64,000 nt of DNA, from NCBI GenBank assembly GCA_030834695.1, contig JAUQXK010000114.1:1-64000 (forward strand). The letters are read 5' to 3'. The notes under the pieces were generated by a model. The model was not told the DNA's origin. It did not search any database and saw only the letters and a program-made list of their open reading frames with translations. Positions 1 to 64,000 of the stretch are shown piece after piece; the first letter of the stretch is position 1; every line of letters starts with the position of its first letter. Source of the DNA: Desulfobacterales bacterium (GTDB taxonomy: Bacteria > Desulfobacterota > Desulfobacteria > Desulfobacterales > SpSt-501). The translations under genes and the position numbers were made by a program.

Positions 1-420
1 GACAACCGTTTTCTCGATCCGGCGGGTGGCGTCGCGGGGCATCTCCCGCAGCCGTCGCCGCTGCGAAGCCCGCTCGCACGCCCGGAGGATGTGGACGTCG
101 ATCAGGTGGGGGGTGAACGGCTTGGTGAGAAAACCGGCGGCCAGATGTTTGAGTTCCTCGATCAGCCAGAGCTCGTCGGCCACCACCAGGACCTCGACGT
201 CCCGGAAGCGGCGTTTGATGCTGCGCACGAACACGTCGATATCCTGGTCCGGCAGGCGGCCCCCGGCCAGCACCACCGGGGGACAGCTCGCGGCAATGAT
301 GGCCAATGCCTCCGCAGCGTTGGCCGCGTAAAGGACCGGATAGCCGCACTCGGACACCAGGCGGCCGAGTCGCTTCAACCGGCCCTTACTTCCGCCGACG
401 ATCAGAATGGTCTTGGCCAT
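1..420 (-). CDS. Receiver-domain protein, partial, degenerate phosphorylation site
   Basis: The reading frame starts at ATG 418-420 and runs off the left edge of the window, so only the first 140 residues are visible. It reads MAKTILIVGGSKGR and continues as a CheY-like receiver fold, ending near the receiver's LTKPFTP motif followed by an Arg-rich helix. The usual acidic pair is replaced by GGS, and the phospho-acceptor Asp in the LxDxxLPD context is replaced (VVLAGGRLPDQD), so it probably cannot be phosphorylated in the normal way; the beta5 Lys is kept. It overlaps the end of the upstream kinase gene by 35 nt, which suggests translational coupling. The output domain, if any, lies outside the window. 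Confidence 0.75.
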   Translation of the reverse strand, partial: MAKTILIVGGSKGRLKRLGRLVSECGYPVLYAANAAEALAIIAASCPPVVLAGGRLPDQDIDVFVRSIKRRFRDVEVLVVADELWLIEELKHLAAGFLTKPFTPHLIDVHILRACERASQRRRLREMPRDATRRIEKTVV

Positions 421-2362
421 GGACGCTTTCATTGCAGGCGGCGGCCGGCGCGGGTTGGCGCGGCAGGCGAACGCAAAATCGGGAACCCTGGCCGAGGCTT
501 GACTCCACCACGATGTCGCCGCCGTGCTGGCGGATGATCTGGTCGGCGATAAAAAGGCCCAACCCGGTCCCCTTGATGCCCTTGGTTGAATAAAACACCG
601 TGAACAGTCGCTTGAGTTGCTCGGATGTCATTCCCATGCCGTTGTCCTCGACCGACATTCCGATGGCATCCGGGTTGCTCTCGCATTTCAACACCACCCG
701 ATGCTCGGTCTTCTCCCTCGAGTCAGCCACACAGGCGTCGACGGCATTTTCCAGAAAGTTAACCATCGCCGCCTTGAGCAGCCCGGCATCCGCGGTAAAC
801 GTGCCCGTGCCTTTTGCATCGTCACACTCCAGCCGGATGCCGAGGCGCTCGAAACGCGGTCGCACGGTTTCGATCACGTCGCTGGCAAATCGGTGGAGGT
901 CGATCAACGCGCAGTTCAGCTCGCGCTCCTTGGCGTAATAGAGGATGTCCAGGGTGATCTTGCGAATGCGTTCGGCCATGTGCTTGACCAGATCCAGCCC
1001 CTCATGAATCTCGTTTTCATCCCGCCGGAAGATGGCCTTGTCCAGGGTGTAGACTCCCGCATCCAGTCCCGAGAGCACGCCTTTGACACTGTGCGAAATC
1101 GAGGCGATCATCAATCCGAGAAAGGACAGGTTGCTCTTCAATGCCTGGATCTGAGAGATGTCGATGAAGATCAGGAGCACCTGGAGCAGCTTGCCCGCCG
1201 CCGAAAAAATCGGCGAGGTCCAGACCATCGTTTGATAACGACGCCCGCTGGCGGCCGGCAACGTCATTTCACCGTGATGGGGTTCGCCGTCATGGAAGGT
1301 CTTGCGCATGGGGGTGCTCTTCAATTTCTCCGGATCGATGTGAAAAACCTCCCGGAAGGCCACCCCGGTCTGATCCCCGAATTCGTCGATGAACCGGCGG
1401 TTGTTGGCCGTAAAATGCATCTCACGGTCCAGGACGGCCACATAACAGGGGACGGCATCAAACAACAGCTGATAGCGCTGCTGGGTGTTGCGCAGGTCCT
1501 CTTTCAACCGGCTGATGTCCTGCGTCCCGGCGGAGACTTCCATCACCAGCTTGACGGTCCCGTCATCGTTATAAATCGGTGCGGTGTGGACGATTACGGG
1601 CACCTTGGCGCCGCTGCGGTAGCGAACGGTTTCGCGCAGATCCAGGGCGTTTTCAGTCAGAAGGGTACGCCCCACCGGACAACGCTCCCGGCTGCAGGAC
1701 TCACCGTCGTAGATTTCCCAACCGGGATCTCCGATGCGCCGCCCGAGCAGGGTGCGATAGGCGCGGTTGGCGGCCACCACCCGGCATTTCCGGTCGTGGA
1801 TGGCGATAAAATAGGGAATTTCGTTGAAATAGCGGACGCCGCCTTCCACTTCGCGGGCAAGTTCGCCGATGAAGGTCGATACCTTGTCGAGTATCTGCTT
1901 GACGCTCAAGAACCGTTCGGTCTCGATGCGTTTGACGTAACGCCGCCGGATCCGGCGGGCGATATCCCGCTTTCCCTGCTGGAGCTGACGCCGGAGCTGG
2001 ACACGCTCCATCACGCCCCGCAGGAGCAGTTCCGCCTCGTCGCAGTGGACCGGTCGGCCCAGGAGACCCGATGCCAGCGGTTTGAGGCGGCGCGCCTGCA
2101 CGGCCAGGCTTCGCCGGGGGCACAATACGATGATTTCAAGCTCCCGCCGGGATTGCTTCAGGATGCGCAGCAACTCGCGGGTGTCCATGTCCGGCAGGTG
2201 ATGGGACGCAAGCAGCACGGCCGGGCTCAGTTTGGCGCAGACCTTAAGGGCCTCGGCCGCAGAGAGGACGATGCGCGCGTCGTATCCCAGATCAGTGAGA
2301 ACCGCCTGGATACGGATGGCGGATGCTTCCGAGCCGTCTGCAATGAGAAGAGGGGCTGTCAT
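386..2362 (-). CDS. PAS-containing sensor histidine kinase with degenerate N-terminal receiver
   Basis: About 658 residues from ATG 2360-2362, chosen because AGGAG lies about 12 nt upstream and the receiver fold begins there (MTAPLLIADGSE). Order: pseudo-receiver (~1-125) in which the phospho-Asp is Ser (VLLASHHLPDMD), a basic helical linker, a PAS domain with a Cys-containing segment (CSRERCPVG), a second PAS, a kinase dimerisation region with SISHSVKG as the likely H-box, then HATPase_c with the N-box NFLENAVDA, DNGMGM and GTGLGLF. No membrane segment was noticed, so it is probably cytoplasmic. It is co-transcribed with the partial receiver protein that follows it. An in-frame extension to 2587 is open but lacks domain content. 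Confidence 0.85.
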   Translation of the reverse strand: MTAPLLIADGSEASAIRIQAVLTDLGYDARIVLSAAEALKVCAKLSPAVLLASHHLPDMDTRELLRILKQSRRELEIIVLCPRRSLAVQARRLKPLASGLLGRPVHCDEAELLLRGVMERVQLRRQLQQGKRDIARRIRRRYVKRIETERFLSVKQILDKVSTFIGELAREVEGGVRYFNEIPYFIAIHDRKCRVVAANRAYRTLLGRRIGDPGWEIYDGESCSRERCPVGRTLLTENALDLRETVRYRSGAKVPVIVHTAPIYNDDGTVKLVMEVSAGTQDISRLKEDLRNTQQRYQLLFDAVPCYVAVLDREMHFTANNRRFIDEFGDQTGVAFREVFHIDPEKLKSTPMRKTFHDGEPHHGEMTLPAASGRRYQTMVWTSPIFSAAGKLLQVLLIFIDISQIQALKSNLSFLGLMIASISHSVKGVLSGLDAGVYTLDKAIFRRDENEIHEGLDLVKHMAERIRKITLDILYYAKERELNCALIDLHRFASDVIETVRPRFERLGIRLECDDAKGTGTFTADAGLLKAAMVNFLENAVDACVADSREKTEHRVVLKCESNPDAIGMSVEDNGMGMTSEQLKRLFTVFYSTKGIKGTGLGLFIADQIIRQHGGDIVVESSLGQGSRFCVRLPRQPAPAAACNESVHGQDHSDRRRK

Positions 2363-2682
2363 ACCACGGTTTGACTCCTGCCCGATGAGCATAGCGGAAC
2401 GCCGCGGCGGCGGGGCGGTTTTCGCTGCGGACGGTTTGAATTTAGAACGATAGCCGTACCGCCAGGGATGATCAAGAATTTTCTCAAGCAACCGCTCACT
2501 CGCCAGCTCGTTTCGGACGCCGCCCGGGTCGGCGAGCCGACGGGCAAGGTCTGAAGGCCGTGCCGTCGCTCTTGAACTTTTTTCCAAACTGTTTCATAAG
2601 TTGAAAAAACCTCCGCGCTGCGGGCTCGGATGGTTGCATGCTGCACGTATAGTCCCGGCCGGCCTCTCGAAGGAGTCTCCCC

Positions 2683-4113
2683 ATGAATATCGCCATCATT
2701 GGCTCCGACACCGAATGCATCCGCATCATCAACTTTTTCAAAACGCACACGTATAACGAAATCGCTCCCACGATCGTGGGATTTACCGATCCCGGCAGCG
2801 ATCCAGTTTGTCGGGAGGAAATCCATCGATCCGGCATCCCGCTGGTGGAGAAGTATGAAGATTTTTTTAAGCGCGATGACATCAATCTGATTCTGGACCT
2901 GACCGACAACCCGGAAATCTTCCGGGATATCATCACCCGCAAGAAGCCCGACGTCCGCGCCATGAACTACCAGACCAGCCGGCTCTTCCTGGACATGTAC
3001 CGGATCTACGACGATCATAAAGAGAGTGACCGGGGCTTTCTGCAGGCCAATTCGATCTACAAGATCGTCATGAACGATCTGATCAACGAGGACGTCCTGG
3101 TCATCGCTCCCAATCATCAGATCATGGACGCCAACGAAGCACTGCTCAAAAAAGCCGGGCTCAGCCGGGAGGAAATCATCGGGCGAAGCTGCTACGAAGT
3201 CACTCATCGCTACGGCTGCCCGTGCAGCGAGGAAAACTGCCCGTGCCCGCTGAAAGAGACCCTCACCAGCCTGAAGCCGTTCAGCACCACCCACGTCCAC
3301 CTGGACAAGGACAACACGGAGCGCCACGTCTCGATTTCCTGCTACCCGCTCACTGGACCCGACGGCATTATCGGTGCCATCGAAATATCCAAGGACATCA
3401 CCAAGGACATCCTGATGCAGCGCTCTCTCATGCAGCAGGAAAAGCTGGCGTCCATCGGTCGGCTGTCGGCCGGCGTCGCGCACGAGATCAACAATCCGCT
3501 CACCACGGTCCTGACCACCGCCATGCTCCTGCAGGAAGACACCGATCCGAAAGCGCCGCTTTACGGGGAGCTTGAAACCATCATCAAGGAAACCTTGCGC
3601 TGCCGGAGCATCGTAACCGCCTTGCTCGATTTCGCCCGCCAGAAATCACCCCAGATGAAACGATGCTCCATCAACGTCATCGTAGCCGAAACCGTAATGC
3701 TCACCCGCAAGCAATCGGCATTCAAGGACATCGAATTGAAAATTGATATCGACCAAAAAGTGCCGCCCCTCTTGATGGATGCCCAACAGATCACCCAGGC
3801 CCTTATCAATCTGATTCAAAACGCCATCGAATCGACCGAGTCGGGAGGCACCATCAGCGTACGCACCGAGCTGGGCGCCGGCAAAAAAAATGTCCGGATT
3901 TACGTCACGGACACGGGCGCCGGCATCCCGGCCGGGCTGCTGGAGCAGGTGTTCGAGCCCTTTTTTACGACAAAGGAATCCGGCACCGGCCTGGGTCTGG
4001 CGATCACGCACGGCATCATCGTGCAGCACGGCGGCGGCATCGAGGTCGCCAGCCTACCCAACCGGGGCACCTCCTTCACCATCACGCTTCCGATCGGCAA
4101 CGGAGCAGCATGA
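2683..4113 (+). CDS. Sensor histidine kinase with Rossmann-like N-terminus and Cys-rich PAS
   Basis: 476 residues; start ATG 2683 preceded by GAAGGAG. Residues ~1-115 look like a nucleotide-binding Rossmann fold (MNIAIIGSD at the N-terminus), unusual for a kinase. A PAS domain (~140-250) follows and contains the segment CPCSEENCPCPL, four cysteines that could bind a metal or respond to redox. Then come HisKA with H-box VAHEINNPLTT, HATPase_c with QNAIEST, DTGAGIP and GTGLGLAITHG. No transmembrane helices are evident. Its stop overlaps the start of the NtrC-type regulator (ATGA), so they form a cognate pair. The signal sensed is unknown; binding of a dinucleotide or CoA-type ligand by the N-terminal fold is inference. 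Confidence 0.87.
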   Translation: MNIAIIGSDTECIRIINFFKTHTYNEIAPTIVGFTDPGSDPVCREEIHRSGIPLVEKYEDFFKRDDINLILDLTDNPEIFRDIITRKKPDVRAMNYQTSRLFLDMYRIYDDHKESDRGFLQANSIYKIVMNDLINEDVLVIAPNHQIMDANEALLKKAGLSREEIIGRSCYEVTHRYGCPCSEENCPCPLKETLTSLKPFSTTHVHLDKDNTERHVSISCYPLTGPDGIIGAIEISKDITKDILMQRSLMQQEKLASIGRLSAGVAHEINNPLTTVLTTAMLLQEDTDPKAPLYGELETIIKETLRCRSIVTALLDFARQKSPQMKRCSINVIVAETVMLTRKQSAFKDIELKIDIDQKVPPLLMDAQQITQALINLIQNAIESTESGGTISVRTELGAGKKNVRIYVTDTGAGIPAGLLEQVFEPFFTTKESGTGLGLAITHGIIVQHGGGIEVASLPNRGTSFTITLPIGNGAA

Positions 4114-5558
4114 CGTCGGCCCCTCCGTCCAAGGTCCTGGTGGTGGATGACGAAATAAACATCTGCCGCTCGGTTGAAAAGATCCTGGTCAAGGTCGGCA
4201 TCCGCGTGCGCACGGCGCTGAACGGCCAGGAAGCGCTGAGCCTGCTGGCGGTCGAGACCTTTGATGCGGTGCTCACGGATTTGAAGATGAGCCGCCTCGG
4301 CGGGATGGAAGTATTGCGGCGGGTCAAGGAACTCAACCCGCGCATGCCGGTCATCGTGATGACCGGCTATGCCAGCGTGTCATCGGCCGTGGAGGTCATG
4401 AAACTCGGCGCCGTGGACTACCTGCCCAAGCCCTTTACCCCGGATGAAATCCGCGCAGTCGTCCGGCAGGCTCTCGCAATCGCGCAATCATCGAACAGCG
4501 ACCAGGCCCCGACAGCGGCCCCGCCTCCGCGCGCCACAGCACACCAGCTGGTCGGAGACAGCTACAAGATCCGTCAGGTGATTGCGATGGTTGCAAAAGT
4601 GGCCCCCACCGACTCCACCGTGCTCGTCGGCGGTGAGAGCGGCACCGGCAAGGAGCTCATTGCCCGGGCCATCCATGCCAACAGCCGGCGGCGGGACGAG
4701 GTTTTTTTTGCCGTCGACTGCGCCACGCTGAGTTCCAACCTGCTGGAAAGCGAGCTCTTCGGGCATACCCGGGGCGCCTTCACCGGAGCCGAAAAGGACA
4801 AGGCCGGCATCTTTCAGCTGGCCGACCATGGAACCGTGTTCCTGGATGAAATCGGCAACATCAGCCCTGGCGTCCAGAGCAAACTGCTGCGTTTCCTGGA
4901 AACGCGCGAATTCTGGCCGGTGGGTGCCGCGGCTCCCCGCCAGGTGGATGTACGTCTCATTTTTGCCACGAATAAAAATCTGGAAAACCTGGTGACGGCC
5001 GGCGCGTTTCGGGAAGACTTCTACTACCGCATTTTCGTCTATCCCATCCTGCTGCCGCCGCTGAGGGAGCGGAAGACCGATATCCTGCCGATTGCGGAGC
5101 ACTTCCTGCGCCACTACAGCCGCCGGATGAACAAGATGATTGGGGGGATAGACCCGGATGTCGTCCACCGGCTGGAGGACTATGACTGGCCCGGCAATGT
5201 TCGCCAGCTGCGCAACGTGATCGAACGGGCGGTGATTCTTTGCGAGGGGGGCCGGCTGACGGCCGAAGATCTCGACCTGCCCGAGACGACCACTTCCGAT
5301 AAGGAAGTCGAGCATCCTCCACTCCGCACCAAGGATGATCTGAAACAGCTGAAAAAAGCGATTCGCCGCACATCCGTAAACGAAGTGGAGAAAAGTTTTC
5401 TGCTGCAAGCCCTTGCCCAGAATGATTGGAATGTCACGCGTGCTGCAAAGGCTACGGGCCTGCAGCGAACCAATTTTCAGAATCTGCTGAGAAAGCACGG
5501 GATCAGCGCCAAGCGCCCTCCGAACCCCACCCATTCGCAATCTGAAACGGATAAATGA
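4110..5558 (+). CDS. NtrC-family sigma-54-dependent response regulator
   Basis: 482 residues in three parts. The receiver (1-125) has the acidic pair in VLVVDDE and the phospho-Asp in AVLTDLKMS. The AAA+ activator domain (~150-385) has Walker A GESGTGKE, the sigma-54-contact loop GAFTGA and the arginine-finger region. The C-terminal Fis-type helix-turn-helix reads LLQALAQNDWNVTRAAKATG. It overlaps the upstream kinase gene by 4 nt. A sigma-54-type promoter sits about 420 nt downstream before the dual-receiver gene, making that gene the most obvious local target; this link is inference. Confidence 0.93.
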   Translation: MTSAPPSKVLVVDDEINICRSVEKILVKVGIRVRTALNGQEALSLLAVETFDAVLTDLKMSRLGGMEVLRRVKELNPRMPVIVMTGYASVSSAVEVMKLGAVDYLPKPFTPDEIRAVVRQALAIAQSSNSDQAPTAAPPPRATAHQLVGDSYKIRQVIAMVAKVAPTDSTVLVGGESGTGKELIARAIHANSRRRDEVFFAVDCATLSSNLLESELFGHTRGAFTGAEKDKAGIFQLADHGTVFLDEIGNISPGVQSKLLRFLETREFWPVGAAAPRQVDVRLIFATNKNLENLVTAGAFREDFYYRIFVYPILLPPLRERKTDILPIAEHFLRHYSRRMNKMIGGIDPDVVHRLEDYDWPGNVRQLRNVIERAVILCEGGRLTAEDLDLPETTTSDKEVEHPPLRTKDDLKQLKKAIRRTSVNEVEKSFLLQALAQNDWNVTRAAKATGLQRTNFQNLLRKHGISAKRPPNPTHSQSETDK

Positions 5559-5811
5559 TCCGGGCGGGTGCGTTGCCGCCGAAAAAAAATACAGCGTATA
5601 ATTTTTTTATACACCAACCTATTGCCCGTTTCGGTCCCGCCGAGGCCAATCAGGGCTAAACGAGTTTTCTTTCAATCACAGTGTTTTTAACCGGTCTTTC
5701 GCCGGTCGTAGGCCGGCCCCGGCCGGATCTCTTCTTTCGGATCTCGTGTATAAAAAAAATATACATCATCCACCACCCACCCGCCGCATTTTTCTAACTA
5801 TTTAAAATTTT

Positions 5812-5944
5812 GATGGCTTCGTAAAAAGTCGCCAAGTATGTTTTTCTGTCATTCCGGCGAAAGCCGTAATCCATTATTTTTAAGCGGTTGCAGAATTCCT
5901 GGGCTCCGGCCTGCGCCGGAGCGACGACTTTTTACAAGTTCATC
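5812..5944. repeat. REP/MITE-like palindromic element
   Basis: The intergenic region after the NtrC gene contains an element whose ends are inverted repeats: GTAAAAAGTCG at 5821-5831 and its exact complement at 5925-5935, with looser matching outside (GATGGCTTC versus AAGTTCATC). The interior contains TGTCATTCCGGCGAAAGCC, a phrase that recurs in near-identical form at 63902-63921. There is no coding capacity. The rest of 5559-6047 is AT-rich with runs of T and A and holds no gene. Confidence 0.7.
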
Positions 5945-5975
5945 AAGATTTACCTGATTTCGGATTATAACGGCG

Positions 5976-5990
5976 TGGCACAGCTTCTGC
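5976..5990 (+). promoter_or_regulatory. Sigma-54 (-24/-12) promoter
   Basis: TGGCACAGCTTCTGC matches the TGGCAC-N5-TTGC consensus except for one T, with the GG and GC elements 10 nt apart. It lies 57 nt before the start codon of the dual-receiver gene and downstream of a sigma-54 activator gene. Confidence 0.75.
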
Positions 5991-6047
5991 TTAACGGTTT
6001 CCAACAAAACGAAAAACGCATATCAAACCCGAAAAGGAGAAGCGCAT

Positions 6048-7703
6048 ATGGCACCGGTCAAAATCCTAGTGGTCGACGATGAGGCCAACATTTGTCAGAA
6101 CGTGAAAAAAATCCTCTCGAAGAAAAACTATGACGTCACGACAGCATTAAATGCTGATGAAGCCCTCGAAAAGCTGGCCAAGGATTCCTATGCCTTGCTG
6201 ATCTCCGACATTATCATGCCCGGCAAGAACGGCCTGGAGCTTCTCAAAATGGTCAAGAATCAATGGCCGCTCACCAAAGCCATGATCATGACAGCCTTTG
6301 CCTCAACCGACACGGCGATGAAGTCCATCCGCCTGGGCGCTCTGGATTACATTCCCAAGCCTTTCACGCCGCAGGAGCTGCGCACAAAGGTCGGCCAGGC
6401 CCTGTCCGGAAAGCTTTCGGAAGCGCGCACGAGTGCTGCTGAAAAAGAACTGATCGACGTGATCGACCTCGACGCACCCTTCGAAGCCAAGGAGGTGGAG
6501 CAGGCGACCGATGAAAACTACGTCAAAATGCTGGGACGCTCCGACATGCCGGTGGTGGAGGTAAAGCTTCCCTCGACGCTGCCCAATTACTGCGCCGTCG
6601 GAACGATGGTCTGCGACATCTTCAAGAAGCTCGGTGCCACGTGCAAGGCCGGAACCAAAAGCGGCGAGTGCCCTCAGAAAAAGGCCAAAAAAACCGCTGC
6701 CAAGCCCGATGGAGCCGACGTGCGGCGACTGGTGGGAATCGACCAACCTTTCACTTACGATGAAGTCGTCTCGGTCACCGGGCCGGAATATGTTCATCAG
6801 CTCGGACGTGAGGGCGTCGCCTATCTGCCCTATGAAGAGCTGAAGAAGAATATGGCCGCCCGCCTTAAAGGCGATTCCGCCCGCATCGATGTGGACATCC
6901 CCTTTGACCGCCGCGAGGTGGAAAAGGCGGTGGGGACGGAGTACGCCGTCAGCCTGTCCCGGTCGGACGTGCCGGTGGTCGAGGTGAAAGTGCCCGACTC
7001 CATGCCCCATTATTGCCAGGTAGGGCAGATGGTCTGCGACATCTTCAAAAAACTGGGCGCCACATGCAAGGCCGGCACTAAAAGCGGCGAATGTCCGCAA
7101 CTCAAGGCTAAAAAGGCCAAGCCTGCAGCTGCGCCGACCGCAGACCAACGCCGATGGCTCGGACCGGACCTGCCATTTGACGCGGAAGAGGTCGCCGCCG
7201 CCGCCGGGCCGGATTATGCAAAGAACCTGTATATGGAAGACCGGGTGGTGATGCCCTACGAAGAGCTCAAAAAAACCATGACGGCCCGCCTGAAGCCCCA
7301 GGCTGCCGTCCGTGAAGGCCTGCAACCCCAGGCCGACCAGCAGCGCGTCTTGGTCATCGACGACGAAGTGGCCGTCAACAACAACATCCGCAAGATTCTG
7401 GCCAAAAAGGGCTTTGAAATTGAACAGGCGACCAGCAAAGCCGATGCCGAGCAAAAGCTTACGGTCGGAACTTATGGGCTGGTGATTCTCGATCTCAAGA
7501 TGCCCGGCGTCAAGGGGTTGGAACTCCTGGCGGCGATTCGCGAGCGCCAGCCGTCCGCCCGGGTCGTTATCGTCACCGGATACGCCAGTATCGAAACAGC
7601 GGTTGAAGGTGCCAGAATGGGGGCGGTCGGATATGTCCCCAAACCGTTCACCCCTGCCGAATTGCGCAACGCTGCTGACAAAGCGTTCCGTCTGGCGGCC
7701 TGA
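6048..7703 (+). CDS. Dual-receiver protein with two tandem four-cysteine modules
   Basis: 551 residues, start ATG 6048 after AAAGGAGAAG. The N-terminal receiver (1-~125) has D10/D11, phospho-Asp D54 (LLISDIIMPG) and the YIPKPFTP end. The C-terminal receiver (~430-551) has VLVIDDE, LVILDLKMPG and YVPKPFTP. Between them lie two copies of a ~141-residue module. Each copy has a conserved segment with Cys spacing C-x6-C-x9-C-x8-C (C182, C189, C199, C208 and C323, C330, C340, C349), followed by a segment ending in PYEELKK. I do not recognise the module; four spaced cysteines suggest metal or Fe-S binding or thiol redox chemistry. There is no DNA-binding or catalytic output domain. A sigma-54 promoter precedes the gene and a strong terminator follows, so it is monocistronic. 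Confidence 0.85.
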   Translation: MAPVKILVVDDEANICQNVKKILSKKNYDVTTALNADEALEKLAKDSYALLISDIIMPGKNGLELLKMVKNQWPLTKAMIMTAFASTDTAMKSIRLGALDYIPKPFTPQELRTKVGQALSGKLSEARTSAAEKELIDVIDLDAPFEAKEVEQATDENYVKMLGRSDMPVVEVKLPSTLPNYCAVGTMVCDIFKKLGATCKAGTKSGECPQKKAKKTAAKPDGADVRRLVGIDQPFTYDEVVSVTGPEYVHQLGREGVAYLPYEELKKNMAARLKGDSARIDVDIPFDRREVEKAVGTEYAVSLSRSDVPVVEVKVPDSMPHYCQVGQMVCDIFKKLGATCKAGTKSGECPQLKAKKAKPAAAPTADQRRWLGPDLPFDAEEVAAAAGPDYAKNLYMEDRVVMPYEELKKTMTARLKPQAAVREGLQPQADQQRVLVIDDEVAVNNNIRKILAKKGFEIEQATSKADAEQKLTVGTYGLVILDLKMPGVKGLELLAAIRERQPSARVVIVTGYASIETAVEGARMGAVGYVPKPFTPAELRNAADKAFRLAA

Positions 7704-7733
7704 TAAAATACCCAAAGCCCCCCTCACTGCCCC

Positions 7734-7769
7734 CCGGAAGCGGCACAAGCCGCTTCCGGAATATTTTTT
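7734..7769 (+). terminator. Rho-independent terminator
   Basis: A perfect 11-bp stem (CCGGAAGCGGC with its complement) and 4-nt loop are followed by AATATTTTTT, 30 nt after the dual-receiver stop codon. Confidence 0.88.
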
Positions 7770-7929
7770 GATACGATCGAACCCCCGCCCTTCTCAACCT
7801 GCCCTCCATGAAACGGCTGGCATCGGCCGGCTTGACGCAGCGACGCGCCGCCTTTAACGTTTCAAAATTACGCCATATTCGTATTTTTTTGGCTATGCGG
7901 CAAAACCTCCTGCAATTAGCCGAATTGAC

Positions 7930-7958
7930 TTGACAATCGAATTTGATGAGAGTAACCT
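7930..7958 (+). promoter_or_regulatory. Candidate sigma-70 promoter of the Hdr/Flox locus
   Basis: TTGACA at 7930-7935 and TAACCT at 7953-7958, separated by 17 nt, lie ~100 nt before the first gene of the electron-transfer locus. The -35 is perfect and the -10 is weak. Confidence 0.5.
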
Positions 7959-8061
7959 GCTCTCTTCGTGCAATAAATCCGGATTTGCTGTGTTCCTCCC
8001 GCGCTGGGCACGCGAGTCCTAAATCAACCCGTTGACCAACGCACACGAGGAGGTTCAACGC

Positions 8062-8448
8062 ATGAGTCAAAGCGTGATTGGATCGGTCATGGTGGTCGGA
8101 GGGGGGATCGCCGGAATGCAGGCGGCCCTGGATCTGGCCAACTCCGGCTACTACGTCTACCTACTTGAAAAATCGCCGTCCATCGGCGGGGTCATGTCTC
8201 AATTGGACAAGACCTTCCCCACCAACGACTGCGCCATGTGAATCATCTCGCCCAAACTGGTCGAGGTCGGCCGGCACATGAACATCGAGTTGATCACTTA
8301 CGCAGACTTGGAATCCGTTGAGGGGTCACCGGGCAATTTCAAGGTCAAAGTCAAGAAACGCGCTCGCAGCATCATCCAGGATCGCTGCACCGGCTGCGGT
8401 GCCTGCGTCGAAAACTGCCCGGTACGATTTGAAGCCCACGCCTCTTAA
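8062..8448 (+). CDS. hdrA: HdrA N-terminal fragment with selenocysteine (UGA at 8239-8241)
   Basis: Start ATG 8062, with GAGGAGG upstream. The frame encodes the first ~128 residues of an HdrA flavoprotein: the FAD-binding VMVVGGGIAGM motif, then GGVMSQLDKTFPTNDCAM, an in-frame UGA, IISPKLVEVGRH and a [4Fe-4S] motif CTGCGACVENCP. It stops at TAA 8446-8448. HdrA homologues have Cys or Sec at the UGA position, and a SECIS-like hairpin lies 15 nt after the UGA, so readthrough as selenocysteine is the best reading. Full HdrA is several times longer. The missing continuation (PYAQAVPNTPAID onward) is found inside the large HdrA fusion at 10996-14253. It is therefore either a split subunit acting in trans or a remnant; 8449-8603 shows no further HdrA similarity. 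Confidence 0.75.
8257..8274 (+). promoter_or_regulatory. Bacterial SECIS-like hairpin
   Basis: CTGGTCG-AGGT-CGGCCGG folds as a 7-bp stem (two G-U pairs) with an AGGU loop, starting 15 nt after the UGA at 8239-8241. Position and G/U-containing loop fit the bacterial SelB-recognised element; this is not experimentally supported here. Confidence 0.6.
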
Positions 8449-8603
8449 ATGATACGGGTTAACGCAAAAACATTGTTTTTTCACGGCTCTGGATTCCCGC
8501 AAGGGATCCCTCTCCGCCTCCATCCGACGCAACAGCCTTCATGCCTTCAAATTAAGCCTTCGCCTGTCGGCCCGGTCACTACTTTGCCAAAGGAAACGAA
8601 CGC

Positions 8604-9086
8604 ATGCGATCGAAAATAGACATCGATTGGAAGCAAATCGACGAGATCATCCTTCGTTACGAAAATGACAAAGAAGCCCTGCTGATGATCATGCAGGACA
8701 TCAGCGACATCTATAATTTCGTCCCTCCTGAAATCGTCCCCGTGCTGGCGGAAAAGCTGGGGGTCCGCAAAAGCCACATTTTCAGCGTGGCTACTTTTTA
8801 CAAAACCATCAGTCTGGTTCCTCGCGGTAAATTTATCGTTCATGTCTGCACCGGTACCGCCTGCCATGTGCGGGGGGCTGAAAAAGTGATGGATGCTCTC
8901 AAGGCCGACTTCAAAACCCAAGAAGGCGGGACAACAACGGATGGGCTGTTCACATTGGAAGGGGTGCGTTGCATCGGGTGCTGCGCCTCCGGGCCGGTCA
9001 TGACAGTCAACAAGGAAACCCACGGCGGTTTGGACCGTTCATCCGCCCTTAAAGTCATCGAAAACTACCGGAATATTTCGTCCTAG
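8604..9086 (+). CDS. NuoE/HndA-like [2Fe-2S] thioredoxin-fold subunit
   Basis: 160 residues, start ATG 8604 after AAAGGAAA. This is the 24-kDa-type subunit: an N-terminal helical region and a thioredoxin-like domain with the [2Fe-2S] ligands in CTGTACHV and CIGCCASGP. In NADH-linked complexes it passes electrons from the NuoF flavin site. It sits directly before a NuoF-like gene and a NuoG-HdrA fusion, so it belongs to the NADH-oxidising arm of an HdrA complex rather than to respiratory complex I. Confidence 0.93.
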   Translation: MRSKIDIDWKQIDEIILRYENDKEALLMIMQDISDIYNFVPPEIVPVLAEKLGVRKSHIFSVATFYKTISLVPRGKFIVHVCTGTACHVRGAEKVMDALKADFKTQEGGTTTDGLFTLEGVRCIGCCASGPVMTVNKETHGGLDRSSALKVIENYRNISS

Positions 9087-9123
9087 GCGGTTCGGGCGCG
9101 GAGCACGGAGGTTACTCTCGGCC

Positions 9124-10974
9124 ATGGCAAAACTACAGAACAGAGAAGCGCTGGAAAAACTGAGGAATTCGCTGCAGGCGAAGAGCCAAAAGAGCCAGAA
9201 GCTCATTTCGCTTTGTGCCGGATCGGGCTGCGGCGCCTATGGGACGGCCAAGGTCCACACCGTGTTGCAGGAGGAACTGGCTAAACACAACCTGCAGGAA
9301 AAGGTGCAGGTGAAGCTCACCGGGTGCCACGGCTTCTGTGAAAAGGGGCCGATCATGGTCATCCACCCGGAGGGCGTCTTCTATCCGCAGGTGACTCCGG
9401 AGAAAGTGCCCGACATCGTCAAAACGACGTTGATCGGGCAGCAACTGGTCGACAAGCTGATTTACAAAGACCCCGTCACCAAAAAGAAAATCAGCCACGA
9501 GCACGAGATCCCTTTCTACAAACTCCAGAAGCGCATCATTTTCGGCAACAACGGGCTGATCGATCCGACCAGCATCGATGACTACATTGCCGTGGGCGGC
9601 TATGCCGCACTGACCAAGGCGCTCTTTGATCTGACGCCCCAGGACATCCTCAGCGAAATAAAAAAATCCGGCCTGCGCGGACGCGGGGGCGGGGGATTCC
9701 CCACCGGCATCAAGTGGGAGTCCTGCCGGCGGCATGAAGGCCAACGCTATGTCATCTGCAATGCCGATGAGGGCGACCCCGGCGCCTACATGGACCGCAG
9801 TCTCCTCGAAGGCAACCCTCACAGCGTCATCGAAGGCATGATCATCGGAGCCATCGCCATCGGTTCCAACGACGGCTACGTCTATGTGCGGCATGAATAC
9901 CCCTTGGCCGTCACGAACCTCACCATGGCTCTGCGAAGTGCCAGAAGCCTCGGGCTGCTTGGGAAAAACATCCTGGGTAGCGGATTTGACTATGACATCC
10001 GCATCAGCCGCGGCGGCGGTGCTTTCGTGTGCGGGGAATCCACTGCGCTGATGTCCTCCCTGGAGGGCAAACCCGGCCGCCCGCGTGCCAAGTACGTCCA
10101 CACCGTTGAAAAAGGATTCCGGGAAGGCCCGTCCAACCTGAACAACGTTGAAACCTGGGCCAACGTTCCCGTTATCATCAACCAGGGTGCGGCGTGGTAT
10201 GCCGGGATCGGAACCGAAAAAAGCAAAGGCACCAAAATTTTCTCCCTGGTCGGCAAGGTCGTGAACACCGGCTTGGTGGAAGTGCCTATGGGAACCACCC
10301 TGCGGCAGATCATTTTCGACATCGGCGGCGGGATCCCCAAGAAGAAAAAATTCAAGGCCGTCCAGACCGGAGGCCCTTCCGGCGGCTGCATTCCGGAGCA
10401 GTTCCTGGATCTCCCGGTGGACTTCGACGAACTCTCCAAGGTCGGCTCAATCATGGGCTCTGGCGGGATGATCGTCATGGACCAGGACACCTGCATGGTG
10501 GACGTCGCCCGCTATTTCGTGGACTTCCTAAAGGATGAGTCCTGCGGGCAATGCAACCCCTGCCGCGAGGGGCTTAAAAACATGCTGGACATCCTGACCG
10601 ACATCTGCCAGGGCCGCGGAAAAGAGGGCGACATCGACCTACTGGAAGAGCTCGGTATGATGATGCAGAAATTTTCGCTCTGCGGCCTGGGGACGTCCGC
10701 GCCCAACCCGGTGCTGACCAATATTTTGTACTTCCGGCACGAATACGAAGCCCATATCCGCGACAAGAAATGTCCGGCAGGCATCTGCAAGCCGCTGTTT
10801 CATTACGAAATCGATGCGGAGGTTTGCACCGGATGCCATGTGTGCTTCCAGAAGTGCCCCCAGGAGGCAGTGGCCGGAGACAAGAAGAAGCCTCATAGCA
10901 TCCATCAAGATAAATGCATTAAATGCGGGATCTGCTACGACGGTTGCAAGTTCGATGCAATTAAGATCTGCTGA
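9124..10974 (+). CDS. NuoF/HndC-like NADH-binding flavoprotein subunit
   Basis: 616 residues. The N-terminus (~20-110) is a [2Fe-2S] thioredoxin-like domain (CAGSGCGAYG, CHGFCEKGP). The core has the FMN/NAD(H) site with GLRGRGGGGFPTG and CNADEGDPGAYMDR, an SLBB domain, and a C-terminal [4Fe-4S] site ESCGQCNPCREG. The extreme C-terminus adds two ferredoxin clusters (CTGCHVCFQKCP and CIKCGICYDGC), as in the larger bifurcating-hydrogenase subunits. It is expected to bind FMN and NADH and transfer electrons to the HdrA fusion encoded 21 nt downstream. Length agrees with HndC/HydB-type proteins. Confidence 0.94.
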   Translation: MAKLQNREALEKLRNSLQAKSQKSQKLISLCAGSGCGAYGTAKVHTVLQEELAKHNLQEKVQVKLTGCHGFCEKGPIMVIHPEGVFYPQVTPEKVPDIVKTTLIGQQLVDKLIYKDPVTKKKISHEHEIPFYKLQKRIIFGNNGLIDPTSIDDYIAVGGYAALTKALFDLTPQDILSEIKKSGLRGRGGGGFPTGIKWESCRRHEGQRYVICNADEGDPGAYMDRSLLEGNPHSVIEGMIIGAIAIGSNDGYVYVRHEYPLAVTNLTMALRSARSLGLLGKNILGSGFDYDIRISRGGGAFVCGESTALMSSLEGKPGRPRAKYVHTVEKGFREGPSNLNNVETWANVPVIINQGAAWYAGIGTEKSKGTKIFSLVGKVVNTGLVEVPMGTTLRQIIFDIGGGIPKKKKFKAVQTGGPSGGCIPEQFLDLPVDFDELSKVGSIMGSGGMIVMDQDTCMVDVARYFVDFLKDESCGQCNPCREGLKNMLDILTDICQGRGKEGDIDLLEELGMMMQKFSLCGLGTSAPNPVLTNILYFRHEYEAHIRDKKCPAGICKPLFHYEIDAEVCTGCHVCFQKCPQEAVAGDKKKPHSIHQDKCIKCGICYDGCKFDAIKIC

Positions 10975-10995
10975 TCTCCACGAGGAAACGACATC

Positions 10996-13900
10996 ATGAT
11001 TACGTTCAAACTCAACGGTCAGACGGTCCAAGGCGAAAAAGGCCAGTACATTCTCCAGGTGGCCGAAAAATTCGGAGTCGACATTCCGACCATGTGCCAT
11101 CACAAGGCGCTGGATCCCGCCGGCATGTGCCGGCTGTGCACGGTCGAGGTGTTCGACGGCCGCCGGACACGCTACGTCACCTCCTGCAACTACCCGATCT
11201 GGGAAGGAATGGAGGTCAAGACCGATACGGAGATCGTCCGCGAGGGGCGCAAGCTGATCGTCGAGATGATGCTGGCGCGCTGCCCGGAGTCCACCGCCGT
11301 TCAAGCGATCGCCAAGTCCTACGGAATCGAAAAACCGCGCTTTCAGACAGGCGACGACACGTGCATCCTGTGCGGCCTGTGCACGCGCATGTGCGAACGC
11401 ATCGGCGCCAACGCCATCACGCTGACCCAGCGCGGCCTGGACATGCGGGTCGACACACCGTTCAGCATCAACACCGAGGCCTGCATCGCCTGCGGGGCCT
11501 GCGCGTTCGTATGCCCCACCGGCCATATCACCTACGACAAAGTAAAGGAAAAGGTCACCCTGCATCCGGGCCAGCCGATTCCGTCCGAATACGACATGGG
11601 TCTTAAAGGACGCAAGCCGGTCTATGTGCCTTACGCTCAGGCCGTGCCGAACACGCCGGCCATCGACCGCACCAAGTGCGTGCACTTCAAGACCGGAGGC
11701 TGCAAGGTCTGCGTGGAATTCTGCGGGGTGGATGCCATCGATCACAGCATGCAGGATGAAACCGTGGAGGTCAACGTCGGCTCGATCATCCTGGCGCCGG
11801 GATTCGAGCCTTTCGACCCTTCCAAGTTCGACACTTACAACTACGCCAAACACCCCAATGTGATCACCGCTATGGAGATGGAGCGCCTGCTTTCGGCATC
11901 CGGCCCCACGGGCGGCCACCTCGTGCGCATGTCCGATCACAAGGAGCCGAAGAAAGTGGCCTGGTTCCAGTGCGTGGGCTCCCGGGACATGAACCGCTGC
12001 GACAATTCCTACTGCTCTTCGGTGTGCTGCATGTATGCCATCAAGGAAGCGGTGATCGCCAAGGAGCACGCCGGGGCCGGGCTGGACTGCGCCGTCTTCT
12101 TCATGGACATCCGTACCCACGGCAAGGACTTCGAACGCTTCTACAACAGCGCCAAGGACAAGCACGGCGTGCGCTTCATCCGCAGCCGCGTGCATTCCAT
12201 CACCCCGGTCGGGGACAGCGGCGACCTTGAGGTCCGCTATGTCACCGAAAACGGAAGCCTGGTGGTCGAGACCTTCGACATGATCGTGCTGTCGATCGGC
12301 CTGCAGATCTCCCCGGCCGTGGCGGAGATGGCTAAAAACATGGGCATCGAGCTCACCGAGGGGCGTTTCTGCAAGACGGATTCCTTCAACCCGGTGGCCA
12401 CCTCCAAGCCGGGAGTCTTCGTCTGCGGCGCATTTCAGGGAGCCAAGGACATTCCGCAGTCGGTCGTCGACTCCAGCGCGGCGGCCACGGCTGCCGGTGA
12501 AATTCTCGCCTCCGCCCGCAACACCTTGACCAAAGTCAGGGAAGCCGTGCCCGAAACCGACGTGACCAACGCCCGGCCGCGCATCGGGGTGTTCGTGTGC
12601 CGCTGCGGCATCAACATCGCCGGCGTCGTCGATGTGCCGTCGGTCGCCGAGTACGCCAAGACCCTGCCCTACGTGGAATTCGCCACCGACAACCTGTATT
12701 CCTGCTCCCAGGACACCCAGGAGACGATCAGCCAGATCGTCAAGCAAAAGAACCTCAATCGGGTCGTCGTGGCGGCCTGCACGCCCAAGACCCATGAACC
12801 GCTCTTTCAGGAGACCCTCATCAACGCCGGCCTGAACAAATATCTCTTTGAGATGGCCAACATCCGCAACCACGATTCATGGGTGCACCGCAACAACCCG
12901 GAGCTGGCTACCAAAAAGGCCAAGGACCTGGTACGCATGGCGGTCTCCAAAGCAGCCCTCATCCAGCCGCTCAAAGAGGCGGAGCTGGACATCAACCCGA
13001 CGGCCCTGGTAATCGGCGGCGGGCTTTCCGGCATGGCGGCGGCACGCAGCCTGGCGCGTCAGGGCTACGATACGCACATCGTTGAGAAAAGCGACCGGCT
13101 CGGCGGGCAGGCCCACAACCTTTTCCGCACTGCCAAAGGCGAGGATGTGCAGAAGAAACTGGCCGAGATGACGGCCGATATCGAAAAAGACCCGAAAATC
13201 CACGTGCACCTGAAGGCCGCTCTGACTAAGGTGGACGGGTTCGTGGGCAGTTTCAAGAGCACGCTGTCGAGCGACGGCGCGGAGCAGATCCTGGAGCACG
13301 GCGTGGCCGTCATCGCCACCGGCGGATCAGCCCACACCCCGCAGGAATATGCCTATGGCAGCGACCCGCGAGTTGTGACCAGCCTCGAACTGGACCGCAA
13401 GATCATCGCCGGGGATCCCGCGCTCAAGGCTCTGAACAGCGCCGTCTTCATCCAGTGCGTCGGCTCCCGTGAACCGCAGCGGCCCTACTGTTCGCGCGTC
13501 TGCTGCACCCACTCCGTGGACAACGCCATTCACCTCAAGGAAATGAACCCGGACATGAACGTATTTGTGCTGTACCGGGACATGCGCACCTATGGCGAAC
13601 GCGAGCTTCTGTACAAAAAGGCCCGGACGCTCGGCGTCATCTTCATCCGCTACACCTTGGAGCAGAAGCCCGTCGTCAAAGTGGCCGGCGGGAAGCTGCT
13701 CGTAACGACGACCGACCCCATCATCGGTCGGCCGGTTGAAATCGAAACCGATCTGATCACCCTGGCCACGGCCGTCATCCCCAACCGGGACGAAAAACTG
13801 GCCAATTTCTTCAAGGTGCCCCTGAACGAGGACGGGTTCTTTGTTGAACGCCACGCCAAGCTGGGGCCCTCGGAGTTCGCGACCGACGGCGTCTTCCTGT

Positions 13901-14253
13901 GCGGACTGGCGCACTATCCGAAGCCGATCGATGAGGCCATCGCCCAGGGCCAGGCCGCGGCCTCCCGCGCCGTAACCCTGCTCGCACGCAAGAAGATCTA
14001 CACCAGCGGCACGGTGGCCGAGATCGATCCGCGCATGTGCAGCCAGTGCGGTGTGTGCGTTTCGGTCTGCCCCTACTCGGCTCCGTCCTGGACCGAGAAG
14101 GGCATGTTCGCCGGCAGGGCTCAAGTCAACCCGGTGCTCTGCAAGGGCTGCGGCCTGTGCGTCGCCTCCTGCCGCTCGGGAGCCATCCACCTGAAGGGAT
14201 TCGACAACGACCAGGTCTTCGCCCAGATCTTCAGTCTGAGCGAAGCGGTTTAA
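10996..14253 (+). CDS. hdrA: NuoG-like/HdrA fusion, tandem HdrA modules
   Basis: 1085 residues. Residues ~1-215 are NuoG-like: [2Fe-2S] ligands around MCHHKALDPAGMCRLC, then clusters CILCGLCTRMC and CIACGACAFVCP. Residues ~215-520 match HdrA from its PYAQAVPNTPAID segment onward, with the cluster motif FQCVGSRD...CSSVCC, but without its own N-terminal GxGxxG half. Residues ~540-1000 form a second HdrA-like unit with VCRCGINIAGVVDV, FAD motif VIGGGLSGMAAA and a second IQCVGSRE...CSRVCC. Two C-terminal ferredoxin clusters end the protein (CSQCGVCVSVCP, CKGCGLCVASC). It is likely the flavin bifurcation core joining the NuoEF module to the FlxD-FlxCBA module. The missing first FAD half corresponds to the 8062-8448 product. 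Confidence 0.9.
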   Translation: MITFKLNGQTVQGEKGQYILQVAEKFGVDIPTMCHHKALDPAGMCRLCTVEVFDGRRTRYVTSCNYPIWEGMEVKTDTEIVREGRKLIVEMMLARCPESTAVQAIAKSYGIEKPRFQTGDDTCILCGLCTRMCERIGANAITLTQRGLDMRVDTPFSINTEACIACGACAFVCPTGHITYDKVKEKVTLHPGQPIPSEYDMGLKGRKPVYVPYAQAVPNTPAIDRTKCVHFKTGGCKVCVEFCGVDAIDHSMQDETVEVNVGSIILAPGFEPFDPSKFDTYNYAKHPNVITAMEMERLLSASGPTGGHLVRMSDHKEPKKVAWFQCVGSRDMNRCDNSYCSSVCCMYAIKEAVIAKEHAGAGLDCAVFFMDIRTHGKDFERFYNSAKDKHGVRFIRSRVHSITPVGDSGDLEVRYVTENGSLVVETFDMIVLSIGLQISPAVAEMAKNMGIELTEGRFCKTDSFNPVATSKPGVFVCGAFQGAKDIPQSVVDSSAAATAAGEILASARNTLTKVREAVPETDVTNARPRIGVFVCRCGINIAGVVDVPSVAEYAKTLPYVEFATDNLYSCSQDTQETISQIVKQKNLNRVVVAACTPKTHEPLFQETLINAGLNKYLFEMANIRNHDSWVHRNNPELATKKAKDLVRMAVSKAALIQPLKEAELDINPTALVIGGGLSGMAAARSLARQGYDTHIVEKSDRLGGQAHNLFRTAKGEDVQKKLAEMTADIEKDPKIHVHLKAALTKVDGFVGSFKSTLSSDGAEQILEHGVAVIATGGSAHTPQEYAYGSDPRVVTSLELDRKIIAGDPALKALNSAVFIQCVGSREPQRPYCSRVCCTHSVDNAIHLKEMNPDMNVFVLYRDMRTYGERELLYKKARTLGVIFIRYTLEQKPVVKVAGGKLLVTTTDPIIGRPVEIETDLITLATAVIPNRDEKLANFFKVPLNEDGFFVERHAKLGPSEFATDGVFLCGLAHYPKPIDEAIAQGQAAASRAVTLLARKKIYTSGTVAEIDPRMCSQCGVCVSVCPYSAPSWTEKGMFAGRAQVNPVLCKGCGLCVASCRSGAIHLKGFDNDQVFAQIFSLSEAV

Positions 14254-14343
14254 GGACAAGGTACTGGATGCAGGATACTCGATACGGGATACGAAGCGGA
14301 CGGATGTCTTTTTTTCATCCAGCATCTTTACAAGGAGAAAACA

Positions 14344-14775
14344 ATGAGTGATTGGGAACCGAAGATCGCTGCCTTCCTCTGCAACTGGTGCAGCTACGGC
14401 GCCGCCGACCTGGCCGGCGTCAGCCGCATGGAATACCCACCCAACATTCGGGTGATCCGCATCCCTTGCACCGGCCGCATGGACCCGAAGTTCTTCCTGG
14501 CTGCATTGCGCGAAGGGGCCGACGGTGTCTGGGTTTCCGGGTGACATCCCGGAGAATGCCATTACCTGGAAGGTAATTACTACGCCCGCCGCAAATTCGC
14601 GTTGTTCAAGAATCTCATGGAACACATGGGGATCGAACCCGGCCGTCTGCAGTTCTCCTGGATCTCGTCGGCCGAATCCACCAAGTTCGTCGAGGTAGTC
14701 ACCCAGGTCACGAACGCCATCCGGGCACTGGGTCCGAATCCCGATTTCACCAAGAAACTGGCTGAGGTTGCCTGA
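14344..14775 (+). CDS. FlxD/MvhD-type [2Fe-2S] subunit, selenoprotein (UGA at 14542-14544)
   Basis: 143 residues when the in-frame UGA is read as selenocysteine; start ATG 14344 after ACAAGGAG. The frame continues without break after the UGA (HPGECHY, then the family's usual C-terminal helices) to TGA 14773-14775. MvhD/FlxD carries Cys in the GCHPGDCHY motif; here the codon is VSG-UGA-HPGEC. Other likely [2Fe-2S] ligands are in FLCNWCSYG and PCTGRMDP. A perfect SECIS-like hairpin follows. The protein would link HdrA to the Flx flavin module. Conventional gene callers would truncate it at 14544. The 90 nt upstream (14254-14343) hold only direct repeats of GATAC-type sequence. Confidence 0.88.
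14561..14577 (+). promoter_or_regulatory. Bacterial SECIS-like hairpin
   Basis: ATTACC-TGGAA-GGTAAT is a perfect 6-bp stem with a 5-nt loop, starting 16 nt after the UGA at 14542-14544, the distance expected for a bacterial SECIS element. Confidence 0.68.
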
Positions 14776-14776
14776 C

Positions 14777-15724
14777 ATGCTGAGCTATGCCGAAAAAATC
14801 AGGGAAATCGCCGGGCGGCTGTTGGCGTCCGGCGCCGTAAACATGGTCATCGGGTTTCGCCAGGGTACGATCCCGATGATGAACGAGCCGCATTTCGCCA
14901 AGAACCCGGCGGAGGCCGCCAAGCTCGTTTGGGACAGCCACTGCGGCATCAACCTGGCCAACTACCTGACCGACCGCAAGGAGAAGATCGGGATCGTGGC
15001 CAAGGGCTGCGACTCGCGCAACATCGTGACCCACATCATCGAAAACAAGATCAAGCGCGAGCAACTGGTGGTGATCGGTGTCCCGTGCCAGGGCATGGTG
15101 GACAAGCGCAAGATCGCCCTGAAGTGCCCGGGGGAGATCACCGCCGTGATCGAAACCGAAACGCAGGTCACCGCCACGGGCAACGGTTTCAGCCAGAGCT
15201 TCGATAAAAAAGACGTCCTGCAGCACAACTGCTCGCTGTGCATCCACCGCAACCCGGTGATCCACGATGAACTGGTGGCCGCGCCGGTCGAGGAACAAAA
15301 GGGAATCGACCGCTATGCCGACGTGCGCGCGGTCGAGGCCATGAGCCCGGAGCAGCGCTGGAAGTACTTCGAGGACCTGCTTTCGCCCTGCGTGCGCTGC
15401 TACGCCTGCCGCAACGCCTGCCCTCTGTGCTACTGCCCAACCTGCTTTGTGGACGAGTCCCGGCCGCAGTGGGTCGGCAAGGGCCAGGACCCCAGCGACG
15501 TGCGCACCTTCCACTTCCTGCGGGCCTATCACTGCGCCGGCCGCTGCACGGACTGCGGATCCTGCGAACGCTCCTGCCCCGTGGGCATCAACATGCGCGT
15601 GTTCACCAAGAAACTCGAAAAGGACTGCCTGGACCTCTTCGGCTGGGAGGCCGGCCTGAGTCTGGACGTGCGGCCGCCGCTCGATGTTTACCGGCCGAGC
15701 GACCCGAACGATTTCATCAAGTGA
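14777..15724 (+). CDS. FlxC-like Fe-S protein (F420-hydrogenase beta-like)
   Basis: About 315 residues; ATG 14777 is preferred, immediately after the FlxD stop codon, over an in-frame TTG at 14768. The N-terminal half resembles coenzyme F420-hydrogenase/dehydrogenase beta-type domains (VAKGCDSRN, VIGVPCQGM). The remainder is cysteine-rich: NCSLCIHRNP, CVRCYACRNACPLCYCPTC and CAGRCTDCGSCERSCPVG, consistent with several Fe-S clusters. No CCG-type HdrB motif is present. It is translationally coupled within the flx cluster and is probably an electron-wire subunit between FlxD and FlxBA. Confidence 0.8.
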   Translation: MLSYAEKIREIAGRLLASGAVNMVIGFRQGTIPMMNEPHFAKNPAEAAKLVWDSHCGINLANYLTDRKEKIGIVAKGCDSRNIVTHIIENKIKREQLVVIGVPCQGMVDKRKIALKCPGEITAVIETETQVTATGNGFSQSFDKKDVLQHNCSLCIHRNPVIHDELVAAPVEEQKGIDRYADVRAVEAMSPEQRWKYFEDLLSPCVRCYACRNACPLCYCPTCFVDESRPQWVGKGQDPSDVRTFHFLRAYHCAGRCTDCGSCERSCPVGINMRVFTKKLEKDCLDLFGWEAGLSLDVRPPLDVYRPSDPNDFIK

Positions 15725-15750
15725 CCTATTCTGACGCAGAGGCATCGCCA

Positions 15751-16818
15751 ATGAAAATCATCAAGATCGACAAAAGCCTGTGGGCGCCCGGCCTGAACCA
15801 GGCGGCCGCGGCCTACCGGTTGTTCGGCCCGGTGAAAGAAAAGGAATTTCACAGCTTCAAACCGCTGACGAACGGCGTCCAGCCGGACCTCTCCTGCCTG
15901 AACACGCGCCTTTCGCCCAAGGCCATCATCTACCCGCAGTCCGAGGTGATGTTCGACTACTCGCTCGACGAAAGCCGTGAGGATCACCACCAGATGCGGG
16001 AAGCTGCCAAGGATTACTCGCCCCGGGCCGTCATCGGCATCCGACCGTGCGACGCCAAGGCCTTCGAGCTGGTGCGCCTGAATTTCGACACCCCCGACTA
16101 CCAGGACCCCTACTGGCTCAAGGCCTACGAATCGACCACCCTCATCGGCCTCGGCTGCGAATCGCCCTGCAGCGCCTGCTTCTGCACCTCGGCCGGCTGT
16201 GGGCCTTACCACGAGGAGGGCCTGGACGTACTGCTGGCCGACGCGGGCGATCACTACTTGGCCAAGGTGCTCACGGAGAAAGGCGCCAAATTCCTCGCCG
16301 CCGGCGGTTGGAAGACCGCCGCCGTTAAGGAAGCCGATCAGACCATCGCGGCCATGCGTCAGACGGCCGAAAAAAAGATCACCTCCTTCGTGCCGACCGA
16401 TAACCTGAGGTCACTGCCCAATAACGATCTGTACAGCGCCACCTTCTGGGAGGATGTGTCCTTCGCCTGCATCAACTGCGGCACCTGCACGTACTCCTGC
16501 CCCACTTGCTGGTGCTTCGATATCCAGGACGAAACCCGCGGAGCATCCGGGGTACGGATGAAAAACTGGGACAGCTGCATGTTCCCGCTCTTCACGATGC
16601 ACGGCACCGGCCACAACCCCCGCGGCACCAAGCTGCATCGGGTGCGCCAGCGCTTCATGCACAAGCTGAAATATTTCGTGGACAAGTACGACCGGGGGAT
16701 CCAGTGCGTGGGCTGCGGTCGCTGCGTACGCCTGTGCCCGGTCAACATCGACATCCGCCGAGTGGCTGTGATGATGAACGGCTTCGCCGCGTCCGGCGAG
16801 GCCTGCGCCATAGAATGA
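15751..16818 (+). CDS. FlxB-like 4Fe-4S dicluster protein (AsrA/HydB-like)
   Basis: 355 residues from ATG 15751; the longer open frame upstream is an overlap with flxC and has no domain content. The N-terminal part resembles anaerobic sulfite reductase subunit A / sulfhydrogenase beta (GIRPCDAKAFEL, LGCESPCSACFCTSAGCGP). The C-terminus carries two [4Fe-4S] motifs, CINCGTCTYSCPTCWC and CVGCGRCVRLCP. It ends 15 nt before the flavoprotein gene. The role is to shuttle electrons between the NAD(P)-binding FlxA and the rest of the complex. Confidence 0.85.
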   Translation: MKIIKIDKSLWAPGLNQAAAAYRLFGPVKEKEFHSFKPLTNGVQPDLSCLNTRLSPKAIIYPQSEVMFDYSLDESREDHHQMREAAKDYSPRAVIGIRPCDAKAFELVRLNFDTPDYQDPYWLKAYESTTLIGLGCESPCSACFCTSAGCGPYHEEGLDVLLADAGDHYLAKVLTEKGAKFLAAGGWKTAAVKEADQTIAAMRQTAEKKITSFVPTDNLRSLPNNDLYSATFWEDVSFACINCGTCTYSCPTCWCFDIQDETRGASGVRMKNWDSCMFPLFTMHGTGHNPRGTKLHRVRQRFMHKLKYFVDKYDRGIQCVGCGRCVRLCPVNIDIRRVAVMMNGFAASGEACAIE

Positions 16819-16833
16819 CGAGGGAGGATCAAC

Positions 16834-17679
16834 GTGCAAAATCCCTATTTGCCATACCCCGTTCGAATCGACGACATTTCCGTCGAGACCGAGGACAAAA
16901 ACCTCAAGACCTTCAAATTTGTTTTTCTCAACCCGGCGGACGAACAGAAGTTCGCATATAAGGCCGGTCAGTTCGCCGAGCTGTCGGTGACCGGCAAGGG
17001 CGAAATCCCCATCGGGATCGCCTCGTCGCCCACCGAAAAGGGGTTCGTCAAGTTCACGGTGAACAAGGTCGGACTGGTGTCATCCTTCCTGCACGCCATG
17101 AAGCCCGGCGATATCATGGGTATCCGCGGCCCTATGGGCAACTGGTACCCCTGGGAAAGGATGGAGGGCAAGAACGTGGTGATCATCGGCGGCGGGTTTG
17201 CCTTCACCACCTTGCGGTCCTCTATCGTCTACATGCTGAATCCTGAAAACCGCAAAAAATTCAAAGACATTCATGTGATTTACGGCGCGCGCAGCCCCGG
17301 CATGCTCCTGTACCGCGAGGAGTTGGCAGCGTGGGAGCGGCGCGACGATATCAACATGCACATCACGGTGGACGCCACCAGCGACCCCGGCTGGAAATAC
17401 AACGTTGGTTTTGTTCCGGCCGTCACCGAGAAGAAGGCGCCGCCCGCCGGCAACGATACGTACGCCATCATCTGCGGCCCGCCGATCATGATCAAGTTCA
17501 CCCAGCCGGTGCTGGACAAGCTGGGCTACCCCCACGACAAAATCATCATGTCGTTGGAAAACCGCATGAAATGCGGAATCGGCATGTGCGGCCGCTGCAA
17601 TATCGGCAAGGAGTTCGTTTGCAAGGACGGACCGGTGTTCACCCTGGAGCAGCTCAATCAAACCCCTCGTGAATATTGA
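16834..17679 (+). CDS. FlxA-like FAD/NAD(P)-binding oxidoreductase (AsrB-type)
   Basis: 281 residues; GTG start at 16834 with AGGGAGGATCAAC before it. Ferredoxin-reductase fold: FAD-binding beta-barrel (~1-105; PIGIASSPTEKGF), NAD-binding domain (VVIIGGGFAFTTLRS, VIYGARSPGM), and a C-terminal [2Fe-2S]-type motif CGIGMCGRCNIGKEFVCKDGPVF typical of dihydroorotate dehydrogenase electron-transfer and AsrB subunits. It closes the flxDCBA order. With NuoF upstream, the locus has two pyridine-nucleotide-binding flavoproteins. Confidence 0.9.
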   Translation: MQNPYLPYPVRIDDISVETEDKNLKTFKFVFLNPADEQKFAYKAGQFAELSVTGKGEIPIGIASSPTEKGFVKFTVNKVGLVSSFLHAMKPGDIMGIRGPMGNWYPWERMEGKNVVIIGGGFAFTTLRSSIVYMLNPENRKKFKDIHVIYGARSPGMLLYREELAAWERRDDINMHITVDATSDPGWKYNVGFVPAVTEKKAPPAGNDTYAIICGPPIMIKFTQPVLDKLGYPHDKIIMSLENRMKCGIGMCGRCNIGKEFVCKDGPVFTLEQLNQTPREY

Positions 17680-17770
17680 TCAATACTCGGTCCCGCCATC
17701 CGTCCGATGGTTCAACCGGCCGGATTCCTTCGGCGAGGGACAGCCGGCCGCCGGAGGGCTATTTTTCGTA

Positions 17771-17799
17771 TTGACATATCCGCCGGCATCCATTAGAAA
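17771..17799 (+). promoter_or_regulatory. Sigma-70-type promoter of dsrC
   Basis: TTGACA (17771-17776) and TAGAAA (17794-17799) are separated by 17 nt, 71 nt before the dsrC start, so dsrC is probably transcribed independently of the flx genes. Confidence 0.62.
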
Positions 17800-17870
17800 T
17801 TAACATTCAAAAACGCGGATGCAGGCTAACTGCCTAACCATACATCAAAACACGTAAAGGAGGATAATTC

Positions 17871-18188
17871 ATGCCGACAGTCGAATGGATGGGAAAAAGC
17901 TTCACGGTGGACGAAGACGGTTTCATTGATTCTTACTCCAACTGGGGGCCGGAATGGGTCCAGTGGGTGAAGCATCAGGAAGGCATCGAGGAACTGAACG
18001 ACGAGCATAAGAAGCTCATCGAAGTTCTCCGCGATTACTACGAGAAGAACGGCATCGCCCCCATGGTACGGGTTCTTTCCAAGGTCACCGGCTTCAAACT
18101 GAAGCACATTTACGAGCTGTTTCCTTCCGGACCGGGCAAGGGAGCATGCAAAATGGCCGGCCTTCCCAAACCAACCGGTTGCGTCTGA
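17871..18188 (+). CDS. dsrC: DsrC sulfur carrier protein
   Basis: 105 residues, start ATG 17871 after AAAGGAGGATAATTC. The C-terminal arm has both redox cysteines: one in GACKMAGLPKP and the penultimate Cys in TGCV, eleven residues apart as in true DsrC rather than single-Cys TusE. In sulfate and sulfite reducers DsrC carries the sulfur from DsrAB as a trisulfide that is reduced by DsrMKJOP or other Hdr-like enzymes. It has its own promoter and terminator. Its position after an HdrA-Flx complex that lacks HdrB/HdrC suggests a functional link, which is inference. Confidence 0.96.
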   Translation: MPTVEWMGKSFTVDEDGFIDSYSNWGPEWVQWVKHQEGIEELNDEHKKLIEVLRDYYEKNGIAPMVRVLSKVTGFKLKHIYELFPSGPGKGACKMAGLPKPTGCV

Positions 18189-18220
18189 TGCTCACGAAGT
18201 GACGTTTATGGCTGCAGAAA

Positions 18221-18250
18221 AAGCCCTGCCGACGCGGCAGGGCTTTTTTG
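18221..18250 (+). terminator. Rho-independent terminator of dsrC
   Basis: AAGCCCTGCC-GACGC-GGCAGGGCTT is a perfect 10-bp stem followed by a T run, 33 nt after the dsrC stop. Confidence 0.93.
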
Positions 18251-18287
18251 TTTGACGGCCCGGGCCGATCGCCGGAGAAAGATCGTC

Positions 18288-18692
18288 ATGGTGCTGACCG
18301 TTAAAACCCGCGATCGAACCGAATTGGTGGACATCACCGCGGAAATCGGTCGGCTGGTGGCTGAGAGCGGCGTGCGGCACGGGCTGTGCCTGGTTTACGT
18401 ACCGCACACCACGGCCGGCGTCACCATCAATGAAAACGCCGATCCGAGCGTTCGAAAAGATCTCTTGATGGTGCTGAACCAGATGGTGCCCTGGAAAGCG
18501 GATTATCGTCATATAGAGGGCAATTCGCCGGCTCATGTCAAATCGACGCTGGTAGGCACCTCTCAAACCATTGCCGTTGAAAACGGCCATCTGGTCCTCG
18601 GCACCTGGCAGGGCATTTTTTTCTGTGAATTCGATGGTCCGCGCAGCCGCACGGTGCAGGTGCGCATCTTGGAGGGAGTGTTCAGAGAATAA
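18288..18692 (+). CDS. YjbQ/UPF0047 family protein
   Basis: 134 residues; ATG 18288 chosen because GGAGAAAG precedes it and the family begins at this point. It shows the family hallmark HTTAGVTINENADP and a C-terminal LGTWQGIFFCEFDGPR. YjbQ-like proteins are small trimeric proteins with reported weak thiamine-phosphate-synthase activity; the physiological role is unclear. Its TAA overlaps the ATG of the next gene (TAATG), so the two are co-translated. Confidence 0.92.
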   Translation: MVLTVKTRDRTELVDITAEIGRLVAESGVRHGLCLVYVPHTTAGVTINENADPSVRKDLLMVLNQMVPWKADYRHIEGNSPAHVKSTLVGTSQTIAVENGHLVLGTWQGIFFCEFDGPRSRTVQVRILEGVFRE

Positions 18693-19171
18693 TGAGCTCG
18701 GCGATGCCTGAAAACGACAATCTGCTGGACGAAGCGGATCGGTCCATTCTGAACCGGATCCAATCCGACTTTCCGATTGACTCCCGCCCTTATCTGGCGG
18801 TCGCCCGGGAAATCGGGCTGACCGAGCAGGAGGTGATCGACCGGGTCCTGCGTTTGAAGCAATCGGGAATCATCCGGCGCATCGGAGGCAACTTTGTGCC
18901 GGGCGCACTGGGCTATGTGAGCACGCTCTGCGCCGCCAGCGTCCCGCCCGAGAAACTCGCGCAGTTCGCCGAAACCGTCAACCGCCGCCCCGGTGTTACG
19001 CACAACTACCTGCGGGAGAACACCTTCAACGTGTGGTTCACCTTCATTGCCCCGTCCATGGCGGAAATCGAGGCGAATTTGAAGGCGATCAGCGCCGAAA
19101 CCGGCATCACCGAGATCCTCAACTTGCCGGCCACGAGGGTTTTTAAAATCAGGGCGCAGTTTGATGTATAA
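18692..19171 (+). CDS. Siroheme decarboxylase subunit (AhbA/AhbB, Lrp/AsnC-like)
   Basis: 159 residues with an N-terminal winged helix of Lrp/AsnC type (LDEADRSILNRIQ) and a C-terminal domain with GVTHNYLRENTFNVWFTF, the signature of Ahb/NirDLGH proteins. These decarboxylate siroheme to didecarboxysiroheme in the alternative heme pathway used by sulfate reducers and archaea. The enzyme normally needs two paralogous subunits and only one is encoded here, so its partner must be elsewhere. I cannot assign A versus B with confidence. Confidence 0.85.
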   Translation: MSSAMPENDNLLDEADRSILNRIQSDFPIDSRPYLAVAREIGLTEQEVIDRVLRLKQSGIIRRIGGNFVPGALGYVSTLCAASVPPEKLAQFAETVNRRPGVTHNYLRENTFNVWFTFIAPSMAEIEANLKAISAETGITEILNLPATRVFKIRAQFDV

Positions 19172-19175
19172 AATA

Positions 19176-19296
19176 GTTTTAAGTTTTAGGTGGTAAGTTT
19201 TAAGTGGTCCTGGCAGGTCTCACCATTTTCGGTGGCAGAAGATAGAGCCTTGGCTGACAGGCTTTTGCTTATCGCTTAACACATAAAACTTAAAAC
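19176..19296. repeat. Intergenic element with perfect 13-bp terminal inverted repeat
   Basis: GTTTTAAGTTTTA at 19176-19188 is exactly complementary to TAAAACTTAAAAC at 19284-19296, bracketing a 95-nt non-coding interior between the Ahb and amidase genes. It could be a small mobile repeat or a transcript structure; no coding content was seen. Confidence 0.6.
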
Positions 19297-19303
19297 GGGA
19301 ATC

Positions 19304-20125
19304 ATGCAAACCGTTCGCATCGCCGCTGTCATCTTCAACTCTCCCAGGGGCCGGGTTAAAGAAAATCTCGACCGCATGGAGGGTTGGGTGGGCGCCGCGG
19401 CCGGAGAGGGCGCCGCCGTCGTCTGCTTCCCGGAAATGAATATCACGGGCTACGGCGTGGATCCAGGCATCCGCGAGTCGGCCACGTCCCTTCCCGGAAC
19501 CATCGCCGACGATCTGTGCATGCTGGCCAAACGGCATCAGGTTGTCATTCTGGCGGGCGTAGCTGAAAAGGATGTGACAGGCAGCATCTTCGCGAGCCAT
19601 CTGGTTGCCCGTCCGGAGGGATGGGGCGGTGTATACCGCAAACTGCACATCGCTCCGCCTGAAAAAAGCACCTTCGCTGCCGGGCGGCGCATCCCGATTT
19701 TTGAGGCCGCGGGAATCCGCTTCGGCATCCAACTCTGCTACGATGCCCACTTCCCCGAGCTGTCGACGCGCATGGCGCTGGCCGGCGCCGATGTAATCTT
19801 CATGCCGCATGCCTCCCCGCGCGGCACGCCGGCGGAAAAGCTCGACTCCTGGCTGCGGCATCTTCCGGCCCGCGCTTTCGACAACGGCGTCTTCGTCGTG
19901 GCGTGCAATCAAACCGGCGCCAACGGCGCCAGCTTGACGTTTCCGGGAGTGGCTCTGGCGATCGGCCCGGACGGCCGGCCGATCGCCACGGAGGTGAGCG
20001 GCCGTGAAGGCCTCCTGCTGGCCACATTGGACGCCGGGCTCCTCGATTCCGTCCGAGGCCACCCCATGCGCTACTTCCTGCCCCACCGCCGCCAGGACGT
20101 TTACCCCAGCGACGAATCATCCTGA
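19304..20125 (+). CDS. Nitrilase-superfamily carbon-nitrogen hydrolase
   Basis: 273 residues with the Glu-Lys-Cys catalytic triad visible: Glu in CFPEMNITG, Lys in YRKLHI and Cys in QLCYDAHFPE. The length is that of a single-domain amidase/carbamoylase. The substrate cannot be read from sequence. It is preceded by the 13-bp inverted-repeat element and converges on the minus-strand usp gene. A second superfamily member is encoded at 25213-25983 but is not closely similar. Confidence 0.9.
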   Translation: MQTVRIAAVIFNSPRGRVKENLDRMEGWVGAAAGEGAAVVCFPEMNITGYGVDPGIRESATSLPGTIADDLCMLAKRHQVVILAGVAEKDVTGSIFASHLVARPEGWGGVYRKLHIAPPEKSTFAAGRRIPIFEAAGIRFGIQLCYDAHFPELSTRMALAGADVIFMPHASPRGTPAEKLDSWLRHLPARAFDNGVFVVACNQTGANGASLTFPGVALAIGPDGRPIATEVSGREGLLLATLDAGLLDSVRGHPMRYFLPHRRQDVYPSDESS

Positions 20126-20148
20126 GCAGCGGATCCGGGACCCCCGGC

Positions 20149-20586
20149 TCAGCGGAACACCAGAACCGGAATCTTGGAGTGGGTCAGCACCTTTTGAGTC
20201 TCGCTCCCGAGCAAGAGGGCGCCGACGCCCCGCCGGCCGTGAGAGGCCATCATGATCAGGTCGCAACCTTTCTGCTCGGCCACGCGAATGATGGCGTCGT
20301 AGGGCGAATCGTTGCTTTCATAAACGACGCTGCTAGCGACCCCCGCATCCTGGGCGGTCTTTTCGATCACCGCCAGATACTTGTCGGCCTGCTGCTTATA
20401 TCGCTTGGCGGCCTGCTCCAGCGCTTCCATGGGAATTTCCGTTTCGTAGAAAAACGCATGCTGATGCGGCATCACGCAAAGGCCTGTCACCTTCGCGCCG
20501 ATGCTCTTGGCGAAACGAACTCCCTGTTGGATCGCCGCTACGGACAATTCCGAGCCGTCCGTCGGCAACAGGATGTGCTTGAACAT
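20149..20586 (-). CDS. Universal stress protein, UspA family
   Basis: 145 residues from ATG 20584-20586, chosen because AGGAGGT lies 5 nt upstream and the fold starts with MFKHILLPTDGSE. The ATP-binding G-2x-G-9x-G(S/T) region appears as MASHGRRGVGALLLGSETQKVL. These cytoplasmic proteins accumulate under stress. The open frame extends to 20715, but that part is the remnant of another usp gene. Confidence 0.93.
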   Translation of the reverse strand: MFKHILLPTDGSELSVAAIQQGVRFAKSIGAKVTGLCVMPHQHAFFYETEIPMEALEQAAKRYKQQADKYLAVIEKTAQDAGVASSVVYESNDSPYDAIIRVAEQKGCDLIMMASHGRRGVGALLLGSETQKVLTHSKIPVLVFR

Positions 20587-20639
20587 GTTGACCTCCTTTT
20601 GGTTCCAGACCGGTTCAGCGATGCACTCGCACTGGGCAC

Positions 20640-20736
20640 TGGAATGCGTGAGCACCTTTTGGGTTTCGCTGCCGAGCGGAAACCCCTCTCTCCCCCTCCG
20701 GCCGTGGAGCGCCATCAGGATGAGAAGGAAGGCTTC
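20640..20736 (-). pseudogene. Remnant of a second universal-stress-protein gene (C-terminus)
   Basis: Translation of the segment before the intact usp gene gives LMALHGRRGREGFPLGSE, then TQKVLTHS, which matches the C-terminal nucleotide-binding segment of the intact neighbour (MASHGRRGVGALLLGSE, then TQKVLTHS). No N-terminal half remains. It indicates a tandem duplication followed by decay or deletion. Confidence 0.75.
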
Positions 20737-20739
20737 GCC

Positions 20740-21027
20740 TCATGAAACGATTTCCCAATTCGCGTCAAAAGTGTTGTCGTGCAGCGAGTAGGCATAACCC
20801 AGCATCTTGCCGAATCCGGGTGGTTTGCCATCCTGAACACGCCAATAGCATAGATAGATGGCCGGCATCGTCCGGCAATCCCCGGTTTCGGGATCGTCGC
20901 TGGTGTTGAGCCAGACTTCTTTTTTCTCAATGACCCGCCACAAGGTGCGGTATTTTCTGCTGCGGACCGTGTGTCCGACCCTCGGCAGGTGTTTTTCGCG
21001 AATGACATCATCGTGGGTTTCAGGCAT
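20740..21027 (-). CDS. Hypothetical protein, 95 aa
   Basis: Start ATG at 21027 with AAGGAGG upstream. A small protein rich in aromatic and charged residues (SRKYRTLWRVIEKKEVWLNT, MPAIYLCYWRVQDGKP). No signal peptide or membrane helix was seen and I do not recognise the family. It lies in a run of small minus-strand genes with strong ribosome-binding sites (usp, this gene, the 97-aa gene, PilZ, the 58-aa gene). Confidence 0.65.
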   Translation of the reverse strand: MPETHDDVIREKHLPRVGHTVRSRKYRTLWRVIEKKEVWLNTSDDPETGDCRTMPAIYLCYWRVQDGKPPGFGKMLGYAYSLHDNTFDANWEIVS

Positions 21028-21066
21028 GCGGGCCTCCTTTCAAGCGGATCGCAGCCAGCCGCAGAC

Positions 21067-21360
21067 TTAGGGTTCGTGATAAATCGGTTGGCCGAGTTGG
21101 CTGAGCGTGAAATTCCGGAAGACGCGATGACCGTCGTAGTCCAGAACCCGCAGGTCGTCGGTCTGGTGCAGGTCCTTCAGGATGACCTCAAAATGTTTCC
21201 CATACTTCCTTTTGACTTCATCCATCGCTACCTCATAAGCGATGAACTTGCTGATCCCCTTGGCTGCCAGTTTTTCCACAAAATTGGGGGCGGTCAGCGA
21301 TGTATAAGAGGTTAAAACGACGATCGGCCCCGAACCCGTGAAAAAGATACCGGATTTCAT
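21067..21360 (-). CDS. Hypothetical protein, 97 aa
   Basis: Start ATG 21358-21360 is favoured by AAAGGAGGAGG just upstream; the longer open frame is low-complexity. The sequence begins MKSGIFFTGSGPIVVLTSYT and contains KYGKHFEVILKDLHQTDDLRVLDYDGHRVF. Looks soluble, alpha/beta. Not recognised; similar short proteins of unknown role occur in sulfate reducers, but I cannot name a family. Confidence 0.7.
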   Translation of the reverse strand: MKSGIFFTGSGPIVVLTSYTSLTAPNFVEKLAAKGISKFIAYEVAMDEVKRKYGKHFEVILKDLHQTDDLRVLDYDGHRVFRNFTLSQLGQPIYHEP

Positions 21361-21401
21361 AGCGCCTCCTCCTTTCGGTTGGATGGATGGATTGCCTCCG
21401 G

Positions 21402-21713
21402 CTAAACCACGAGGTACTTCAGGCCGGTGGCATAACAGACATCTCCTTCCACGAACCTGGGCAGCGACCATTTAACTTCGGCCAGTGCCAGGGATCGGAA
21501 TCCTTCGTCCCTGGAGTACCCGCGCGAACTGCCGGTGGCTCTGACCACCAGGATCGTCCCCGCCTTGAAGACCGCTTTGAGTTCGGCGTGTATTCCATTG
21601 ACGCAGCAGTTCCTCATCCGGCCGTCAACCGTTTCGCAGGAACCCACCGTGGCCAAATGACTGCAGACGATAGCCGTATCGATGGCATGGCGCCGGTTTG
21701 CTCTTTTTTCCAT
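21402..21713 (-). CDS. PilZ-like domain protein
   Basis: 103 residues from ATG 21711-21713 (AAGGAGAGG upstream). KRANRRHAI resembles the RxxxR c-di-GMP motif and NCCVNGIHAEL occupies the place of (D/N)xSxxG, though the Ser is Cys here, so ligand binding is uncertain. A stand-alone single-domain PilZ protein, probably an adaptor responding to cyclic di-GMP. Confidence 0.65.
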   Translation of the reverse strand: MEKRANRRHAIDTAIVCSHLATVGSCETVDGRMRNCCVNGIHAELKAVFKAGTILVVRATGSSRGYSRDEGFRSLALAEVKWSLPRFVEGDVCYATGLKYLVV

Positions 21714-21794
21714 GCCTGCACCTCTCCTTGATGGGGTGGATAGCTCCCTGCCGGAACGCGAGGGAGAGAGTTCAACCACACCATCGATAGATTC

Positions 21795-21971
21795 TCACTG
21801 GATCTCCTCGGACCAATACATCGGCTCTCCATCCGATCTCAGACAGTATTCACGCCAAGCACATTCAGTCTGCCCGCAAGCGTGATCGGCGGTGCCGAAA
21901 CAATCCGGATGACCTTCCAGCCGCTGAAGGCTCCGGATCAATCGGACCAGATCGCTGAAGTCTTCGGTCAT
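21795..21971 (-). CDS. Four-cysteine small protein, 58 aa
   Basis: ATG at 21969-21971 with GAGGGGGTCC before it, TGA at 21795-21797. The product has four cysteines in CFGTADHACGQTECAWREYC (spacing x7, x4, x5) and ends WSEEIQ. This could be a small metal- or Fe-S-binding protein. Too short to be found by ordinary length cut-offs; support is the ribosome-binding site, the Cys pattern and its place in the run of small genes. Confidence 0.5.
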   Translation of the reverse strand: MTEDFSDLVRLIRSLQRLEGHPDCFGTADHACGQTECAWREYCLRSDGEPMYWSEEIQ

Positions 21972-22123
21972 GGACCCCCCTCGCGGCTTTGGTCATTTAT
22001 TAAATAATTTTGGTGGGTTGTCCATAGAGAGCCAACCTCATTTCAATAAGGAAAAAGCTGATGGTCGGGATTTTTTCCTGCGGAGAAGGGACGTGGGCGG
22101 AATGGTCAGCGAGAAAAGCCGGG

Positions 22124-22801
22124 TCAGTCTTTCCAAAGGTCGAGGTCGATGATGCCGACCTTGGCCGCATACCGGATCAGTTCAAGGCTGCTGCGGACGC
22201 CGAGTTTGCGCATGATGTTGGTACGGTGGTTTTCAACGGTCTTGGGACTGATGAACAACCGTTCGCCGATGTCTTTCAGGGAATGCCCTTCGGCCAGAAG
22301 CGCAAATATTTCCTGCTCGCGGGGAGTGAGGGTATCGTAGCCCGCGTCGGTCATCGATCGGGAGTCCGCTTTGATTCCGGCCAGCCGCTGGACCACTTTT
22401 TGGGACACTGCCGAGTCCAGGAAATATTCGCCTTTGAGAACGACATCGATGGCCTGCAGCAGCCGTTCAGGGGCGGAATCCTTGGTCACAAACCCGGTGG
22501 CCCCGGCCTTGAAGGCGTTCACGATGTAGTCGACTTTGGAGTGCATCGTCACCATCATGACGGCGGTTTTGGGCTGGCTTTTCCGCAGCTGCAGCGTCAC
22601 CTCGATGCCGCTCTGGTCCGGCAGCGAAATGTCCACCAGAATCAGGTCCGGCTTAAGCGTGCGGGCCATCTGCACCGCCAGATCCCCCCGCCCCGCTTCG
22701 CCGACGACTTCATAGGCCGGGTTGCGGTTGATGATGGCCTTCAAACCCTCTCGGAAAAGGGTGTGGTCGTCCACGATCAGAATGGTTTTCTTGTTCGCCA
22801 T
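22124..22801 (-). CDS. NarL/FixJ-family response regulator
   Basis: 225 residues: receiver with TILIVDDH, phospho-Asp in LILVDISLPD and Lys in FVTKDSAP; C-terminal LuxR-type HTH (LTPREQEIFALLAEGHSLKDIGERLFISPKTVENH). It starts 4 nt after the kinase gene ends, so the pair is one operon. A transcription factor; targets unknown. Confidence 0.95.
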   Translation of the reverse strand: MANKKTILIVDDHTLFREGLKAIINRNPAYEVVGEAGRGDLAVQMARTLKPDLILVDISLPDQSGIEVTLQLRKSQPKTAVMMVTMHSKVDYIVNAFKAGATGFVTKDSAPERLLQAIDVVLKGEYFLDSAVSQKVVQRLAGIKADSRSMTDAGYDTLTPREQEIFALLAEGHSLKDIGERLFISPKTVENHRTNIMRKLGVRSSLELIRYAAKVGIIDLDLWKD

Positions 22802-22805
22802 GGTC

Positions 22806-24140
22806 TTACCCCGTGTAGGGCAGCTTGATCAGGATTTTGGTGCCTTGCCCGGGCTTGGAGGCAACAATCATGACCCCGCCCAGCAGATCGGTGCGTTCCT
22901 GCAGACTGCGAAGCCCCATTCGCTTCTCGGAGTCGATCTCGCGCGCCCGCTTTTCGACGTCGAAGCCTTTCCCGTTGTCCTCGATGCGCAGGATGATATG
23001 GGGATAAGCGGCGGTCAGCTTGACGACCGCCCGGGTCGCATCCGCGTGTTTGTGGATGTTGCTCAACCCTTCCTGAATCATCCGGTAGAGATTGATCCGC
23101 GTATTGAAGTCCAGCTTCATTTTCTCGATGCCCACCGAATGATAATCGGTACGGATGAGCGTCTTCTCGGCAAAATCGTCGCAGAACATGGACAGAGCCT
23201 GTACGAGGCCCATCTCGTCAAGGCCCGGCGGCCGCAGTTCATAGGCCAGGTCCCGAACGGTGAAGATGGCTCGGTCCAGGAGCTTCGCCAGCTGCGACAC
23301 TTTCGCTCGGATTCCGGTTTCGCCGGAAGGATGCGGATCGAACAGCGTCTCCAGCGCCATCTTGATTCCGGACAGGTCCTGGCCCACCCGATCGTGCAGT
23401 TCGCGGGAAATCATCCGCCGTTCGTCTTCCTGGGTCTTCATCAACTTGCGGGTCAAGGTCCGAATCTGGGTTTCGGATCGCTTGCGATCTTTCAAATGAT
23501 TCAGCCAGCTGTCCAGCTTGGCGGCCACCGGATGGGCGCCAAAGAAATCCTGCGGCGGCATGTAGTAGAAGTTGTCATACACCTCGCTTCCGATCACCGC
23601 CAGGGGGTGGGTCTCAAGGACTTCCAGCAGCACGCGCGGATCGAACCGTCGCCGGTCGTACTGACAGACGGCCAGGCATTGGCTTCCCGGGAAAAAGGTA
23701 TTCAGCTTGGCTTCATACTCGACAATGCGGTCGGAACCGGGCAGCCCCTTCAAGGCCCAGCTCATTTCACCGGTGACCCTCAAGGCCCTGTATCGCTCCC
23801 CGACGGCCCGGTCCGTTTCCGAACGCAACAGGGCGATCATGCGCTCGGGTTCGAACCGGCCGGCATGCATGTAAGCTTTGTCGCTGCTCAGAACCGTCAG
23901 TTGGCCCCGCTGCAGGTATTGATCGACCTCCACCCCGTCTGCGCTCAGGTAAGCCAGAATCTGCCCGGCGGTATGGTCGTCGACGATGTACAGGACCTTT
24001 TCATGACGCTCCAGCCCCTGACGCATGAAGGGCGACAGCAGCGCCCGATGCTCTTCCTCGGAAGCATACAGGCAGCACAGATGGTCTCCGGACTGCAGCC
24101 GCCAAAGCCGCTGCTCCAATTCACTGCTCTGATCGCGCAC
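22806..24140 (-). CDS. MEDS-domain sensor histidine kinase (NarX/DegS-type)
   Basis: 444 residues with a GTG start at 24138-24140. The N-terminal ~200 residues resemble the MEDS domain (DHLCCLYASEEEHRALLSPF, VLYIVDDHTAGQIL), a RecA-like sensory fold known from methanogen and methylotroph (DcmR) regulators. This is followed by a coiled coil, HisKA_3 (ISRELHDRVGQDLSGIK; phospho-His in ELHD) and HATPase_c (IEDNGKGFD). No transmembrane helices. It phosphorylates the NarL-type regulator encoded next. Ligand unknown; MEDS domains are thought to sense small one-carbon-type or nucleotide ligands. Confidence 0.88.
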   Translation of the reverse strand: MRDQSSELEQRLWRLQSGDHLCCLYASEEEHRALLSPFMRQGLERHEKVLYIVDDHTAGQILAYLSADGVEVDQYLQRGQLTVLSSDKAYMHAGRFEPERMIALLRSETDRAVGERYRALRVTGEMSWALKGLPGSDRIVEYEAKLNTFFPGSQCLAVCQYDRRRFDPRVLLEVLETHPLAVIGSEVYDNFYYMPPQDFFGAHPVAAKLDSWLNHLKDRKRSETQIRTLTRKLMKTQEDERRMISRELHDRVGQDLSGIKMALETLFDPHPSGETGIRAKVSQLAKLLDRAIFTVRDLAYELRPPGLDEMGLVQALSMFCDDFAEKTLIRTDYHSVGIEKMKLDFNTRINLYRMIQEGLSNIHKHADATRAVVKLTAAYPHIILRIEDNGKGFDVEKRAREIDSEKRMGLRSLQERTDLLGGVMIVASKPGQGTKILIKLPYTG

Positions 24141-24287
24141 GGTCGCCTCGCCCTGTTATCGATGCTGAATTTATTGATCCGCCACAAAAATATGTCAAAT
24201 CCGGCTGCGACATCTATCGGCGGGACGGGTTTTCAGCTGAAGTTGCCCCCGTACGCTTGAATAATAAACATGAGCGGCAAGAAAAAA

Positions 24288-25211
24288 TCAATCGGCTCGA
24301 CTTGTACGCCGATAGGTACGCACGGAGTCGATGGAATAAATGGCCAGGGCCGTCCAGATCAGGAGAAACGTCCAAACCTGCGCCGCCGTAAAGGGCTCTT
24401 CGTAAACAAGCACCGCCAAAAGGAACATGCCGCTCGGAGCGATGTACTGCATGAGGCCGACCGTGGAGAGGTTGATCCGCCGGGCGCCGAGGTTGAAGAA
24501 CAGCAGCGGGACTGCGGTGAACACGCCCGTGCCGATCAACAGCATATCCAGCGATCGACTGACGTGAAACAGGGCACCCGCCTCTTGGAATTCGAGCACG
24601 GTCAAATAGACCATGCCAGGCGCCGTCAGCAGCAGCGTCTCGATGGTGAGGCCGGCCAGGGAACTCACCGGGGCCACCTTCCGGATCAGGCCGTACAACC
24701 CGAATGTAAACCCGAGCGTTAATGCGATCCAGGGCAGCTCACCGTAGGACACCGTGCGATAGACGACGGCCGCACAGGCCAGCAGCACGGCCAATGCCTG
24801 GGGCCGCCGCAACCGCTCCTTCAGGAACACCATGCCGAGCAGCACGTTCACGAGCGGGTTGATGTAATAGCCGAGGCTGGCCTGCAGCATGAAGCCGGCG
24901 TTGACCGCCCAAATATAAAGAAGCCAGTTGCAGCTCACGAGGAGGGTGGTCAGTGCGAGGATCAGCAGCGTGCGGGGCGTTTTCAGTACGTCCTTGAATT
25001 CGCCCCAGCGGTGCTGAACCAGCGTGAGCATTACCAGGAACAGGAACGACCAAACCACGCGATGAGTGACGATCTCCAACGCCGGAACCGACCGCATGGC
25101 TTTCCAGTAGACCGGGCTCAAGCCCCAGACCAGAAAAGCGGAGCCGGCGTATAAAACGCCGGCCACGGTTTCATGGCGCGTTTTCGCCAGCGATGTATTT
25201 TCAGGGTTCAT
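24288..25211 (-). CDS. rarD: RarD-type EamA/DMT transporter
   Basis: 307 residues with about ten predicted membrane helices. The start VAGVLYAGSAFLVWGLSPVY and EIVTHRVVWSFLFL match the RarD (chloramphenicol-sensitive protein) branch of the drug/metabolite transporter superfamily. It begins 1 nt after the preceding amidase gene ends, so the two are co-transcribed. Substrate unknown. Confidence 0.9.
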   Translation of the reverse strand: MNPENTSLAKTRHETVAGVLYAGSAFLVWGLSPVYWKAMRSVPALEIVTHRVVWSFLFLVMLTLVQHRWGEFKDVLKTPRTLLILALTTLLVSCNWLLYIWAVNAGFMLQASLGYYINPLVNVLLGMVFLKERLRRPQALAVLLACAAVVYRTVSYGELPWIALTLGFTFGLYGLIRKVAPVSSLAGLTIETLLLTAPGMVYLTVLEFQEAGALFHVSRSLDMLLIGTGVFTAVPLLFFNLGARRINLSTVGLMQYIAPSGMFLLAVLVYEEPFTAAQVWTFLLIWTALAIYSIDSVRTYRRTSRAD

Positions 25212-25212
25212 T

Positions 25213-25983
25213 TCAGCGAAAGACGCGGTCCGCCAACGCCGGAAACTCCGCCCGCGCCTTGGCGGCCTCCCGGATGTCGATCTCGGCCGTCACCATCTCT
25301 CCGTGCTCACCGCCTTCGGCCAGTACCCTTCCCCAGGGGTCCACGACCATGCTGTGGCCGCCGTAGCGTTTTCCGAGATTTTCGCCGGCGCAGTTGCAGG
25401 AGGCCAGAAAGGCGAGGTTTTCATGTGCCCGGGCACGGTTGAAGAGCCGCCAGGCCTCGATGCGTGCCAGCGGCCACGCGGATGGAATGAGAAAAATTTC
25501 CGCTCCGCTGTCCACCATGCGTCGGAACAGCTCGGGAAAGCGCAGGTCGTAGCAAGTGGAGAACCCGGCCCGGCCCCAAGGGGTGTCGACCACGACGATC
25601 TCCTGGCCGGGGGTCAGCAGCCGGGTCTCATCCGACTGATACCCGAACAGGTGGATCTTGCGGTAGCGGGCGATGATCTCGCCGCCGGGTCCGATGAAGA
25701 CGGTCGTGTTGAAAAGGCCGTCGCCCTCGCGCTCCACCAGGCTGCCCATGACCATATGGCAGCGCCGCTCGCGGGCTTTCTGCCTGAACGCGCTCACGGT
25801 GGGCCCGTCCAGCGGCTCGCTGTCAGCCGCATAACGGTCGAAGCAGAAGAAGCCGCAGGGCCAGATCTCCGGCAGCAGGATGAGATCGACCGCGGGCACC
25901 TGGTCGAGCCTGGCCATGGCATATTCGACGTTCTCCGCTTTGGAACGATCGCTCATTTCCAACTGGATGCCGGCTACCTTCAT
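25213..25983 (-). CDS. Carbon-nitrogen hydrolase (omega-amidase/YafV-like)
   Basis: 256 residues with the nitrilase-superfamily triad: Glu in LLLPEIWPCGF-type context, Lys in YRKIHLFGY and Cys in FSTCYDLRFPELFR. Size and motifs resemble the Nit2/YafV omega-amidases, which hydrolyse 2-oxoglutaramate and related omega-amides. It forms a two-gene unit with rarD. Confidence 0.9.
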   Translation of the reverse strand: MKVAGIQLEMSDRSKAENVEYAMARLDQVPAVDLILLPEIWPCGFFCFDRYAADSEPLDGPTVSAFRQKARERRCHMVMGSLVEREGDGLFNTTVFIGPGGEIIARYRKIHLFGYQSDETRLLTPGQEIVVVDTPWGRAGFSTCYDLRFPELFRRMVDSGAEIFLIPSAWPLARIEAWRLFNRARAHENLAFLASCNCAGENLGKRYGGHSMVVDPWGRVLAEGGEHGEMVTAEIDIREAAKARAEFPALADRVFR

Positions 25984-26103
25984 CGACTCCCGACCTCATC
26001 AAAAAGATGGCTCACCATATCCCAGGCCCTTGGGGGGGTCAACCTCATCCCGGCAGGCGATCCGGTAATGGTTTTTCAACGCGCGCAGCTATGATAGTGT
26101 GTC

Positions 26104-26703
26104 GTGCAGATGAAGCCCGGAGATCGACAGAGCATCAACAGCAGGATCGACGTCAATCGCCTCTTAAGTGAAATGAAGCTGGAGGCTGCCGTGCGCGCCA
26201 TGAAACGCAGCGGAGTCCGCTTTCATTCGGAGACCATCGCGGCGCTGGTCGTCGACTATGAAAATCGGAGCCGGGAATTGCTGGCGGCCGGAGAGATCGG
26301 GGAAGCCCGGCGCCTGTCGCGCCGGGCGGCTGCGCTGAACCGCCTTCTCGCCCATGGGCCGGCCCCCGCGCGGATCGTGGCCGAAGCCGAGCTGCCCGAG
26401 GGCTACCACGGCAAGATCCTGCTGGTAGTGCTCAACGGCGGCGGCTTCGCCGACATGGTCTGTCTGCGCTCAGGCGACGGCTGGCACCGCGAAATCCTGC
26501 GCAACACCCGGGCCGAAATAAAGGATCTCGGCTTCACGCACACGCGGATCGATCCCCTGGGAGGGGCCTTCGCCCGCTTCGATCCCGACGGCGGCATCGT
26601 CATTTGGGGAACCAGCGACGAATACGGCTGCTGCGACAAGCAGGAAGCGGCCCGCATGATTGCCCGGGTTCATCCCGGCCGATCGGTCCGGACTGAAGAA
26701 TAG
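26104..26703 (+). CDS. Hypothetical protein, ~199 aa
   Basis: Starts at GTG 26104 or ATG 26110. The N-terminal ~95 residues are charged and helical (RDVNRLLSEMKLE-like, many Arg/Ala/Glu); the C-terminal half contains GYHGKILLVVLNGGGFADMV, LRSGDGWHREIL and IWGTSDEYGCCDKQEAARM. I do not recognise it. Codon usage resembles the neighbours. It diverges from the amidase/rarD unit and converges on the glucan synthase; the 245 nt after it (26704-26948) show no gene. Confidence 0.65.
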   Translation: MQMKPGDRQSINSRIDVNRLLSEMKLEAAVRAMKRSGVRFHSETIAALVVDYENRSRELLAAGEIGEARRLSRRAAALNRLLAHGPAPARIVAEAELPEGYHGKILLVVLNGGGFADMVCLRSGDGWHREILRNTRAEIKDLGFTHTRIDPLGGAFARFDPDGGIVIWGTSDEYGCCDKQEAARMIARVHPGRSVRTEE

Positions 26704-26948
26704 AAGCGGTTCAGAACAACCTTTCGCCTAAAGTCAAAAGCCAACCTGCTGCCGTCCTGTGAATGCCAATTTATTTTGCTTGCTCTACAAACGGCGCAAA
26801 TTGCATTGACTATTTTCCCTTCCGGCTCGGCCAGGTGGATCCGGCGGTGAGAAATAGGGCTGAGGAAAGCTCATGTGTGCATCCGATTGGCAAGTCGAAG
26901 ATTCCACCACGACATGAAATATTGGTCAGGCCGATCAATACGATTGCA

Positions 26949-29900
26949 TCATTCTGCTACAGGTACCCTTACCTCGACCCAGTGTTCCTTATGGTCGTCC
27001 GCAAGCGGGACGGCCTTATCGTGTTGCTCAATGCCATCCACGCTCACGCGCATCTCGCCATTCGCCGCAGGCGCTTGCAGAACAGTGATGTGGTAGACCG
27101 TCTCCCGATAGCGGTAGTGCATCTTGAACCCCTGCCAATCCGCAGGAAGGCACGGCGTAAAATGCAGTTTATCCACTTCGAGTCTGAGCCCAAGGAGAGA
27201 CTCCACGATCAGCCGGTACATCCAAGCGGCCGAGCCCGTGTACCATGTCCAGCCGCCCCGGCCGGTATGCGGTGGTATTGCATAGACGTCGGCGGCAACG
27301 ACGTAGGGTTCCACGCTGTAACCGGCAGCCGCCGCGGCCGATGTCGCATGGTTCACCGGGTTGATCATGGTAAAGAGCTCCCACGCACGCCGGTTGTCCC
27401 CCATGCGGGCGAAGGCCATTGCCGCCCAGATGGCCGCATGGGTGTACTGCCCGCCGTTTTCTCTTACCCCGGGGGCGTACCCCTTGATGTAGCCGGGGTT
27501 TAGGGACGAGGTGTCGAAGGGCGGATCCAGGAGTTGGATCAGCCCATGCTCGCGGCGAACGAGGCGCTTATCGACCGCTTCCATGGCCAAACGCGAACGC
27601 TCGTGATCTCCCGCACCCGAAAGAACAGACCAGCTTTGCGCAATCGAATCGATTTGGCATTCGGGATTGCTCGACGCCCCCAGCGGTGAACCGTCGTCGA
27701 AATAGGCGCGGCGGTACCACGCGCCGTCCCAGCCGTGTTCCTCGAGGTTCCGGCGCAGCTGAGCCGCCTCCCTCTGGCAGCGTTCAACAAAGGAGATGTC
27801 CCCCCGTGTGTTGGCCACCTCAGTGAAGCGCGTGAGCACGTCATATAGAAAAAACCCGAGCCACACGCTTTCGCCTTTGCCGTGCTCGCCCACCAGGTTC
27901 ATACCGTCGTTCCAGTCCCCGGAGCCGATGAGCGGCAGGCCGTGCTCACCGAAGTTGAGGCTGTTCAGAATCGCACGGACACAATGGTCGTACAGGCTCG
28001 CCGCTTCTTCGGAGCGCCCGGGCAGATCGTAATACGAGTCTTCATCCGAGTTTACCGGTCGGCCCTGGAGGAAGTGGACGAGCTCATTCAACACGCCGGT
28101 GTCCCCGGTGGCAAGGACATAGCGGCACGTCGCGAGCGGCAGCCAGAGGTAATCGTCCGAACAGTGGGTACGCACGCCCCGACCCGTTGGAGGATGCCAC
28201 CAATGCTGAACATCTCCTTCTATGAATTGACGGGCGGCGCACAGGAGCAGGTGCTCGCGCACGAGATTCGGCCTGGCGTGGATGAGTGCCATCACGTCCT
28301 GCAGCTGATCGCGGAAACCGAAGGCGCCCCCCGACTGGTACGTTGCGCTGCGCGCCCACAGGCGGCACGCCAGAGTTTGGTACAGCAGCCAGCCGTTGGC
28401 CAGCACATTGAGTGACGGGTCGGGGGTTTCGACATTTACTGTGCCCAGGGTGTGCCTCCAGTGCTGGTACACCGCATCGAGGGCGCCGCGCGCAACGGTG
28501 GATCCGCGAAAGCGGCTGACCAGGTTTCTGGCATCGTCGGCGTCGCGGCCGACGCCGAGCCTGAAGACGATCTCACGCTCTTGCCCGGCGGCCAGATCGA
28601 AGCTCACCTGGATTGCAGCACAGGGATCAAAGGCGGCCCCCACGTGGCCGGAAAGACGCGCGCGCGTCATCGCGGCCGGGCGTTGCAGCGTACCGTTGCG
28701 TCCCAGGAATTCGGCCCGGTCGCCGCTTATGGTGCGAGTCGTATCGTCCACGTCGAAGAAAGCAGTCCGGTCGCGAAACTCGGTGTTGTAGGGGTTGCGC
28801 GCGAAGAGCGCACCGCACATCGGGTCGATTTCGGTGATCACGTGCATGGTCGACTTCGGCCGCAGGTCGCCCAGCACCCATTCCACATACCCGGTCGCGG
28901 AGAGCCGGCGCGGTCGGTCCGACTCGTTGCGCACTTTGAGAACCGCAAACTTGATCGCAGCGTCCAGAGCCACGTAAACGGTCAATTCGGAGCGGATGCC
29001 TCGCTCGGTGTGCTCGAAGACGCTGTAGCCGAAACCGTGCCGGGTGGCGTAAGGCGTTGTCCCGCGGCAGGGCAGGGGCGTGGGGGACCAGAAGTGGCCG
29101 CGCTCTTCATCACGGAGGTAAAAGGCCTCTCCGCTCGAATCGCTCACGGGGTCGTTTTCCCAGGGAGTGAGGCGGAACTCGTGGGCATTTTCGCTCCAGG
29201 TGTAGGCGCGGCCGCTCTCCGAGATGACGGTCCCGAAGTGCGGGTTGGCCAGCACATTCACCCACGGCGACGGCGTCAGCTGCCCGTCCGCGGTAGTAAC
29301 GACATACTCGCGCCCATCCGCGGTGAATCCGCCCAGCCCGTTGTAGAACGTCAGGTCATGGCGCGGCAGCGGGGCGACCGCCGGGGGTTCGGAGCGGTGG
29401 GTTCGGGTCGGGGTCAGGAGGGGCACGGCTGATTCCATCTGGCTGCGGCCGTTGATCTGATCCGCCAGCGACCCCCGGCTGTCGGAGATGATGACGCGAG
29501 CGGCCGTTTGGATCAGGATGCGGTCCTCCTCCGCTATCCGGTCCCCCGGTCTTACGAAAATACCGCCGGGTCGCTCGGTGACGTTGGCTTCGATGCCGGC
29601 GGCAATGAGCCCCATGATTTGGTCGTGGAGCAGCTGCCGGTAACCGGCGTGATCTTCATTCCAGATCACCAGGTCCACGGCCAGCCCCTTCAGCCGCCAG
29701 TACGCGTGGGCCTGCACGAGCTGGCGCACCAGGTCGATATTGGCCGGATCTTCAATCTGCAGCAGCACAATCGGCAAATCTCCGGAGATGGCGTATCCCC
29801 ACAGACCGGATTGCCCGCGCTGGTTCTTGATGAGAACGCCCGGATCGGCTCGCAGCGACGCATTGGCGTAAATGATCGAACTGGCAAGGCGCCCATAGAG

Positions 29901-32900
29901 TTTTGCATCGGCCGCTGAGGCATTGAACTGGCGCAGCAACACCTGGCCATGAGTCCATGCCAGATCAAAGACGCGACCCGCGAGGCGCCGATCCTGGTAT
30001 TTTTCCACCAGGCTCGTGGCGGCATCGCGGGTTTCACCGATACCGGAGACAATGTTGATCGTTGCCGATTCTTCCGGATCGAGCGTAATCCGATAGCGGA
30101 TGGCGACAATCGGATCGATCACGGAGCCCTCGCTGCCCGAGAGTGCCCCCGAATAAAAACCGGCTCCCCAGCTCATCGCTTGCGGATCGACGACCGTGTT
30201 TCCTCGACCGATGAACTGCATCCGGTCGGTTTCATAGGAGACTTCTCCGACATCCCCCCCGTGCACGGCCATCATGTGGAACATCCAGGGCGTTTGCTCA
30301 CCCTGGGATCGGGGCCGGCGCGTGCAGAGGATGGCCCGCTGCCGCCGGATGATTTCGGTCTGCACAAAAAGATTGCTGAACGCCGGATGCAGTGCGTCCG
30401 CGGCCGGCGGTGCCAAAACCACTTCCGCGTAACTCGTCACATCGATATTCCTGCGCGTCCGAGCCCGGTTGGTGATGCGGACGCGGCGCAGTTCGATGTC
30501 ATCCTCGGGCGAAACAGCGATCTCGGTATGGGTGTCATAGTCGTGATCGCGGCCGCGGAACTCGGCGCGCCCTTCCGAAAAGATCGCCTCGAAATACTTC
30601 GATCGTTTGAGCGTCGGCTGGTATGCGGTTGACCAGAACTCCCTGCTGGCCACGTCGCGGATGTAACAGAACGTGCCCCAGTTGTCGCGGGTGCTGTCTT
30701 CGCGCCACCGGGTGACCAAAAGGTCCTTCCAGCGGCTGTACCCACCGCCGGCGTTGGTGACCATCACGTGGTACCTGCCGTTCGAGAGCAGCTGCACTTC
30801 CGGGTTCGGCGTGTCGGGATTTCTGAAAACGTGAATCGGTGACTCCTGACCGCCGGAGGCCATATGGTGCTCGGAGATCTCGGTGGTGTGCGCATAGAAC
30901 GCCGTCGCCTTGGGGATCCGCTCCTGGAGCAACAGCAGGGTCGCCTGGAACAAGGGATTCGACACGAATCGCTTCTGCATCGGGCGGTCCAGGAGCAGAT
31001 GGGCCAAAGACAGGAGGCTCATGCCCTGGTGATGGGCCATGAAGGAACGAACCATGGCGCTCGTTTGTCCGAGCGGCAGACGCGACGGAGTGTAGTCGAT
31101 CGCTTCGTAAAGCCCATATTGGGATTCCAGGCCTTCTGCGGCGAGGCGCTCGAGGTTGAGACACGCCCTCTCGGGCGAAACCATCAACGCCAGCGCCGAG
31201 GCATAGGGCGCAATCACCAGGTCCTCGGCGAGCCCGCGTTTGAGCCCCAGACCGGGTACTCCGAAGGCACGGTATTGGTAGTTGAGATGGACATCGATGG
31301 CATGATAACCGCATTCCGAAATGCCCCACGGCAACGCGAGTTTTTTCCCATACTCGATCTGCCGGGCCACAGCCGCTTTGCAGGTCTGATCGAGCAGCGT
31401 GTGTGCGTACGTCGGCATCACCAGGAGCGGCATCAGGTATTCGAACATCGAACCGCTCCAGGAAAGGAGGATCGGTTCTCCGCCGGCGGTCGTGAGCAGG
31501 CGCCCCAGGGCAAACCAGCTCTCCTGCGGCAGCTGCCCCTGCGCAATCGCGACGAAGCAGGAAAGCCTCGCTTCCGAAGCCAGGAGATCGTAGTTGCTGG
31601 AGTCCCGGCGGTTTTCACCGACATTGTAGCCAATCGCCAGCAGATTCCGCGTCTTGTCGAACAGGAAATCATATTGCATCCGGGAAAGGACGTCACATTG
31701 CAGGGCCAGCCCTTTGATCGTCGCAATTCGGGTTCGGGCGTTCTGGCTGGCGGTCGCGATGAGGCGTTGGAGATCGGCTATCCAGGCGCTTTCCGCCGAC
31801 GTGGACGCAGAGCCGAGCCGATGGTCGATCTCCGGCAGGAGCTTTTCCTCCAGCGCTGCCAGTTCGCTCAGTGTGGGGATTTCGTCGAGATCGGGAAAGC
31901 CTCCGATGTTATTCTGAGACGGCAAGAGCTCTGCCCATGGAGTGAGAGACGTCAGCTCATCGAGGGCATCTCGACATTGCCCGGCGAAGGTCTGAGCCCA
32001 CCACGTCAATGGGCTCTCGGGGCCGGCGTCGAGGGCTTCCACGTCGGCGGCAACTGACGTGGCGGACCTGGCCAGCTGGTCCAGGCACAGTCGCGAAGCC
32101 GTGAGCGTGTCGGGTTTAGATCGGGTCGCGGCCTCGAGATCCTGCTGAAGTTGGGCGAGCCGAGCCGGGGCGTATACGTCCGGAGCGGCGGCCGCTGTGT
32201 CCATGAAAATCCCGAGCGTATCGCTTAAGCTTTCAAAAAGACGCGCCCCCAGGATCTTCTGATCGGCCAGCCCGAGAAGACCCGGGCGCAAGGTCAGCAG
32301 GTGGCCGGCGAGATTCCCGCTGTCCACCGACGAAATGTAGAGGGGCGGCAGCGGTTTCAGAGATCGCGTGTCGTACCAGTTGTAGAAGTGGCCCTGGTGT
32401 CGTTCCAGACCTTGCATGGTGTGGAGTGCCTTGGCCGTACGCTCGATGAGTTTTCCGGCTGAAATGGTGCCGAAGTCGTACGCGGACAAATTCGCCAGCA
32501 GCGCAAAGCCCATATTGGTGGGCGAAGTCCGATGCGCGATCACGGAAGCCGGGTGCTCCTGATAGTTGTCGGGCGGCAGCCAATGATCTTCCGGTCCGAC
32601 GAACGTTTCGAAGAACGCCCAGGTTTTGCGGGAAAGCTTCCGCAAAAAGAGAATCTGATTCGCTGTCAGCCTGGCTTCGCGCTGGGCGAGCGGCCGACTG
32701 ATCCACCAGGCGATTCCGGGGGAGGCCAACCAGAGGCCCAGTATGGGTCCGGCCACAGCCAACGCGGCCGGTTTGGACACAGCGAGCGTGATCGTTGCGG
32801 CCGCGGCAACCATGGGGCCGATCCACATGGTCCGGTACGAGCCGGCGAGGCCCGTGCGGCGGGTGCGATCCGAGTCGCCCGAAAGATTCCATTGGAGCAG

Positions 32901-35723
32901 TCGCTTATGCGTGATCAGTATTCGGCAGGTGGTGCGGATCACCGCATCCAGGCTGAAAAACGCTTCGTATGGCAGGCATACGAGCGAGAAGGCCGCCTGA
33001 ACGAAGTGCCGGCCGGCCGAACGCAGTGCGGCAGCGAGGTGCTGCCTCAGGGTCACCTCGATCGGCTTCTGAAGCACACTCAGCGCCGAGGAGATCAAGG
33101 ACGGAATCAGGATGATGCCGATCACCGCCAGGGTCCAAAACCCGGCCGCCGGCAAAACGGTCCAGCCCAAGAGCAGCAGGAGGGTCAACGCGGCGGCCGT
33201 AAGGCTGCGCCGCAGGTTGTCGAAGATCTTCCAGCGGGAGAGCGTCGAGAGCGGATTCTTCTGCCGGCGCCCATCGGGGCTGGGAATCACCGGCAACAGC
33301 CAGCGCGCAATCTGCCAGTCGCCGCGAATCCAACGATGCCGGCGGCTCACATCCGCGCTGTAGCGAGACGGGTATTCCTCGTACAACTGCACATCGCTCA
33401 GCAGCCCGGACCGGGCGTAACACCCTTCCAGAAGATCATGGCTGAGGATCCGGTTGTCGGGAAAACGCCCGCCCAGCGCGCGTTCGAATGTGTCGACCTC
33501 ATAGATGCCCTTGCCGATGTAAGAGCCTTCACCGAACAGGTCCTGGTAGACATCGGAAACGGTGCGCGTATATGGATCGATGCCGAGCTCACTGGTGCAC
33601 ATGCGCGCATACCGCGAGCGGTTCGCGCCGGGCAGGCTCACCGCCACCCGCGGCTGAAGAATGCCGTATCCCGCAATGACACGCTGCAGCTCTTCGTCGT
33701 AACGCGCACGATTGAGTGGGTGCACCATGGCGCCCACAAATTGCCACGCCGAGTCGCGGGCCAGCTGCGTATCGGTATCCAGGGTGAGCACGTACTTCAC
33801 GTCCAGCAAGACCGAGGTGTCGCCGACGAGGAGCGCAAAGCGATCCCGTGATCCGCCGCGCAGAAGCCCATTCAAGTCTGCAAGCTTGCCGCGCTTGCGC
33901 TCGTACCCCATCCAGATCCGGTCGCGCGAATGGTATCGGCGGGGGCGATGAAAGAGGAAGAAGGTGTCGCGTCCCGAACCCCGGTATTTTTCGTTCAGCT
34001 CTTCGATTCTCTGCCGGGCCAGCTGTAACAGCGGTTCGTCCTCCGGCAGGGTTTCTTCAATGGCGTCTGGAAAATCGGTGAGAAGGCCGAAGTGGAGGTG
34101 GTCGTCGCGATTGGCCAGGAAGCGGACTTCCAGTGCCTCGACGAGGTCCTCGATGGTTTGCGCGCTCGGGAGCATCGTCGGAACCACCACCAGGGTTCGA
34201 CACTCCGGCGGGATCCCTTTGGAGAAGTCCATGCGCGGCAGCGGACGCGGCGTTGCCAGCATGGTGGCCAGCCAGTTCACCACGGCTACCGTCAGATGAC
34301 TGGTGCACAGCAATGAGAGCAGTCCGACCAGGCCGAGTGCCCAGCCCCGCACCCCCCCGGCGTGCGCCTGCGCGGCCAAGCACCCGGCGATGACCGCCGT
34401 CATCAGCAGGATGGTGCCGCCATACAGCAGCAAAGGAAACCGGCCGCCGATTTTACGTAGAGCCTCAACCAACGATAAGCGCACCTCCGCCCTTCGCTCG
34501 AGCTGCGCCAATCCCTTGTCGATCAGGTAGAACCCGACGTGCGCTGCGCGGTCGTCGCCGCCTTTGCGTGCCGCACCCTCATGCGCCAGCTGGATCGCCT
34601 TGCGTGCCACCTCGATCTCGGAGTGCGGGCAGCGCTTCGCCGTCTTCTCCACGATGTGGCGGTAGCGATCCCGTGAGGCAAAATCCATTCTGCCGTACAC
34701 GCCGCCGGGATCCTCACCCAGGGTCTGCTCGACCATGCTCATCGTCTCGACGAACTCGCGCCAGTCCATCGCGCCCAGGAAACTGAGGCTGCCGATGCTG
34801 TTGCTCATCGAGACCTGGTCGGCCGCCTGCTGCTGGGTCTCCGAGCGCACCAGCTCTTCGATGGTCAGGCCGGACTCGGACAGCCGCTGCTCGATCCACG
34901 TGAGCGGCAGGGCCAGAGCAGGACCATGGCCATGCAGGCGCCGCGCGAGTTCCGCAACAAACGACCTCGCCATCGGCGGGTTCGACCGCGCCATGTCGGC
35001 GATCGTCAGGATCAGGCTTTTGGGGTCCTTAGCGGCGACCTCCGTCATCTGGTCGGCCCAAAAGTCGGCGTGGTTACGATCGAGCCGGTCGGCGGCGATC
35101 CGGGCGGCCACCCGCCGGAGGTTCTCGATCAAGGCCAGGCGCAGCATGATGGGGATGGCCCAAAGCTCGCCCAATTTCAGGGGGGTCACCGCCTGGTAGG
35201 CGGTCACGAATCTGCTGAGGTTCTCCGGATCCACCCGGCCATCGCCGTGCGCGATCACCTCCAGAGCGATGTCGTACACCCGCGGCAGCCCGGCCGATGG
35301 GCAGTTAATCAACCGCGGCAACTCCCGACTGTACCCCTTGGGCAAGTGTCGCCTGGCCGTGCGAATCTGTTCTTCGATCACATAGAAGTTATCGAGCAGC
35401 CATTCCCCGGCCGGGGTAATCCGGCGGCCCACCTTGACGGCCTCTGTCACCAGGCTGTGGACTTCGAGCAGGAGAATTTCATTCTCGGCCAGTCGTGCCA
35501 GAAGACGGTCCCGAGGGCGGCCAGGCTTCACCTGATGCATGCTCGCGAGGATTTTCCCGTGCTGCTCCATCTGATCGGCACTGAACAGTTCATCTCGAAG
35601 GGGCAGGTCGTCGCAGGCATACTTCTGGGCCGGGTCGCTTCCGCCGAGGCGCGCCCACTTGTGGAAAAAGGCGCCCCTTACGGTCTTGCCGCTTACCCCT
35701 ATTTTTATGTCCCCTTTAGACAT
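26949..35723 (-). CDS. ndvB: Cyclic beta-1,2-glucan synthase (NdvB/ChvB family)
   Basis: 2924 residues, close to the ~2800-2900 of rhizobial and Brucella enzymes. The N-terminal part is helical with membrane segments (around 425-500 and 840-1010). Between them is a GT84-type glycosyltransferase with LTLDTDTQL (DxD), SHDLLEGCYAR and RHRWIRGDWQ. Two repeated beta-sandwich/GH94-type halves follow; the last carries the GH94 catalytic Asp motif GSGDWNDGMNLVGE and HWWHPPTGRGVRTHCSDD. The enzyme uses UDP-glucose to build, cyclise and trim a periplasmic beta-1,2-glucan. A PilZ-like gene overlaps its start by 8 nt, suggesting c-di-GMP control. Confidence 0.94.
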   Translation of the reverse strand: MSKGDIKIGVSGKTVRGAFFHKWARLGGSDPAQKYACDDLPLRDELFSADQMEQHGKILASMHQVKPGRPRDRLLARLAENEILLLEVHSLVTEAVKVGRRITPAGEWLLDNFYVIEEQIRTARRHLPKGYSRELPRLINCPSAGLPRVYDIALEVIAHGDGRVDPENLSRFVTAYQAVTPLKLGELWAIPIMLRLALIENLRRVAARIAADRLDRNHADFWADQMTEVAAKDPKSLILTIADMARSNPPMARSFVAELARRLHGHGPALALPLTWIEQRLSESGLTIEELVRSETQQQAADQVSMSNSIGSLSFLGAMDWREFVETMSMVEQTLGEDPGGVYGRMDFASRDRYRHIVEKTAKRCPHSEIEVARKAIQLAHEGAARKGGDDRAAHVGFYLIDKGLAQLERRAEVRLSLVEALRKIGGRFPLLLYGGTILLMTAVIAGCLAAQAHAGGVRGWALGLVGLLSLLCTSHLTVAVVNWLATMLATPRPLPRMDFSKGIPPECRTLVVVPTMLPSAQTIEDLVEALEVRFLANRDDHLHFGLLTDFPDAIEETLPEDEPLLQLARQRIEELNEKYRGSGRDTFFLFHRPRRYHSRDRIWMGYERKRGKLADLNGLLRGGSRDRFALLVGDTSVLLDVKYVLTLDTDTQLARDSAWQFVGAMVHPLNRARYDEELQRVIAGYGILQPRVAVSLPGANRSRYARMCTSELGIDPYTRTVSDVYQDLFGEGSYIGKGIYEVDTFERALGGRFPDNRILSHDLLEGCYARSGLLSDVQLYEEYPSRYSADVSRRHRWIRGDWQIARWLLPVIPSPDGRRQKNPLSTLSRWKIFDNLRRSLTAAALTLLLLLGWTVLPAAGFWTLAVIGIILIPSLISSALSVLQKPIEVTLRQHLAAALRSAGRHFVQAAFSLVCLPYEAFFSLDAVIRTTCRILITHKRLLQWNLSGDSDRTRRTGLAGSYRTMWIGPMVAAAATITLAVSKPAALAVAGPILGLWLASPGIAWWISRPLAQREARLTANQILFLRKLSRKTWAFFETFVGPEDHWLPPDNYQEHPASVIAHRTSPTNMGFALLANLSAYDFGTISAGKLIERTAKALHTMQGLERHQGHFYNWYDTRSLKPLPPLYISSVDSGNLAGHLLTLRPGLLGLADQKILGARLFESLSDTLGIFMDTAAAAPDVYAPARLAQLQQDLEAATRSKPDTLTASRLCLDQLARSATSVAADVEALDAGPESPLTWWAQTFAGQCRDALDELTSLTPWAELLPSQNNIGGFPDLDEIPTLSELAALEEKLLPEIDHRLGSASTSAESAWIADLQRLIATASQNARTRIATIKGLALQCDVLSRMQYDFLFDKTRNLLAIGYNVGENRRDSSNYDLLASEARLSCFVAIAQGQLPQESWFALGRLLTTAGGEPILLSWSGSMFEYLMPLLVMPTYAHTLLDQTCKAAVARQIEYGKKLALPWGISECGYHAIDVHLNYQYRAFGVPGLGLKRGLAEDLVIAPYASALALMVSPERACLNLERLAAEGLESQYGLYEAIDYTPSRLPLGQTSAMVRSFMAHHQGMSLLSLAHLLLDRPMQKRFVSNPLFQATLLLLQERIPKATAFYAHTTEISEHHMASGGQESPIHVFRNPDTPNPEVQLLSNGRYHVMVTNAGGGYSRWKDLLVTRWREDSTRDNWGTFCYIRDVASREFWSTAYQPTLKRSKYFEAIFSEGRAEFRGRDHDYDTHTEIAVSPEDDIELRRVRITNRARTRRNIDVTSYAEVVLAPPAADALHPAFSNLFVQTEIIRRQRAILCTRRPRSQGEQTPWMFHMMAVHGGDVGEVSYETDRMQFIGRGNTVVDPQAMSWGAGFYSGALSGSEGSVIDPIVAIRYRITLDPEESATINIVSGIGETRDAATSLVEKYQDRRLAGRVFDLAWTHGQVLLRQFNASAADAKLYGRLASSIIYANASLRADPGVLIKNQRGQSGLWGYAISGDLPIVLLQIEDPANIDLVRQLVQAHAYWRLKGLAVDLVIWNEDHAGYRQLLHDQIMGLIAAGIEANVTERPGGIFVRPGDRIAEEDRILIQTAARVIISDSRGSLADQINGRSQMESAVPLLTPTRTHRSEPPAVAPLPRHDLTFYNGLGGFTADGREYVVTTADGQLTPSPWVNVLANPHFGTVISESGRAYTWSENAHEFRLTPWENDPVSDSSGEAFYLRDEERGHFWSPTPLPCRGTTPYATRHGFGYSVFEHTERGIRSELTVYVALDAAIKFAVLKVRNESDRPRRLSATGYVEWVLGDLRPKSTMHVITEIDPMCGALFARNPYNTEFRDRTAFFDVDDTTRTISGDRAEFLGRNGTLQRPAAMTRARLSGHVGAAFDPCAAIQVSFDLAAGQEREIVFRLGVGRDADDARNLVSRFRGSTVARGALDAVYQHWRHTLGTVNVETPDPSLNVLANGWLLYQTLACRLWARSATYQSGGAFGFRDQLQDVMALIHARPNLVREHLLLCAARQFIEGDVQHWWHPPTGRGVRTHCSDDYLWLPLATCRYVLATGDTGVLNELVHFLQGRPVNSDEDSYYDLPGRSEEAASLYDHCVRAILNSLNFGEHGLPLIGSGDWNDGMNLVGEHGKGESVWLGFFLYDVLTRFTEVANTRGDISFVERCQREAAQLRRNLEEHGWDGAWYRRAYFDDGSPLGASSNPECQIDSIAQSWSVLSGAGDHERSRLAMEAVDKRLVRREHGLIQLLDPPFDTSSLNPGYIKGYAPGVRENGGQYTHAAIWAAMAFARMGDNRRAWELFTMINPVNHATSAAAAAGYSVEPYVVAADVYAIPPHTGRGGWTWYTGSAAWMYRLIVESLLGLRLEVDKLHFTPCLPADWQGFKMHYRYRETVYHITVLQAPAANGEMRVSVDGIEQHDKAVPLADDHKEHWVEVRVPVAE

Positions 35724-36000
35724 ATTTTATTCCCAAGCCATATGACCAAGATGAACCAAACCCGGGCAATAACTTGCGCCATTGGATCACGGCCGGGCAC
35801 GTGCAAGGCCCGGCACCCATTCTTCGGCTATCAAAAAGAATTCGAAATGTTGAACCAGGCCGAGGAGCATAATTGGATTCGAGATACAATCCGCCCTTGG
35901 CGCATTCGTGCATGGCGGCCGGGTACCGGTACCCGGTTCGATCGTCCTTTATGGTGACAGGGGAACCTTGCTTGATTTGCGTGGCGCGCCTATTGTCCAT
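35716..36000 (-). CDS. PilZ-like small protein upstream of ndvB
   Basis: 94 residues from ATG 35998-36000, with AAGGGA upstream. IKDDRTGYRYPAAMHECAKGGLYLESNYAPRPGS resembles a PilZ barrel in which CAKGGLYLE is the (D/N)xSxxGxxL motif with a variant start; the RxxxR part is weak. Its 3' end overlaps the ndvB start codon by 8 nt, so the two are translationally coupled. A regulatory partner of the glucan synthase is inferred. Confidence 0.6.
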   Translation of the reverse strand: MDNRRATQIKQGSPVTIKDDRTGYRYPAAMHECAKGGLYLESNYAPRPGSTFRILFDSRRMGAGPCTCPAVIQWRKLLPGFGSSWSYGLGIKYV

Positions 36001-36219
36001 ATCAATGGTCCCTTAAGCCTCATTGGTGTCGTTCGATAAATTACTGATGAATAATTTTGTTTTCGCGGATGATCCTTCAAAATACCGCCACCTGATTCCG
36101 ATTAAATTTCTCGCGTGCACGTGTGGAACTGTTGAGGAGAACCAAAACCCGATGGAGAAGTGGAGAGGACGGGGCGCCCCCCTTGGTTATAAGGGGAGCG
36201 CCGACTTCAGGGTGGAAAT

Positions 36220-36417
36220 TTAGGCCGTCTTTACGTTCGCTGCAGACTTGCCCTTGGGCCCGTCTTGGACATCGAAGGTAACTGCTTGACCCTCTTGCAG
36301 GCTTTTGAAGCCGCTATCCTGGATAGCACTGAAATGCACGAACACATCGCTTCCGGTTTCGGCTTCGATGAAACCGAAGCCTTTGCTGTCATTGAACCAT
36401 TTAACTTTTCCTTGCAT
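36220..36417 (-). CDS. Cold-shock domain protein (CspA family)
   Basis: 65 residues with the RNP motifs KGFGFIEAE and DVFVHFSAI, and [10 protein letters not shown] at the N-terminus. A single CSD of ordinary length that binds single-stranded nucleic acid. The leader holds an SD-sequestering hairpin, a terminator and a promoter (described separately), suggesting post-initiation control. Confidence 0.97.
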
Positions 36418-36429
36418 CGTCGTTTTTAT

Positions 36430-36456
36430 CCTCCTTTCGTAGATTTTCTAAGGAGG
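36430..36456 (-). promoter_or_regulatory. Hairpin masking the csp ribosome-binding site
   Basis: On the transcript CCTCCTT (from 36456) pairs exactly with AAGGAGG (36436-36430), the csp Shine-Dalgarno sequence, across a 13-nt loop. The AUG is 12 nt further. A possible thermosensor or Csp-responsive switch. Confidence 0.55.
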
Positions 36457-36473
36457 GATTATGCCGACGGAAT

Positions 36474-36508
36474 AAAAAAACCACCACACTTTGAAGAGTG
36501 TGGTGGTT
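36474..36508 (-). terminator. Rho-independent terminator in the csp leader
   Basis: A perfect 12-bp stem AACCACCACACT/AGTGTGGTGGTT with a 6-nt loop is followed on the minus strand by seven U. It lies between a promoter at 36593-36621 and the csp start, so it may attenuate csp; alternatively it ends the antiporter transcript. Confidence 0.85.
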
Positions 36509-36592
36509 AATCCCTACACTGCAAAATGTTTCTTAATCCAACCTTGACGGCAATCGATTCCCGCAGGGGATTTTCCGATGCCGATAGTTGTT

Positions 36593-36621
36593 AGAATAGG
36601 CCTGTTGGGCTTATATGTCAA
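36593..36621 (-). promoter_or_regulatory. Candidate promoter for the csp transcript
   Basis: On the minus strand TTGACA (36621-36616), a 17-nt spacer and TATTCT (36598-36593). It would give a ~170-nt 5' leader before csp. The rest of the 36509-36822 interval shows no gene. Confidence 0.6.
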
Positions 36622-36822
36622 CAGAACTATTTAAACCCGACATCCGCGATTGGTTTTGTTTGGGGCAGTCTCTTGGGCTGTGCCGTTAAAAAAAAGGAGC
36701 CCTGGCCGCCGTTGGTATTCAAAGAAAGTCGAGCAGAGCCGTTTTCAACTCTGCCCGGACCTTCTCATTGATAGAAGTTATCTCAAAGTTCAATGAAAAG
36801 CGCTGGATGCCGGGCATCCTGA

Positions 36823-38679
36823 TCACGAGTTTCCTGTTTGCGGGGGCTTGGGGGGCTCATCGCCTTTCTTGTCCAGAAGTAACTCACAGGCATAATCGGC
36901 ATCGGTCTGCATCAAAATGGGCATCGACGGTTCAGGGGGTAACCCACCGCCAAACAAATCCTCTCGGATACGTTCCCGCTCGCGGTCTATCTGCTCTGGC
37001 GTCGCCCCAAGCTGTTTAAGAATGAACTCGGTCATAACCAGCGCCACTTCACCTTCCCCTGAAAAAACAGCATCAGCTCCCGCTCGACGCAGCGCTGGTA
37101 TCTCGCCCAAATATGCGGCACGGGCAATTACCCGAATAATCGGATTTAGTTCCTTGGAAAGCCGAATTGTTTCCTGACCGCCATGAATGCCGGCAGCGCT
37201 CAGGACAATAGTTACCGAACGTTCAATCCCGGCATGCTTTAGCGTGTCGCGATGAGTGGCATCGCCATAAACTGCTTGTATCCCTTCAGAGCGGAGCCTG
37301 CGGACCGTATCGAGATTCAGCTCAACGATAGTCGGCTCGATATCATTCGCGCGGAGAAGCTTGGCAACCGTCTGGCCGACCGGACCGTACCCCACCACAA
37401 TCGCGCGATGCTGGCAGGTTGGAGCTTCGGCTGTTTCTTTGGTCTGCACGCCCGGTAGCCGCTCCTGAAGGCGGGCGTTTAGCCAACTCCAGAGGCGGGC
37501 ATGGCGCTTGGCCTTGCCTTCCAAATAGTCCACCAGCCGATAAAGGATCGGATTGAGGCTGATGGAAACGATCGCAGCGACAATTAGGGTGTTGGTCGCT
37601 GCCTCCGTCAAGATGCCCAATTCTTTGCCAAGGGCAGCTAAAATGAAGGAAAATTCTCCGATCTGCGCGAGGGCGACCGCCACGGCTAACGCAACCCGCA
37701 AGGGATACCTGAGCAGCAGGACAATTCCAAGGGCCGCCAGCGGCTTCCCCAACAGAATGATTCCCAGTATGGAAGCCACTAATCCAGGGGATTGCCAAAT
37801 GTACCGTGGATCGAAAAGCATCCCCACGGATACGAAAAACAATACCGCGAAGGCATCCCGCATCGGAAGTGCCTCGGAGGCTGCCCGCAAGCTGAACTCC
37901 GACCGGCCCACCACCATTCCTGCAAGGAAAGCACCAAGGGCCATCGAGGCGTCAAATAGCTTGGCGGCACCCACGGCAATTCCGAGAGCCACCACCAAAA
38001 CCGATAGCATGAAAAGTTCCCGCGAGCGTGTCGCCGCCACTCGGCTGAGCAGCCAGGGAATGAGCCGGCTGCCGACAAAAAAGGTGAAAACCACCAGCAA
38101 AACGAGCTTTACCAGGGACCATGAAAGAGCCAGCGCGACGTTTTCGGTTCCCGTTTGGTTCGGCCCGAAGACCACAGGCAAGAGCACCAGCACCAGGACG
38201 GTGAACAGGTCCTCGACGACCAGCCAGCCTACCGCTATGTGACCTGCCGGAGTGTGCAAATCGTTGTTGTCGGCAAGCACCCTGAGTAGGACGACTGTGC
38301 TCGCAACGGATATGGCCATGCCGAAGACAAGGCCGGCTGACCAACTCCATCCAAATTCATGGGCAACGATGCATCCCAGGCCGGTCGCCACCAGGCTCTG
38401 GCATATCGCTCCGGGTATCGCTACACGTCGCACTGCCAGAAGTTCTTTAAAGTGGAACTGGAGACCAACGCCAAACATCAGCAGAATAACACCGATTTCA
38501 GAAAGCTGGTCCGCCAGTTCCTTGTTCGCGACAAAACCCGGTGTGTTTGGGCCTACAACAAACCCAGCCAGAAGATATCCAACAATGGGAGATAGTCCCA
38601 GGCGGTAAGAGCAGTAGCCCAGAATCGATGCGGCCGCCAGGCCGCCGGTCAGCGTCAAAATAAGATCGAGGTTGTGCAT
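36823..38679 (-). CDS. CPA2 cation:proton antiporter with RCK domain (YbaL/KefB-like)
   Basis: 618 residues. The N-terminal ~390 form about 12-13 helices of the Na+/H+ exchanger fold (GYCSYRLGLSPIVGYLLAG, VGWLVVEDLFTVLVL, SMALGAFLAGMVVG). Residues ~420-540 are a TrkA-N/RCK nucleotide-binding domain (IVVGYGPVGQTVAKLL) that gates the transporter. The C-terminal tail contains an Arg/Glu-rich helix. Predicted to exchange K+ or Na+ for H+ in the inner membrane. The region upstream to the perR gene (38680-39108) holds promoter elements but no convincing gene. Confidence 0.92.
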   Translation of the reverse strand: MHNLDLILTLTGGLAAASILGYCSYRLGLSPIVGYLLAGFVVGPNTPGFVANKELADQLSEIGVILLMFGVGLQFHFKELLAVRRVAIPGAICQSLVATGLGCIVAHEFGWSWSAGLVFGMAISVASTVVLLRVLADNNDLHTPAGHIAVGWLVVEDLFTVLVLVLLPVVFGPNQTGTENVALALSWSLVKLVLLVVFTFFVGSRLIPWLLSRVAATRSRELFMLSVLVVALGIAVGAAKLFDASMALGAFLAGMVVGRSEFSLRAASEALPMRDAFAVLFFVSVGMLFDPRYIWQSPGLVASILGIILLGKPLAALGIVLLLRYPLRVALAVAVALAQIGEFSFILAALGKELGILTEAATNTLIVAAIVSISLNPILYRLVDYLEGKAKRHARLWSWLNARLQERLPGVQTKETAEAPTCQHRAIVVGYGPVGQTVAKLLRANDIEPTIVELNLDTVRRLRSEGIQAVYGDATHRDTLKHAGIERSVTIVLSAAGIHGGQETIRLSKELNPIIRVIARAAYLGEIPALRRAGADAVFSGEGEVALVMTEFILKQLGATPEQIDRERERIREDLFGGGLPPEPSMPILMQTDADYACELLLDKKGDEPPKPPQTGNS

Positions 38680-39025
38680 ATCGTCACGTCAACATTCAAT
38701 CATGGGTCCCATCAGAGTTCAACAAAACCAATTTGTGATGTCAAGATCGAATGAATTATTCAGATCGGTTATTATTTTCCTTGGGGCTATATTGCTTTAA
38801 ACGATTGATCGCTTTGGAGCGGGTTTGGACTTCGTGCCTCTAATTCGCAACCTGTCTGATTGCATGAAAATCTTTCACCTTTGGTCAGGAAAGGTGAAAA
38901 ATTTCAGAACCAGATTGGTTCAGGTTCATCGCCGATAGACGTAAAGTCGACGGGTCCCATTCTACGCGTTCTTGTATTGGAAAACCAAATCCAAAGAGAG
39001 CTCCGAGAAGAGCCACATTTTTTCC

Positions 39026-39072
39026 TTGACACCAAGAAGAGGAACATTGTAATTAGAGAATAATTGTTATTC
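39026..39072 (+). promoter_or_regulatory. perR promoter with PerR/Fur-type operator
   Basis: TTGACA (39026-39031), 16 nt, TGTAAT (39048-39053), then a palindrome GAATAA-TTG-TTATTC at 39058-39072 immediately downstream. The palindrome resembles the A/T-rich PerR/Fur box, suggesting autorepression. Confidence 0.6.
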
Positions 39073-39108
39073 AAAAATATATAATATCCTTTACTTCCGT
39101 ATCTTCAA

Positions 39109-39558
39109 ATGAAAAAGCGATCTCAACCGGTTCCAGCCATGCAGCGTTTAGACCAGATGCTCTCAAAACTTAGGGATCACAATTTTAGGATCACCCCCCA
39201 GCGGTTGGCTGTGTTGAAGGTGTTGGCTGCGAGCGATGGGCACCCTAGCGTTGAGCGGATCTACGACACGGTTAGAGCTCAGTTTCCTACTACCAGCATC
39301 GCGACCATCTACAAAACGGTCGCTCTGCTTAAACAGGAAAATGAAGTCATAGAGATCAGCTTTCCGGATGGAAGCAACCGGTATGACGGCAACAAGCCGT
39401 ATCCCCACCCCCATTTGATTTGTACGCGGTGCAAAAAAATCATCGACCCGGATTTGAGCAGTCTGGAAGATCTGGCAAAGGAGGTTACCAAGGAAACCGG
39501 CTTCCAAATTCACACTCACCGGGTTGATTTTTTTGGCCTTTGCCGCGAGTGCCAATAG
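39109..39558 (+). CDS. perR: Fur-family peroxide regulator (PerR-like)
   Basis: 149 residues: winged helix (FRITPQRLAVLKVLAASDGHPSVERIY, TSIATIYKTVALL) and a dimerisation domain. Residues matching the PerR regulatory metal site are visible: His in HPSVE, Asp in RYDGN, the two His of HPHLIC, and Asp in DPDL. Structural Zn ligands are CTRC and CREC. Metal-catalysed His oxidation by H2O2 would release DNA. katG, a classic PerR target, lies 115 nt downstream on the same strand. A later in-frame ATG at 39139 is possible. Confidence 0.88.
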   Translation: MKKRSQPVPAMQRLDQMLSKLRDHNFRITPQRLAVLKVLAASDGHPSVERIYDTVRAQFPTTSIATIYKTVALLKQENEVIEISFPDGSNRYDGNKPYPHPHLICTRCKKIIDPDLSSLEDLAKEVTKETGFQIHTHRVDFFGLCRECQ

Positions 39559-39591
39559 CAGGGCGAGAACCCCTTTTTTTACCCCATAAAC

Positions 39592-39604
39592 GATAATAAC
39601 TATC
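39592..39604 (+). promoter_or_regulatory. Putative PerR operator before katG
   Basis: GATAATAACTATC is an imperfect palindrome sharing ATAATNNNTAT with the site before perR, 70 nt before the katG start. Confidence 0.4.
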
Positions 39605-39646
39605 ACAAAATAAATGAAATCCAAAACCGATCACCCCAGTGGATAA

Positions 39647-41872
<2,226 letters not shown>

Positions 41873-41986
41873 TCCCAGCACAAAGGTCTTCGAGGGCTTC
41901 CGCCTTGAAATGCAACGGCCCGAAGGCTTCGCTGCTTGCCCAGAAGGCCAGGGCGGCCAAGTGACCTTTCATCCGAACCATCTGCC

Positions 41987-42017
41987 GGCGGGGCCTGGCG
42001 TTCAGGCCCCGCCTTTT
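41987..42017 (+). terminator. Rho-independent terminator of katG
   Basis: A 10-bp perfect stem GGCGGGGCCT/AGGCCCCGCC with a 7-nt loop is followed by TTTT, about 115 nt after the katG stop. The rest of 41873-42190 holds only an 18-codon frame with an SD-like site at 42037. Confidence 0.85.
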
Positions 42018-42190
42018 GATGCGGAGGAAGTGAACCATGAGCGAGAAGAAATTCAACAGGCAAGACTCGGCAAACGGCTGGCTGGGCGAATAGCCGACAA
42101 TCGTTTAGCCGCTCAGGCTTTGAAATGGGTTGCAGCGGTCACGGGAATGGCCGCCCGGCGATTCATCCGATGAAATAGCGCCACCCATTT

Positions 42191-43579
42191 CTAATAACTC
42201 CCCCCTCTTTCGACCTCGCCGATGGTCTGATCGAGGATGTCCAACGCACGGTCCATCTCCGTCTGCGTGATCACCAGAGCCGGCCTCAGCGTCAGGACGT
42301 TGCCGTCGATGGTCTTGAACGACAGACCCCGCTCCAGGCACTTGAACATGACGATCTCGGCCTCGTCCACCGCACGCTCCTTGGTGGCCGGGTCCCTGAC
42401 CAAGTCGATGCCGATGTGCAGCCCCAGGCCGGCGACGTGGCCGATCAGGGGGTGCCGGTTCTTCATCTCGTTCAAGCGCTGCAAGGTGCAGGCGCCCAGC
42501 CGGGCGCTGTGTTCGGCCAAACGCTCCCGCTCGATGACCCCGATCTCCGCCAGCGCGGCCGCCGCGCAGAGCGCATTTTTCTCGTGGGTGTAGTGGCCGA
42601 TGGAGCGGTGCGGCAGGGTGTTGTACTTCTCGTGCGTGACGATCCCGGCAAACGGCAGCAGCCCGCCGCCCAGGGATTTGCCGAGCACGAGCACATCCGG
42701 CGTCACGTAGTGCTCGCAGGCAAACATCTTCCCGGTGCGGCCGAACCCCTCGATGATCTCGTCGAAAACGAGCAGCGCGCCGTAACGGTCGCATAAGGCA
42801 CGCACGCCCTCCCAGTAACGCTTTGAGGGGATGACGGGGGTGGCCGAAATCGGCTCGCCGATGACGGCCGACATCTCGGGTTCGCGCGCGAGCACGTGCT
42901 CGATCTGCCGCAGGCATTCGGCATCCACATCCTCCTCCCGTGAAAATCCCCAAGGGTTGCGGTAGTAGTTGGGGAAGTCCACGTGGAAAGCACCCGGCAG
43001 CAGGGGGCCGATCCCGCCGTGGAAATGCTCCTCGCCGCCGACGCCCGCCGCAGCGAAGCCGGCCCCATGGAAGGAGTCCCAGAAAGAGATGGTCTTGAAA
43101 CGACCGGTCACCTGCCGGGATAGGGTCAGGGCCATCTCGATCGCCTCCGAACCGCCGGGGCAGAACAGGCTGCGGCAAAGCCCGCCGGGAGTTATTTCGG
43201 CGAGCTTTTTGGCAAGCTGGATGGCCGGGATGTTCGTGTACCGGCGCGGGCAGAACGTAAGCCCCTCGTCCAGCTGGCGCCGGACAGCCGCGACGACTGC
43301 CGGGTGGTTGAAACCCGCGTTGTGGACGCCGTTGCCGTGCATGTCGATATAAGATCGACCCTTCTGGTCGCGGATGCAGGCGCCCTCGGCGCCCGCGATC
43401 ACATTGAGCACCGGGGTGGAGAGGCTCTGGTGCAGAAAGTAGCGGCAATCCTCATCGAACCATTTGCGGGATTCGGGCGCCAGGTTGCGCTCCCAGTAGC
43501 GCTTGCGGTTGTGGGTGGTGTTGACGTCCCCCTGCTCCCGCTGCATGCGCTGGTCGTTCGGCGAAGGCGTCTTGGGCAT
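42191..43579 (-). CDS. Class-III PLP enzyme, PbfA-like paralogue 1
   Basis: 462 residues, ATG 43577-43579 after AAGGAATT. Fold-type I class-III aminotransferase family with FCPGGSEAIEMAL, the Asp of LVFDEIIEGFGRTG and the PLP Lys in LVLGKSLGGG. The N-terminus (GDVNTTHNRKRYW, LHQSLSTPVLN) and overall order resemble (R)-1-hydroxy-2-aminoethylphosphonate ammonia-lyase (PbfA), which yields phosphonoacetaldehyde. It is clearly related to, but diverged from, the PbfA-like protein encoded divergently at 43981. A taurine or other omega-aminotransferase is possible. Confidence 0.75.
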   Translation of the reverse strand: MPKTPSPNDQRMQREQGDVNTTHNRKRYWERNLAPESRKWFDEDCRYFLHQSLSTPVLNVIAGAEGACIRDQKGRSYIDMHGNGVHNAGFNHPAVVAAVRRQLDEGLTFCPRRYTNIPAIQLAKKLAEITPGGLCRSLFCPGGSEAIEMALTLSRQVTGRFKTISFWDSFHGAGFAAAGVGGEEHFHGGIGPLLPGAFHVDFPNYYRNPWGFSREEDVDAECLRQIEHVLAREPEMSAVIGEPISATPVIPSKRYWEGVRALCDRYGALLVFDEIIEGFGRTGKMFACEHYVTPDVLVLGKSLGGGLLPFAGIVTHEKYNTLPHRSIGHYTHEKNALCAAAALAEIGVIERERLAEHSARLGACTLQRLNEMKNRHPLIGHVAGLGLHIGIDLVRDPATKERAVDEAEIVMFKCLERGLSFKTIDGNVLTLRPALVITQTEMDRALDILDQTIGEVERGGSY

Positions 43580-43838
43580 ACTGAATTCCTTTTGAGGAGG
43601 TCGATTTCAAAACCCTTCTGCCCCCTTTGCCAAGGGGGGCAGAGGAAGGAGAATTGGTGCAGTTCGACTTCAGCACTGAAAAAATGAGGCCGCCGCCCAT
43701 CATTCGCGTCGCTGGAGATGCTTAAACGCGGCGGCCCGGCATCAAGCCATAGTCTATTGGGGCCGGCGCGTTCCGGCAAGCGAAAAAATGTAATCGCTGG
43801 CATGACCGCAACTTATCGAACGCATAAGAAAGTTTCTT

Positions 43839-43868
43839 TTGACATTCCAACAACCGCATAAATATAAA
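43839..43868 (+). promoter_or_regulatory. Sigma-70 promoter for the second PbfA-like gene
   Basis: TTGACA (43839-43844), 18 nt, TATAAA (43863-43868), about 110 nt before the start codon, in the 401-nt divergent intergenic region. Confidence 0.65.
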
Positions 43869-43892
43869 GCAGCTATGCAGGTTCGCGGCTGG

Positions 43893-43956
43893 CCGGTTCA
43901 TGGTTCACGGTGGGAACGGATAGCCCAACCGTTGAACCGTTGAATCGCTTAACCTG
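43893..43956. repeat. Palindromic intergenic repeat, copy 1
   Basis: GGTTCATGGTTCACGGT-type sequence followed by AACCGTTGAACCGTTGAA: self-complementary phrases that recur after the gene at 45345-45440. Confidence 0.55.
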
Positions 43957-43980
43957 ATTCCGTATGGAGAACTCATCTTT

Positions 43981-45336
43981 ATGGACAAACTGCACAAATC
44001 CGAAGGCGACATCAACATCTCCCCGCGACGCGAGCAATGGCAGGCTGCGCATCTCAATGCTGAAAGCCGCGCCCTGTTGGACGAGGACGCGCGTTATTTT
44101 CTACGGCAGTCTCTTTCGACGCCTTGCCTGAACGCCATGCGCGCCTGCGAAGGGATCTACATCGAAGATACCCAGGGCCGGCGCTACATGGACTTTCACG
44201 GCAACAACGTGCATCAGGTCGGCTTCGGCAACCCCGAGGTCATCGATGCCATCAAGCGCCAGCTCGATGAGCTGCCGTTCTGCACGCGCCGTTACACCAA
44301 CCGCATGGCCGTGGATCTGGCCCGGAAACTGGCCGAAATCGCACCGGCGCCTCTGAAGAAGTCGCTGTTCTGCCCCGGCGGCGCCGAGGCGGTCGGCATC
44401 GCGCTGAAGCTGGCGCGCCTGGCCACCGGGCGCCATAAAACGATTTCGATGTGGGACGCGTTCCACGGGGCCACGCTGGACACCATATCGATCGGCGGCG
44501 AGGCGATCTTCCGCCAAGGCATGGGGCCGCTCCTGCCCGGTACCGAACACGTGCCGCCGGCCGACGAATACCGCTGCGTCTTCGGCTGCGGCGGACGCGG
44601 CGGGTGCGACCTCACTTGCGCGCGCTACGTCGAGTACATCCTGGAGAAGGAGGGTGATATCGCCGCCGTGGTCGCCGAGCCGATCCGCAGCACACCCTAC
44701 ATCCCCAGGCCCGAGTACTGGCAGGCCGTCCGCCGCGCCTGCGACCGCCACGGCGCCTTGCTCATCTTCGACGAGATCCCCCATGCCCTGGGCCGCACCG
44801 GACGGATGTTCACCTTCGAGAATTTCGGAGTGGTGCCGGACATGGTGGTCATCGGCAAAGGGCTGGGCGGAGGTGTTCTGCCGCTGGCCGCGGTCATCGC
44901 CCGCGAGGACCTGGATGTCGCCGCCGAGCGCGCCCTCGGGCACTACACCCATGAAAAGAACCCGGTTCTGTGCGCAGCGGCCCTGGCGACGATCGCCGCC
45001 ATCGAAAAGCACGGCCTGGTGGCCCACGCCCGGGATCTTGGCCGCTACACCCTGGAACGCCTGAAGGAGATGCAGGCGCGGCATCCATTGATCGGCGATG
45101 TCCGCGGGCTGGGGCTTTTCCTGGGAATCGAGCTGGTCAGGGACCGCCGGACGCGCGAGCGCGCGAACGACGAGGCCGAAGCGGTGATGTATGCGGCGCT
45201 GTCGCGGGGGTTGAGCTTCAAGACCACCATGGGCAACATCCTGACCCTCACCCCGGCCCTTACCATCACCCGCAAGGAGATGGACCAGGCCCTGGCGATC
45301 ATCGAGGACAGCATTGCCGAGGTTGAAAGAAAATAA
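43981..45336 (+). CDS. PbfA-like PLP enzyme, (R)-1-hydroxy-2-aminoethylphosphonate ammonia-lyase candidate
   Basis: 451 residues. Motifs: EGDINISPRREQW, LRQSLSTPCLNAM, YMDFHGNNVHQVGFGNP, FCPGGAEAVGIALK, the Asp of LIFDEIPHALGRTG, PLP Lys in VVIGKGLGGGVLP and GHYTHEKNP. These agree with what I recall of PbfA, which eliminates ammonia from (R)-1-hydroxy-2-aminoethylphosphonate to give phosphonoacetaldehyde. It has its own promoter and is bracketed by two copies of an intergenic repeat. The phosphonate assignment is strengthened by the PhnW-like gene and PhnT/PhnU-like transporter nearby, but substrate is not provable from sequence. Confidence 0.78.
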   Translation: MDKLHKSEGDINISPRREQWQAAHLNAESRALLDEDARYFLRQSLSTPCLNAMRACEGIYIEDTQGRRYMDFHGNNVHQVGFGNPEVIDAIKRQLDELPFCTRRYTNRMAVDLARKLAEIAPAPLKKSLFCPGGAEAVGIALKLARLATGRHKTISMWDAFHGATLDTISIGGEAIFRQGMGPLLPGTEHVPPADEYRCVFGCGGRGGCDLTCARYVEYILEKEGDIAAVVAEPIRSTPYIPRPEYWQAVRRACDRHGALLIFDEIPHALGRTGRMFTFENFGVVPDMVVIGKGLGGGVLPLAAVIAREDLDVAAERALGHYTHEKNPVLCAAALATIAAIEKHGLVAHARDLGRYTLERLKEMQARHPLIGDVRGLGLFLGIELVRDRRTRERANDEAEAVMYAALSRGLSFKTTMGNILTLTPALTITRKEMDQALAIIEDSIAEVERK

Positions 45337-45344
45337 CTGCTTGT

Positions 45345-45440
45345 TTCACGGTTGCGGGTTCACGGTTCACGGTCCGAAGGGCATAACGACATCCAATCGT
45401 AGGCAGAACCCAACCGTTGAACCGTGAACCGTTGAACCTT
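45345..45440. repeat. Palindromic intergenic repeat, copy 2
   Basis: GGTTCACGGTTCACGGT (45358 onward) and its approximate complement ACCGTTGAACCGTGAACC near 45413-45430 form a long imperfect hairpin. The same phrases occur before the gene at 43893-43956. Confidence 0.6.
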
Positions 45441-45456
45441 ATTCCCAACCCAAAAC

Positions 45457-47898
45457 CTATGCCCTGATCTTCTCCCCCTTCGGATCCACCAGCGGCAGCT
45501 CGACCACCTGCGCCGGGATGCGTTCCCCCAGGATCTCCACCTCAAGAGAGGTCCCGGCGTTTGCCAACTCCAGCGGCAAATACACCAGCCCGATATCCCG
45601 GCCGACGGTGTGGCCGTAGCCGCCGGTGCGGATGCGATCGACCAGCCGGCCGCCGGCATAGACCGACTCCCCGCCGTAGAGGTTTCCGCCGGCTTCCATC
45701 GTCAGCGCGCACATCCGGGTGCGCAGCTCCTTCTGCCGGATGCCGATCAGGGCCTCCCGACCGATGAAACCCGGTTTCTTAAGCCGAACGCAGAAATCCA
45801 GCCCGGCTTCCAGCGGGTTGTCCTCAGGGGTGATATCCCCGCTCCAGTAAAGATAGCCCTTCTCCATGCGCAGGGAGTCCAGCGCCTTGTACCCCGCCGG
45901 CCGGATGCCGTGCTTCCGGCCGGCCGCCATCAATGCGTCGAACACGATCAGGGCGGCCGCGGGTTGGATATAAAGCTCCCAGCCCAACTCGCCCGCGTAG
46001 CTGACCCGCTGGGCCCAGACGGTTGCACCTTTGATGTCGACGGCCCGGGCGGTCATGTACGGAAAGGCTGCGTTGGAAACGTCGCTGCTGCTCACGGCCT
46101 TGAGCACCTCGCGCGCCTGGGGGCCCCAGAGCCCCAGACAGCCCAGCCGGTCGGTGACGTCCTCGATCACCACCGATCCGTCCCCCGGCTGGTGCAGCCG
46201 CATCCAACCAAGATCGCTGGCCACGAAGGAGGTCCCGGAAATGATCCGGAACTCGTTTTCGGCGACGCGCGTCACGGTCACATCGCTCTCGATCCCGCCC
46301 TTCTGGTTCAGAAACTGGGTATAGACGATGCTTCCCGCCGGCCGGTCGACGTCGTTGGCTGCCAGCCCCTGCAGGAACGCGAGCGCGCCTTTGCCGCTGA
46401 CATCGATTTTCCCGAAAGAGCTCATATCGAAGAGGGCCACCCGCTCACGCGTCGCCTTGACTTCTTCGGCCACGAGCGCAAAGGAGGGCGGCCGCGTCCA
46501 TCCCCACGCTTTCTGCTCGGCGCCGGCCTGCCGCCATGGCCGGCCGGGATCGTAATAATTGGCCCGCTCCCAGCCGTTCTTGTGCCCGAAGACAGCGCCG
46601 AAGTCTTTCAGGCGTTCATAAAAAGGGCTGGTGCGATAGGGCCGGCCCCATTCGTTTTCATCTCCGGGGTAGCGCATGTGGTAGTAGTACCGGTAAACCT
46701 CTCGGCAGGATTCCACGAGGTAAGGCTTATCCGACAGATGAGGTCCGAAGCGGCGGACGTCCAGTTCGTGGACGTCGATTTCGGTATCGCCTTCGAGAAT
46801 CCACTCGGCCAGAGTCTTGCCCACGCCGCCGGCGCCGACGATCCCGTTGATCGACCCGCCGGCGGCCACGAAGAAGCCGCGCAGCCCCGGCACCGGACCA
46901 AGGGCGTAATGGCCGTCGGGCGTGAAGGCATCCGGTCCGTTGATGAGCTGGACGGCTTCGGCTTCGGCCAGGATCGGCATGCGGCGGATGGCGTTTTCCA
47001 TGACCGGCATGAACAGGTCCCATTCCGGGCTGAGCAGTTGCTGGTTGAACTCCCAGGGGACCCCGTCCGGCGACCACTCCTTGGGGTTGGTTTCGAAGGC
47101 GCCGATCAAAAAAGCGCCCGTGTCCTCACGGCAGTAGAACAGGTTGTCGGGGTCGCGGATGACCGGCGTGGTCGGGGCAAGCTCATGGCCTGGGATGGGC
47201 TTGGTCGTCAGGTACTGATGCATCAGGGGAACCGTCGGCAGGAACACTCCGACCATTTCCGCCAGACGCGGCGCCCACTCGCCGGCGGCGTTGACGACGC
47301 ACTCGGTGCGGATGGCGCCGTGGTCGGTGATTACCCGGGTGACCTCTCGGCGCGACGACAGTTCGATGCCCGTGACGCGCACGTTCGTGTGAATCTCGAC
47401 ACCCATGGTGCGGGCCCGGCGCGCCAGTTCGTAAGTAATGCCGTTGGGGTCGATGAACCCGTCGTCCGGAACCCATACCGATCCGTAAAGGCCCTCGTCC
47501 GATATAAAGGGACAGCGCTCGACGACCTCTTTGGCGGATATGATGTCCGCGGCGAGGCCGATGGCCTTGGCGCGGCTGACCTCGCGTTTCAGCGCTTTGA
47601 GCCGGTCCGGGCTCGAAGCCAGCCGCAGGCTGCCGACCGTGCGCCAGCCGAGCGACGGACCGCCCTCGCCCCGGGCGAGTTCATTGAAGAGCCGGATGCT
47701 GTAGTTCATCATCTTCATCAACGCCGGCGAGGTGCGGAACTGCGAAACCAGCCCGACCGAATGGAACGTGGTGCCGCTGGTGAGCTCGCCCTTGTCCACC
47801 AGCACCACGTCCTTGCAGCCCATTTTGGCCAGATGGTAGGCCACGCTGGTCCCGAACACTCCCCCGCCGATGACAACAACCCTGGCTTGGTCCTTCAT
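45457..47898 (-). CDS. Dimethylglycine/sarcosine dehydrogenase-like flavoprotein
   Basis: 813 residues from ATG 47896-47898 (AAAGGAGAGG upstream); the longer open frame to 48240 is an overlap artefact. N-terminal FAD-binding DAO domain (VVVIGGGVFGTSVAYHLA, SAGTTFHSVGL-type region), FAO_M linker, then a GCV_T folate-binding domain (GCLGLWGPQAREVL, VSYAGELGWELYI) and a C-terminal GCV_T barrel. Family members oxidise N-methyl amines, passing electrons to ETF and the one-carbon unit to tetrahydrofolate. Directly upstream are the membrane reductase, etfA and etfB, fitting ETF as acceptor. The substrate could be dimethylglycine, sarcosine or an N-methylated aminophosphonate. Confidence 0.87.
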   Translation of the reverse strand: MKDQARVVVIGGGVFGTSVAYHLAKMGCKDVVLVDKGELTSGTTFHSVGLVSQFRTSPALMKMMNYSIRLFNELARGEGGPSLGWRTVGSLRLASSPDRLKALKREVSRAKAIGLAADIISAKEVVERCPFISDEGLYGSVWVPDDGFIDPNGITYELARRARTMGVEIHTNVRVTGIELSSRREVTRVITDHGAIRTECVVNAAGEWAPRLAEMVGVFLPTVPLMHQYLTTKPIPGHELAPTTPVIRDPDNLFYCREDTGAFLIGAFETNPKEWSPDGVPWEFNQQLLSPEWDLFMPVMENAIRRMPILAEAEAVQLINGPDAFTPDGHYALGPVPGLRGFFVAAGGSINGIVGAGGVGKTLAEWILEGDTEIDVHELDVRRFGPHLSDKPYLVESCREVYRYYYHMRYPGDENEWGRPYRTSPFYERLKDFGAVFGHKNGWERANYYDPGRPWRQAGAEQKAWGWTRPPSFALVAEEVKATRERVALFDMSSFGKIDVSGKGALAFLQGLAANDVDRPAGSIVYTQFLNQKGGIESDVTVTRVAENEFRIISGTSFVASDLGWMRLHQPGDGSVVIEDVTDRLGCLGLWGPQAREVLKAVSSSDVSNAAFPYMTARAVDIKGATVWAQRVSYAGELGWELYIQPAAALIVFDALMAAGRKHGIRPAGYKALDSLRMEKGYLYWSGDITPEDNPLEAGLDFCVRLKKPGFIGREALIGIRQKELRTRMCALTMEAGGNLYGGESVYAGGRLVDRIRTGGYGHTVGRDIGLVYLPLELANAGTSLEVEILGERIPAQVVELPLVDPKGEKIRA

Positions 47899-47912
47899 GC
47901 ACACCTCTCCTT

Positions 47913-49919
47913 TCAGCTGGTCGCGCGATCGACGAGTTCCACAATGTCCTGCACCACAACCTGGCTGCCGCAGTCGGCCAGACCGTCGCGCAGCATGGTG
48001 ATGCAGAACGGGCAGGCCGCGGCCGTTATTCCGGCGCCGCTGGCCAGAAGATCGTCGATCCGCTCGGCATTGATGCGTTTGCCGATTTTCTCCTCCATGA
48101 ACATCCGGCCGCCCCCCGCACCGCAGCACAACCCCTTGTCCCGGGATCGACGCATCTCCCGAGGGGCGCTCCCGCCCCCGAGGATTTGCAGAATCGCACG
48201 CGGTGCGTCGTAGAGGCCGTTCCAGCGGCCCAAGTAGCATGAATCATGAACGGCGACCGGTTCCCGGATGCCGGTTTTGACCTCGAGCCGCCCCTCTCGG
48301 AAGAGCTGCAGCAGCAGCTCGCTGGCATGCAGCACGTCGAAGCGGGCGCCGAACTGCGGGTATTCGTGCTTGAGCGTGTTGTAGCAGTGCGGGCATCCGG
48401 CCAGAATTTTCCGGGGGCGGTACTGGTTGAGAACGTTGGCGTTTTCCCGGATCATCGTCTGGGCCAGATACTCGTTTCCGGCCCGCCGGGCCATGTCCCC
48501 GTTGCAGCGCTCTTCTTCGCCGAGGATGGCGAAATCGACGCCCGCCTTCTTCAGCACCCGGACCATGGCCTGAGAGATCTGCTTGCCGCGATCGTCGAAT
48601 GACCCGGCACAGCCCACGTAGAAGAGCAGCTCCGCCTCAGGGCGGTCGCACAGGCGCGGAACATCCAGCCCCTTGGCCCAATCGCCGCGCGTGTCGCTGC
48701 CGAAGCCCCATGGATTGGACTGGTTTTCGAGGCTGATAAACGTGTCCTGCATCTCCGGCGGAAAGCTTGCCTCCATCAGGACCTGATGCTTGCGGATCTC
48801 CAACAGGATGTCCAGGTGCTGGATGTTCACCGGGCAGATGTCTTCGCACGCCCGGCACGTGGTGCAGGACCAGACGACATCCCCGCTGATGGGCGAGCCG
48901 TCCCGCACCAGCGGCTGGACGGCCTCGAAGGACCGCTTCAGGACGGCATCCGACTGCTGCAGGAGATCGACCTTGGCGTCGTGGACCACGCGCTGGGGCG
49001 AAAGCGGCTTGCCGGTCAGGGCGGCCGGGCACTGCTCCTCGCAGCGGCCGCACTCGGTGCAGGCGTAAAGATCCAGCACGCTCTTCCAGCTCAAGTCGGA
49101 CACCTTGCCGAGACCGTAGCTCAGAGCGCCTTCGGCTTCGAGGTCGGTCGGGATCATGGGCTTCGGCCGCGCGAGCGGTTTCAGGAAGACGTTGGGCGCG
49201 GCCGCCAGCATGTGCAGGTGCTTGGATCCCGGGATATAGACCAGGAATCCGAGAATCGTCAGGATGTGGGCCCAATACGCCGCTTCGTAGACAACCCGGC
49301 CGGCCGCCGGAGAGAGATTCTGCAGCCCCAGCACCTCTCCCAGCGCTTTGGATACGGTGAAAAACCGATCGTAGTCGAAGCCGGTGCCGCCGATGGCCGG
49401 CAGCAGCAACAACGCGTTGAGAAGGTGGAACGTGACGATGATCACCGCAATGAAGGCGATGATCAGTCGGGCATCCAGCCCGTTGGTCAGATAGGCTGGA
49501 CGGGCAACCAGGCGCCGGTACAGGCCATAAGCGAGGCCGAGAAGAACCAGAAAAGCCAGGATGTCGGCGATGAAAAGATACCCTCCATAAAGGCCTGGAA
49601 TAAAACCGGAGACGTGAACCGCCGGGAAAACGCCGCGCAACATCAATTCCACGGAGTGGGGCTGGACCGCCAGAAAGCCGAAAAAAATCAGAGTGTGCGC
49701 GATGCCCGGCAGCGCCTTGCGGCGAACGTTGGACTGCCCGAGCACGTCGGTGAACAGGACCTTGATCCGCACGCCCAGGCGGTCCGGCGCGGCAGCGCTG
49801 CGGCCCTGGACCCTTTTCATCAAAAGCACCAGGCGTTTGGTGCGGGCAAAAAACACGCCGAAGGCACCGATGATGGCGGCGGCCATCAAAATAGACTTGA
49901 TCGTGAGATAGGTCGTCAT
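47913..49919 (-). CDS. Membrane HdrD-type Fe-S reductase (ETF:menaquinone oxidoreductase type)
   Basis: 668 residues. The N-terminal ~235 residues are a NarI-like cytochrome-b-type membrane domain with about six helices and several His. Next come two [4Fe-4S] motifs (CTECGRCEEQCP, CTTCRACEDICP), then two CCG domains (AGCPHCYNTLKHEYP, KGLCCGAGGGRMF). This NarI-HdrD fusion is commonly encoded beside etfBA and is thought to carry electrons from ETF to the menaquinone pool. It overlaps etfA by 4 nt and is followed 14 nt later by the flavoprotein gene: a four-gene operon etfB-etfA-reductase-dehydrogenase. Confidence 0.9.
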   Translation of the reverse strand: MTTYLTIKSILMAAAIIGAFGVFFARTKRLVLLMKRVQGRSAAAPDRLGVRIKVLFTDVLGQSNVRRKALPGIAHTLIFFGFLAVQPHSVELMLRGVFPAVHVSGFIPGLYGGYLFIADILAFLVLLGLAYGLYRRLVARPAYLTNGLDARLIIAFIAVIIVTFHLLNALLLLPAIGGTGFDYDRFFTVSKALGEVLGLQNLSPAAGRVVYEAAYWAHILTILGFLVYIPGSKHLHMLAAAPNVFLKPLARPKPMIPTDLEAEGALSYGLGKVSDLSWKSVLDLYACTECGRCEEQCPAALTGKPLSPQRVVHDAKVDLLQQSDAVLKRSFEAVQPLVRDGSPISGDVVWSCTTCRACEDICPVNIQHLDILLEIRKHQVLMEASFPPEMQDTFISLENQSNPWGFGSDTRGDWAKGLDVPRLCDRPEAELLFYVGCAGSFDDRGKQISQAMVRVLKKAGVDFAILGEEERCNGDMARRAGNEYLAQTMIRENANVLNQYRPRKILAGCPHCYNTLKHEYPQFGARFDVLHASELLLQLFREGRLEVKTGIREPVAVHDSCYLGRWNGLYDAPRAILQILGGGSAPREMRRSRDKGLCCGAGGGRMFMEEKIGKRINAERIDDLLASGAGITAAACPFCITMLRDGLADCGSQVVVQDIVELVDRATS

Positions 49920-50881
49920 TTCGGTTGGCGCCGCTTCCGCAGCGCTTCGGTCAAAGCCGGAACCACCTCAAACATGTCGCCGAGGATGCCGTAGTCGGAC
50001 TTGCCGAAGATCGGGGCGTCCTTGTCATTGTTGATGGCCACGATGACTTTGGAGGTCTTCATGCCGGCGAAGTGCTGGACGGCCCCTGAGACGCCGCAGG
50101 CAATGTAAAGCTTGGGGCTGACGGTCTTGCCGGTCTGGCCGACTTGCATGCTGTGGGGCGCGTAGCCGGCATCCACGGCGGCGCGTGAGGCTCCGACGGC
50201 CGCACCCAGCACCTCGGCGCATTCCCTCAGCATCTGGTAGTTCTCGGAGGAGCCGATGGCCCGGCCGCCGGTAAGGATGATGTTGGCCTCCGCCAGGTCC
50301 GTTGCGCCGGTGCCGCTTTTCTTGACATCCTTCACGCAGACCCGGCCGGGGTCCACCGTCTGCGCCTGGAAGTTTTCCGCCGTTGCCGCGGCCGGCGCGG
50401 GGACGGGCTCCACGCTGTTGGGCCGCAGGCTGCAGACCCAGGGGCTGCCTTTCAGACGCAGGGTCGCCGTGGTGCGGCCGGAAAAATGGGACTTGGTCAC
50501 CGTGCCCTCATCCATGTCTACTTTCAGACAGTCCTGCACCAGGGGAGCATCCAGGCTGGCGGCGACCCGCGCCAGGAGATCCCGGCCCTTGGGGCTGGCC
50601 ACCCCGAGCAGTCCGGTAATCTCGAAATGCGTCACCGCCGCCGCCAGCGCCGCCGCCTGCAGCTCCGGCCGCGCCTGGATATCCGGGGCCGGCGCTGTGA
50701 CGCCGACGACTTTCCGGACGCCGTAGGTCTCAAGGACGGCCTTGGCGGCGGCCGCGTCCCCGTCGATAATAAAAGCGAAGAGGTTTCCGCCGGACTTCCG
50801 GCGGGCAGCGGTAATGACGCCGAAATTCGTTTCCTTGATGCCCTCTGCGCCGCTTTCGATCAGAATGCCGATGTTGGCCAT
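49916..50881 (-). CDS. etfA: Electron transfer flavoprotein alpha subunit
   Basis: About 321 residues from ATG 50879-50881 (ACAGGAG upstream; MANIGILIE is a typical EtfA start). A frame extending to 50950 overlaps the etfB stop and could be used instead. C-terminal FAD domain: [42 protein letters not shown]-type region, [14 protein letters not shown]. It forms a heterodimer with EtfB, carrying electrons from the dehydrogenase to the membrane reductase. No extra ferredoxin domain, so not the bifurcating Fix type by that criterion. Confidence 0.94.
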
Positions 50882-50946
50882 GCGTTTTGTTGCTCCTGTC
50901 TCGCCGCCGAGGTGCGCCGGGTCTTGCGCCGGCAACGGCTCGGCGG

Positions 50947-51714
50947 TCATAGAACGTTTTCCTGTTCCAGCAGGCCGACGAGCTGTTCGACTTTTTCCCG
51001 GGCGGACCCTTCCAGCATCCGGGCCTGTCCCCTCTCAGGGGTTGCGGCCAGCTGCACGATTTCCGTACAGCCCTCATCGCCGCTCAAGCCGAGTTCGGCC
51101 ATGGGGATCACCTTGATTTCTTTCTTCTTGGCCTGCATGATCTCCGGCAGTTTGGGATAGTGCGGTTCGTTGAGCCCGCGCGTGGCGCCGATGACGCACG
51201 GCAGGCCGACCTCCAGGACCTCGCGGCCGCCGCCGTCCACTTCCCGCTCGACGAGAGCGCGACGCCCCTCGACCGTGAGCTTCACGACGTCGCTGACCAC
51301 CGGCATCCCCAAGGCCTGCGCCAGTCGGTAAGGGGTCTGCATGCCCTCGCTGTCAACGGACTGCTTCCCGGTCAGGATCAAGTCGGGTGCGCCGTCGCGC
51401 TCGATGGCTTTCTTCAATGCCAGGCCGGTCGTACGGCTGTCCAGGAACTGGGCATCGGTCTTGACCAGAATCCCGCGTTGCGGACCCAGGGCCAGGGCCG
51501 CGCGCAAGGAGGCGACCGCCGCCTCCTTGCCGACGGTGACGACAATCACCTCGCCGCCCCCGTCCTTCCGTGATAGCCGCGCCGCCTCCTCGACCGCATA
51601 TTCATCGTAGGGATTGACGATGAACTTGCAGGTCTCCGCGAAGCCGGTTCCGCCGACCACGGTGATCCGTGCAGCGGTGTCCGGGACGTGTTTCACACAC
51701 ACATAAATGCGCAT
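50947..51714 (-). CDS. etfB: Electron transfer flavoprotein beta subunit
   Basis: 255 residues, ATG 51712-51714 with GGAAGGA upstream. Begins MRIYVCVKHVPDTAARI and has the adenine-nucleotide loop region (LILTGKQSVDSEGMQTPYRLA) and the VEREVDGGGREVLEV segment typical of EtfB. First gene of the ETF operon; divergent from the tandem lysR genes across a 134-nt region with a palindromic operator, making LysR control likely. Confidence 0.95.
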   Translation of the reverse strand: MRIYVCVKHVPDTAARITVVGGTGFAETCKFIVNPYDEYAVEEAARLSRKDGGGEVIVVTVGKEAAVASLRAALALGPQRGILVKTDAQFLDSRTTGLALKKAIERDGAPDLILTGKQSVDSEGMQTPYRLAQALGMPVVSDVVKLTVEGRRALVEREVDGGGREVLEVGLPCVIGATRGLNEPHYPKLPEIMQAKKKEIKVIPMAELGLSGDEGCTEIVQLAATPERGQARMLEGSAREKVEQLVGLLEQENVL

Positions 51715-51747
51715 TTAGGAAATCCTTCCTGGGTAGTTCTATCGGCA

Positions 51748-51776
51748 AACGTAGTGAGTTTTCACGACCGAGTCAA
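51748..51776 (-). promoter_or_regulatory. Candidate promoter of the etf operon
   Basis: On the minus strand TTGACT (51776-51771), 17 nt, TACGTT (51753-51748); about 34 nt before etfB. The -10 is weak, as expected for an activator-dependent promoter. Confidence 0.42.
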
Positions 51777-51796
51777 AATACAAATTTTCATTCTAT

Positions 51797-51811
51797 ATAA
51801 CCCCAGGTTAT
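51797..51811. promoter_or_regulatory. LysR-type operator palindrome (T-N11-A)
   Basis: ATAACC-CCA-GGTTAT is a perfect 6-3-6 palindrome containing T-N11-A, between etfB and the first lysR gene, 38 nt before the latter's start. Confidence 0.65.
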
Positions 51812-51848
51812 GCTATGTCGTAGCGTCAGCACCGTTTGAGAGCAGACG

Positions 51849-52748
51849 ATGAATCTCAACCAACTCAAAATATTTTTCCTCGTCATCCGGCGCGGAAGCC
51901 TGACCGCGGCCGCCGCCGAGCTCAACATCACCCAGCCGGCCGTCACCAAGGCGATCCAGCGCCTCCAGGAACATTACGACGTGCGGTTGGTCGAACGTGC
52001 CGGCAAGAAATGGACGGTGACGGCGGCCGGCCGGGCGCTTTATCAGATTGCCGGCCGCATCTTCCAACTCGAGCACCAGGCCGAGGACTGCATCCGCGGG
52101 TTCCGGGAGCAGGGCGAACGGCGATTGCGGATCCATGCCAGCGAGACCTTCGGCGGTTACTACCTGCCGGAATTGATCAACCGCTATCAGCGCCGGCACC
52201 CGGGCGTCACGGTATCCGTGGACATTCTGCCGAACGAACGGGTCGTGGAAAACACGGCCGCGCTGGACAACGATGTCGGCTTCATCTCCGACCCCATCCG
52301 GCACCGGAACCTGACGGTGCGCGAGGTGCTGCGCGAACAGCTCGTTCTGATCGCCGCGCCCGGGCACTCTCTGACGCATCGCCGGACCGTTCGGCCGAAG
52401 GACCTCGACGGCCAGCCCATCATCATGCACGAGCCGGGATCGGCGCTGCAGAAAGCCATGGATGACCTGCTCGGCCGCCGGCGATCCAGTCTGTCGCACT
52501 ACCTGGAGTTCTCCAACAACGAGGCGATCAAACGCGCGGTTGCGGCTGGAACCGGCATTGCGTTGATCTCCGAAAAGGTGGTCGCCGAAGAAATCCGGGA
52601 GGGCAAGCTGGCGGTCCTGCGCCTGTCGCGCCCACCGATGGTGCGCTCGTTTTACATGCTGCACCACAAGAGCAAATCGATTTCGCAGCCGATGAAAAGC
52701 CTGATGGACATGGTGGCCGCCTGGGCGCTGAAGGATGATATCGAATGA
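51849..52748 (+). CDS. LysR-family transcriptional regulator 1
   Basis: 299 residues. N-terminal winged helix (MNLNQLKIFFLVIRRGSLTAAAAELNITQPAVTKAIQ) and a periplasmic-binding-like effector domain (~90-295; RIHASETFGGYYLPELINRY). Its stop overlaps the start of a second, clearly homologous lysR gene (ATGA). Divergent from etfB; probably controls the etf/dehydrogenase operon and itself through the palindrome at 51797-51811. Confidence 0.94.
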   Translation: MNLNQLKIFFLVIRRGSLTAAAAELNITQPAVTKAIQRLQEHYDVRLVERAGKKWTVTAAGRALYQIAGRIFQLEHQAEDCIRGFREQGERRLRIHASETFGGYYLPELINRYQRRHPGVTVSVDILPNERVVENTAALDNDVGFISDPIRHRNLTVREVLREQLVLIAAPGHSLTHRRTVRPKDLDGQPIIMHEPGSALQKAMDDLLGRRRSSLSHYLEFSNNEAIKRAVAAGTGIALISEKVVAEEIREGKLAVLRLSRPPMVRSFYMLHHKSKSISQPMKSLMDMVAAWALKDDIE

Positions 52749-53638
52749 ACCTCAACCAGTTGAAGATCTTCTACTTCGCCGTCAAGTCCGGCAACTTGAG
52801 CGCGGCCGCCGAAGAACTTTTCATCACCCAGCCGGCGGTCACCAAGGGCATTCAGCGCCTTCAGGAGTTCTACGAGCTGAAGTTCATCGACTATGTGGGC
52901 AAGAAGCTCGTGCTGACCGACGCCGGCGAGGTGCTGTTCAAGATCGCCGAGAAGATCTTCGACATGGAAACCCACGCCGAGGAGAGCATTCGCGATTTCC
53001 AGCAGCGCAAGCGCGGCCACATCCGGATTCTGTCGAGCGAGAGTTTCGGGGACTACTATCTGCCGGAGGTAATCATCCCCTTCTGCAAGGTCTATCCGCT
53101 GGTGCGGGTGTCCATGAACATCCTGCCGACGGAGTTGGTCGTAGAAAACACCGCCAGTTTGAGATGCGACATCGGTTTCATCTCCTACCCCGTGGATCAC
53201 GAGAAACTGGTGGTTCGGGAAATCCTGGAAGACGAACTGATCATCATAACTCCCCGGCGCCATCCGCTGGCGAGCCGGCATATGCTTCGCGCGCACGATC
53301 TCGAGGGCCAGCCCCTGATCATGCACGAGGAGCAATCCGCCCCCCGCCGGGCCATCGACGACTTCGTCCAGCGCCATGGCATTTCCGTCCGGATCCCCAT
53401 GGAGCTCTCCAGCAACCGTGCCATCAAGCGTGCCGTCGAACATGGCATCGGCATCGCCCTGATCTCCCGCAAGGTCGCCAAGGAAGAAATCGAGCAAAAA
53501 CGGCTCGTCGCGCTGTCTCTCGGGGACCCCGCCATGAAACGCAAGTTTTTCCTCGTGCATCACCGCGACAAATACATCTCCGAATCCCTGCAGCGGCTGA
53601 TGGACATGGTCTTCAAGTGGGCCTCCGAGATCCACTAG
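52745..53638 (+). CDS. LysR-family transcriptional regulator 2 (tandem paralogue)
   Basis: 297 residues, beginning MNLNQLKIFYFAVKSGNLSAAAEELFITQPAVTKGIQ. Alignable with regulator 1 over its full length (RILSSESFGDYYLPEVI; PLIMHEEQSAPRRAIDD versus PIIMHEPGSALQKAMDD). A tandem duplicate with diverged effector domain, co-translated with the first. It may sense a second metabolite of the same pathway or form heteromers. Confidence 0.94.
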   Translation: MNLNQLKIFYFAVKSGNLSAAAEELFITQPAVTKGIQRLQEFYELKFIDYVGKKLVLTDAGEVLFKIAEKIFDMETHAEESIRDFQQRKRGHIRILSSESFGDYYLPEVIIPFCKVYPLVRVSMNILPTELVVENTASLRCDIGFISYPVDHEKLVVREILEDELIIITPRRHPLASRHMLRAHDLEGQPLIMHEEQSAPRRAIDDFVQRHGISVRIPMELSSNRAIKRAVEHGIGIALISRKVAKEEIEQKRLVALSLGDPAMKRKFFLVHHRDKYISESLQRLMDMVFKWASEIH

Positions 53639-53645
53639 ACAAACG

Positions 53646-53762
53646 ACGCCGCAGGCCGTGATCCGTCGTTGTGCGGCTCATGGAAAGGCTCACACACCCT
53701 TGGGATAGGCTGCGCGTTCCAGAAAGCCGCACGCCGTGGCTGGCCGCCCGAGGCGCCGTTTG
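53646..53762 (+). repeat. ~110-bp dispersed repeat, copy A
   Basis: GCAGGCCGTGATCCG...GCGGCTC...GGCTGCGC...AAGCCGC...TGGCTGGCCGCC: the same ordered blocks occur in the opposite orientation at 57847-57962. Non-coding, between the second lysR and Nudix genes. Confidence 0.65.
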
Positions 53763-54314
53763 TCAACGCAGCTGAAACCAGGTCCGCTGCAAGGCCAGAA
53801 CGGTCAGGGCATCGGTGATCTCGCCGGCGACGATCATGTCCATTAGGCGATCCAGCGGATAGATCTGTGTGCGGATGATCTCGTCCGGATCGCGTCGCGG
53901 CCGCGTCAAGGTCAGTCCGCAAGCGATGAACAGATGGATGACTTCGTCGGAGTAAGCCGGCAGGATGTGAGTCCGGCCGAGGTCGATGAACTCTGCGGCC
54001 GTATAACCGGTCTCCTCCTCGAGCTCGCGGCCGGCACAGGCCCGGGGCGATTCCCCCGGCTCAAGGGTCCCCGCCGGGATCTCCAGCAGGGTTTCCCGCA
54101 CGCAGTGGCGGTACTGATGCTCCATTAAGACATTGCGGTCACCGAAGAGCGGCACGATCCCGACCGAGCCGGGGTGGCGCACCATGGCCATCTCGACCCG
54201 GCGGCCGTTCGGCAGGGTGAGATCCTCGGTCGCGAATACGAAATGCCGGCCCCGGAAGATTTCCGTGCGGCGATGGGTGTGGGACTTTGGGAATCGGGCG
54301 GCATCGGAATCCAT
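53763..54314 (-). CDS. Nudix hydrolase (ADP-ribose pyrophosphatase-like)
   Basis: 183 residues. The Nudix box is visible: GTLEPGESPRACAGRELEEETGY (G-x5-E-x7-REx-x-EE-x-G). The N-terminal beta-rich part (MVRHPGSVGIVPLFGDRNVLM) and GYTAAEFIDLGRTH match the ADPR-pyrophosphatase branch. Last gene of the minus-strand series; housekeeping or nucleotide-sugar cleanup is likely. Role in the pathway unknown. Confidence 0.9.
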   Translation of the reverse strand: MDSDAARFPKSHTHRRTEIFRGRHFVFATEDLTLPNGRRVEMAMVRHPGSVGIVPLFGDRNVLMEHQYRHCVRETLLEIPAGTLEPGESPRACAGRELEEETGYTAAEFIDLGRTHILPAYSDEVIHLFIACGLTLTRPRRDPDEIIRTQIYPLDRLMDMIVAGEITDALTVLALQRTWFQLR

Positions 54315-54336
54315 ATCGACCCAGCCGTTCCTTCCA

Positions 54337-55041
54337 TCAGGCCTGAAGCAGTCTGAGGCCGAAGAGCTCGTCGAGCCGGGTGATCACCGGGGCGTCGGTC
54401 TTCACCTCAGGCCACGTGCGCTTCACCCCCGCATGCTGGATCCAAACCGGATGCAGGCCGGCGGCCCGGGCGCCGCAGACGTCGTTGCGCCAGTCGTCGC
54501 CGACGTATACGGCGTGTTCCGGACCGACCCCTAGAGACTGGAGGCATCGCCGGAACGGTGCGGGGTCGGGTTTCGGAGGGATCCCGTTTTCCCCCGCCAC
54601 CACAATCGCCCGGAAATATTTTTCGATCTCCGGAAACTCACGAATTCGGTGGGTTCCCGAAACCGGCTGGCCCTGGGTATTCGTGATCAGTGCGACACCG
54701 AAGCGCGTAGTGAGCGCCTTGAGCACGCCCAGAGCCTCGGGGAACAGCACCGAACGCTCCTTGACCGTGTCCCAATACTCGATCTCCCAGGCACCCAGCA
54801 GGTCTTCGTCGGGAACCAGGCAGTGGAAGTGATAGACTTCGCGCCACATGGCCGGCCGCGAGAAATCCGAACGCTCGTGGAACTCCTTGCGGATCCGGCG
54901 ATAGCGGTCCAGGAATTTCTCTTTGAGCGAAAGCGCCATGTGCCCGAAAATTTTTTCCTGGGCGTCCCTTTCAGCCTGCCGGAACCCGTCCGCCGAATCG
55001 ACGAGGGTCTGGCCGAAATCGAAGATGACCGCTTTGATCAT
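54337..55041 (-). CDS. HAD-superfamily hydrolase
   Basis: About 234 residues from ATG 55039-55041 (MIKAVIFDFGQTLVDS, motif I with nucleophile Asp). Motif II Thr in ALITNTQGQP, motif III Lys near PPKPDPAPF and motif IV YVGDDWRNDVCGA. Helical cap between. It lacks the motif-I sequence I associate with phosphonoacetaldehyde hydrolase, so a general phosphatase is likelier. The upstream 55042-55188 contains C-rich repeats (CCCCCTTGGCCCCCTTTG). Confidence 0.87.
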   Translation of the reverse strand: MIKAVIFDFGQTLVDSADGFRQAERDAQEKIFGHMALSLKEKFLDRYRRIRKEFHERSDFSRPAMWREVYHFHCLVPDEDLLGAWEIEYWDTVKERSVLFPEALGVLKALTTRFGVALITNTQGQPVSGTHRIREFPEIEKYFRAIVVAGENGIPPKPDPAPFRRCLQSLGVGPEHAVYVGDDWRNDVCGARAAGLHPVWIQHAGVKRTWPEVKTDAPVITRLDELFGLRLLQA

Positions 55042-55188
55042 AACGGAATAAAATCCCCCTTGGCCCCCTTTGTCAAAAAGGAGATTTGAAAGCGCTAACG
55101 CAAACCGGAGAACCGGCAACGGCCGTCTGCCATTAACGATTCTCCGGTTTCTCGCATCACTGCTTCGAGCCGGCGGGCCGGCTTGAAA

Positions 55189-56580
55189 TCAATCCCTGCC
55201 CCATTTCTTGAGATAATCGCCGAAGAGTTCTTCGTCTTTTGGGATGTGCTCCGGAATGGGCACGGAAACCAGCGTGTAGTTCAGGAAGTGCCTCCAGTTG
55301 ACGTTCTCGCTGGTCATGTTCCCCGCCCAGGTGCCGCCGCCGAGGGTGTCGGTGAAAGGCAGGCCGGCGCCCCAGCCGCCGCTGTTGGCGGCGGTGTGGC
55401 CCATGTTGCAGACCACCCGGCCGACCTTGGCCCTCAGCGCAAGCTTCACCCGGCGTTCGTCCAGCTCGGTGTGGATCGAAACCGAATGCCCCTTGCCGGA
55501 GAAATCGAGAATTTTCTCCAATCGGTCCAGCATCTCGTCGAAGTCGCTCCACTTCCAGACCGTGAGGACCGGGGAGATCTTCTCGCCCGAGAAGCGGTCT
55601 TCGCGTCCGATCTTCTCGCCGATGACCATGAGAAACTTGGTCGTCTCGGGGACCTTGAGGCCGGCGAGATCGGCGATGAATTTGGCGTTGTGGGCCACGA
55701 TGTCGCGATTCAGGGTCTTGCCGTCCGGCCACATGCACTTGCGCAGGGTTTCGCGCTCGGCGGTGCTGCAGAGATAGCCGCCCTCTTTCTTGAGACACTC
55801 GATCATCTGATCGTAGATGCTCGCGTGCAGGGCGACGGCGTTTTCCGAAGAACAGGACGCGGCGTTGTTGGCGATCTTGGAGAGCATGATCTTGCGGGCG
55901 GTGGCCTGGAGGTCGGGTACGGTCTCATCCACGAAGGAAACGACGTTCCCGGCGCTCACCGTCTGGGCCGGCTTGCCGGCCGCGTAAACGACCTTGACCA
56001 GGGCCGCGCCGCCGGTGGCTACGGCAAAGTCGCAGTGGGCCATCAGTTCCTGGGTCTTGGCCTGGCTGGTGTTCTGGATGCACTGCAGCAGGTCCACCGG
56101 CGCGCCGATCTTCTTCAACGCCTCGCGGCCGTACTCCACCGTCAGGTAGGAGCTCTTTTGGGTGCGGGGGTGCGGCGAGACGATCATGGCGTTGCGGGTC
56201 TTCAGAGTGGACAGCCCGATGCAGCAGATGGTCGATTCGGGGTTGGTGCAGGGGACCACATCGGCGATGACGCCGATCGGCTTGGCGTACCTGCGGATGC
56301 CGCGGGCCTTGTCCTCTTCGACCAGGCCGCAGGTCTTGATACCGCGCTGGTCCCAGAGCGTGCCCAGGGTCTTGGTCTTGATCTTGGCGAGCTTGTCCTC
56401 GTAGACCCCGATCCCGGACTCGTCCACGGCGGTCCGGGCCAGGACCTTGCGGACATCTTCCTTCTGCCACATCCAGCCGACGGCCTGGACCACTTCGTCG
56501 ACTTTCTCCTGGGGCCAGTACTGGTATTCATCGAAGGCCTTCTTGGCTTTGGCGTACATTTCCTTGATGTCGTCTTCCAT
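55189..56580 (-). CDS. CoA-acylating aldehyde dehydrogenase (SauS-like)
   Basis: 463 residues from ATG 56578-56580 (GGGAGG upstream). The catalytic Cys is in NNAASCSSENAV, and IVSPHPRTQKSS and AGKPAQTVSAGNVVSF are marks of the acylating EutE/AdhE/SauS group rather than of ordinary ALDHs. It would convert an aldehyde and CoA plus NAD+ to an acyl-CoA. SauS acts on sulfoacetaldehyde; the PhnW-like neighbour suggests phosphonoacetaldehyde as alternative substrate. It is the third enzyme in the series citrate-synthase-like pair, PhnW, ALDH, and is 93 nt from phnW. Confidence 0.85.
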   Translation of the reverse strand: MEDDIKEMYAKAKKAFDEYQYWPQEKVDEVVQAVGWMWQKEDVRKVLARTAVDESGIGVYEDKLAKIKTKTLGTLWDQRGIKTCGLVEEDKARGIRRYAKPIGVIADVVPCTNPESTICCIGLSTLKTRNAMIVSPHPRTQKSSYLTVEYGREALKKIGAPVDLLQCIQNTSQAKTQELMAHCDFAVATGGAALVKVVYAAGKPAQTVSAGNVVSFVDETVPDLQATARKIMLSKIANNAASCSSENAVALHASIYDQMIECLKKEGGYLCSTAERETLRKCMWPDGKTLNRDIVAHNAKFIADLAGLKVPETTKFLMVIGEKIGREDRFSGEKISPVLTVWKWSDFDEMLDRLEKILDFSGKGHSVSIHTELDERRVKLALRAKVGRVVCNMGHTAANSGGWGAGLPFTDTLGGGTWAGNMTSENVNWRHFLNYTLVSVPIPEHIPKDEELFGDYLKKWGRD

Positions 56581-56673
56581 GGCTCTGTTCAAACCTCCCT
56601 TGTTGGTGAACATGTTGAATCGTTAAAAAACGTTTTCCGGTTCGACGCTTTCACGGCTCTCCGGTTTTCGATG

Positions 56674-57810
56674 TCAATTGCCGATCGGCAGGGTGTAGCC
56701 CATCTTCCGGAAGGCTTCCTTGGCGACCACGAAGAACGCCTCGATGTCCTGGTGGGTGATGACGCCGAGGTTGCACAACCGGAAAGTCTCCAGCCCGAAC
56801 ATCTTGCCCGGGTAGATGGTGAACCCGCGCTCGTAGCAGTAATCGTGGAGCCTGAAGAAATCGAACTTCCCGTCCGTGGGGGCCTTGATCGTCACGACGA
56901 GCTTGCCCTGGATGCTCTTATCGATGACGGATTCCAGACCGATCTCCGCCATGCCCTTATGAACGGCCTCCCAGCATTTGCTCAGCCGTTCGTAGCGCGG
57001 CATTTCCCCCTCCTGCCAGTATTCCTTAATGGCCTGCTGCAGGGAGTAAATGGTCTGGACCGGCGGGGTGAAGTGCATCTCGCCCACGCGTTCGAAGAAA
57101 TCGTACTGCATGAAAAGGTTGCAGTAATAAGAGCGCTGGGGATACCCCTTGGACTTGACGATCTCATCGATCTTGCCCACCGTCCATGAGACGCCGGTCA
57201 TGGCCGCCAGGCCTTTCTGGGCCGAGGACATGCAGAAGTCGATGTTCTCCTTCTGCATGTCGATGGGCAGCAGCCCGTAAGTCGAGATCGTGTCGGCGAT
57301 GAACACGCAGCCGTGGTCATGGGCCATCTTGCCGATCTCTCGGACGGGGTTGAGGACTCCGGTCCCGGTTTCATGGTGGGTGGTGGCTACCACGGCGATG
57401 TCCTTGTCCGTGGCCAGCGCCTCCTTCACGACCTTCAGATCCGGCAGGCCGGTGGCCGAGAACTTCAGGTCCACGCAGGGGATTTGGTAGTAAGCGGCGA
57501 TTTCCACCATGCGGGCCGAGTAGGCGCCGTTGTTCACGACGCAGATCTTCTTGCCTGCGGGGACCAGGGAGTTGACCAGCGCGTCCTGGATGATCGTCCC
57601 GGAGCCGGTGAAGAGCACCGCCGTGTGCTTCTTCGGGTCGCCGTGGACCACCTTGACCAGCTCGCGGCGGACTTCGTCCATGATGTCCACGAATTCCTTT
57701 TCGCGCGGGCAGATATCCGGCACCACCTGGGCATACTTCACCGTGTCGGTCGTGGTGGCCGGGCCCGGGTTCAGCAGGACATTTCGTTTAACGGGTTTGA
57801 CGACTTCCAT
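56674..57810 (-). CDS. phnW: 2-aminoethylphosphonate:pyruvate transaminase-like (PhnW family)
   Basis: 378 residues from ATG 57808-57810 (GGAGGTTGAAGAC upstream). Class-V aminotransferase: LLNPGPATTTDTVKYA, VLFTGSGTIIQDALV, NNGAYSARMVEIA, the Asp of FIADTISTYGLLPID and PLP Lys in SSAQKGLAAMTG; FTIYPGKM and FRLCNLG near the end. The order and motifs match PhnW, which deaminates 2-aminoethylphosphonate to phosphonoacetaldehyde with pyruvate. Alanine-glyoxylate-type relatives have a different start. Sits between the citrate-synthase-like pair and the acylating ALDH. Confidence 0.83.
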   Translation of the reverse strand: MEVVKPVKRNVLLNPGPATTTDTVKYAQVVPDICPREKEFVDIMDEVRRELVKVVHGDPKKHTAVLFTGSGTIIQDALVNSLVPAGKKICVVNNGAYSARMVEIAAYYQIPCVDLKFSATGLPDLKVVKEALATDKDIAVVATTHHETGTGVLNPVREIGKMAHDHGCVFIADTISTYGLLPIDMQKENIDFCMSSAQKGLAAMTGVSWTVGKIDEIVKSKGYPQRSYYCNLFMQYDFFERVGEMHFTPPVQTIYSLQQAIKEYWQEGEMPRYERLSKCWEAVHKGMAEIGLESVIDKSIQGKLVVTIKAPTDGKFDFFRLHDYCYERGFTIYPGKMFGLETFRLCNLGVITHQDIEAFFVVAKEAFRKMGYTLPIGN

Positions 57811-57846
57811 GTCTTCAACCTCCATGTTCAAAATGGCGAAAGACAA

Positions 57847-57962
57847 GCATCAGGCCGTCAGCCAAGGCGCGCGGCCTTTTGGGATGCGCAGCATACGGTC
57901 CAGTATGTGAGCAGTCACAAAAGAGCCGCGCAACGCCGGATCACGGCCTGATGCGCTGTCTT
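57847..57962 (-). repeat. ~110-bp dispersed repeat, copy B, with terminal inverted repeats
   Basis: Same element as 53646-53762 in reverse. Its ends are inverted repeats: GCATCAGGCCGT near 57848 and ACGGCCTGATGC near 57942. It lies inside the operon between phnW and the citrate-synthase-like gene, so it would be transcribed. Confidence 0.65.
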
Positions 57963-59021
57963 TCACAGTTTGCCGACCTTCTTGATCCCCGATTTCTTGC
58001 TCGGGTCCTCGATCTCCTCCACGATGGCGTACCCGCTGCCGACCAGCTTCTTGCGTTCCTCGCGGGCCTGGCTCCATTCCTCGACCGTTTTGCAGACGCC
58101 CGACCGGGCGACCTTGGCCCGGTCCTTGAGCGCCGGCACCGGCCGGTCCGCCGGGCCGTCGTAGTCCGCTTTCGGCGTCAAGGCCTCGCCCAGCCGCATA
58201 TAGGGATGACGCTCGATTTCCTCGATGTAATGGGCACCGGCCGCCAGCGCGCGCGTCACCGCCAGGATGGCCCAGGTGGCCTCGGCCGAGAAACCCAGAT
58301 CCATCATGACGGCGCCGGTGGCCCCCAGCATGTCGATGTCCACCGGTTCCGGACTCTGCTTCTGGGCCGCCTGGACGATCTCTTTCATGAACGCAATGTA
58401 TTTTCCGGATACCCCGAGCTTTTCCGCACGCGCGATCATGCGCTTCGCCGCCGGGTCTTTCAGCATGAGGCCGGATACCCCGAGGGACTCGTATTCTTTG
58501 GCATTTTCCTGGACCAGCCGTGCGGCCGCATCCGCCAGGCTCATCTTCTGCGTATCGGCCCTCTTCAAGTACCGTTCCAGCCGGTTGCCGAAAGCCGAAT
58601 AGGCGCCGTAGGCGTGGCCGAAAGCCAGAATGGACGCCGCCGCGGCCTGGGTGAGAAAGGTCTTGGTGCGGGCCACGATGCGCGACATGGCGGCCGGCGC
58701 GGACAGCCCGTCCTCGAGCGCCAGGATCATCACGTAGTTGAGCATCTGCTCTTCTTCAATCAGCGGGATCCGGGACTGGTAGTCGACGAACAGCACGTCG
58801 ACGACGCCGTAGCCCTCTTCCATCAGCTCGGTCGTATCGTAGCCCCGCGATACGATGCGGTGCACGTTCTTGTAGGCCACCTCGGACACCCATTGAAACG
58901 GCGCCCGTTTGGTGTCGCGCGGCACGGTGCCGTACTCGCGCTTGAAATAATCGAACGGCATCTTCGGGCTGTCCAGGTGCCCGATGCCGCGTTTTTTCTT
59001 GGTCTCGTTCAGATCGCCCAT
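57963..59021 (-). CDS. Citrate-synthase-like protein, subunit 1
   Basis: 352 residues from ATG 59019-59021 (AAGGAGAATACAAGAA upstream). Citrate synthase/citryl-CoA lyase fold: SRGYDTTELMEEGYG, YQSRIPLIEEEQ, GHAYGAYSAFG (H136), DIDMLGATGAVMMDLGF with D230 at the place of the catalytic Asp, and RALAAGAHYIEE. The loop that normally holds the second active-site His (GxGHxxY-DPR) reads GLMLKDPAAKR (184-193) with no His. It overlaps the next paralogue by 13 nt and is probably a subunit of a heteromer. The reaction is unknown: condensation or cleavage of a CoA thioester with an oxoacid is inferred. Confidence 0.8.
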   Translation of the reverse strand: MGDLNETKKKRGIGHLDSPKMPFDYFKREYGTVPRDTKRAPFQWVSEVAYKNVHRIVSRGYDTTELMEEGYGVVDVLFVDYQSRIPLIEEEQMLNYVMILALEDGLSAPAAMSRIVARTKTFLTQAAAASILAFGHAYGAYSAFGNRLERYLKRADTQKMSLADAAARLVQENAKEYESLGVSGLMLKDPAAKRMIARAEKLGVSGKYIAFMKEIVQAAQKQSPEPVDIDMLGATGAVMMDLGFSAEATWAILAVTRALAAGAHYIEEIERHPYMRLGEALTPKADYDGPADRPVPALKDRAKVARSGVCKTVEEWSQAREERKKLVGSGYAIVEEIEDPSKKSGIKKVGKL

Positions 59022-59905
59022 TTCTTGTATTCTCCTTCCTCTTTCTGCTTCCGCGCGTATTCCTGGCGTTCCGCCTGTTTGGGCACCACCCGGTCTTCGG
59101 GTCCCACGTACTTGATCATGGACAGGTCGATCATCTGCACCATGGGCTCGTTGCGCGAAGCGCCCCAGGCCCGGCCCTTCTTCATGTTGAACAGGGCGTG
59201 CGCGGCGCAGCTCCAGCCGCGGCAGACGCTGCCGAGGCACCAGCCGGCCATGGGGGAGAAGCCGATCTCCATGAGGGCCGTATTGCCGGAGCCGACCACG
59301 TTGACCCCCACGCGCGAACGGCCCTCCCGTTTGCGGCGCTCGTGGAAATGCTGCTCCAGCGCCCGCTGAAACCGCAGGTAGACCCCTTCGAGTTCCAGGT
59401 CCTCCTGCTTGACATGGATCGGTTCCGCCCGGGGGTCGCTGTCGACGTGCTGAGGCTGGCCCATGCCCATCACGGGTTTTTCAGCGTCCATGTACTCGTC
59501 CACGAGGACCTTGGCCATCTCCTCGGGGGTCTTGCCGTCGCGGTGGGCACGCTCGAGGTATTTGTTGAGCATGTAACCGTGAGCGGCGCCCGGGCCGTGC
59601 ACGCCGCCGAAAGTGCTCACGGCGGCCGCGATCGCGCAGGGCAGGTTCGGCCGGCCGGCGCTGACGCCGATGGCCGCCACCGCCGATGGCGACATGGAGT
59701 GTTCCAGGAAAACGCCCATCTCGTATTTCAGCATCTTCTCCTCGGCCTCGGTGGGGATGCGGCCCTGGTACAACACGAAAAGCGCATCGCAAAAGGAATA
59801 GCCTTCCTCCGCCAGTTCGCTCAGGTCGTACCCGCGCACGACGGTCTTCTCCTCGGTCTTGTAGGAGATGGCGGTTTTCCTCTTAAAAACCGGTTCTCTG
59901 TTCAT
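59009..59905 (-). CDS. Citrate-synthase-like protein, subunit 2
   Basis: 298 residues from ATG 59903-59905 (GCGGAGG upstream). Related to subunit 1: VRGYDLSELAEEGYSF, YQGRIPTEAEE, FGGVHGPGAAHGY (H103/H109), GMGQPQHVDSDPRAE (H153 in the position of the second catalytic His), but the Asp segment reads VGVNVVGSGN, with N202 in place of Asp. It therefore keeps what subunit 1 lacks and vice versa. First gene of its own minus-strand run, with a promoter about 110 nt upstream. Confidence 0.8.
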   Translation of the reverse strand: MNREPVFKRKTAISYKTEEKTVVRGYDLSELAEEGYSFCDALFVLYQGRIPTEAEEKMLKYEMGVFLEHSMSPSAVAAIGVSAGRPNLPCAIAAAVSTFGGVHGPGAAHGYMLNKYLERAHRDGKTPEEMAKVLVDEYMDAEKPVMGMGQPQHVDSDPRAEPIHVKQEDLELEGVYLRFQRALEQHFHERRKREGRSRVGVNVVGSGNTALMEIGFSPMAGWCLGSVCRGWSCAAHALFNMKKGRAWGASRNEPMVQMIDLSMIKYVGPEDRVVPKQAERQEYARKQKEEGEYKKWAI

Positions 59906-60014
59906 TACTTTTCCTCCGCTCAAAGGTCATTATCTGCTGGTGAATGCTGCCGAACCCAGCCGAGGGGCTCCGTGCCGGATGCGGCCGTCGGGCTTAGCCG
60001 GGTTGGATCGCACA

Positions 60015-60044
60015 ACTATAAATTGCCCCTCAATTATTAGTCAA
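60015..60044 (-). promoter_or_regulatory. Sigma-70 promoter of the citrate-synthase-like/phnW operon
   Basis: On the minus strand TTGACT (60044-60039), 18 nt, TATAGT (60020-60015), about 110 nt before the start codon of subunit 2. Confidence 0.65.
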
Positions 60045-60130
60045 AATAATTAAAATCATCTTTTTAATAAAAACCGGTCATAAACCCGGCCGCCGAAGAT
60101 GAAACCCAACCCGCATGCTGGCATGCGTTT

Positions 60131-60973
60131 TCAAAAGACCTTGATCGCCACGGCACCGGCGGTGACGACGGCAATCGACACATAGCGCAGGGGACTGAAT
60201 TTTTCCTTCAGAATCAAGAGGGCCGCAATTCCGGTGAATATGATCGATGTTTCTCGCAGCGCCGCCACCAGCGCGATCGGAGCGTGGGTCATGGCCCAAA
60301 GCGCCAGGCTGTAGGAGGCAAACGTACAGGCTCCGCCGACAAATCCCATTTTCCATCGATTCCGGATATGGCGAATGACCGCCCCGCGGCGCCACGCGAT
60401 GGAACCCGCGAAAATAATGACACCGGTCAGCAGGAGCATCCAGCCGGTGTAACTGAAGGCATTCCCGGACACGCGCGCGCCGAAACCGTCGACCAATGTG
60501 CCGCCCGCGATCACCCCTGCATTGAGCAGCGCAAAGACCACCGGGACTAGCCGAAAACCCTTGGATGATGCGCTGTCTGCCGCCAGCAGCCAGACGCCTC
60601 CGCAGACGAGCATGATCCCCGTCCATCCCCCCCACGACGGCCGCTCGCCCAATACCGCCAGGGTCAGCAGAGCGGTAAATACCGGCGCCGTACCGCGCAT
60701 GACGGGATACACCAGGCTCAACTCGCCGCCTTGATATGCCAGCACCAGCAGCCCGAAATAGGCCGGGTGGATGAGCACCGAAACGGACAAACAGCCCCAG
60801 CTGGCCGGGTGGGGCAGCGGCAGAAACATCAACACCACCGCCGTCACTCCGGCAATGCCCGTGGTGATCAAAACCGTGTCGAGAAAGGGATCGGAACCGG
60901 ATTTGACCAGGGCGTTCCAGCTTGCATGGAGGGCCGCTCCGAGCAGGACCGCCAGCATGACGTCCAAAGACAA
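60131..60973 (-). CDS. EamA/DMT-family transporter, possibly phosphonate-associated
   Basis: 280 residues with ten predicted helices (MLAVLLGAALHASWNALVK; GELSLVYPVMRGTAPVFTALL). A DMT subgroup of this length is recurrently linked to phosphonate-use clusters (a putative membrane protein family), and this protein resembles it in the LHASWN and LSLVYP motifs; that assignment is from memory and uncertain. It lies between the ABC importer and the phnW operon. Confidence 0.85.
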   Translation of the reverse strand: MSLDVMLAVLLGAALHASWNALVKSGSDPFLDTVLITTGIAGVTAVVLMFLPLPHPASWGCLSVSVLIHPAYFGLLVLAYQGGELSLVYPVMRGTAPVFTALLTLAVLGERPSWGGWTGIMLVCGGVWLLAADSASSKGFRLVPVVFALLNAGVIAGGTLVDGFGARVSGNAFSYTGWMLLLTGVIIFAGSIAWRRGAVIRHIRNRWKMGFVGGACTFASYSLALWAMTHAPIALVAALRETSIIFTGIAALLILKEKFSPLRYVSIAVVTAGAVAIKVF

Positions 60974-61061
60974 TGCTCACCCGTCCACTTCTGCCCGCTG
61001 CGGGCTCTGTCGACCGCACGACGTAAAAAAAGGGGGGGAGTACTTCCGATTCGCTTTCGCC

Positions 61062-62162
<1,101 letters not shown>

Positions 62163-62165
62163 CCG

Positions 62166-63851
62166 CTATACCCCCTGCTTTTGAACGTCCAGGCCGGTTT
62201 TCTTCGCGATGACCTTCAGCAGGGCCATGGACACCGCCACAATGGCGATCACCTTGACGGTCGTGGCCGAGGCCACGCCGAGTTCGCCCAGCTGCGCCGT
62301 CAGAAAGATGTAAACCGATGCTAGATCAAAGCCCGGCGCCACCAGGAAAATGACCGAGCTGAGCGACATCATGGTGGTCATGAACGTGTAGATGAAACCG
62401 GCCACGAAGGCCGAAAACATGATGGGCAAAATCACCTTGAAAAAAACGGTCAGAAAATCCGCCCCCAGATCCGCGGAGGCTTCTTCGATTTCGACGCTGA
62501 TCTGGTGCAGCTTGCTGATGCCGGCCTCCACCCCCACGGCGAGAAAACGAAACACGCAGTTCAGGATGATGATCCAGATGGTCCCGGTCAGCAAAAACGG
62601 CGGCCGGTTGAAGGCGATGATGTAGCCGACGCCGATCACGGTCCCCGGCAGCGCGAACCCGGAAAGGGCCAGCATCTCCATGAGGTGCCGCCCGGGAAAC
62701 TTGCCGCGCATGATCACGTAGGCGAGCAGGGTGCCGACCACCGCGCCGAACAGTCCGGCCCCCAGCGAGACCTTGAAGCTGTTCCAGATGGCGAGATTGG
62801 ACTGGGTGTTGAGCATGTGGTCGATCACGAAGGTGTTGTCGACGCCCACGATCTTGACGAAGGAGCCGAACACGATCACCCCGAAGCTCAGCAGCACCAG
62901 GATCGTCACCGGAATGCACACGATCAGGAACGGGAGCTTGATGGCCGGATCGATCGGCCGGAGTTCGGTCGCGGTCGGCTTGCCGACGATCGTAGTGTAG
63001 CCCTTGCCGGCCAGAACGAAATTGTGCAGGATGAAAATGAGGATGCACGGCGCGATCAGGACGACCGAAAGGACGCTCGCCATGTTGAAATCCGCCTCGC
63101 CGGTGATCATCAGATAGGTGTCCGGAGCCAGGAACGGGGTCCGCCCCCCGAGGATGGCGGGGTTGCCGAACTCGGCGATGGTCATGACGAAGACCAGCAA
63201 GGCCGCCTTGAGCAGTCCCGGCGCAGCCAGCGGGATGGTGATCGAGCGCATGATCCGGAACTCCGACGCCCCCATGTCGCTCGCCGATTCCTCCAGGCTG
63301 GGGTTGACGGCGTTCAGGACGTTTTCGATCATCATGTAGGATAGCGGCAGAAAGGCGAGGACCTGGGCTGCGATGACTCCGGTCCAGCTGTAGATGTTGA
63401 AGTTCAGGTGCAGGAGATTGTTGATCATCCCGTTCTTGCCGAACAGGGTGATCAGCGAGATCGAAAAAATGTAGGGCGGTGCCGCCAGCGGCAGGAGCGC
63501 GATCATTTTCAGCGGCTTGCGGATCCAGAGCGGTCCGCGGGTCGTCAGGTAGGCGAAGCAGAACCCGACGACCAGCAGGATGATCATGGTCGCCAGCCCG
63601 AGGATGAGCGTGTTGAGGAAGGACCAGTAGTAGAACTCGTACTTGAAGAACTCGGCGTAGAAATCAAGCGTGAACCCCTGGTCGCCCCACAGGCTGAACA
63701 CCAGCACCGAGGCGATCGGGTAGAGGAGAAAGACGGCCAGAAGGGCGAACAGCCCGCCCGCGAACAGGTTGATCAGGTTGGCGTTGATGAACGCCCTCAG
63801 CCGGTACCACCAGTTTTTGCGGACGATGGAGCCCATCACCAGTTCGGCCAT
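62166..63851 (-). CDS. Fused double-domain ABC permease (PhnU/FbpB-like)
   Basis: 561 residues with about twelve helices in two homologous halves. Each half carries an EAA-type loop: EESASDMGASEFRIMRSITIPLAAPG and EEASADLGADFLTVFFKVILP. This fused form is used by ferric-iron and putative 2-aminoethylphosphonate importers. With the PhnW- and PbfA-like enzymes nearby, aminophosphonate import is the favoured inference; iron is the main alternative. Confidence 0.92.
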   Translation of the reverse strand: MAELVMGSIVRKNWWYRLRAFINANLINLFAGGLFALLAVFLLYPIASVLVFSLWGDQGFTLDFYAEFFKYEFYYWSFLNTLILGLATMIILLVVGFCFAYLTTRGPLWIRKPLKMIALLPLAAPPYIFSISLITLFGKNGMINNLLHLNFNIYSWTGVIAAQVLAFLPLSYMMIENVLNAVNPSLEESASDMGASEFRIMRSITIPLAAPGLLKAALLVFVMTIAEFGNPAILGGRTPFLAPDTYLMITGEADFNMASVLSVVLIAPCILIFILHNFVLAGKGYTTIVGKPTATELRPIDPAIKLPFLIVCIPVTILVLLSFGVIVFGSFVKIVGVDNTFVIDHMLNTQSNLAIWNSFKVSLGAGLFGAVVGTLLAYVIMRGKFPGRHLMEMLALSGFALPGTVIGVGYIIAFNRPPFLLTGTIWIIILNCVFRFLAVGVEAGISKLHQISVEIEEASADLGADFLTVFFKVILPIMFSAFVAGFIYTFMTTMMSLSSVIFLVAPGFDLASVYIFLTAQLGELGVASATTVKVIAIVAVSMALLKVIAKKTGLDVQKQGV

Positions 63852-63900
63852 CCTTCCCCTCCCTGAACGTTATTACTTCGGCAATTAAATATGCCAAGAT

Positions 63901-63965
63901 TTGTCATCCCGGCGAAAGCCGGAATCCAGAGCGGGAGTGGATGCCGGATCAAGTCCGGCATGACG
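63901..63965. repeat. REP-like fragment
   Basis: TGTCATCCCGGCGAAAGCCGG, then GGATGCCGGATCAAGTCCGGCATGAC: two short palindromes in the non-coding region before the permease. The first phrase also occurs inside the element at 5812-5944. Confidence 0.6.
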
Positions 63966-64000
63966 GTCTTTGCGTATTTCGCTGCCGGTCTAGTAACTTC

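Follow-up and report, generated by a model that had tools for sequence, protein, structure and literature searches.

Two described pathways of 2-aminoethylphosphonate degradation, PhnWX and PhnWAY, stand closest to the gene set reported here. The reactions of PhnW and PbfA are known from their families. 2-Aminoethylphosphonate is described as the most common natural phosphonate (PMC10590968). The genome paper on Desulfotignum phosphitoxidans describes PhnX as missing from this organism and from other sulfate reducers, and leaves their use of 2-aminoethylphosphonate open (PMC4046663). The sole paper retrieved for phosphonoacetyl-CoA concerns biosynthesis in Burkholderia. PMC8154272 and PMC12366243 contain no occurrence of citrate synthase, acylating or CoA terms, and the literature searched, in which subscription papers were mostly not included, held no description of the gene set described below. 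This set, which is conserved in many bacterial groups, seems to degrade 2-aminoethylphosphonate by an undescribed route that proceeds via a coenzyme-A ester.

The gene set and its conservation

The window is a stretch of 64,000 nucleotides from a Desulfobacterales bacterium (Table 1). The original prediction recognized in it PhnW, a CoA-acylating aldehyde dehydrogenase and a pair of citrate-synthase-like proteins, CS-A and CS-B; profile matches and coordinates agree for all four genes, which lie on the minus strand. As the whole unit, however, the four-gene stretch was drawn too short. A HAD hydrolase and an ABC transporter are encoded in the same run of genes as these four, and the hydrolase downstream as well as the EamA-type protein and the transporter upstream likely belong to the unit. 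The best matches of the transporter include aminoethylphosphonate types, and two PbfA-type genes are located about 10-13 kb from the four-gene stretch in the same window. The FAD oxidoreductase (DAO)-GcvT protein is possibly an N-demethylase of methylated aminophosphonates. NUDIX genes also occur near the HAD gene at locus L069 and, by eye, near the single CS gene of L064.

Table 1. Genes of the phosphonate-related region, in window positions unless stated otherwise. The NCBIfam scan used the longest open frames, which start slightly upstream of the gene starts listed.
Feature	Position	Strand	Remarks
PbfA-type gene	42191..43579	-	NF049939, 648.2 bits, cut-off 525
PbfA-type ammonia-lyase, copy 2	43981..45336	+	NF049939, 713 bits, cut-off 525
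FAD oxidoreductase (DAO) fused to GcvT-type folate-binding domain	45457..48240	-	
CCG-domain iron-sulfur electron-transfer protein	47913..49919	-	
Two genes, EtfA and EtfB	49916..51714	-	assigned by eye
Second LysR-like gene	51849-52748		assigned by eye
LysR-type regulator	52745..53638	+	matches include TIGR03339 ('aminoethylphosphonate catabolism associated') at 181.1 bits; cut-off 341.1 not reached
NUDIX hydrolase	53763..54314	-	
HAD-superfamily hydrolase ('c3')	54337..55041	-	just downstream of the dehydrogenase gene
CoA-acylating aldehyde dehydrogenase (putative)	55189..56580	-	463 aa; SauS-related
PhnW/AepZ-type 2-aminoethylphosphonate aminotransferase	56674..57810	-	378 aa; TIGR03301, 422.8 bits, cut-off 360.8
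CS-B, diverged citrate-synthase-like subunit	57963..59021	-	352 aa; start overlaps CS-A end
CS-A, citrate-synthase-like subunit	59009..59905	-	298 aa; motif GQPQH; base position without Asp
EamA-type membrane protein	60131..60973	-	top NCBIfam hit TIGR03340 ('phosphonate utilization associated') at 138.1 bits; cut-off 288.15 not reached
ABC transporter ATPase	61062..62162	-	PotA 375.3 bits, about equal to PhnT2 375.0 bits (below PhnT2 cut-off 457.7)
ABC transporter permease	62166..63851	-	best match PhnU2, 280.4 bits, below cut-off 593.25
phnS2-like binding protein	contig C50:64024-65247, just beyond window		172.6 bits, cut-off 392.75

Relatives of CS-A were found at 54 loci, with 72-92% identity in the best segment; the search of genome contigs picks up close relatives only, so that distant forms are undercounted. 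In each of the 47 loci that offer 400 nt or more for it, CS-B comes directly after CS-A. Thirty-two loci offer 3.5 kb or more, and in 31 of these the dehydrogenase gene is found inside that distance. The co-occurrence of the set is far beyond chance, and its predicted conservation as a unit is borne out. The panel of 50 genomes used below covers 46 of these loci and adds four genomes; it omits L031 (same assembly as L017) and the short or partial L004, L009, L038, L049, L050, L051 and L055. A member of the dehydrogenase clade is present in 47 panel genomes, and two genomes have just one CS gene, which shows the same motifs and adjoins the same dehydrogenase. Plasmids gave no CS-A match at E 1e-15, and their dehydrogenase relatives are all below 60% identity. 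Besides CS-A, CS-B, the dehydrogenase, PhnW and HAD, every gene cluster occurs in at most 14 of the 54 loci, which suggests that the route ends in a central metabolite. Mean column identity is highest for CS-A (88%; 46 of 47 candidate loci, L009 omitted), followed by the dehydrogenase (79%), CS-B (77%) and HAD, the least conserved (60%), in alignments of 47, 35, 44 and 21 rows, respectively.

The citrate-synthase-like pair and the dehydrogenase

CS-A and CS-B both match citrate synthase in Pfam (PF00285) and, by sequence profile, the citryl-CoA lyase 6HXP of the PDB (E 6e-22 and 2e-15, respectively). Their best scores against the PRK06224 subfamilies are below cut-off (116 vs 212 for CS-A, 99.4 vs 193 for CS-B). 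The AlphaFold models of the two proteins, with a mean pLDDT of 49 and 58, were too poor for fold searches. His69, His103, Arg159 and Arg229 (positions via the 6HXP alignment) are kept in 50 of 50 CS-A sequences, single-gene relatives included. In pig citrate synthase the residues at these places bind the enolate and the second substrate, with His69, Arg159 and Arg229 corresponding to those that hold oxaloacetate. The position of the citrate synthase base is Val in 46 and Ile in 4 of these 50 sequences and Asp in none; the first His is kept throughout, and the second-His position is Gln in all 50. Most of the active site is lost in CS-B. CS-A is probably the catalytic subunit and CS-B probably its non-catalytic partner.

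The original prediction had a condensation or C-C step for the pair. In view of the residues counted at the active site, this step was put aside; C-P cleavage releasing the acetyl-CoA enolate would fit the CS-A site better. A special form of condensation, in which phosphonoacetyl-CoA is joined to a keto acid, for example oxaloacetate, and the resulting beta-hydroxyphosphonate gives off phosphate as in the Horner-Wadsworth-Emmons reaction to leave an aconitate-type alkene, would make use of the oxaloacetate-holding residues, agree with the loss of the His that would protonate the alkoxide and deliver a central metabolite. The base needed to form the carbanion, however, is missing in 50 of 50 sequences, and we know of no precedent for such an enzyme step; we consider this reading very unlikely.

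Sequence matches place the dehydrogenase among the CoA-acylating enzymes. The NCBIfam models that fit it best are SauS (NF047625; 497.8 bits, below the cut-off of 600), AdhE (360), acetylating acetaldehyde dehydrogenase (302) and PRK15398 (EutE); the PhnY model (TIGR03250) gives 25.8 bits against a cut-off of 635.65. Cys243, invariant in 35 rows, would by analogy be the catalytic residue. In the tree, for which 18 of the 35 alignment rows were taken, the enzyme and the other CS-linked dehydrogenases sampled form one clade. Outside it stand a paralogue from G437, a second paralogue and an over-cut-off SauS (644.6 bits), the split having 100% SH-aLRT (23 rows).

Phosphonoacetyl-CoA and sulfoacetyl-CoA had both been predicted as possible products. 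A sulfonate route, from taurine through sulfoacetaldehyde to sulfoacetyl-CoA, draws on SauS as the nearest named family and on the paralogue in G437 (the genome with L048), whose neighbourhood includes a permease resembling TauC (302 bits, cut-off 342). This reading was set aside on the dehydrogenase tree, which separates both paralogues and SauS from the CS-linked group, and it is also at odds with PhnW and PbfA as the marks of CS genomes; we regard it as highly improbable. The phosphonate context favours phosphonoacetyl-CoA, with phosphonoacetaldehyde as the presumed substrate. Two points count against the phosphonoacetyl-CoA model: the nearest named family acts on sulfoacetaldehyde, and none of the transporter or EamA matches reaches its cut-off.

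The locus of G279 (95% complete) has the order aldehyde:ferredoxin oxidoreductase, HAD, CS-A, CS-B, CoA-transferase, and no dehydrogenase of the CS-linked clade was found in this genome. The arrangement, as another way from an aldehyde to an acyl-CoA, is counted in favour of an acyl-CoA intermediate.

Phosphonate genes and the absence of PhnX

PhnW is over cut-off in 37 of the 50 CS-A genomes and in 15 of 395 genomes drawn from the phylum, and PbfA in 32 of 50 vs 3 of 395 (own genome included in both comparisons). Other loci carry PhnD-, PhnA-, PhnX-like or GlpT-like genes. On the other side, thirteen of the 50 genomes are without PhnW over cut-off, and at 17 of the 54 loci the stretch covered includes no member of five phosphonate marker clusters, several of these loci being short or having an HpnZ-type alcohol dehydrogenase.

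PhnX (TIGR01422) is over cut-off in none of the 50 CS-A genomes, the best score in the window genome being 47.2 bits vs 220, and the same search was positive in 8 of 16 other genomes. Among 14 PhnW-positive genomes of the window's phylum without CS-A, PhnX is present in 8, always within 1.6 kb of PhnW (8/14 vs 0/37, Fisher p 5e-6, uncorrected for relatedness or for the phylum mix of the panel). The set therefore seems to replace PhnX. PhnX is also missing in the other 6 of these 14 genomes, so its absence alone does not require the CS set.

The original prediction placed the CoA-acylating dehydrogenase where PhnX, or PhnY with PhnA, would be expected, and the genome evidence agrees. Besides the lack of PhnX, none of the ten aldehyde-dehydrogenase matches of the window genome is over the PhnY cut-off (best 329.1 bits vs 635.65; the nine besides the window dehydrogenase, scored in this genome only, are matched stretches and not whole genes), and PhnA (TIGR02335) has no match there at E 1e-15. 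The window genome does, on the other hand, have PhnJ of C-P lyase.

PhnA bears on a reading in which CS-A/CS-B only hydrolyse or transfer the thioester, and the resulting phosphonoacetate is cut by a PhnA-type or other hydrolase. In G436 a PhnA over cut-off takes the position of the gene before CS-A in L047, and in L068 a PhnA-like gene (209.6 bits, below cut-off) adjoins the dehydrogenase and HAD genes. Yet PhnA is over cut-off in only 2 of the 50 genomes, the window genome not among them, and a thioester made and then wasted would have no evident use; we consider this reading highly improbable.

PhnX-like genes below cut-off (97-118 bits) occur in 11 of the 50 genomes, where phosphonatase-type activity may thus exist. 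One of them was aligned to a solved PhnX, and the Lys of that enzyme's motif is conserved in it. These PhnX-like genes could speak for a pathway in which HAD or another hydrolase first cuts phosphonoacetaldehyde, an ordinary acetaldehyde dehydrogenase follows and the CS pair is a citrate-synthase or citryl-CoA-lyase variant acting on acetyl-CoA. Acetaldehyde-type families come next among the dehydrogenase matches, and the G279 arrangement would also convert acetaldehyde to acetyl-CoA. This is nonetheless improbable in our estimate: PhnX over cut-off is found in none of the 50 genomes, the sulfoacetaldehyde model exceeds AdhE and the acetylating model (498 bits against 360 and 302), and CS-A is without a base to deprotonate acetyl-CoA.

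The HAD hydrolase, which the original prediction overlooked, has relatives in 36 of the 50 CS-A genomes, including cases where it lies away from the CS locus, and is single-copy in 35 of these 36, G397 having a second, broken copy. HAD phosphatases use the second Asp of their motif I to protonate an oxygen leaving group; this Asp is missing in 18 of 21 sequences of the HAD hydrolase and present in 3, and the PhnX sequence 2iof has Ala at this position. Three Arg are invariant in the cap region, and the 21-row alignment has no invariant cap Lys. HAD as a classical phosphonatase was rejected on this last count and on its best solved sequence relatives, which are other HAD proteins and not PhnX. 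Among the 14 HAD-less genomes, six have a PhnX-like gene (97-115 bits, below the cut-off of 220), G430 has a partial HAD gene at a contig end, and seven (G400, G401, G404, G422, G424, G427 and G435) have neither HAD nor a PhnX-like gene, in assemblies that may be incomplete.

These features underlie the main rival to cleavage by CS-A/CS-B. It shares the route to phosphonoacetyl-CoA and makes HAD the C-P hydrolase, its Asp attacking phosphorus as in PhnX, with CS-A/CS-B in another step such as holding or delivery of the enolate or acetyl transfer. The wide, single-copy distribution of HAD, the PhnX-like or partial HAD genes where it is lacking, the rarity of the second Asp and the invariant Arg are what this reading would expect. 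The seven genomes with neither gene, allowing for their assemblies, and the lack of a Lys for imine chemistry count against it, as does the assignment of the central task to the least conserved protein of the set while the most conserved is left without one. We consider it unlikely, though less so than the other alternatives.

A candidate route and its relation to known pathways

In the route we favour, to which we assign a probability of about 0.4, phosphonoacetaldehyde would be converted to phosphonoacetyl-CoA and this to acetyl-CoA and phosphate, CS-A/CS-B cutting the C-P bond. 2-Aminoethylphosphonate would be imported and transaminated by PhnW to phosphonoacetaldehyde, and PbfA would yield the same aldehyde from the 1-hydroxy compound, as their family assignments suggest. 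The dehydrogenase, with NAD and CoA, would form phosphonoacetyl-CoA. The CS-A/CS-B heteromer is envisaged to hold this ester with the phosphonate at the oxaloacetate place of citrate synthase and to break the C-P bond, giving phosphate and an acetyl-CoA enolate held by His103. Chemically, this would be citryl-CoA lyase with oxaloacetate replaced by a phosphoryl group, and no Asp base would be needed because the breakage of the C-P bond itself makes the enolate. The yield would be phosphate, NADH and an energy-rich thioester, in a third, oxygen-independent fate of phosphonoacetaldehyde. HAD may clear a phosphorylated side product or help in the C-P cut.

In constancy the HAD gene comes close to the two CS genes, yet the CS-cleavage model gives it no firm task. 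The HAD-less genomes with a PhnX-like gene look as if a HAD enzyme were needed, which counts against that model.

If the proposed route is true, phosphonoacetyl-CoA is added as a catabolic intermediate, perhaps together with a new C-P-cleaving fold, and the module offers a testable answer to PhnX-less use of 2-aminoethylphosphonate via PhnW in sulfate reducers. Surveys that count phnX, phnA, phnY, phnZ, palA and C-P-lyase genes, as PMC9381506 does, would then miss some degraders.

The Desulfotignum phosphitoxidans genome shares the lack of PhnX, whereas the available part of its paper (PMC4046663) describes no such module. The PhnWX pathway has PhnW, often PbfA, and the same entry aldehyde; the CS set differs in having no PhnX over cut-off and, in its place, the putative CoA-acylating dehydrogenase and the CS pair. 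In the PhnWAY pathway, too, a member of the same dehydrogenase superfamily oxidises the aldehyde, but that of the CS set is of the acylating type and not PhnY, and PhnA is absent from the window genome. Of all families the dehydrogenase matches SauS (NF047625) best, along almost its entire length, but it stays below the SauS cut-off and stands apart from an over-cut-off SauS in the tree. With citryl-CoA lyase and citrate synthase (6HXP, PRK06224) the pair shares homology, the enolate-side His and the partner-side His and Arg; it differs in the loss of the catalytic Asp and the second His, in its two unlike subunits and in scores below all PRK06224 cut-offs. The known types of C-P cleavage are the phosphonatase, phosphonoacetate-hydrolase, oxidative and C-P-lyase types, beside which a citrate-synthase type would stand. 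A baseless heteromer of this fold that cuts the C-P bond of phosphonoacetyl-CoA could, at odds somewhat short of even, represent a new class of C-P cleavage and a PhnX-independent route in many bacterial groups.

Gene set and surroundings

The gene set comprises two citrate-synthase-like subunits, CS-A and CS-B, and a CoA-acylating aldehyde dehydrogenase, together with PhnW (2-aminoethylphosphonate aminotransferase) and a HAD-superfamily hydrolase (HAD). In the profile scan, the best model for the dehydrogenase of the window was SauS (497.8 bits, under the cut-off of 600), and the PhnY model did not fit (25.8 bits). None of the ten aldehyde-dehydrogenase matches of the window's own genome passed the PhnY cut-off. 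The preferred reading is that phosphonoacetaldehyde is converted to phosphonoacetyl-CoA and then to acetyl-CoA and phosphate, the C-P bond being cut by CS-A/CS-B. We give a phosphonoacetyl-CoA route of some kind a probability of about 0.75. The region 42191-51714, which holds the PbfA (ammonia-lyase) pair, the FAD/GcvT-type dehydrogenase, the iron-sulfur protein and the Etf-like genes, may be a branch that removes N-methyl groups from methylated aminophosphonates.

Features of the window and of related loci (L) and genomes (G000, the window's own)
Feature	Position	Strand	Remark
CS-A	59009-59905	minus	
CS-B	57963-59021	minus	
PhnW	56674-57810	minus	over curated cut-off
CoA-acylating aldehyde dehydrogenase	55189-56580	minus	
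HAD hydrolase	54337-55041	minus	downstream of four-gene stretch
NUDIX gene	53763-54314	minus	downstream of four-gene stretch
NUDIX recurrences	L064:8626-9138; L069:7945-8508		close to HAD or CS genes, as in the window
EamA protein	upstream	minus	best model 'phosphonate utilization associated', below cut-off
ABC ATPase	upstream	minus	match below cut-off
Permease	upstream	minus	best model PhnU2, below cut-off
phnS2-like binding protein	just past window edge, upstream	minus	below cut-off
Two PbfA-type genes	42-45 kb of window	opposite strands	both over cut-off
FAD/GcvT-type dehydrogenase, iron-sulfur protein	45-50 kb of window		
Two electron-transfer flavoprotein subunit-like genes	next after iron-sulfur protein gene		judged by eye
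Open frame	26949-35723	minus	2924 aa
PhnJ of C-P lyase	G000:C68:80402-81214		
PbfA	L027		713.9 bits, over cut-off
HpnZ-type alcohol dehydrogenase	L002		302.5 bits, below cut-off
PhnD	L002		240.4 bits, below cut-off
PhnX-like	L022		170.2 bits, below cut-off
GlpT-family transporters	L054		below cut-off
MtmB-cluster open frames, two per locus	L020:6400-9191; L022:7154-9956; L053:15169-17943		near CS module
Paralogous acylating dehydrogenase	L065:6429-7835		in L048's genome; SauS model 523.8 bits, below cut-off

Occurrence of the set and its entry genes

Relatives of CS-A were found at 54 loci when each species was represented by one genome. The record titles name Desulfobacterales, Deltaproteobacteria, Planctomycetota, Chloroflexi, Verrucomicrobia, Gemmatimonadales, Prolixibacteraceae, Latescibacterota, SAR324 and others. 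A quick tree covers nine phyla by title, some of these assignments being doubtful, and metagenome-bin titles can err; in this tree Chloroflexota and Verrucomicrobiota form one branch each and the remainder is mixed. The set is rare and scattered, because merely 4 of 395 genomes drawn from the phylum, the window's own included, carry CS-A-type genes (E 1e-20). CS-B immediately follows CS-A wherever at least 400 nt are available (47 of 47 loci), with an offset identical to the window's in 30. Of the 32 loci that extend far enough, 31 have the dehydrogenase at most 3.5 kb off. The HAD gene lies inside the locus in 18 of the 26 with at least 5.5 kb; exceptionally it is on the opposite strand (once, L022) or 9 kb distant (once, L029).

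A panel of 50 CS-A-type genomes was made up of 46 reached via the loci plus G000, G279, G299 and G374. The dehydrogenase clade is present in 47. In G279, one of the three exceptions, the genes ahead of CS-A/CS-B are those for an aldehyde:ferredoxin oxidoreductase and for HAD, and CoA-transferase genes follow (one subunit identified by Pfam, the other by eye); the loci of the other two, G404 and G416, stop at PhnW, short of the dehydrogenase's expected place. The HAD gene occurs in 36 panel genomes. PhnW exceeds its cut-off in 37 panel genomes versus 15/395 of the phylum draw, and PbfA in 32 versus 3/395, the window's own genome being counted in both draws. PhnA over cut-off and PhnJ are each found in two panel genomes, those with PhnJ including the window's own.

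Of the 54 loci, 37 contain a member of one or more of the clusters PhnW, PbfA, PhnX-like, PhnD and PhnA; membership was assigned by BLAST linkage, with one member each of the PbfA, PhnX-like and PhnD clusters profile-checked and the PhnW and PhnA clusters checked through the genome search. The PhnA of G436, over cut-off, coincides by coordinates with the gene preceding CS-A in L047, and L020 has an MtmB-like methyltransferase. Varied entry genes around a constant core are as expected if several compounds converge on phosphonoacetaldehyde and the CS set takes over from there.

The MtmB-cluster open frames of L020, L022 and L053 contain no in-frame TAG, and the one tested by Pfam matched MtmB at 308 bits; these loci may encode a methyltransferase that acts on methylated aminophosphonates without pyrrolysine. 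The paralogous dehydrogenase of L065 is a likely sulfoacetaldehyde counterpart in L048's genome; near it lie genes for a TauC-like permease and for a class III aminotransferase.

The active site and the proposed C-P cleavage step

The active sites were compared through an alignment to the citryl-CoA lyase 6HXP, using 50 CS-A-type proteins (47 rows of the CS-A alignment, two single-gene forms and one from G279). His69, His103, Arg159 and Arg229 of CS-A, which correspond to pig citrate synthase His238, His274, Arg329 and Arg401, are invariant, as are further residues including His109, His153 and Asp157. Arg229 was located via CS-B because the 6HXP alignment of CS-A ends ahead of it. The His320 position is Gln150 in all 50, and in place of Asp375 there is Val (46 proteins) or Ile (four). 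CS-B (45 proteins) has Tyr/Phe, Ala and Leu at the His274, Arg329 and Asp375 positions and retains Arg257. G299 and G374 have one CS gene each, about 46% identical to CS-A and with the same residue changes; the dehydrogenase that follows it shares 65% identity with that of the window. The losses in CS-B and the changes shared by the single-gene forms therefore suggest that CS-A probably carries the working site, CS-B being a probable later partner. The single-gene loci L063 and L064 also contain PhnX-like genes and class III aminotransferases, with phnS2-like transport in L063 and a CitE-like gene in L064.

In citrate synthase, an Asp generates the acetyl-CoA enolate. Breakage of the C-P bond in phosphonoacetyl-CoA would itself yield this enolate, and a base would be unnecessary. 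CS-A retains the enolate-holding His together with the His/Arg residues suited to an anionic partner, and it has lost a negative Asp close to the presumed position of the phosphonate. Such a composition suits C-P cleavage, as judged from sequence. Cleavage by the HAD protein instead is kept as the first rival, because the HAD gene is almost as constant as the CS genes, the second motif-I Asp is missing in 18 of 21 HAD proteins, and six of the 14 panel genomes without the HAD gene have a PhnX-like one (97-115 bits with the PhnX model; TIGR03351 too in G299 and L022's genome). The assignment of C-P cutting to CS-A/CS-B is tentative, at somewhat under an even chance.

Relation to known phosphonoacetaldehyde routes

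PhnX (phosphonatase) over cut-off is found in none of the 50 panel genomes. The phylum draw has 14 PhnW-positive genomes besides the window's own, none with a match in the CS-A search of that draw; eight of them carry PhnX over cut-off, always within 1.6 kb of PhnW and in the order PhnX, PbfA, PhnW in G213 and G391. The same search did not find it in the remaining six or in two further genomes with PhnW under cut-off. The comparison of 8/14 with 0/37 gives a Fisher p of 5e-6, uncorrected for relatedness in a panel that spans phyla.

No description of a CS-A/CS-B/dehydrogenase module was found in the consulted sections of the literature searched. The relevant part of a review names just two fates of phosphonoacetaldehyde, PhnX hydrolysis and PhnY oxidation with PhnA acting next (PMC10574752), and the corresponding part of a survey agrees (PMC9381506). 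A 2013 genome paper, in the portion concerned, describes sulfate reducers without PhnX (PMC4046663); in contrast, PhnX does occur in some genomes of the window's phylum in the present search.
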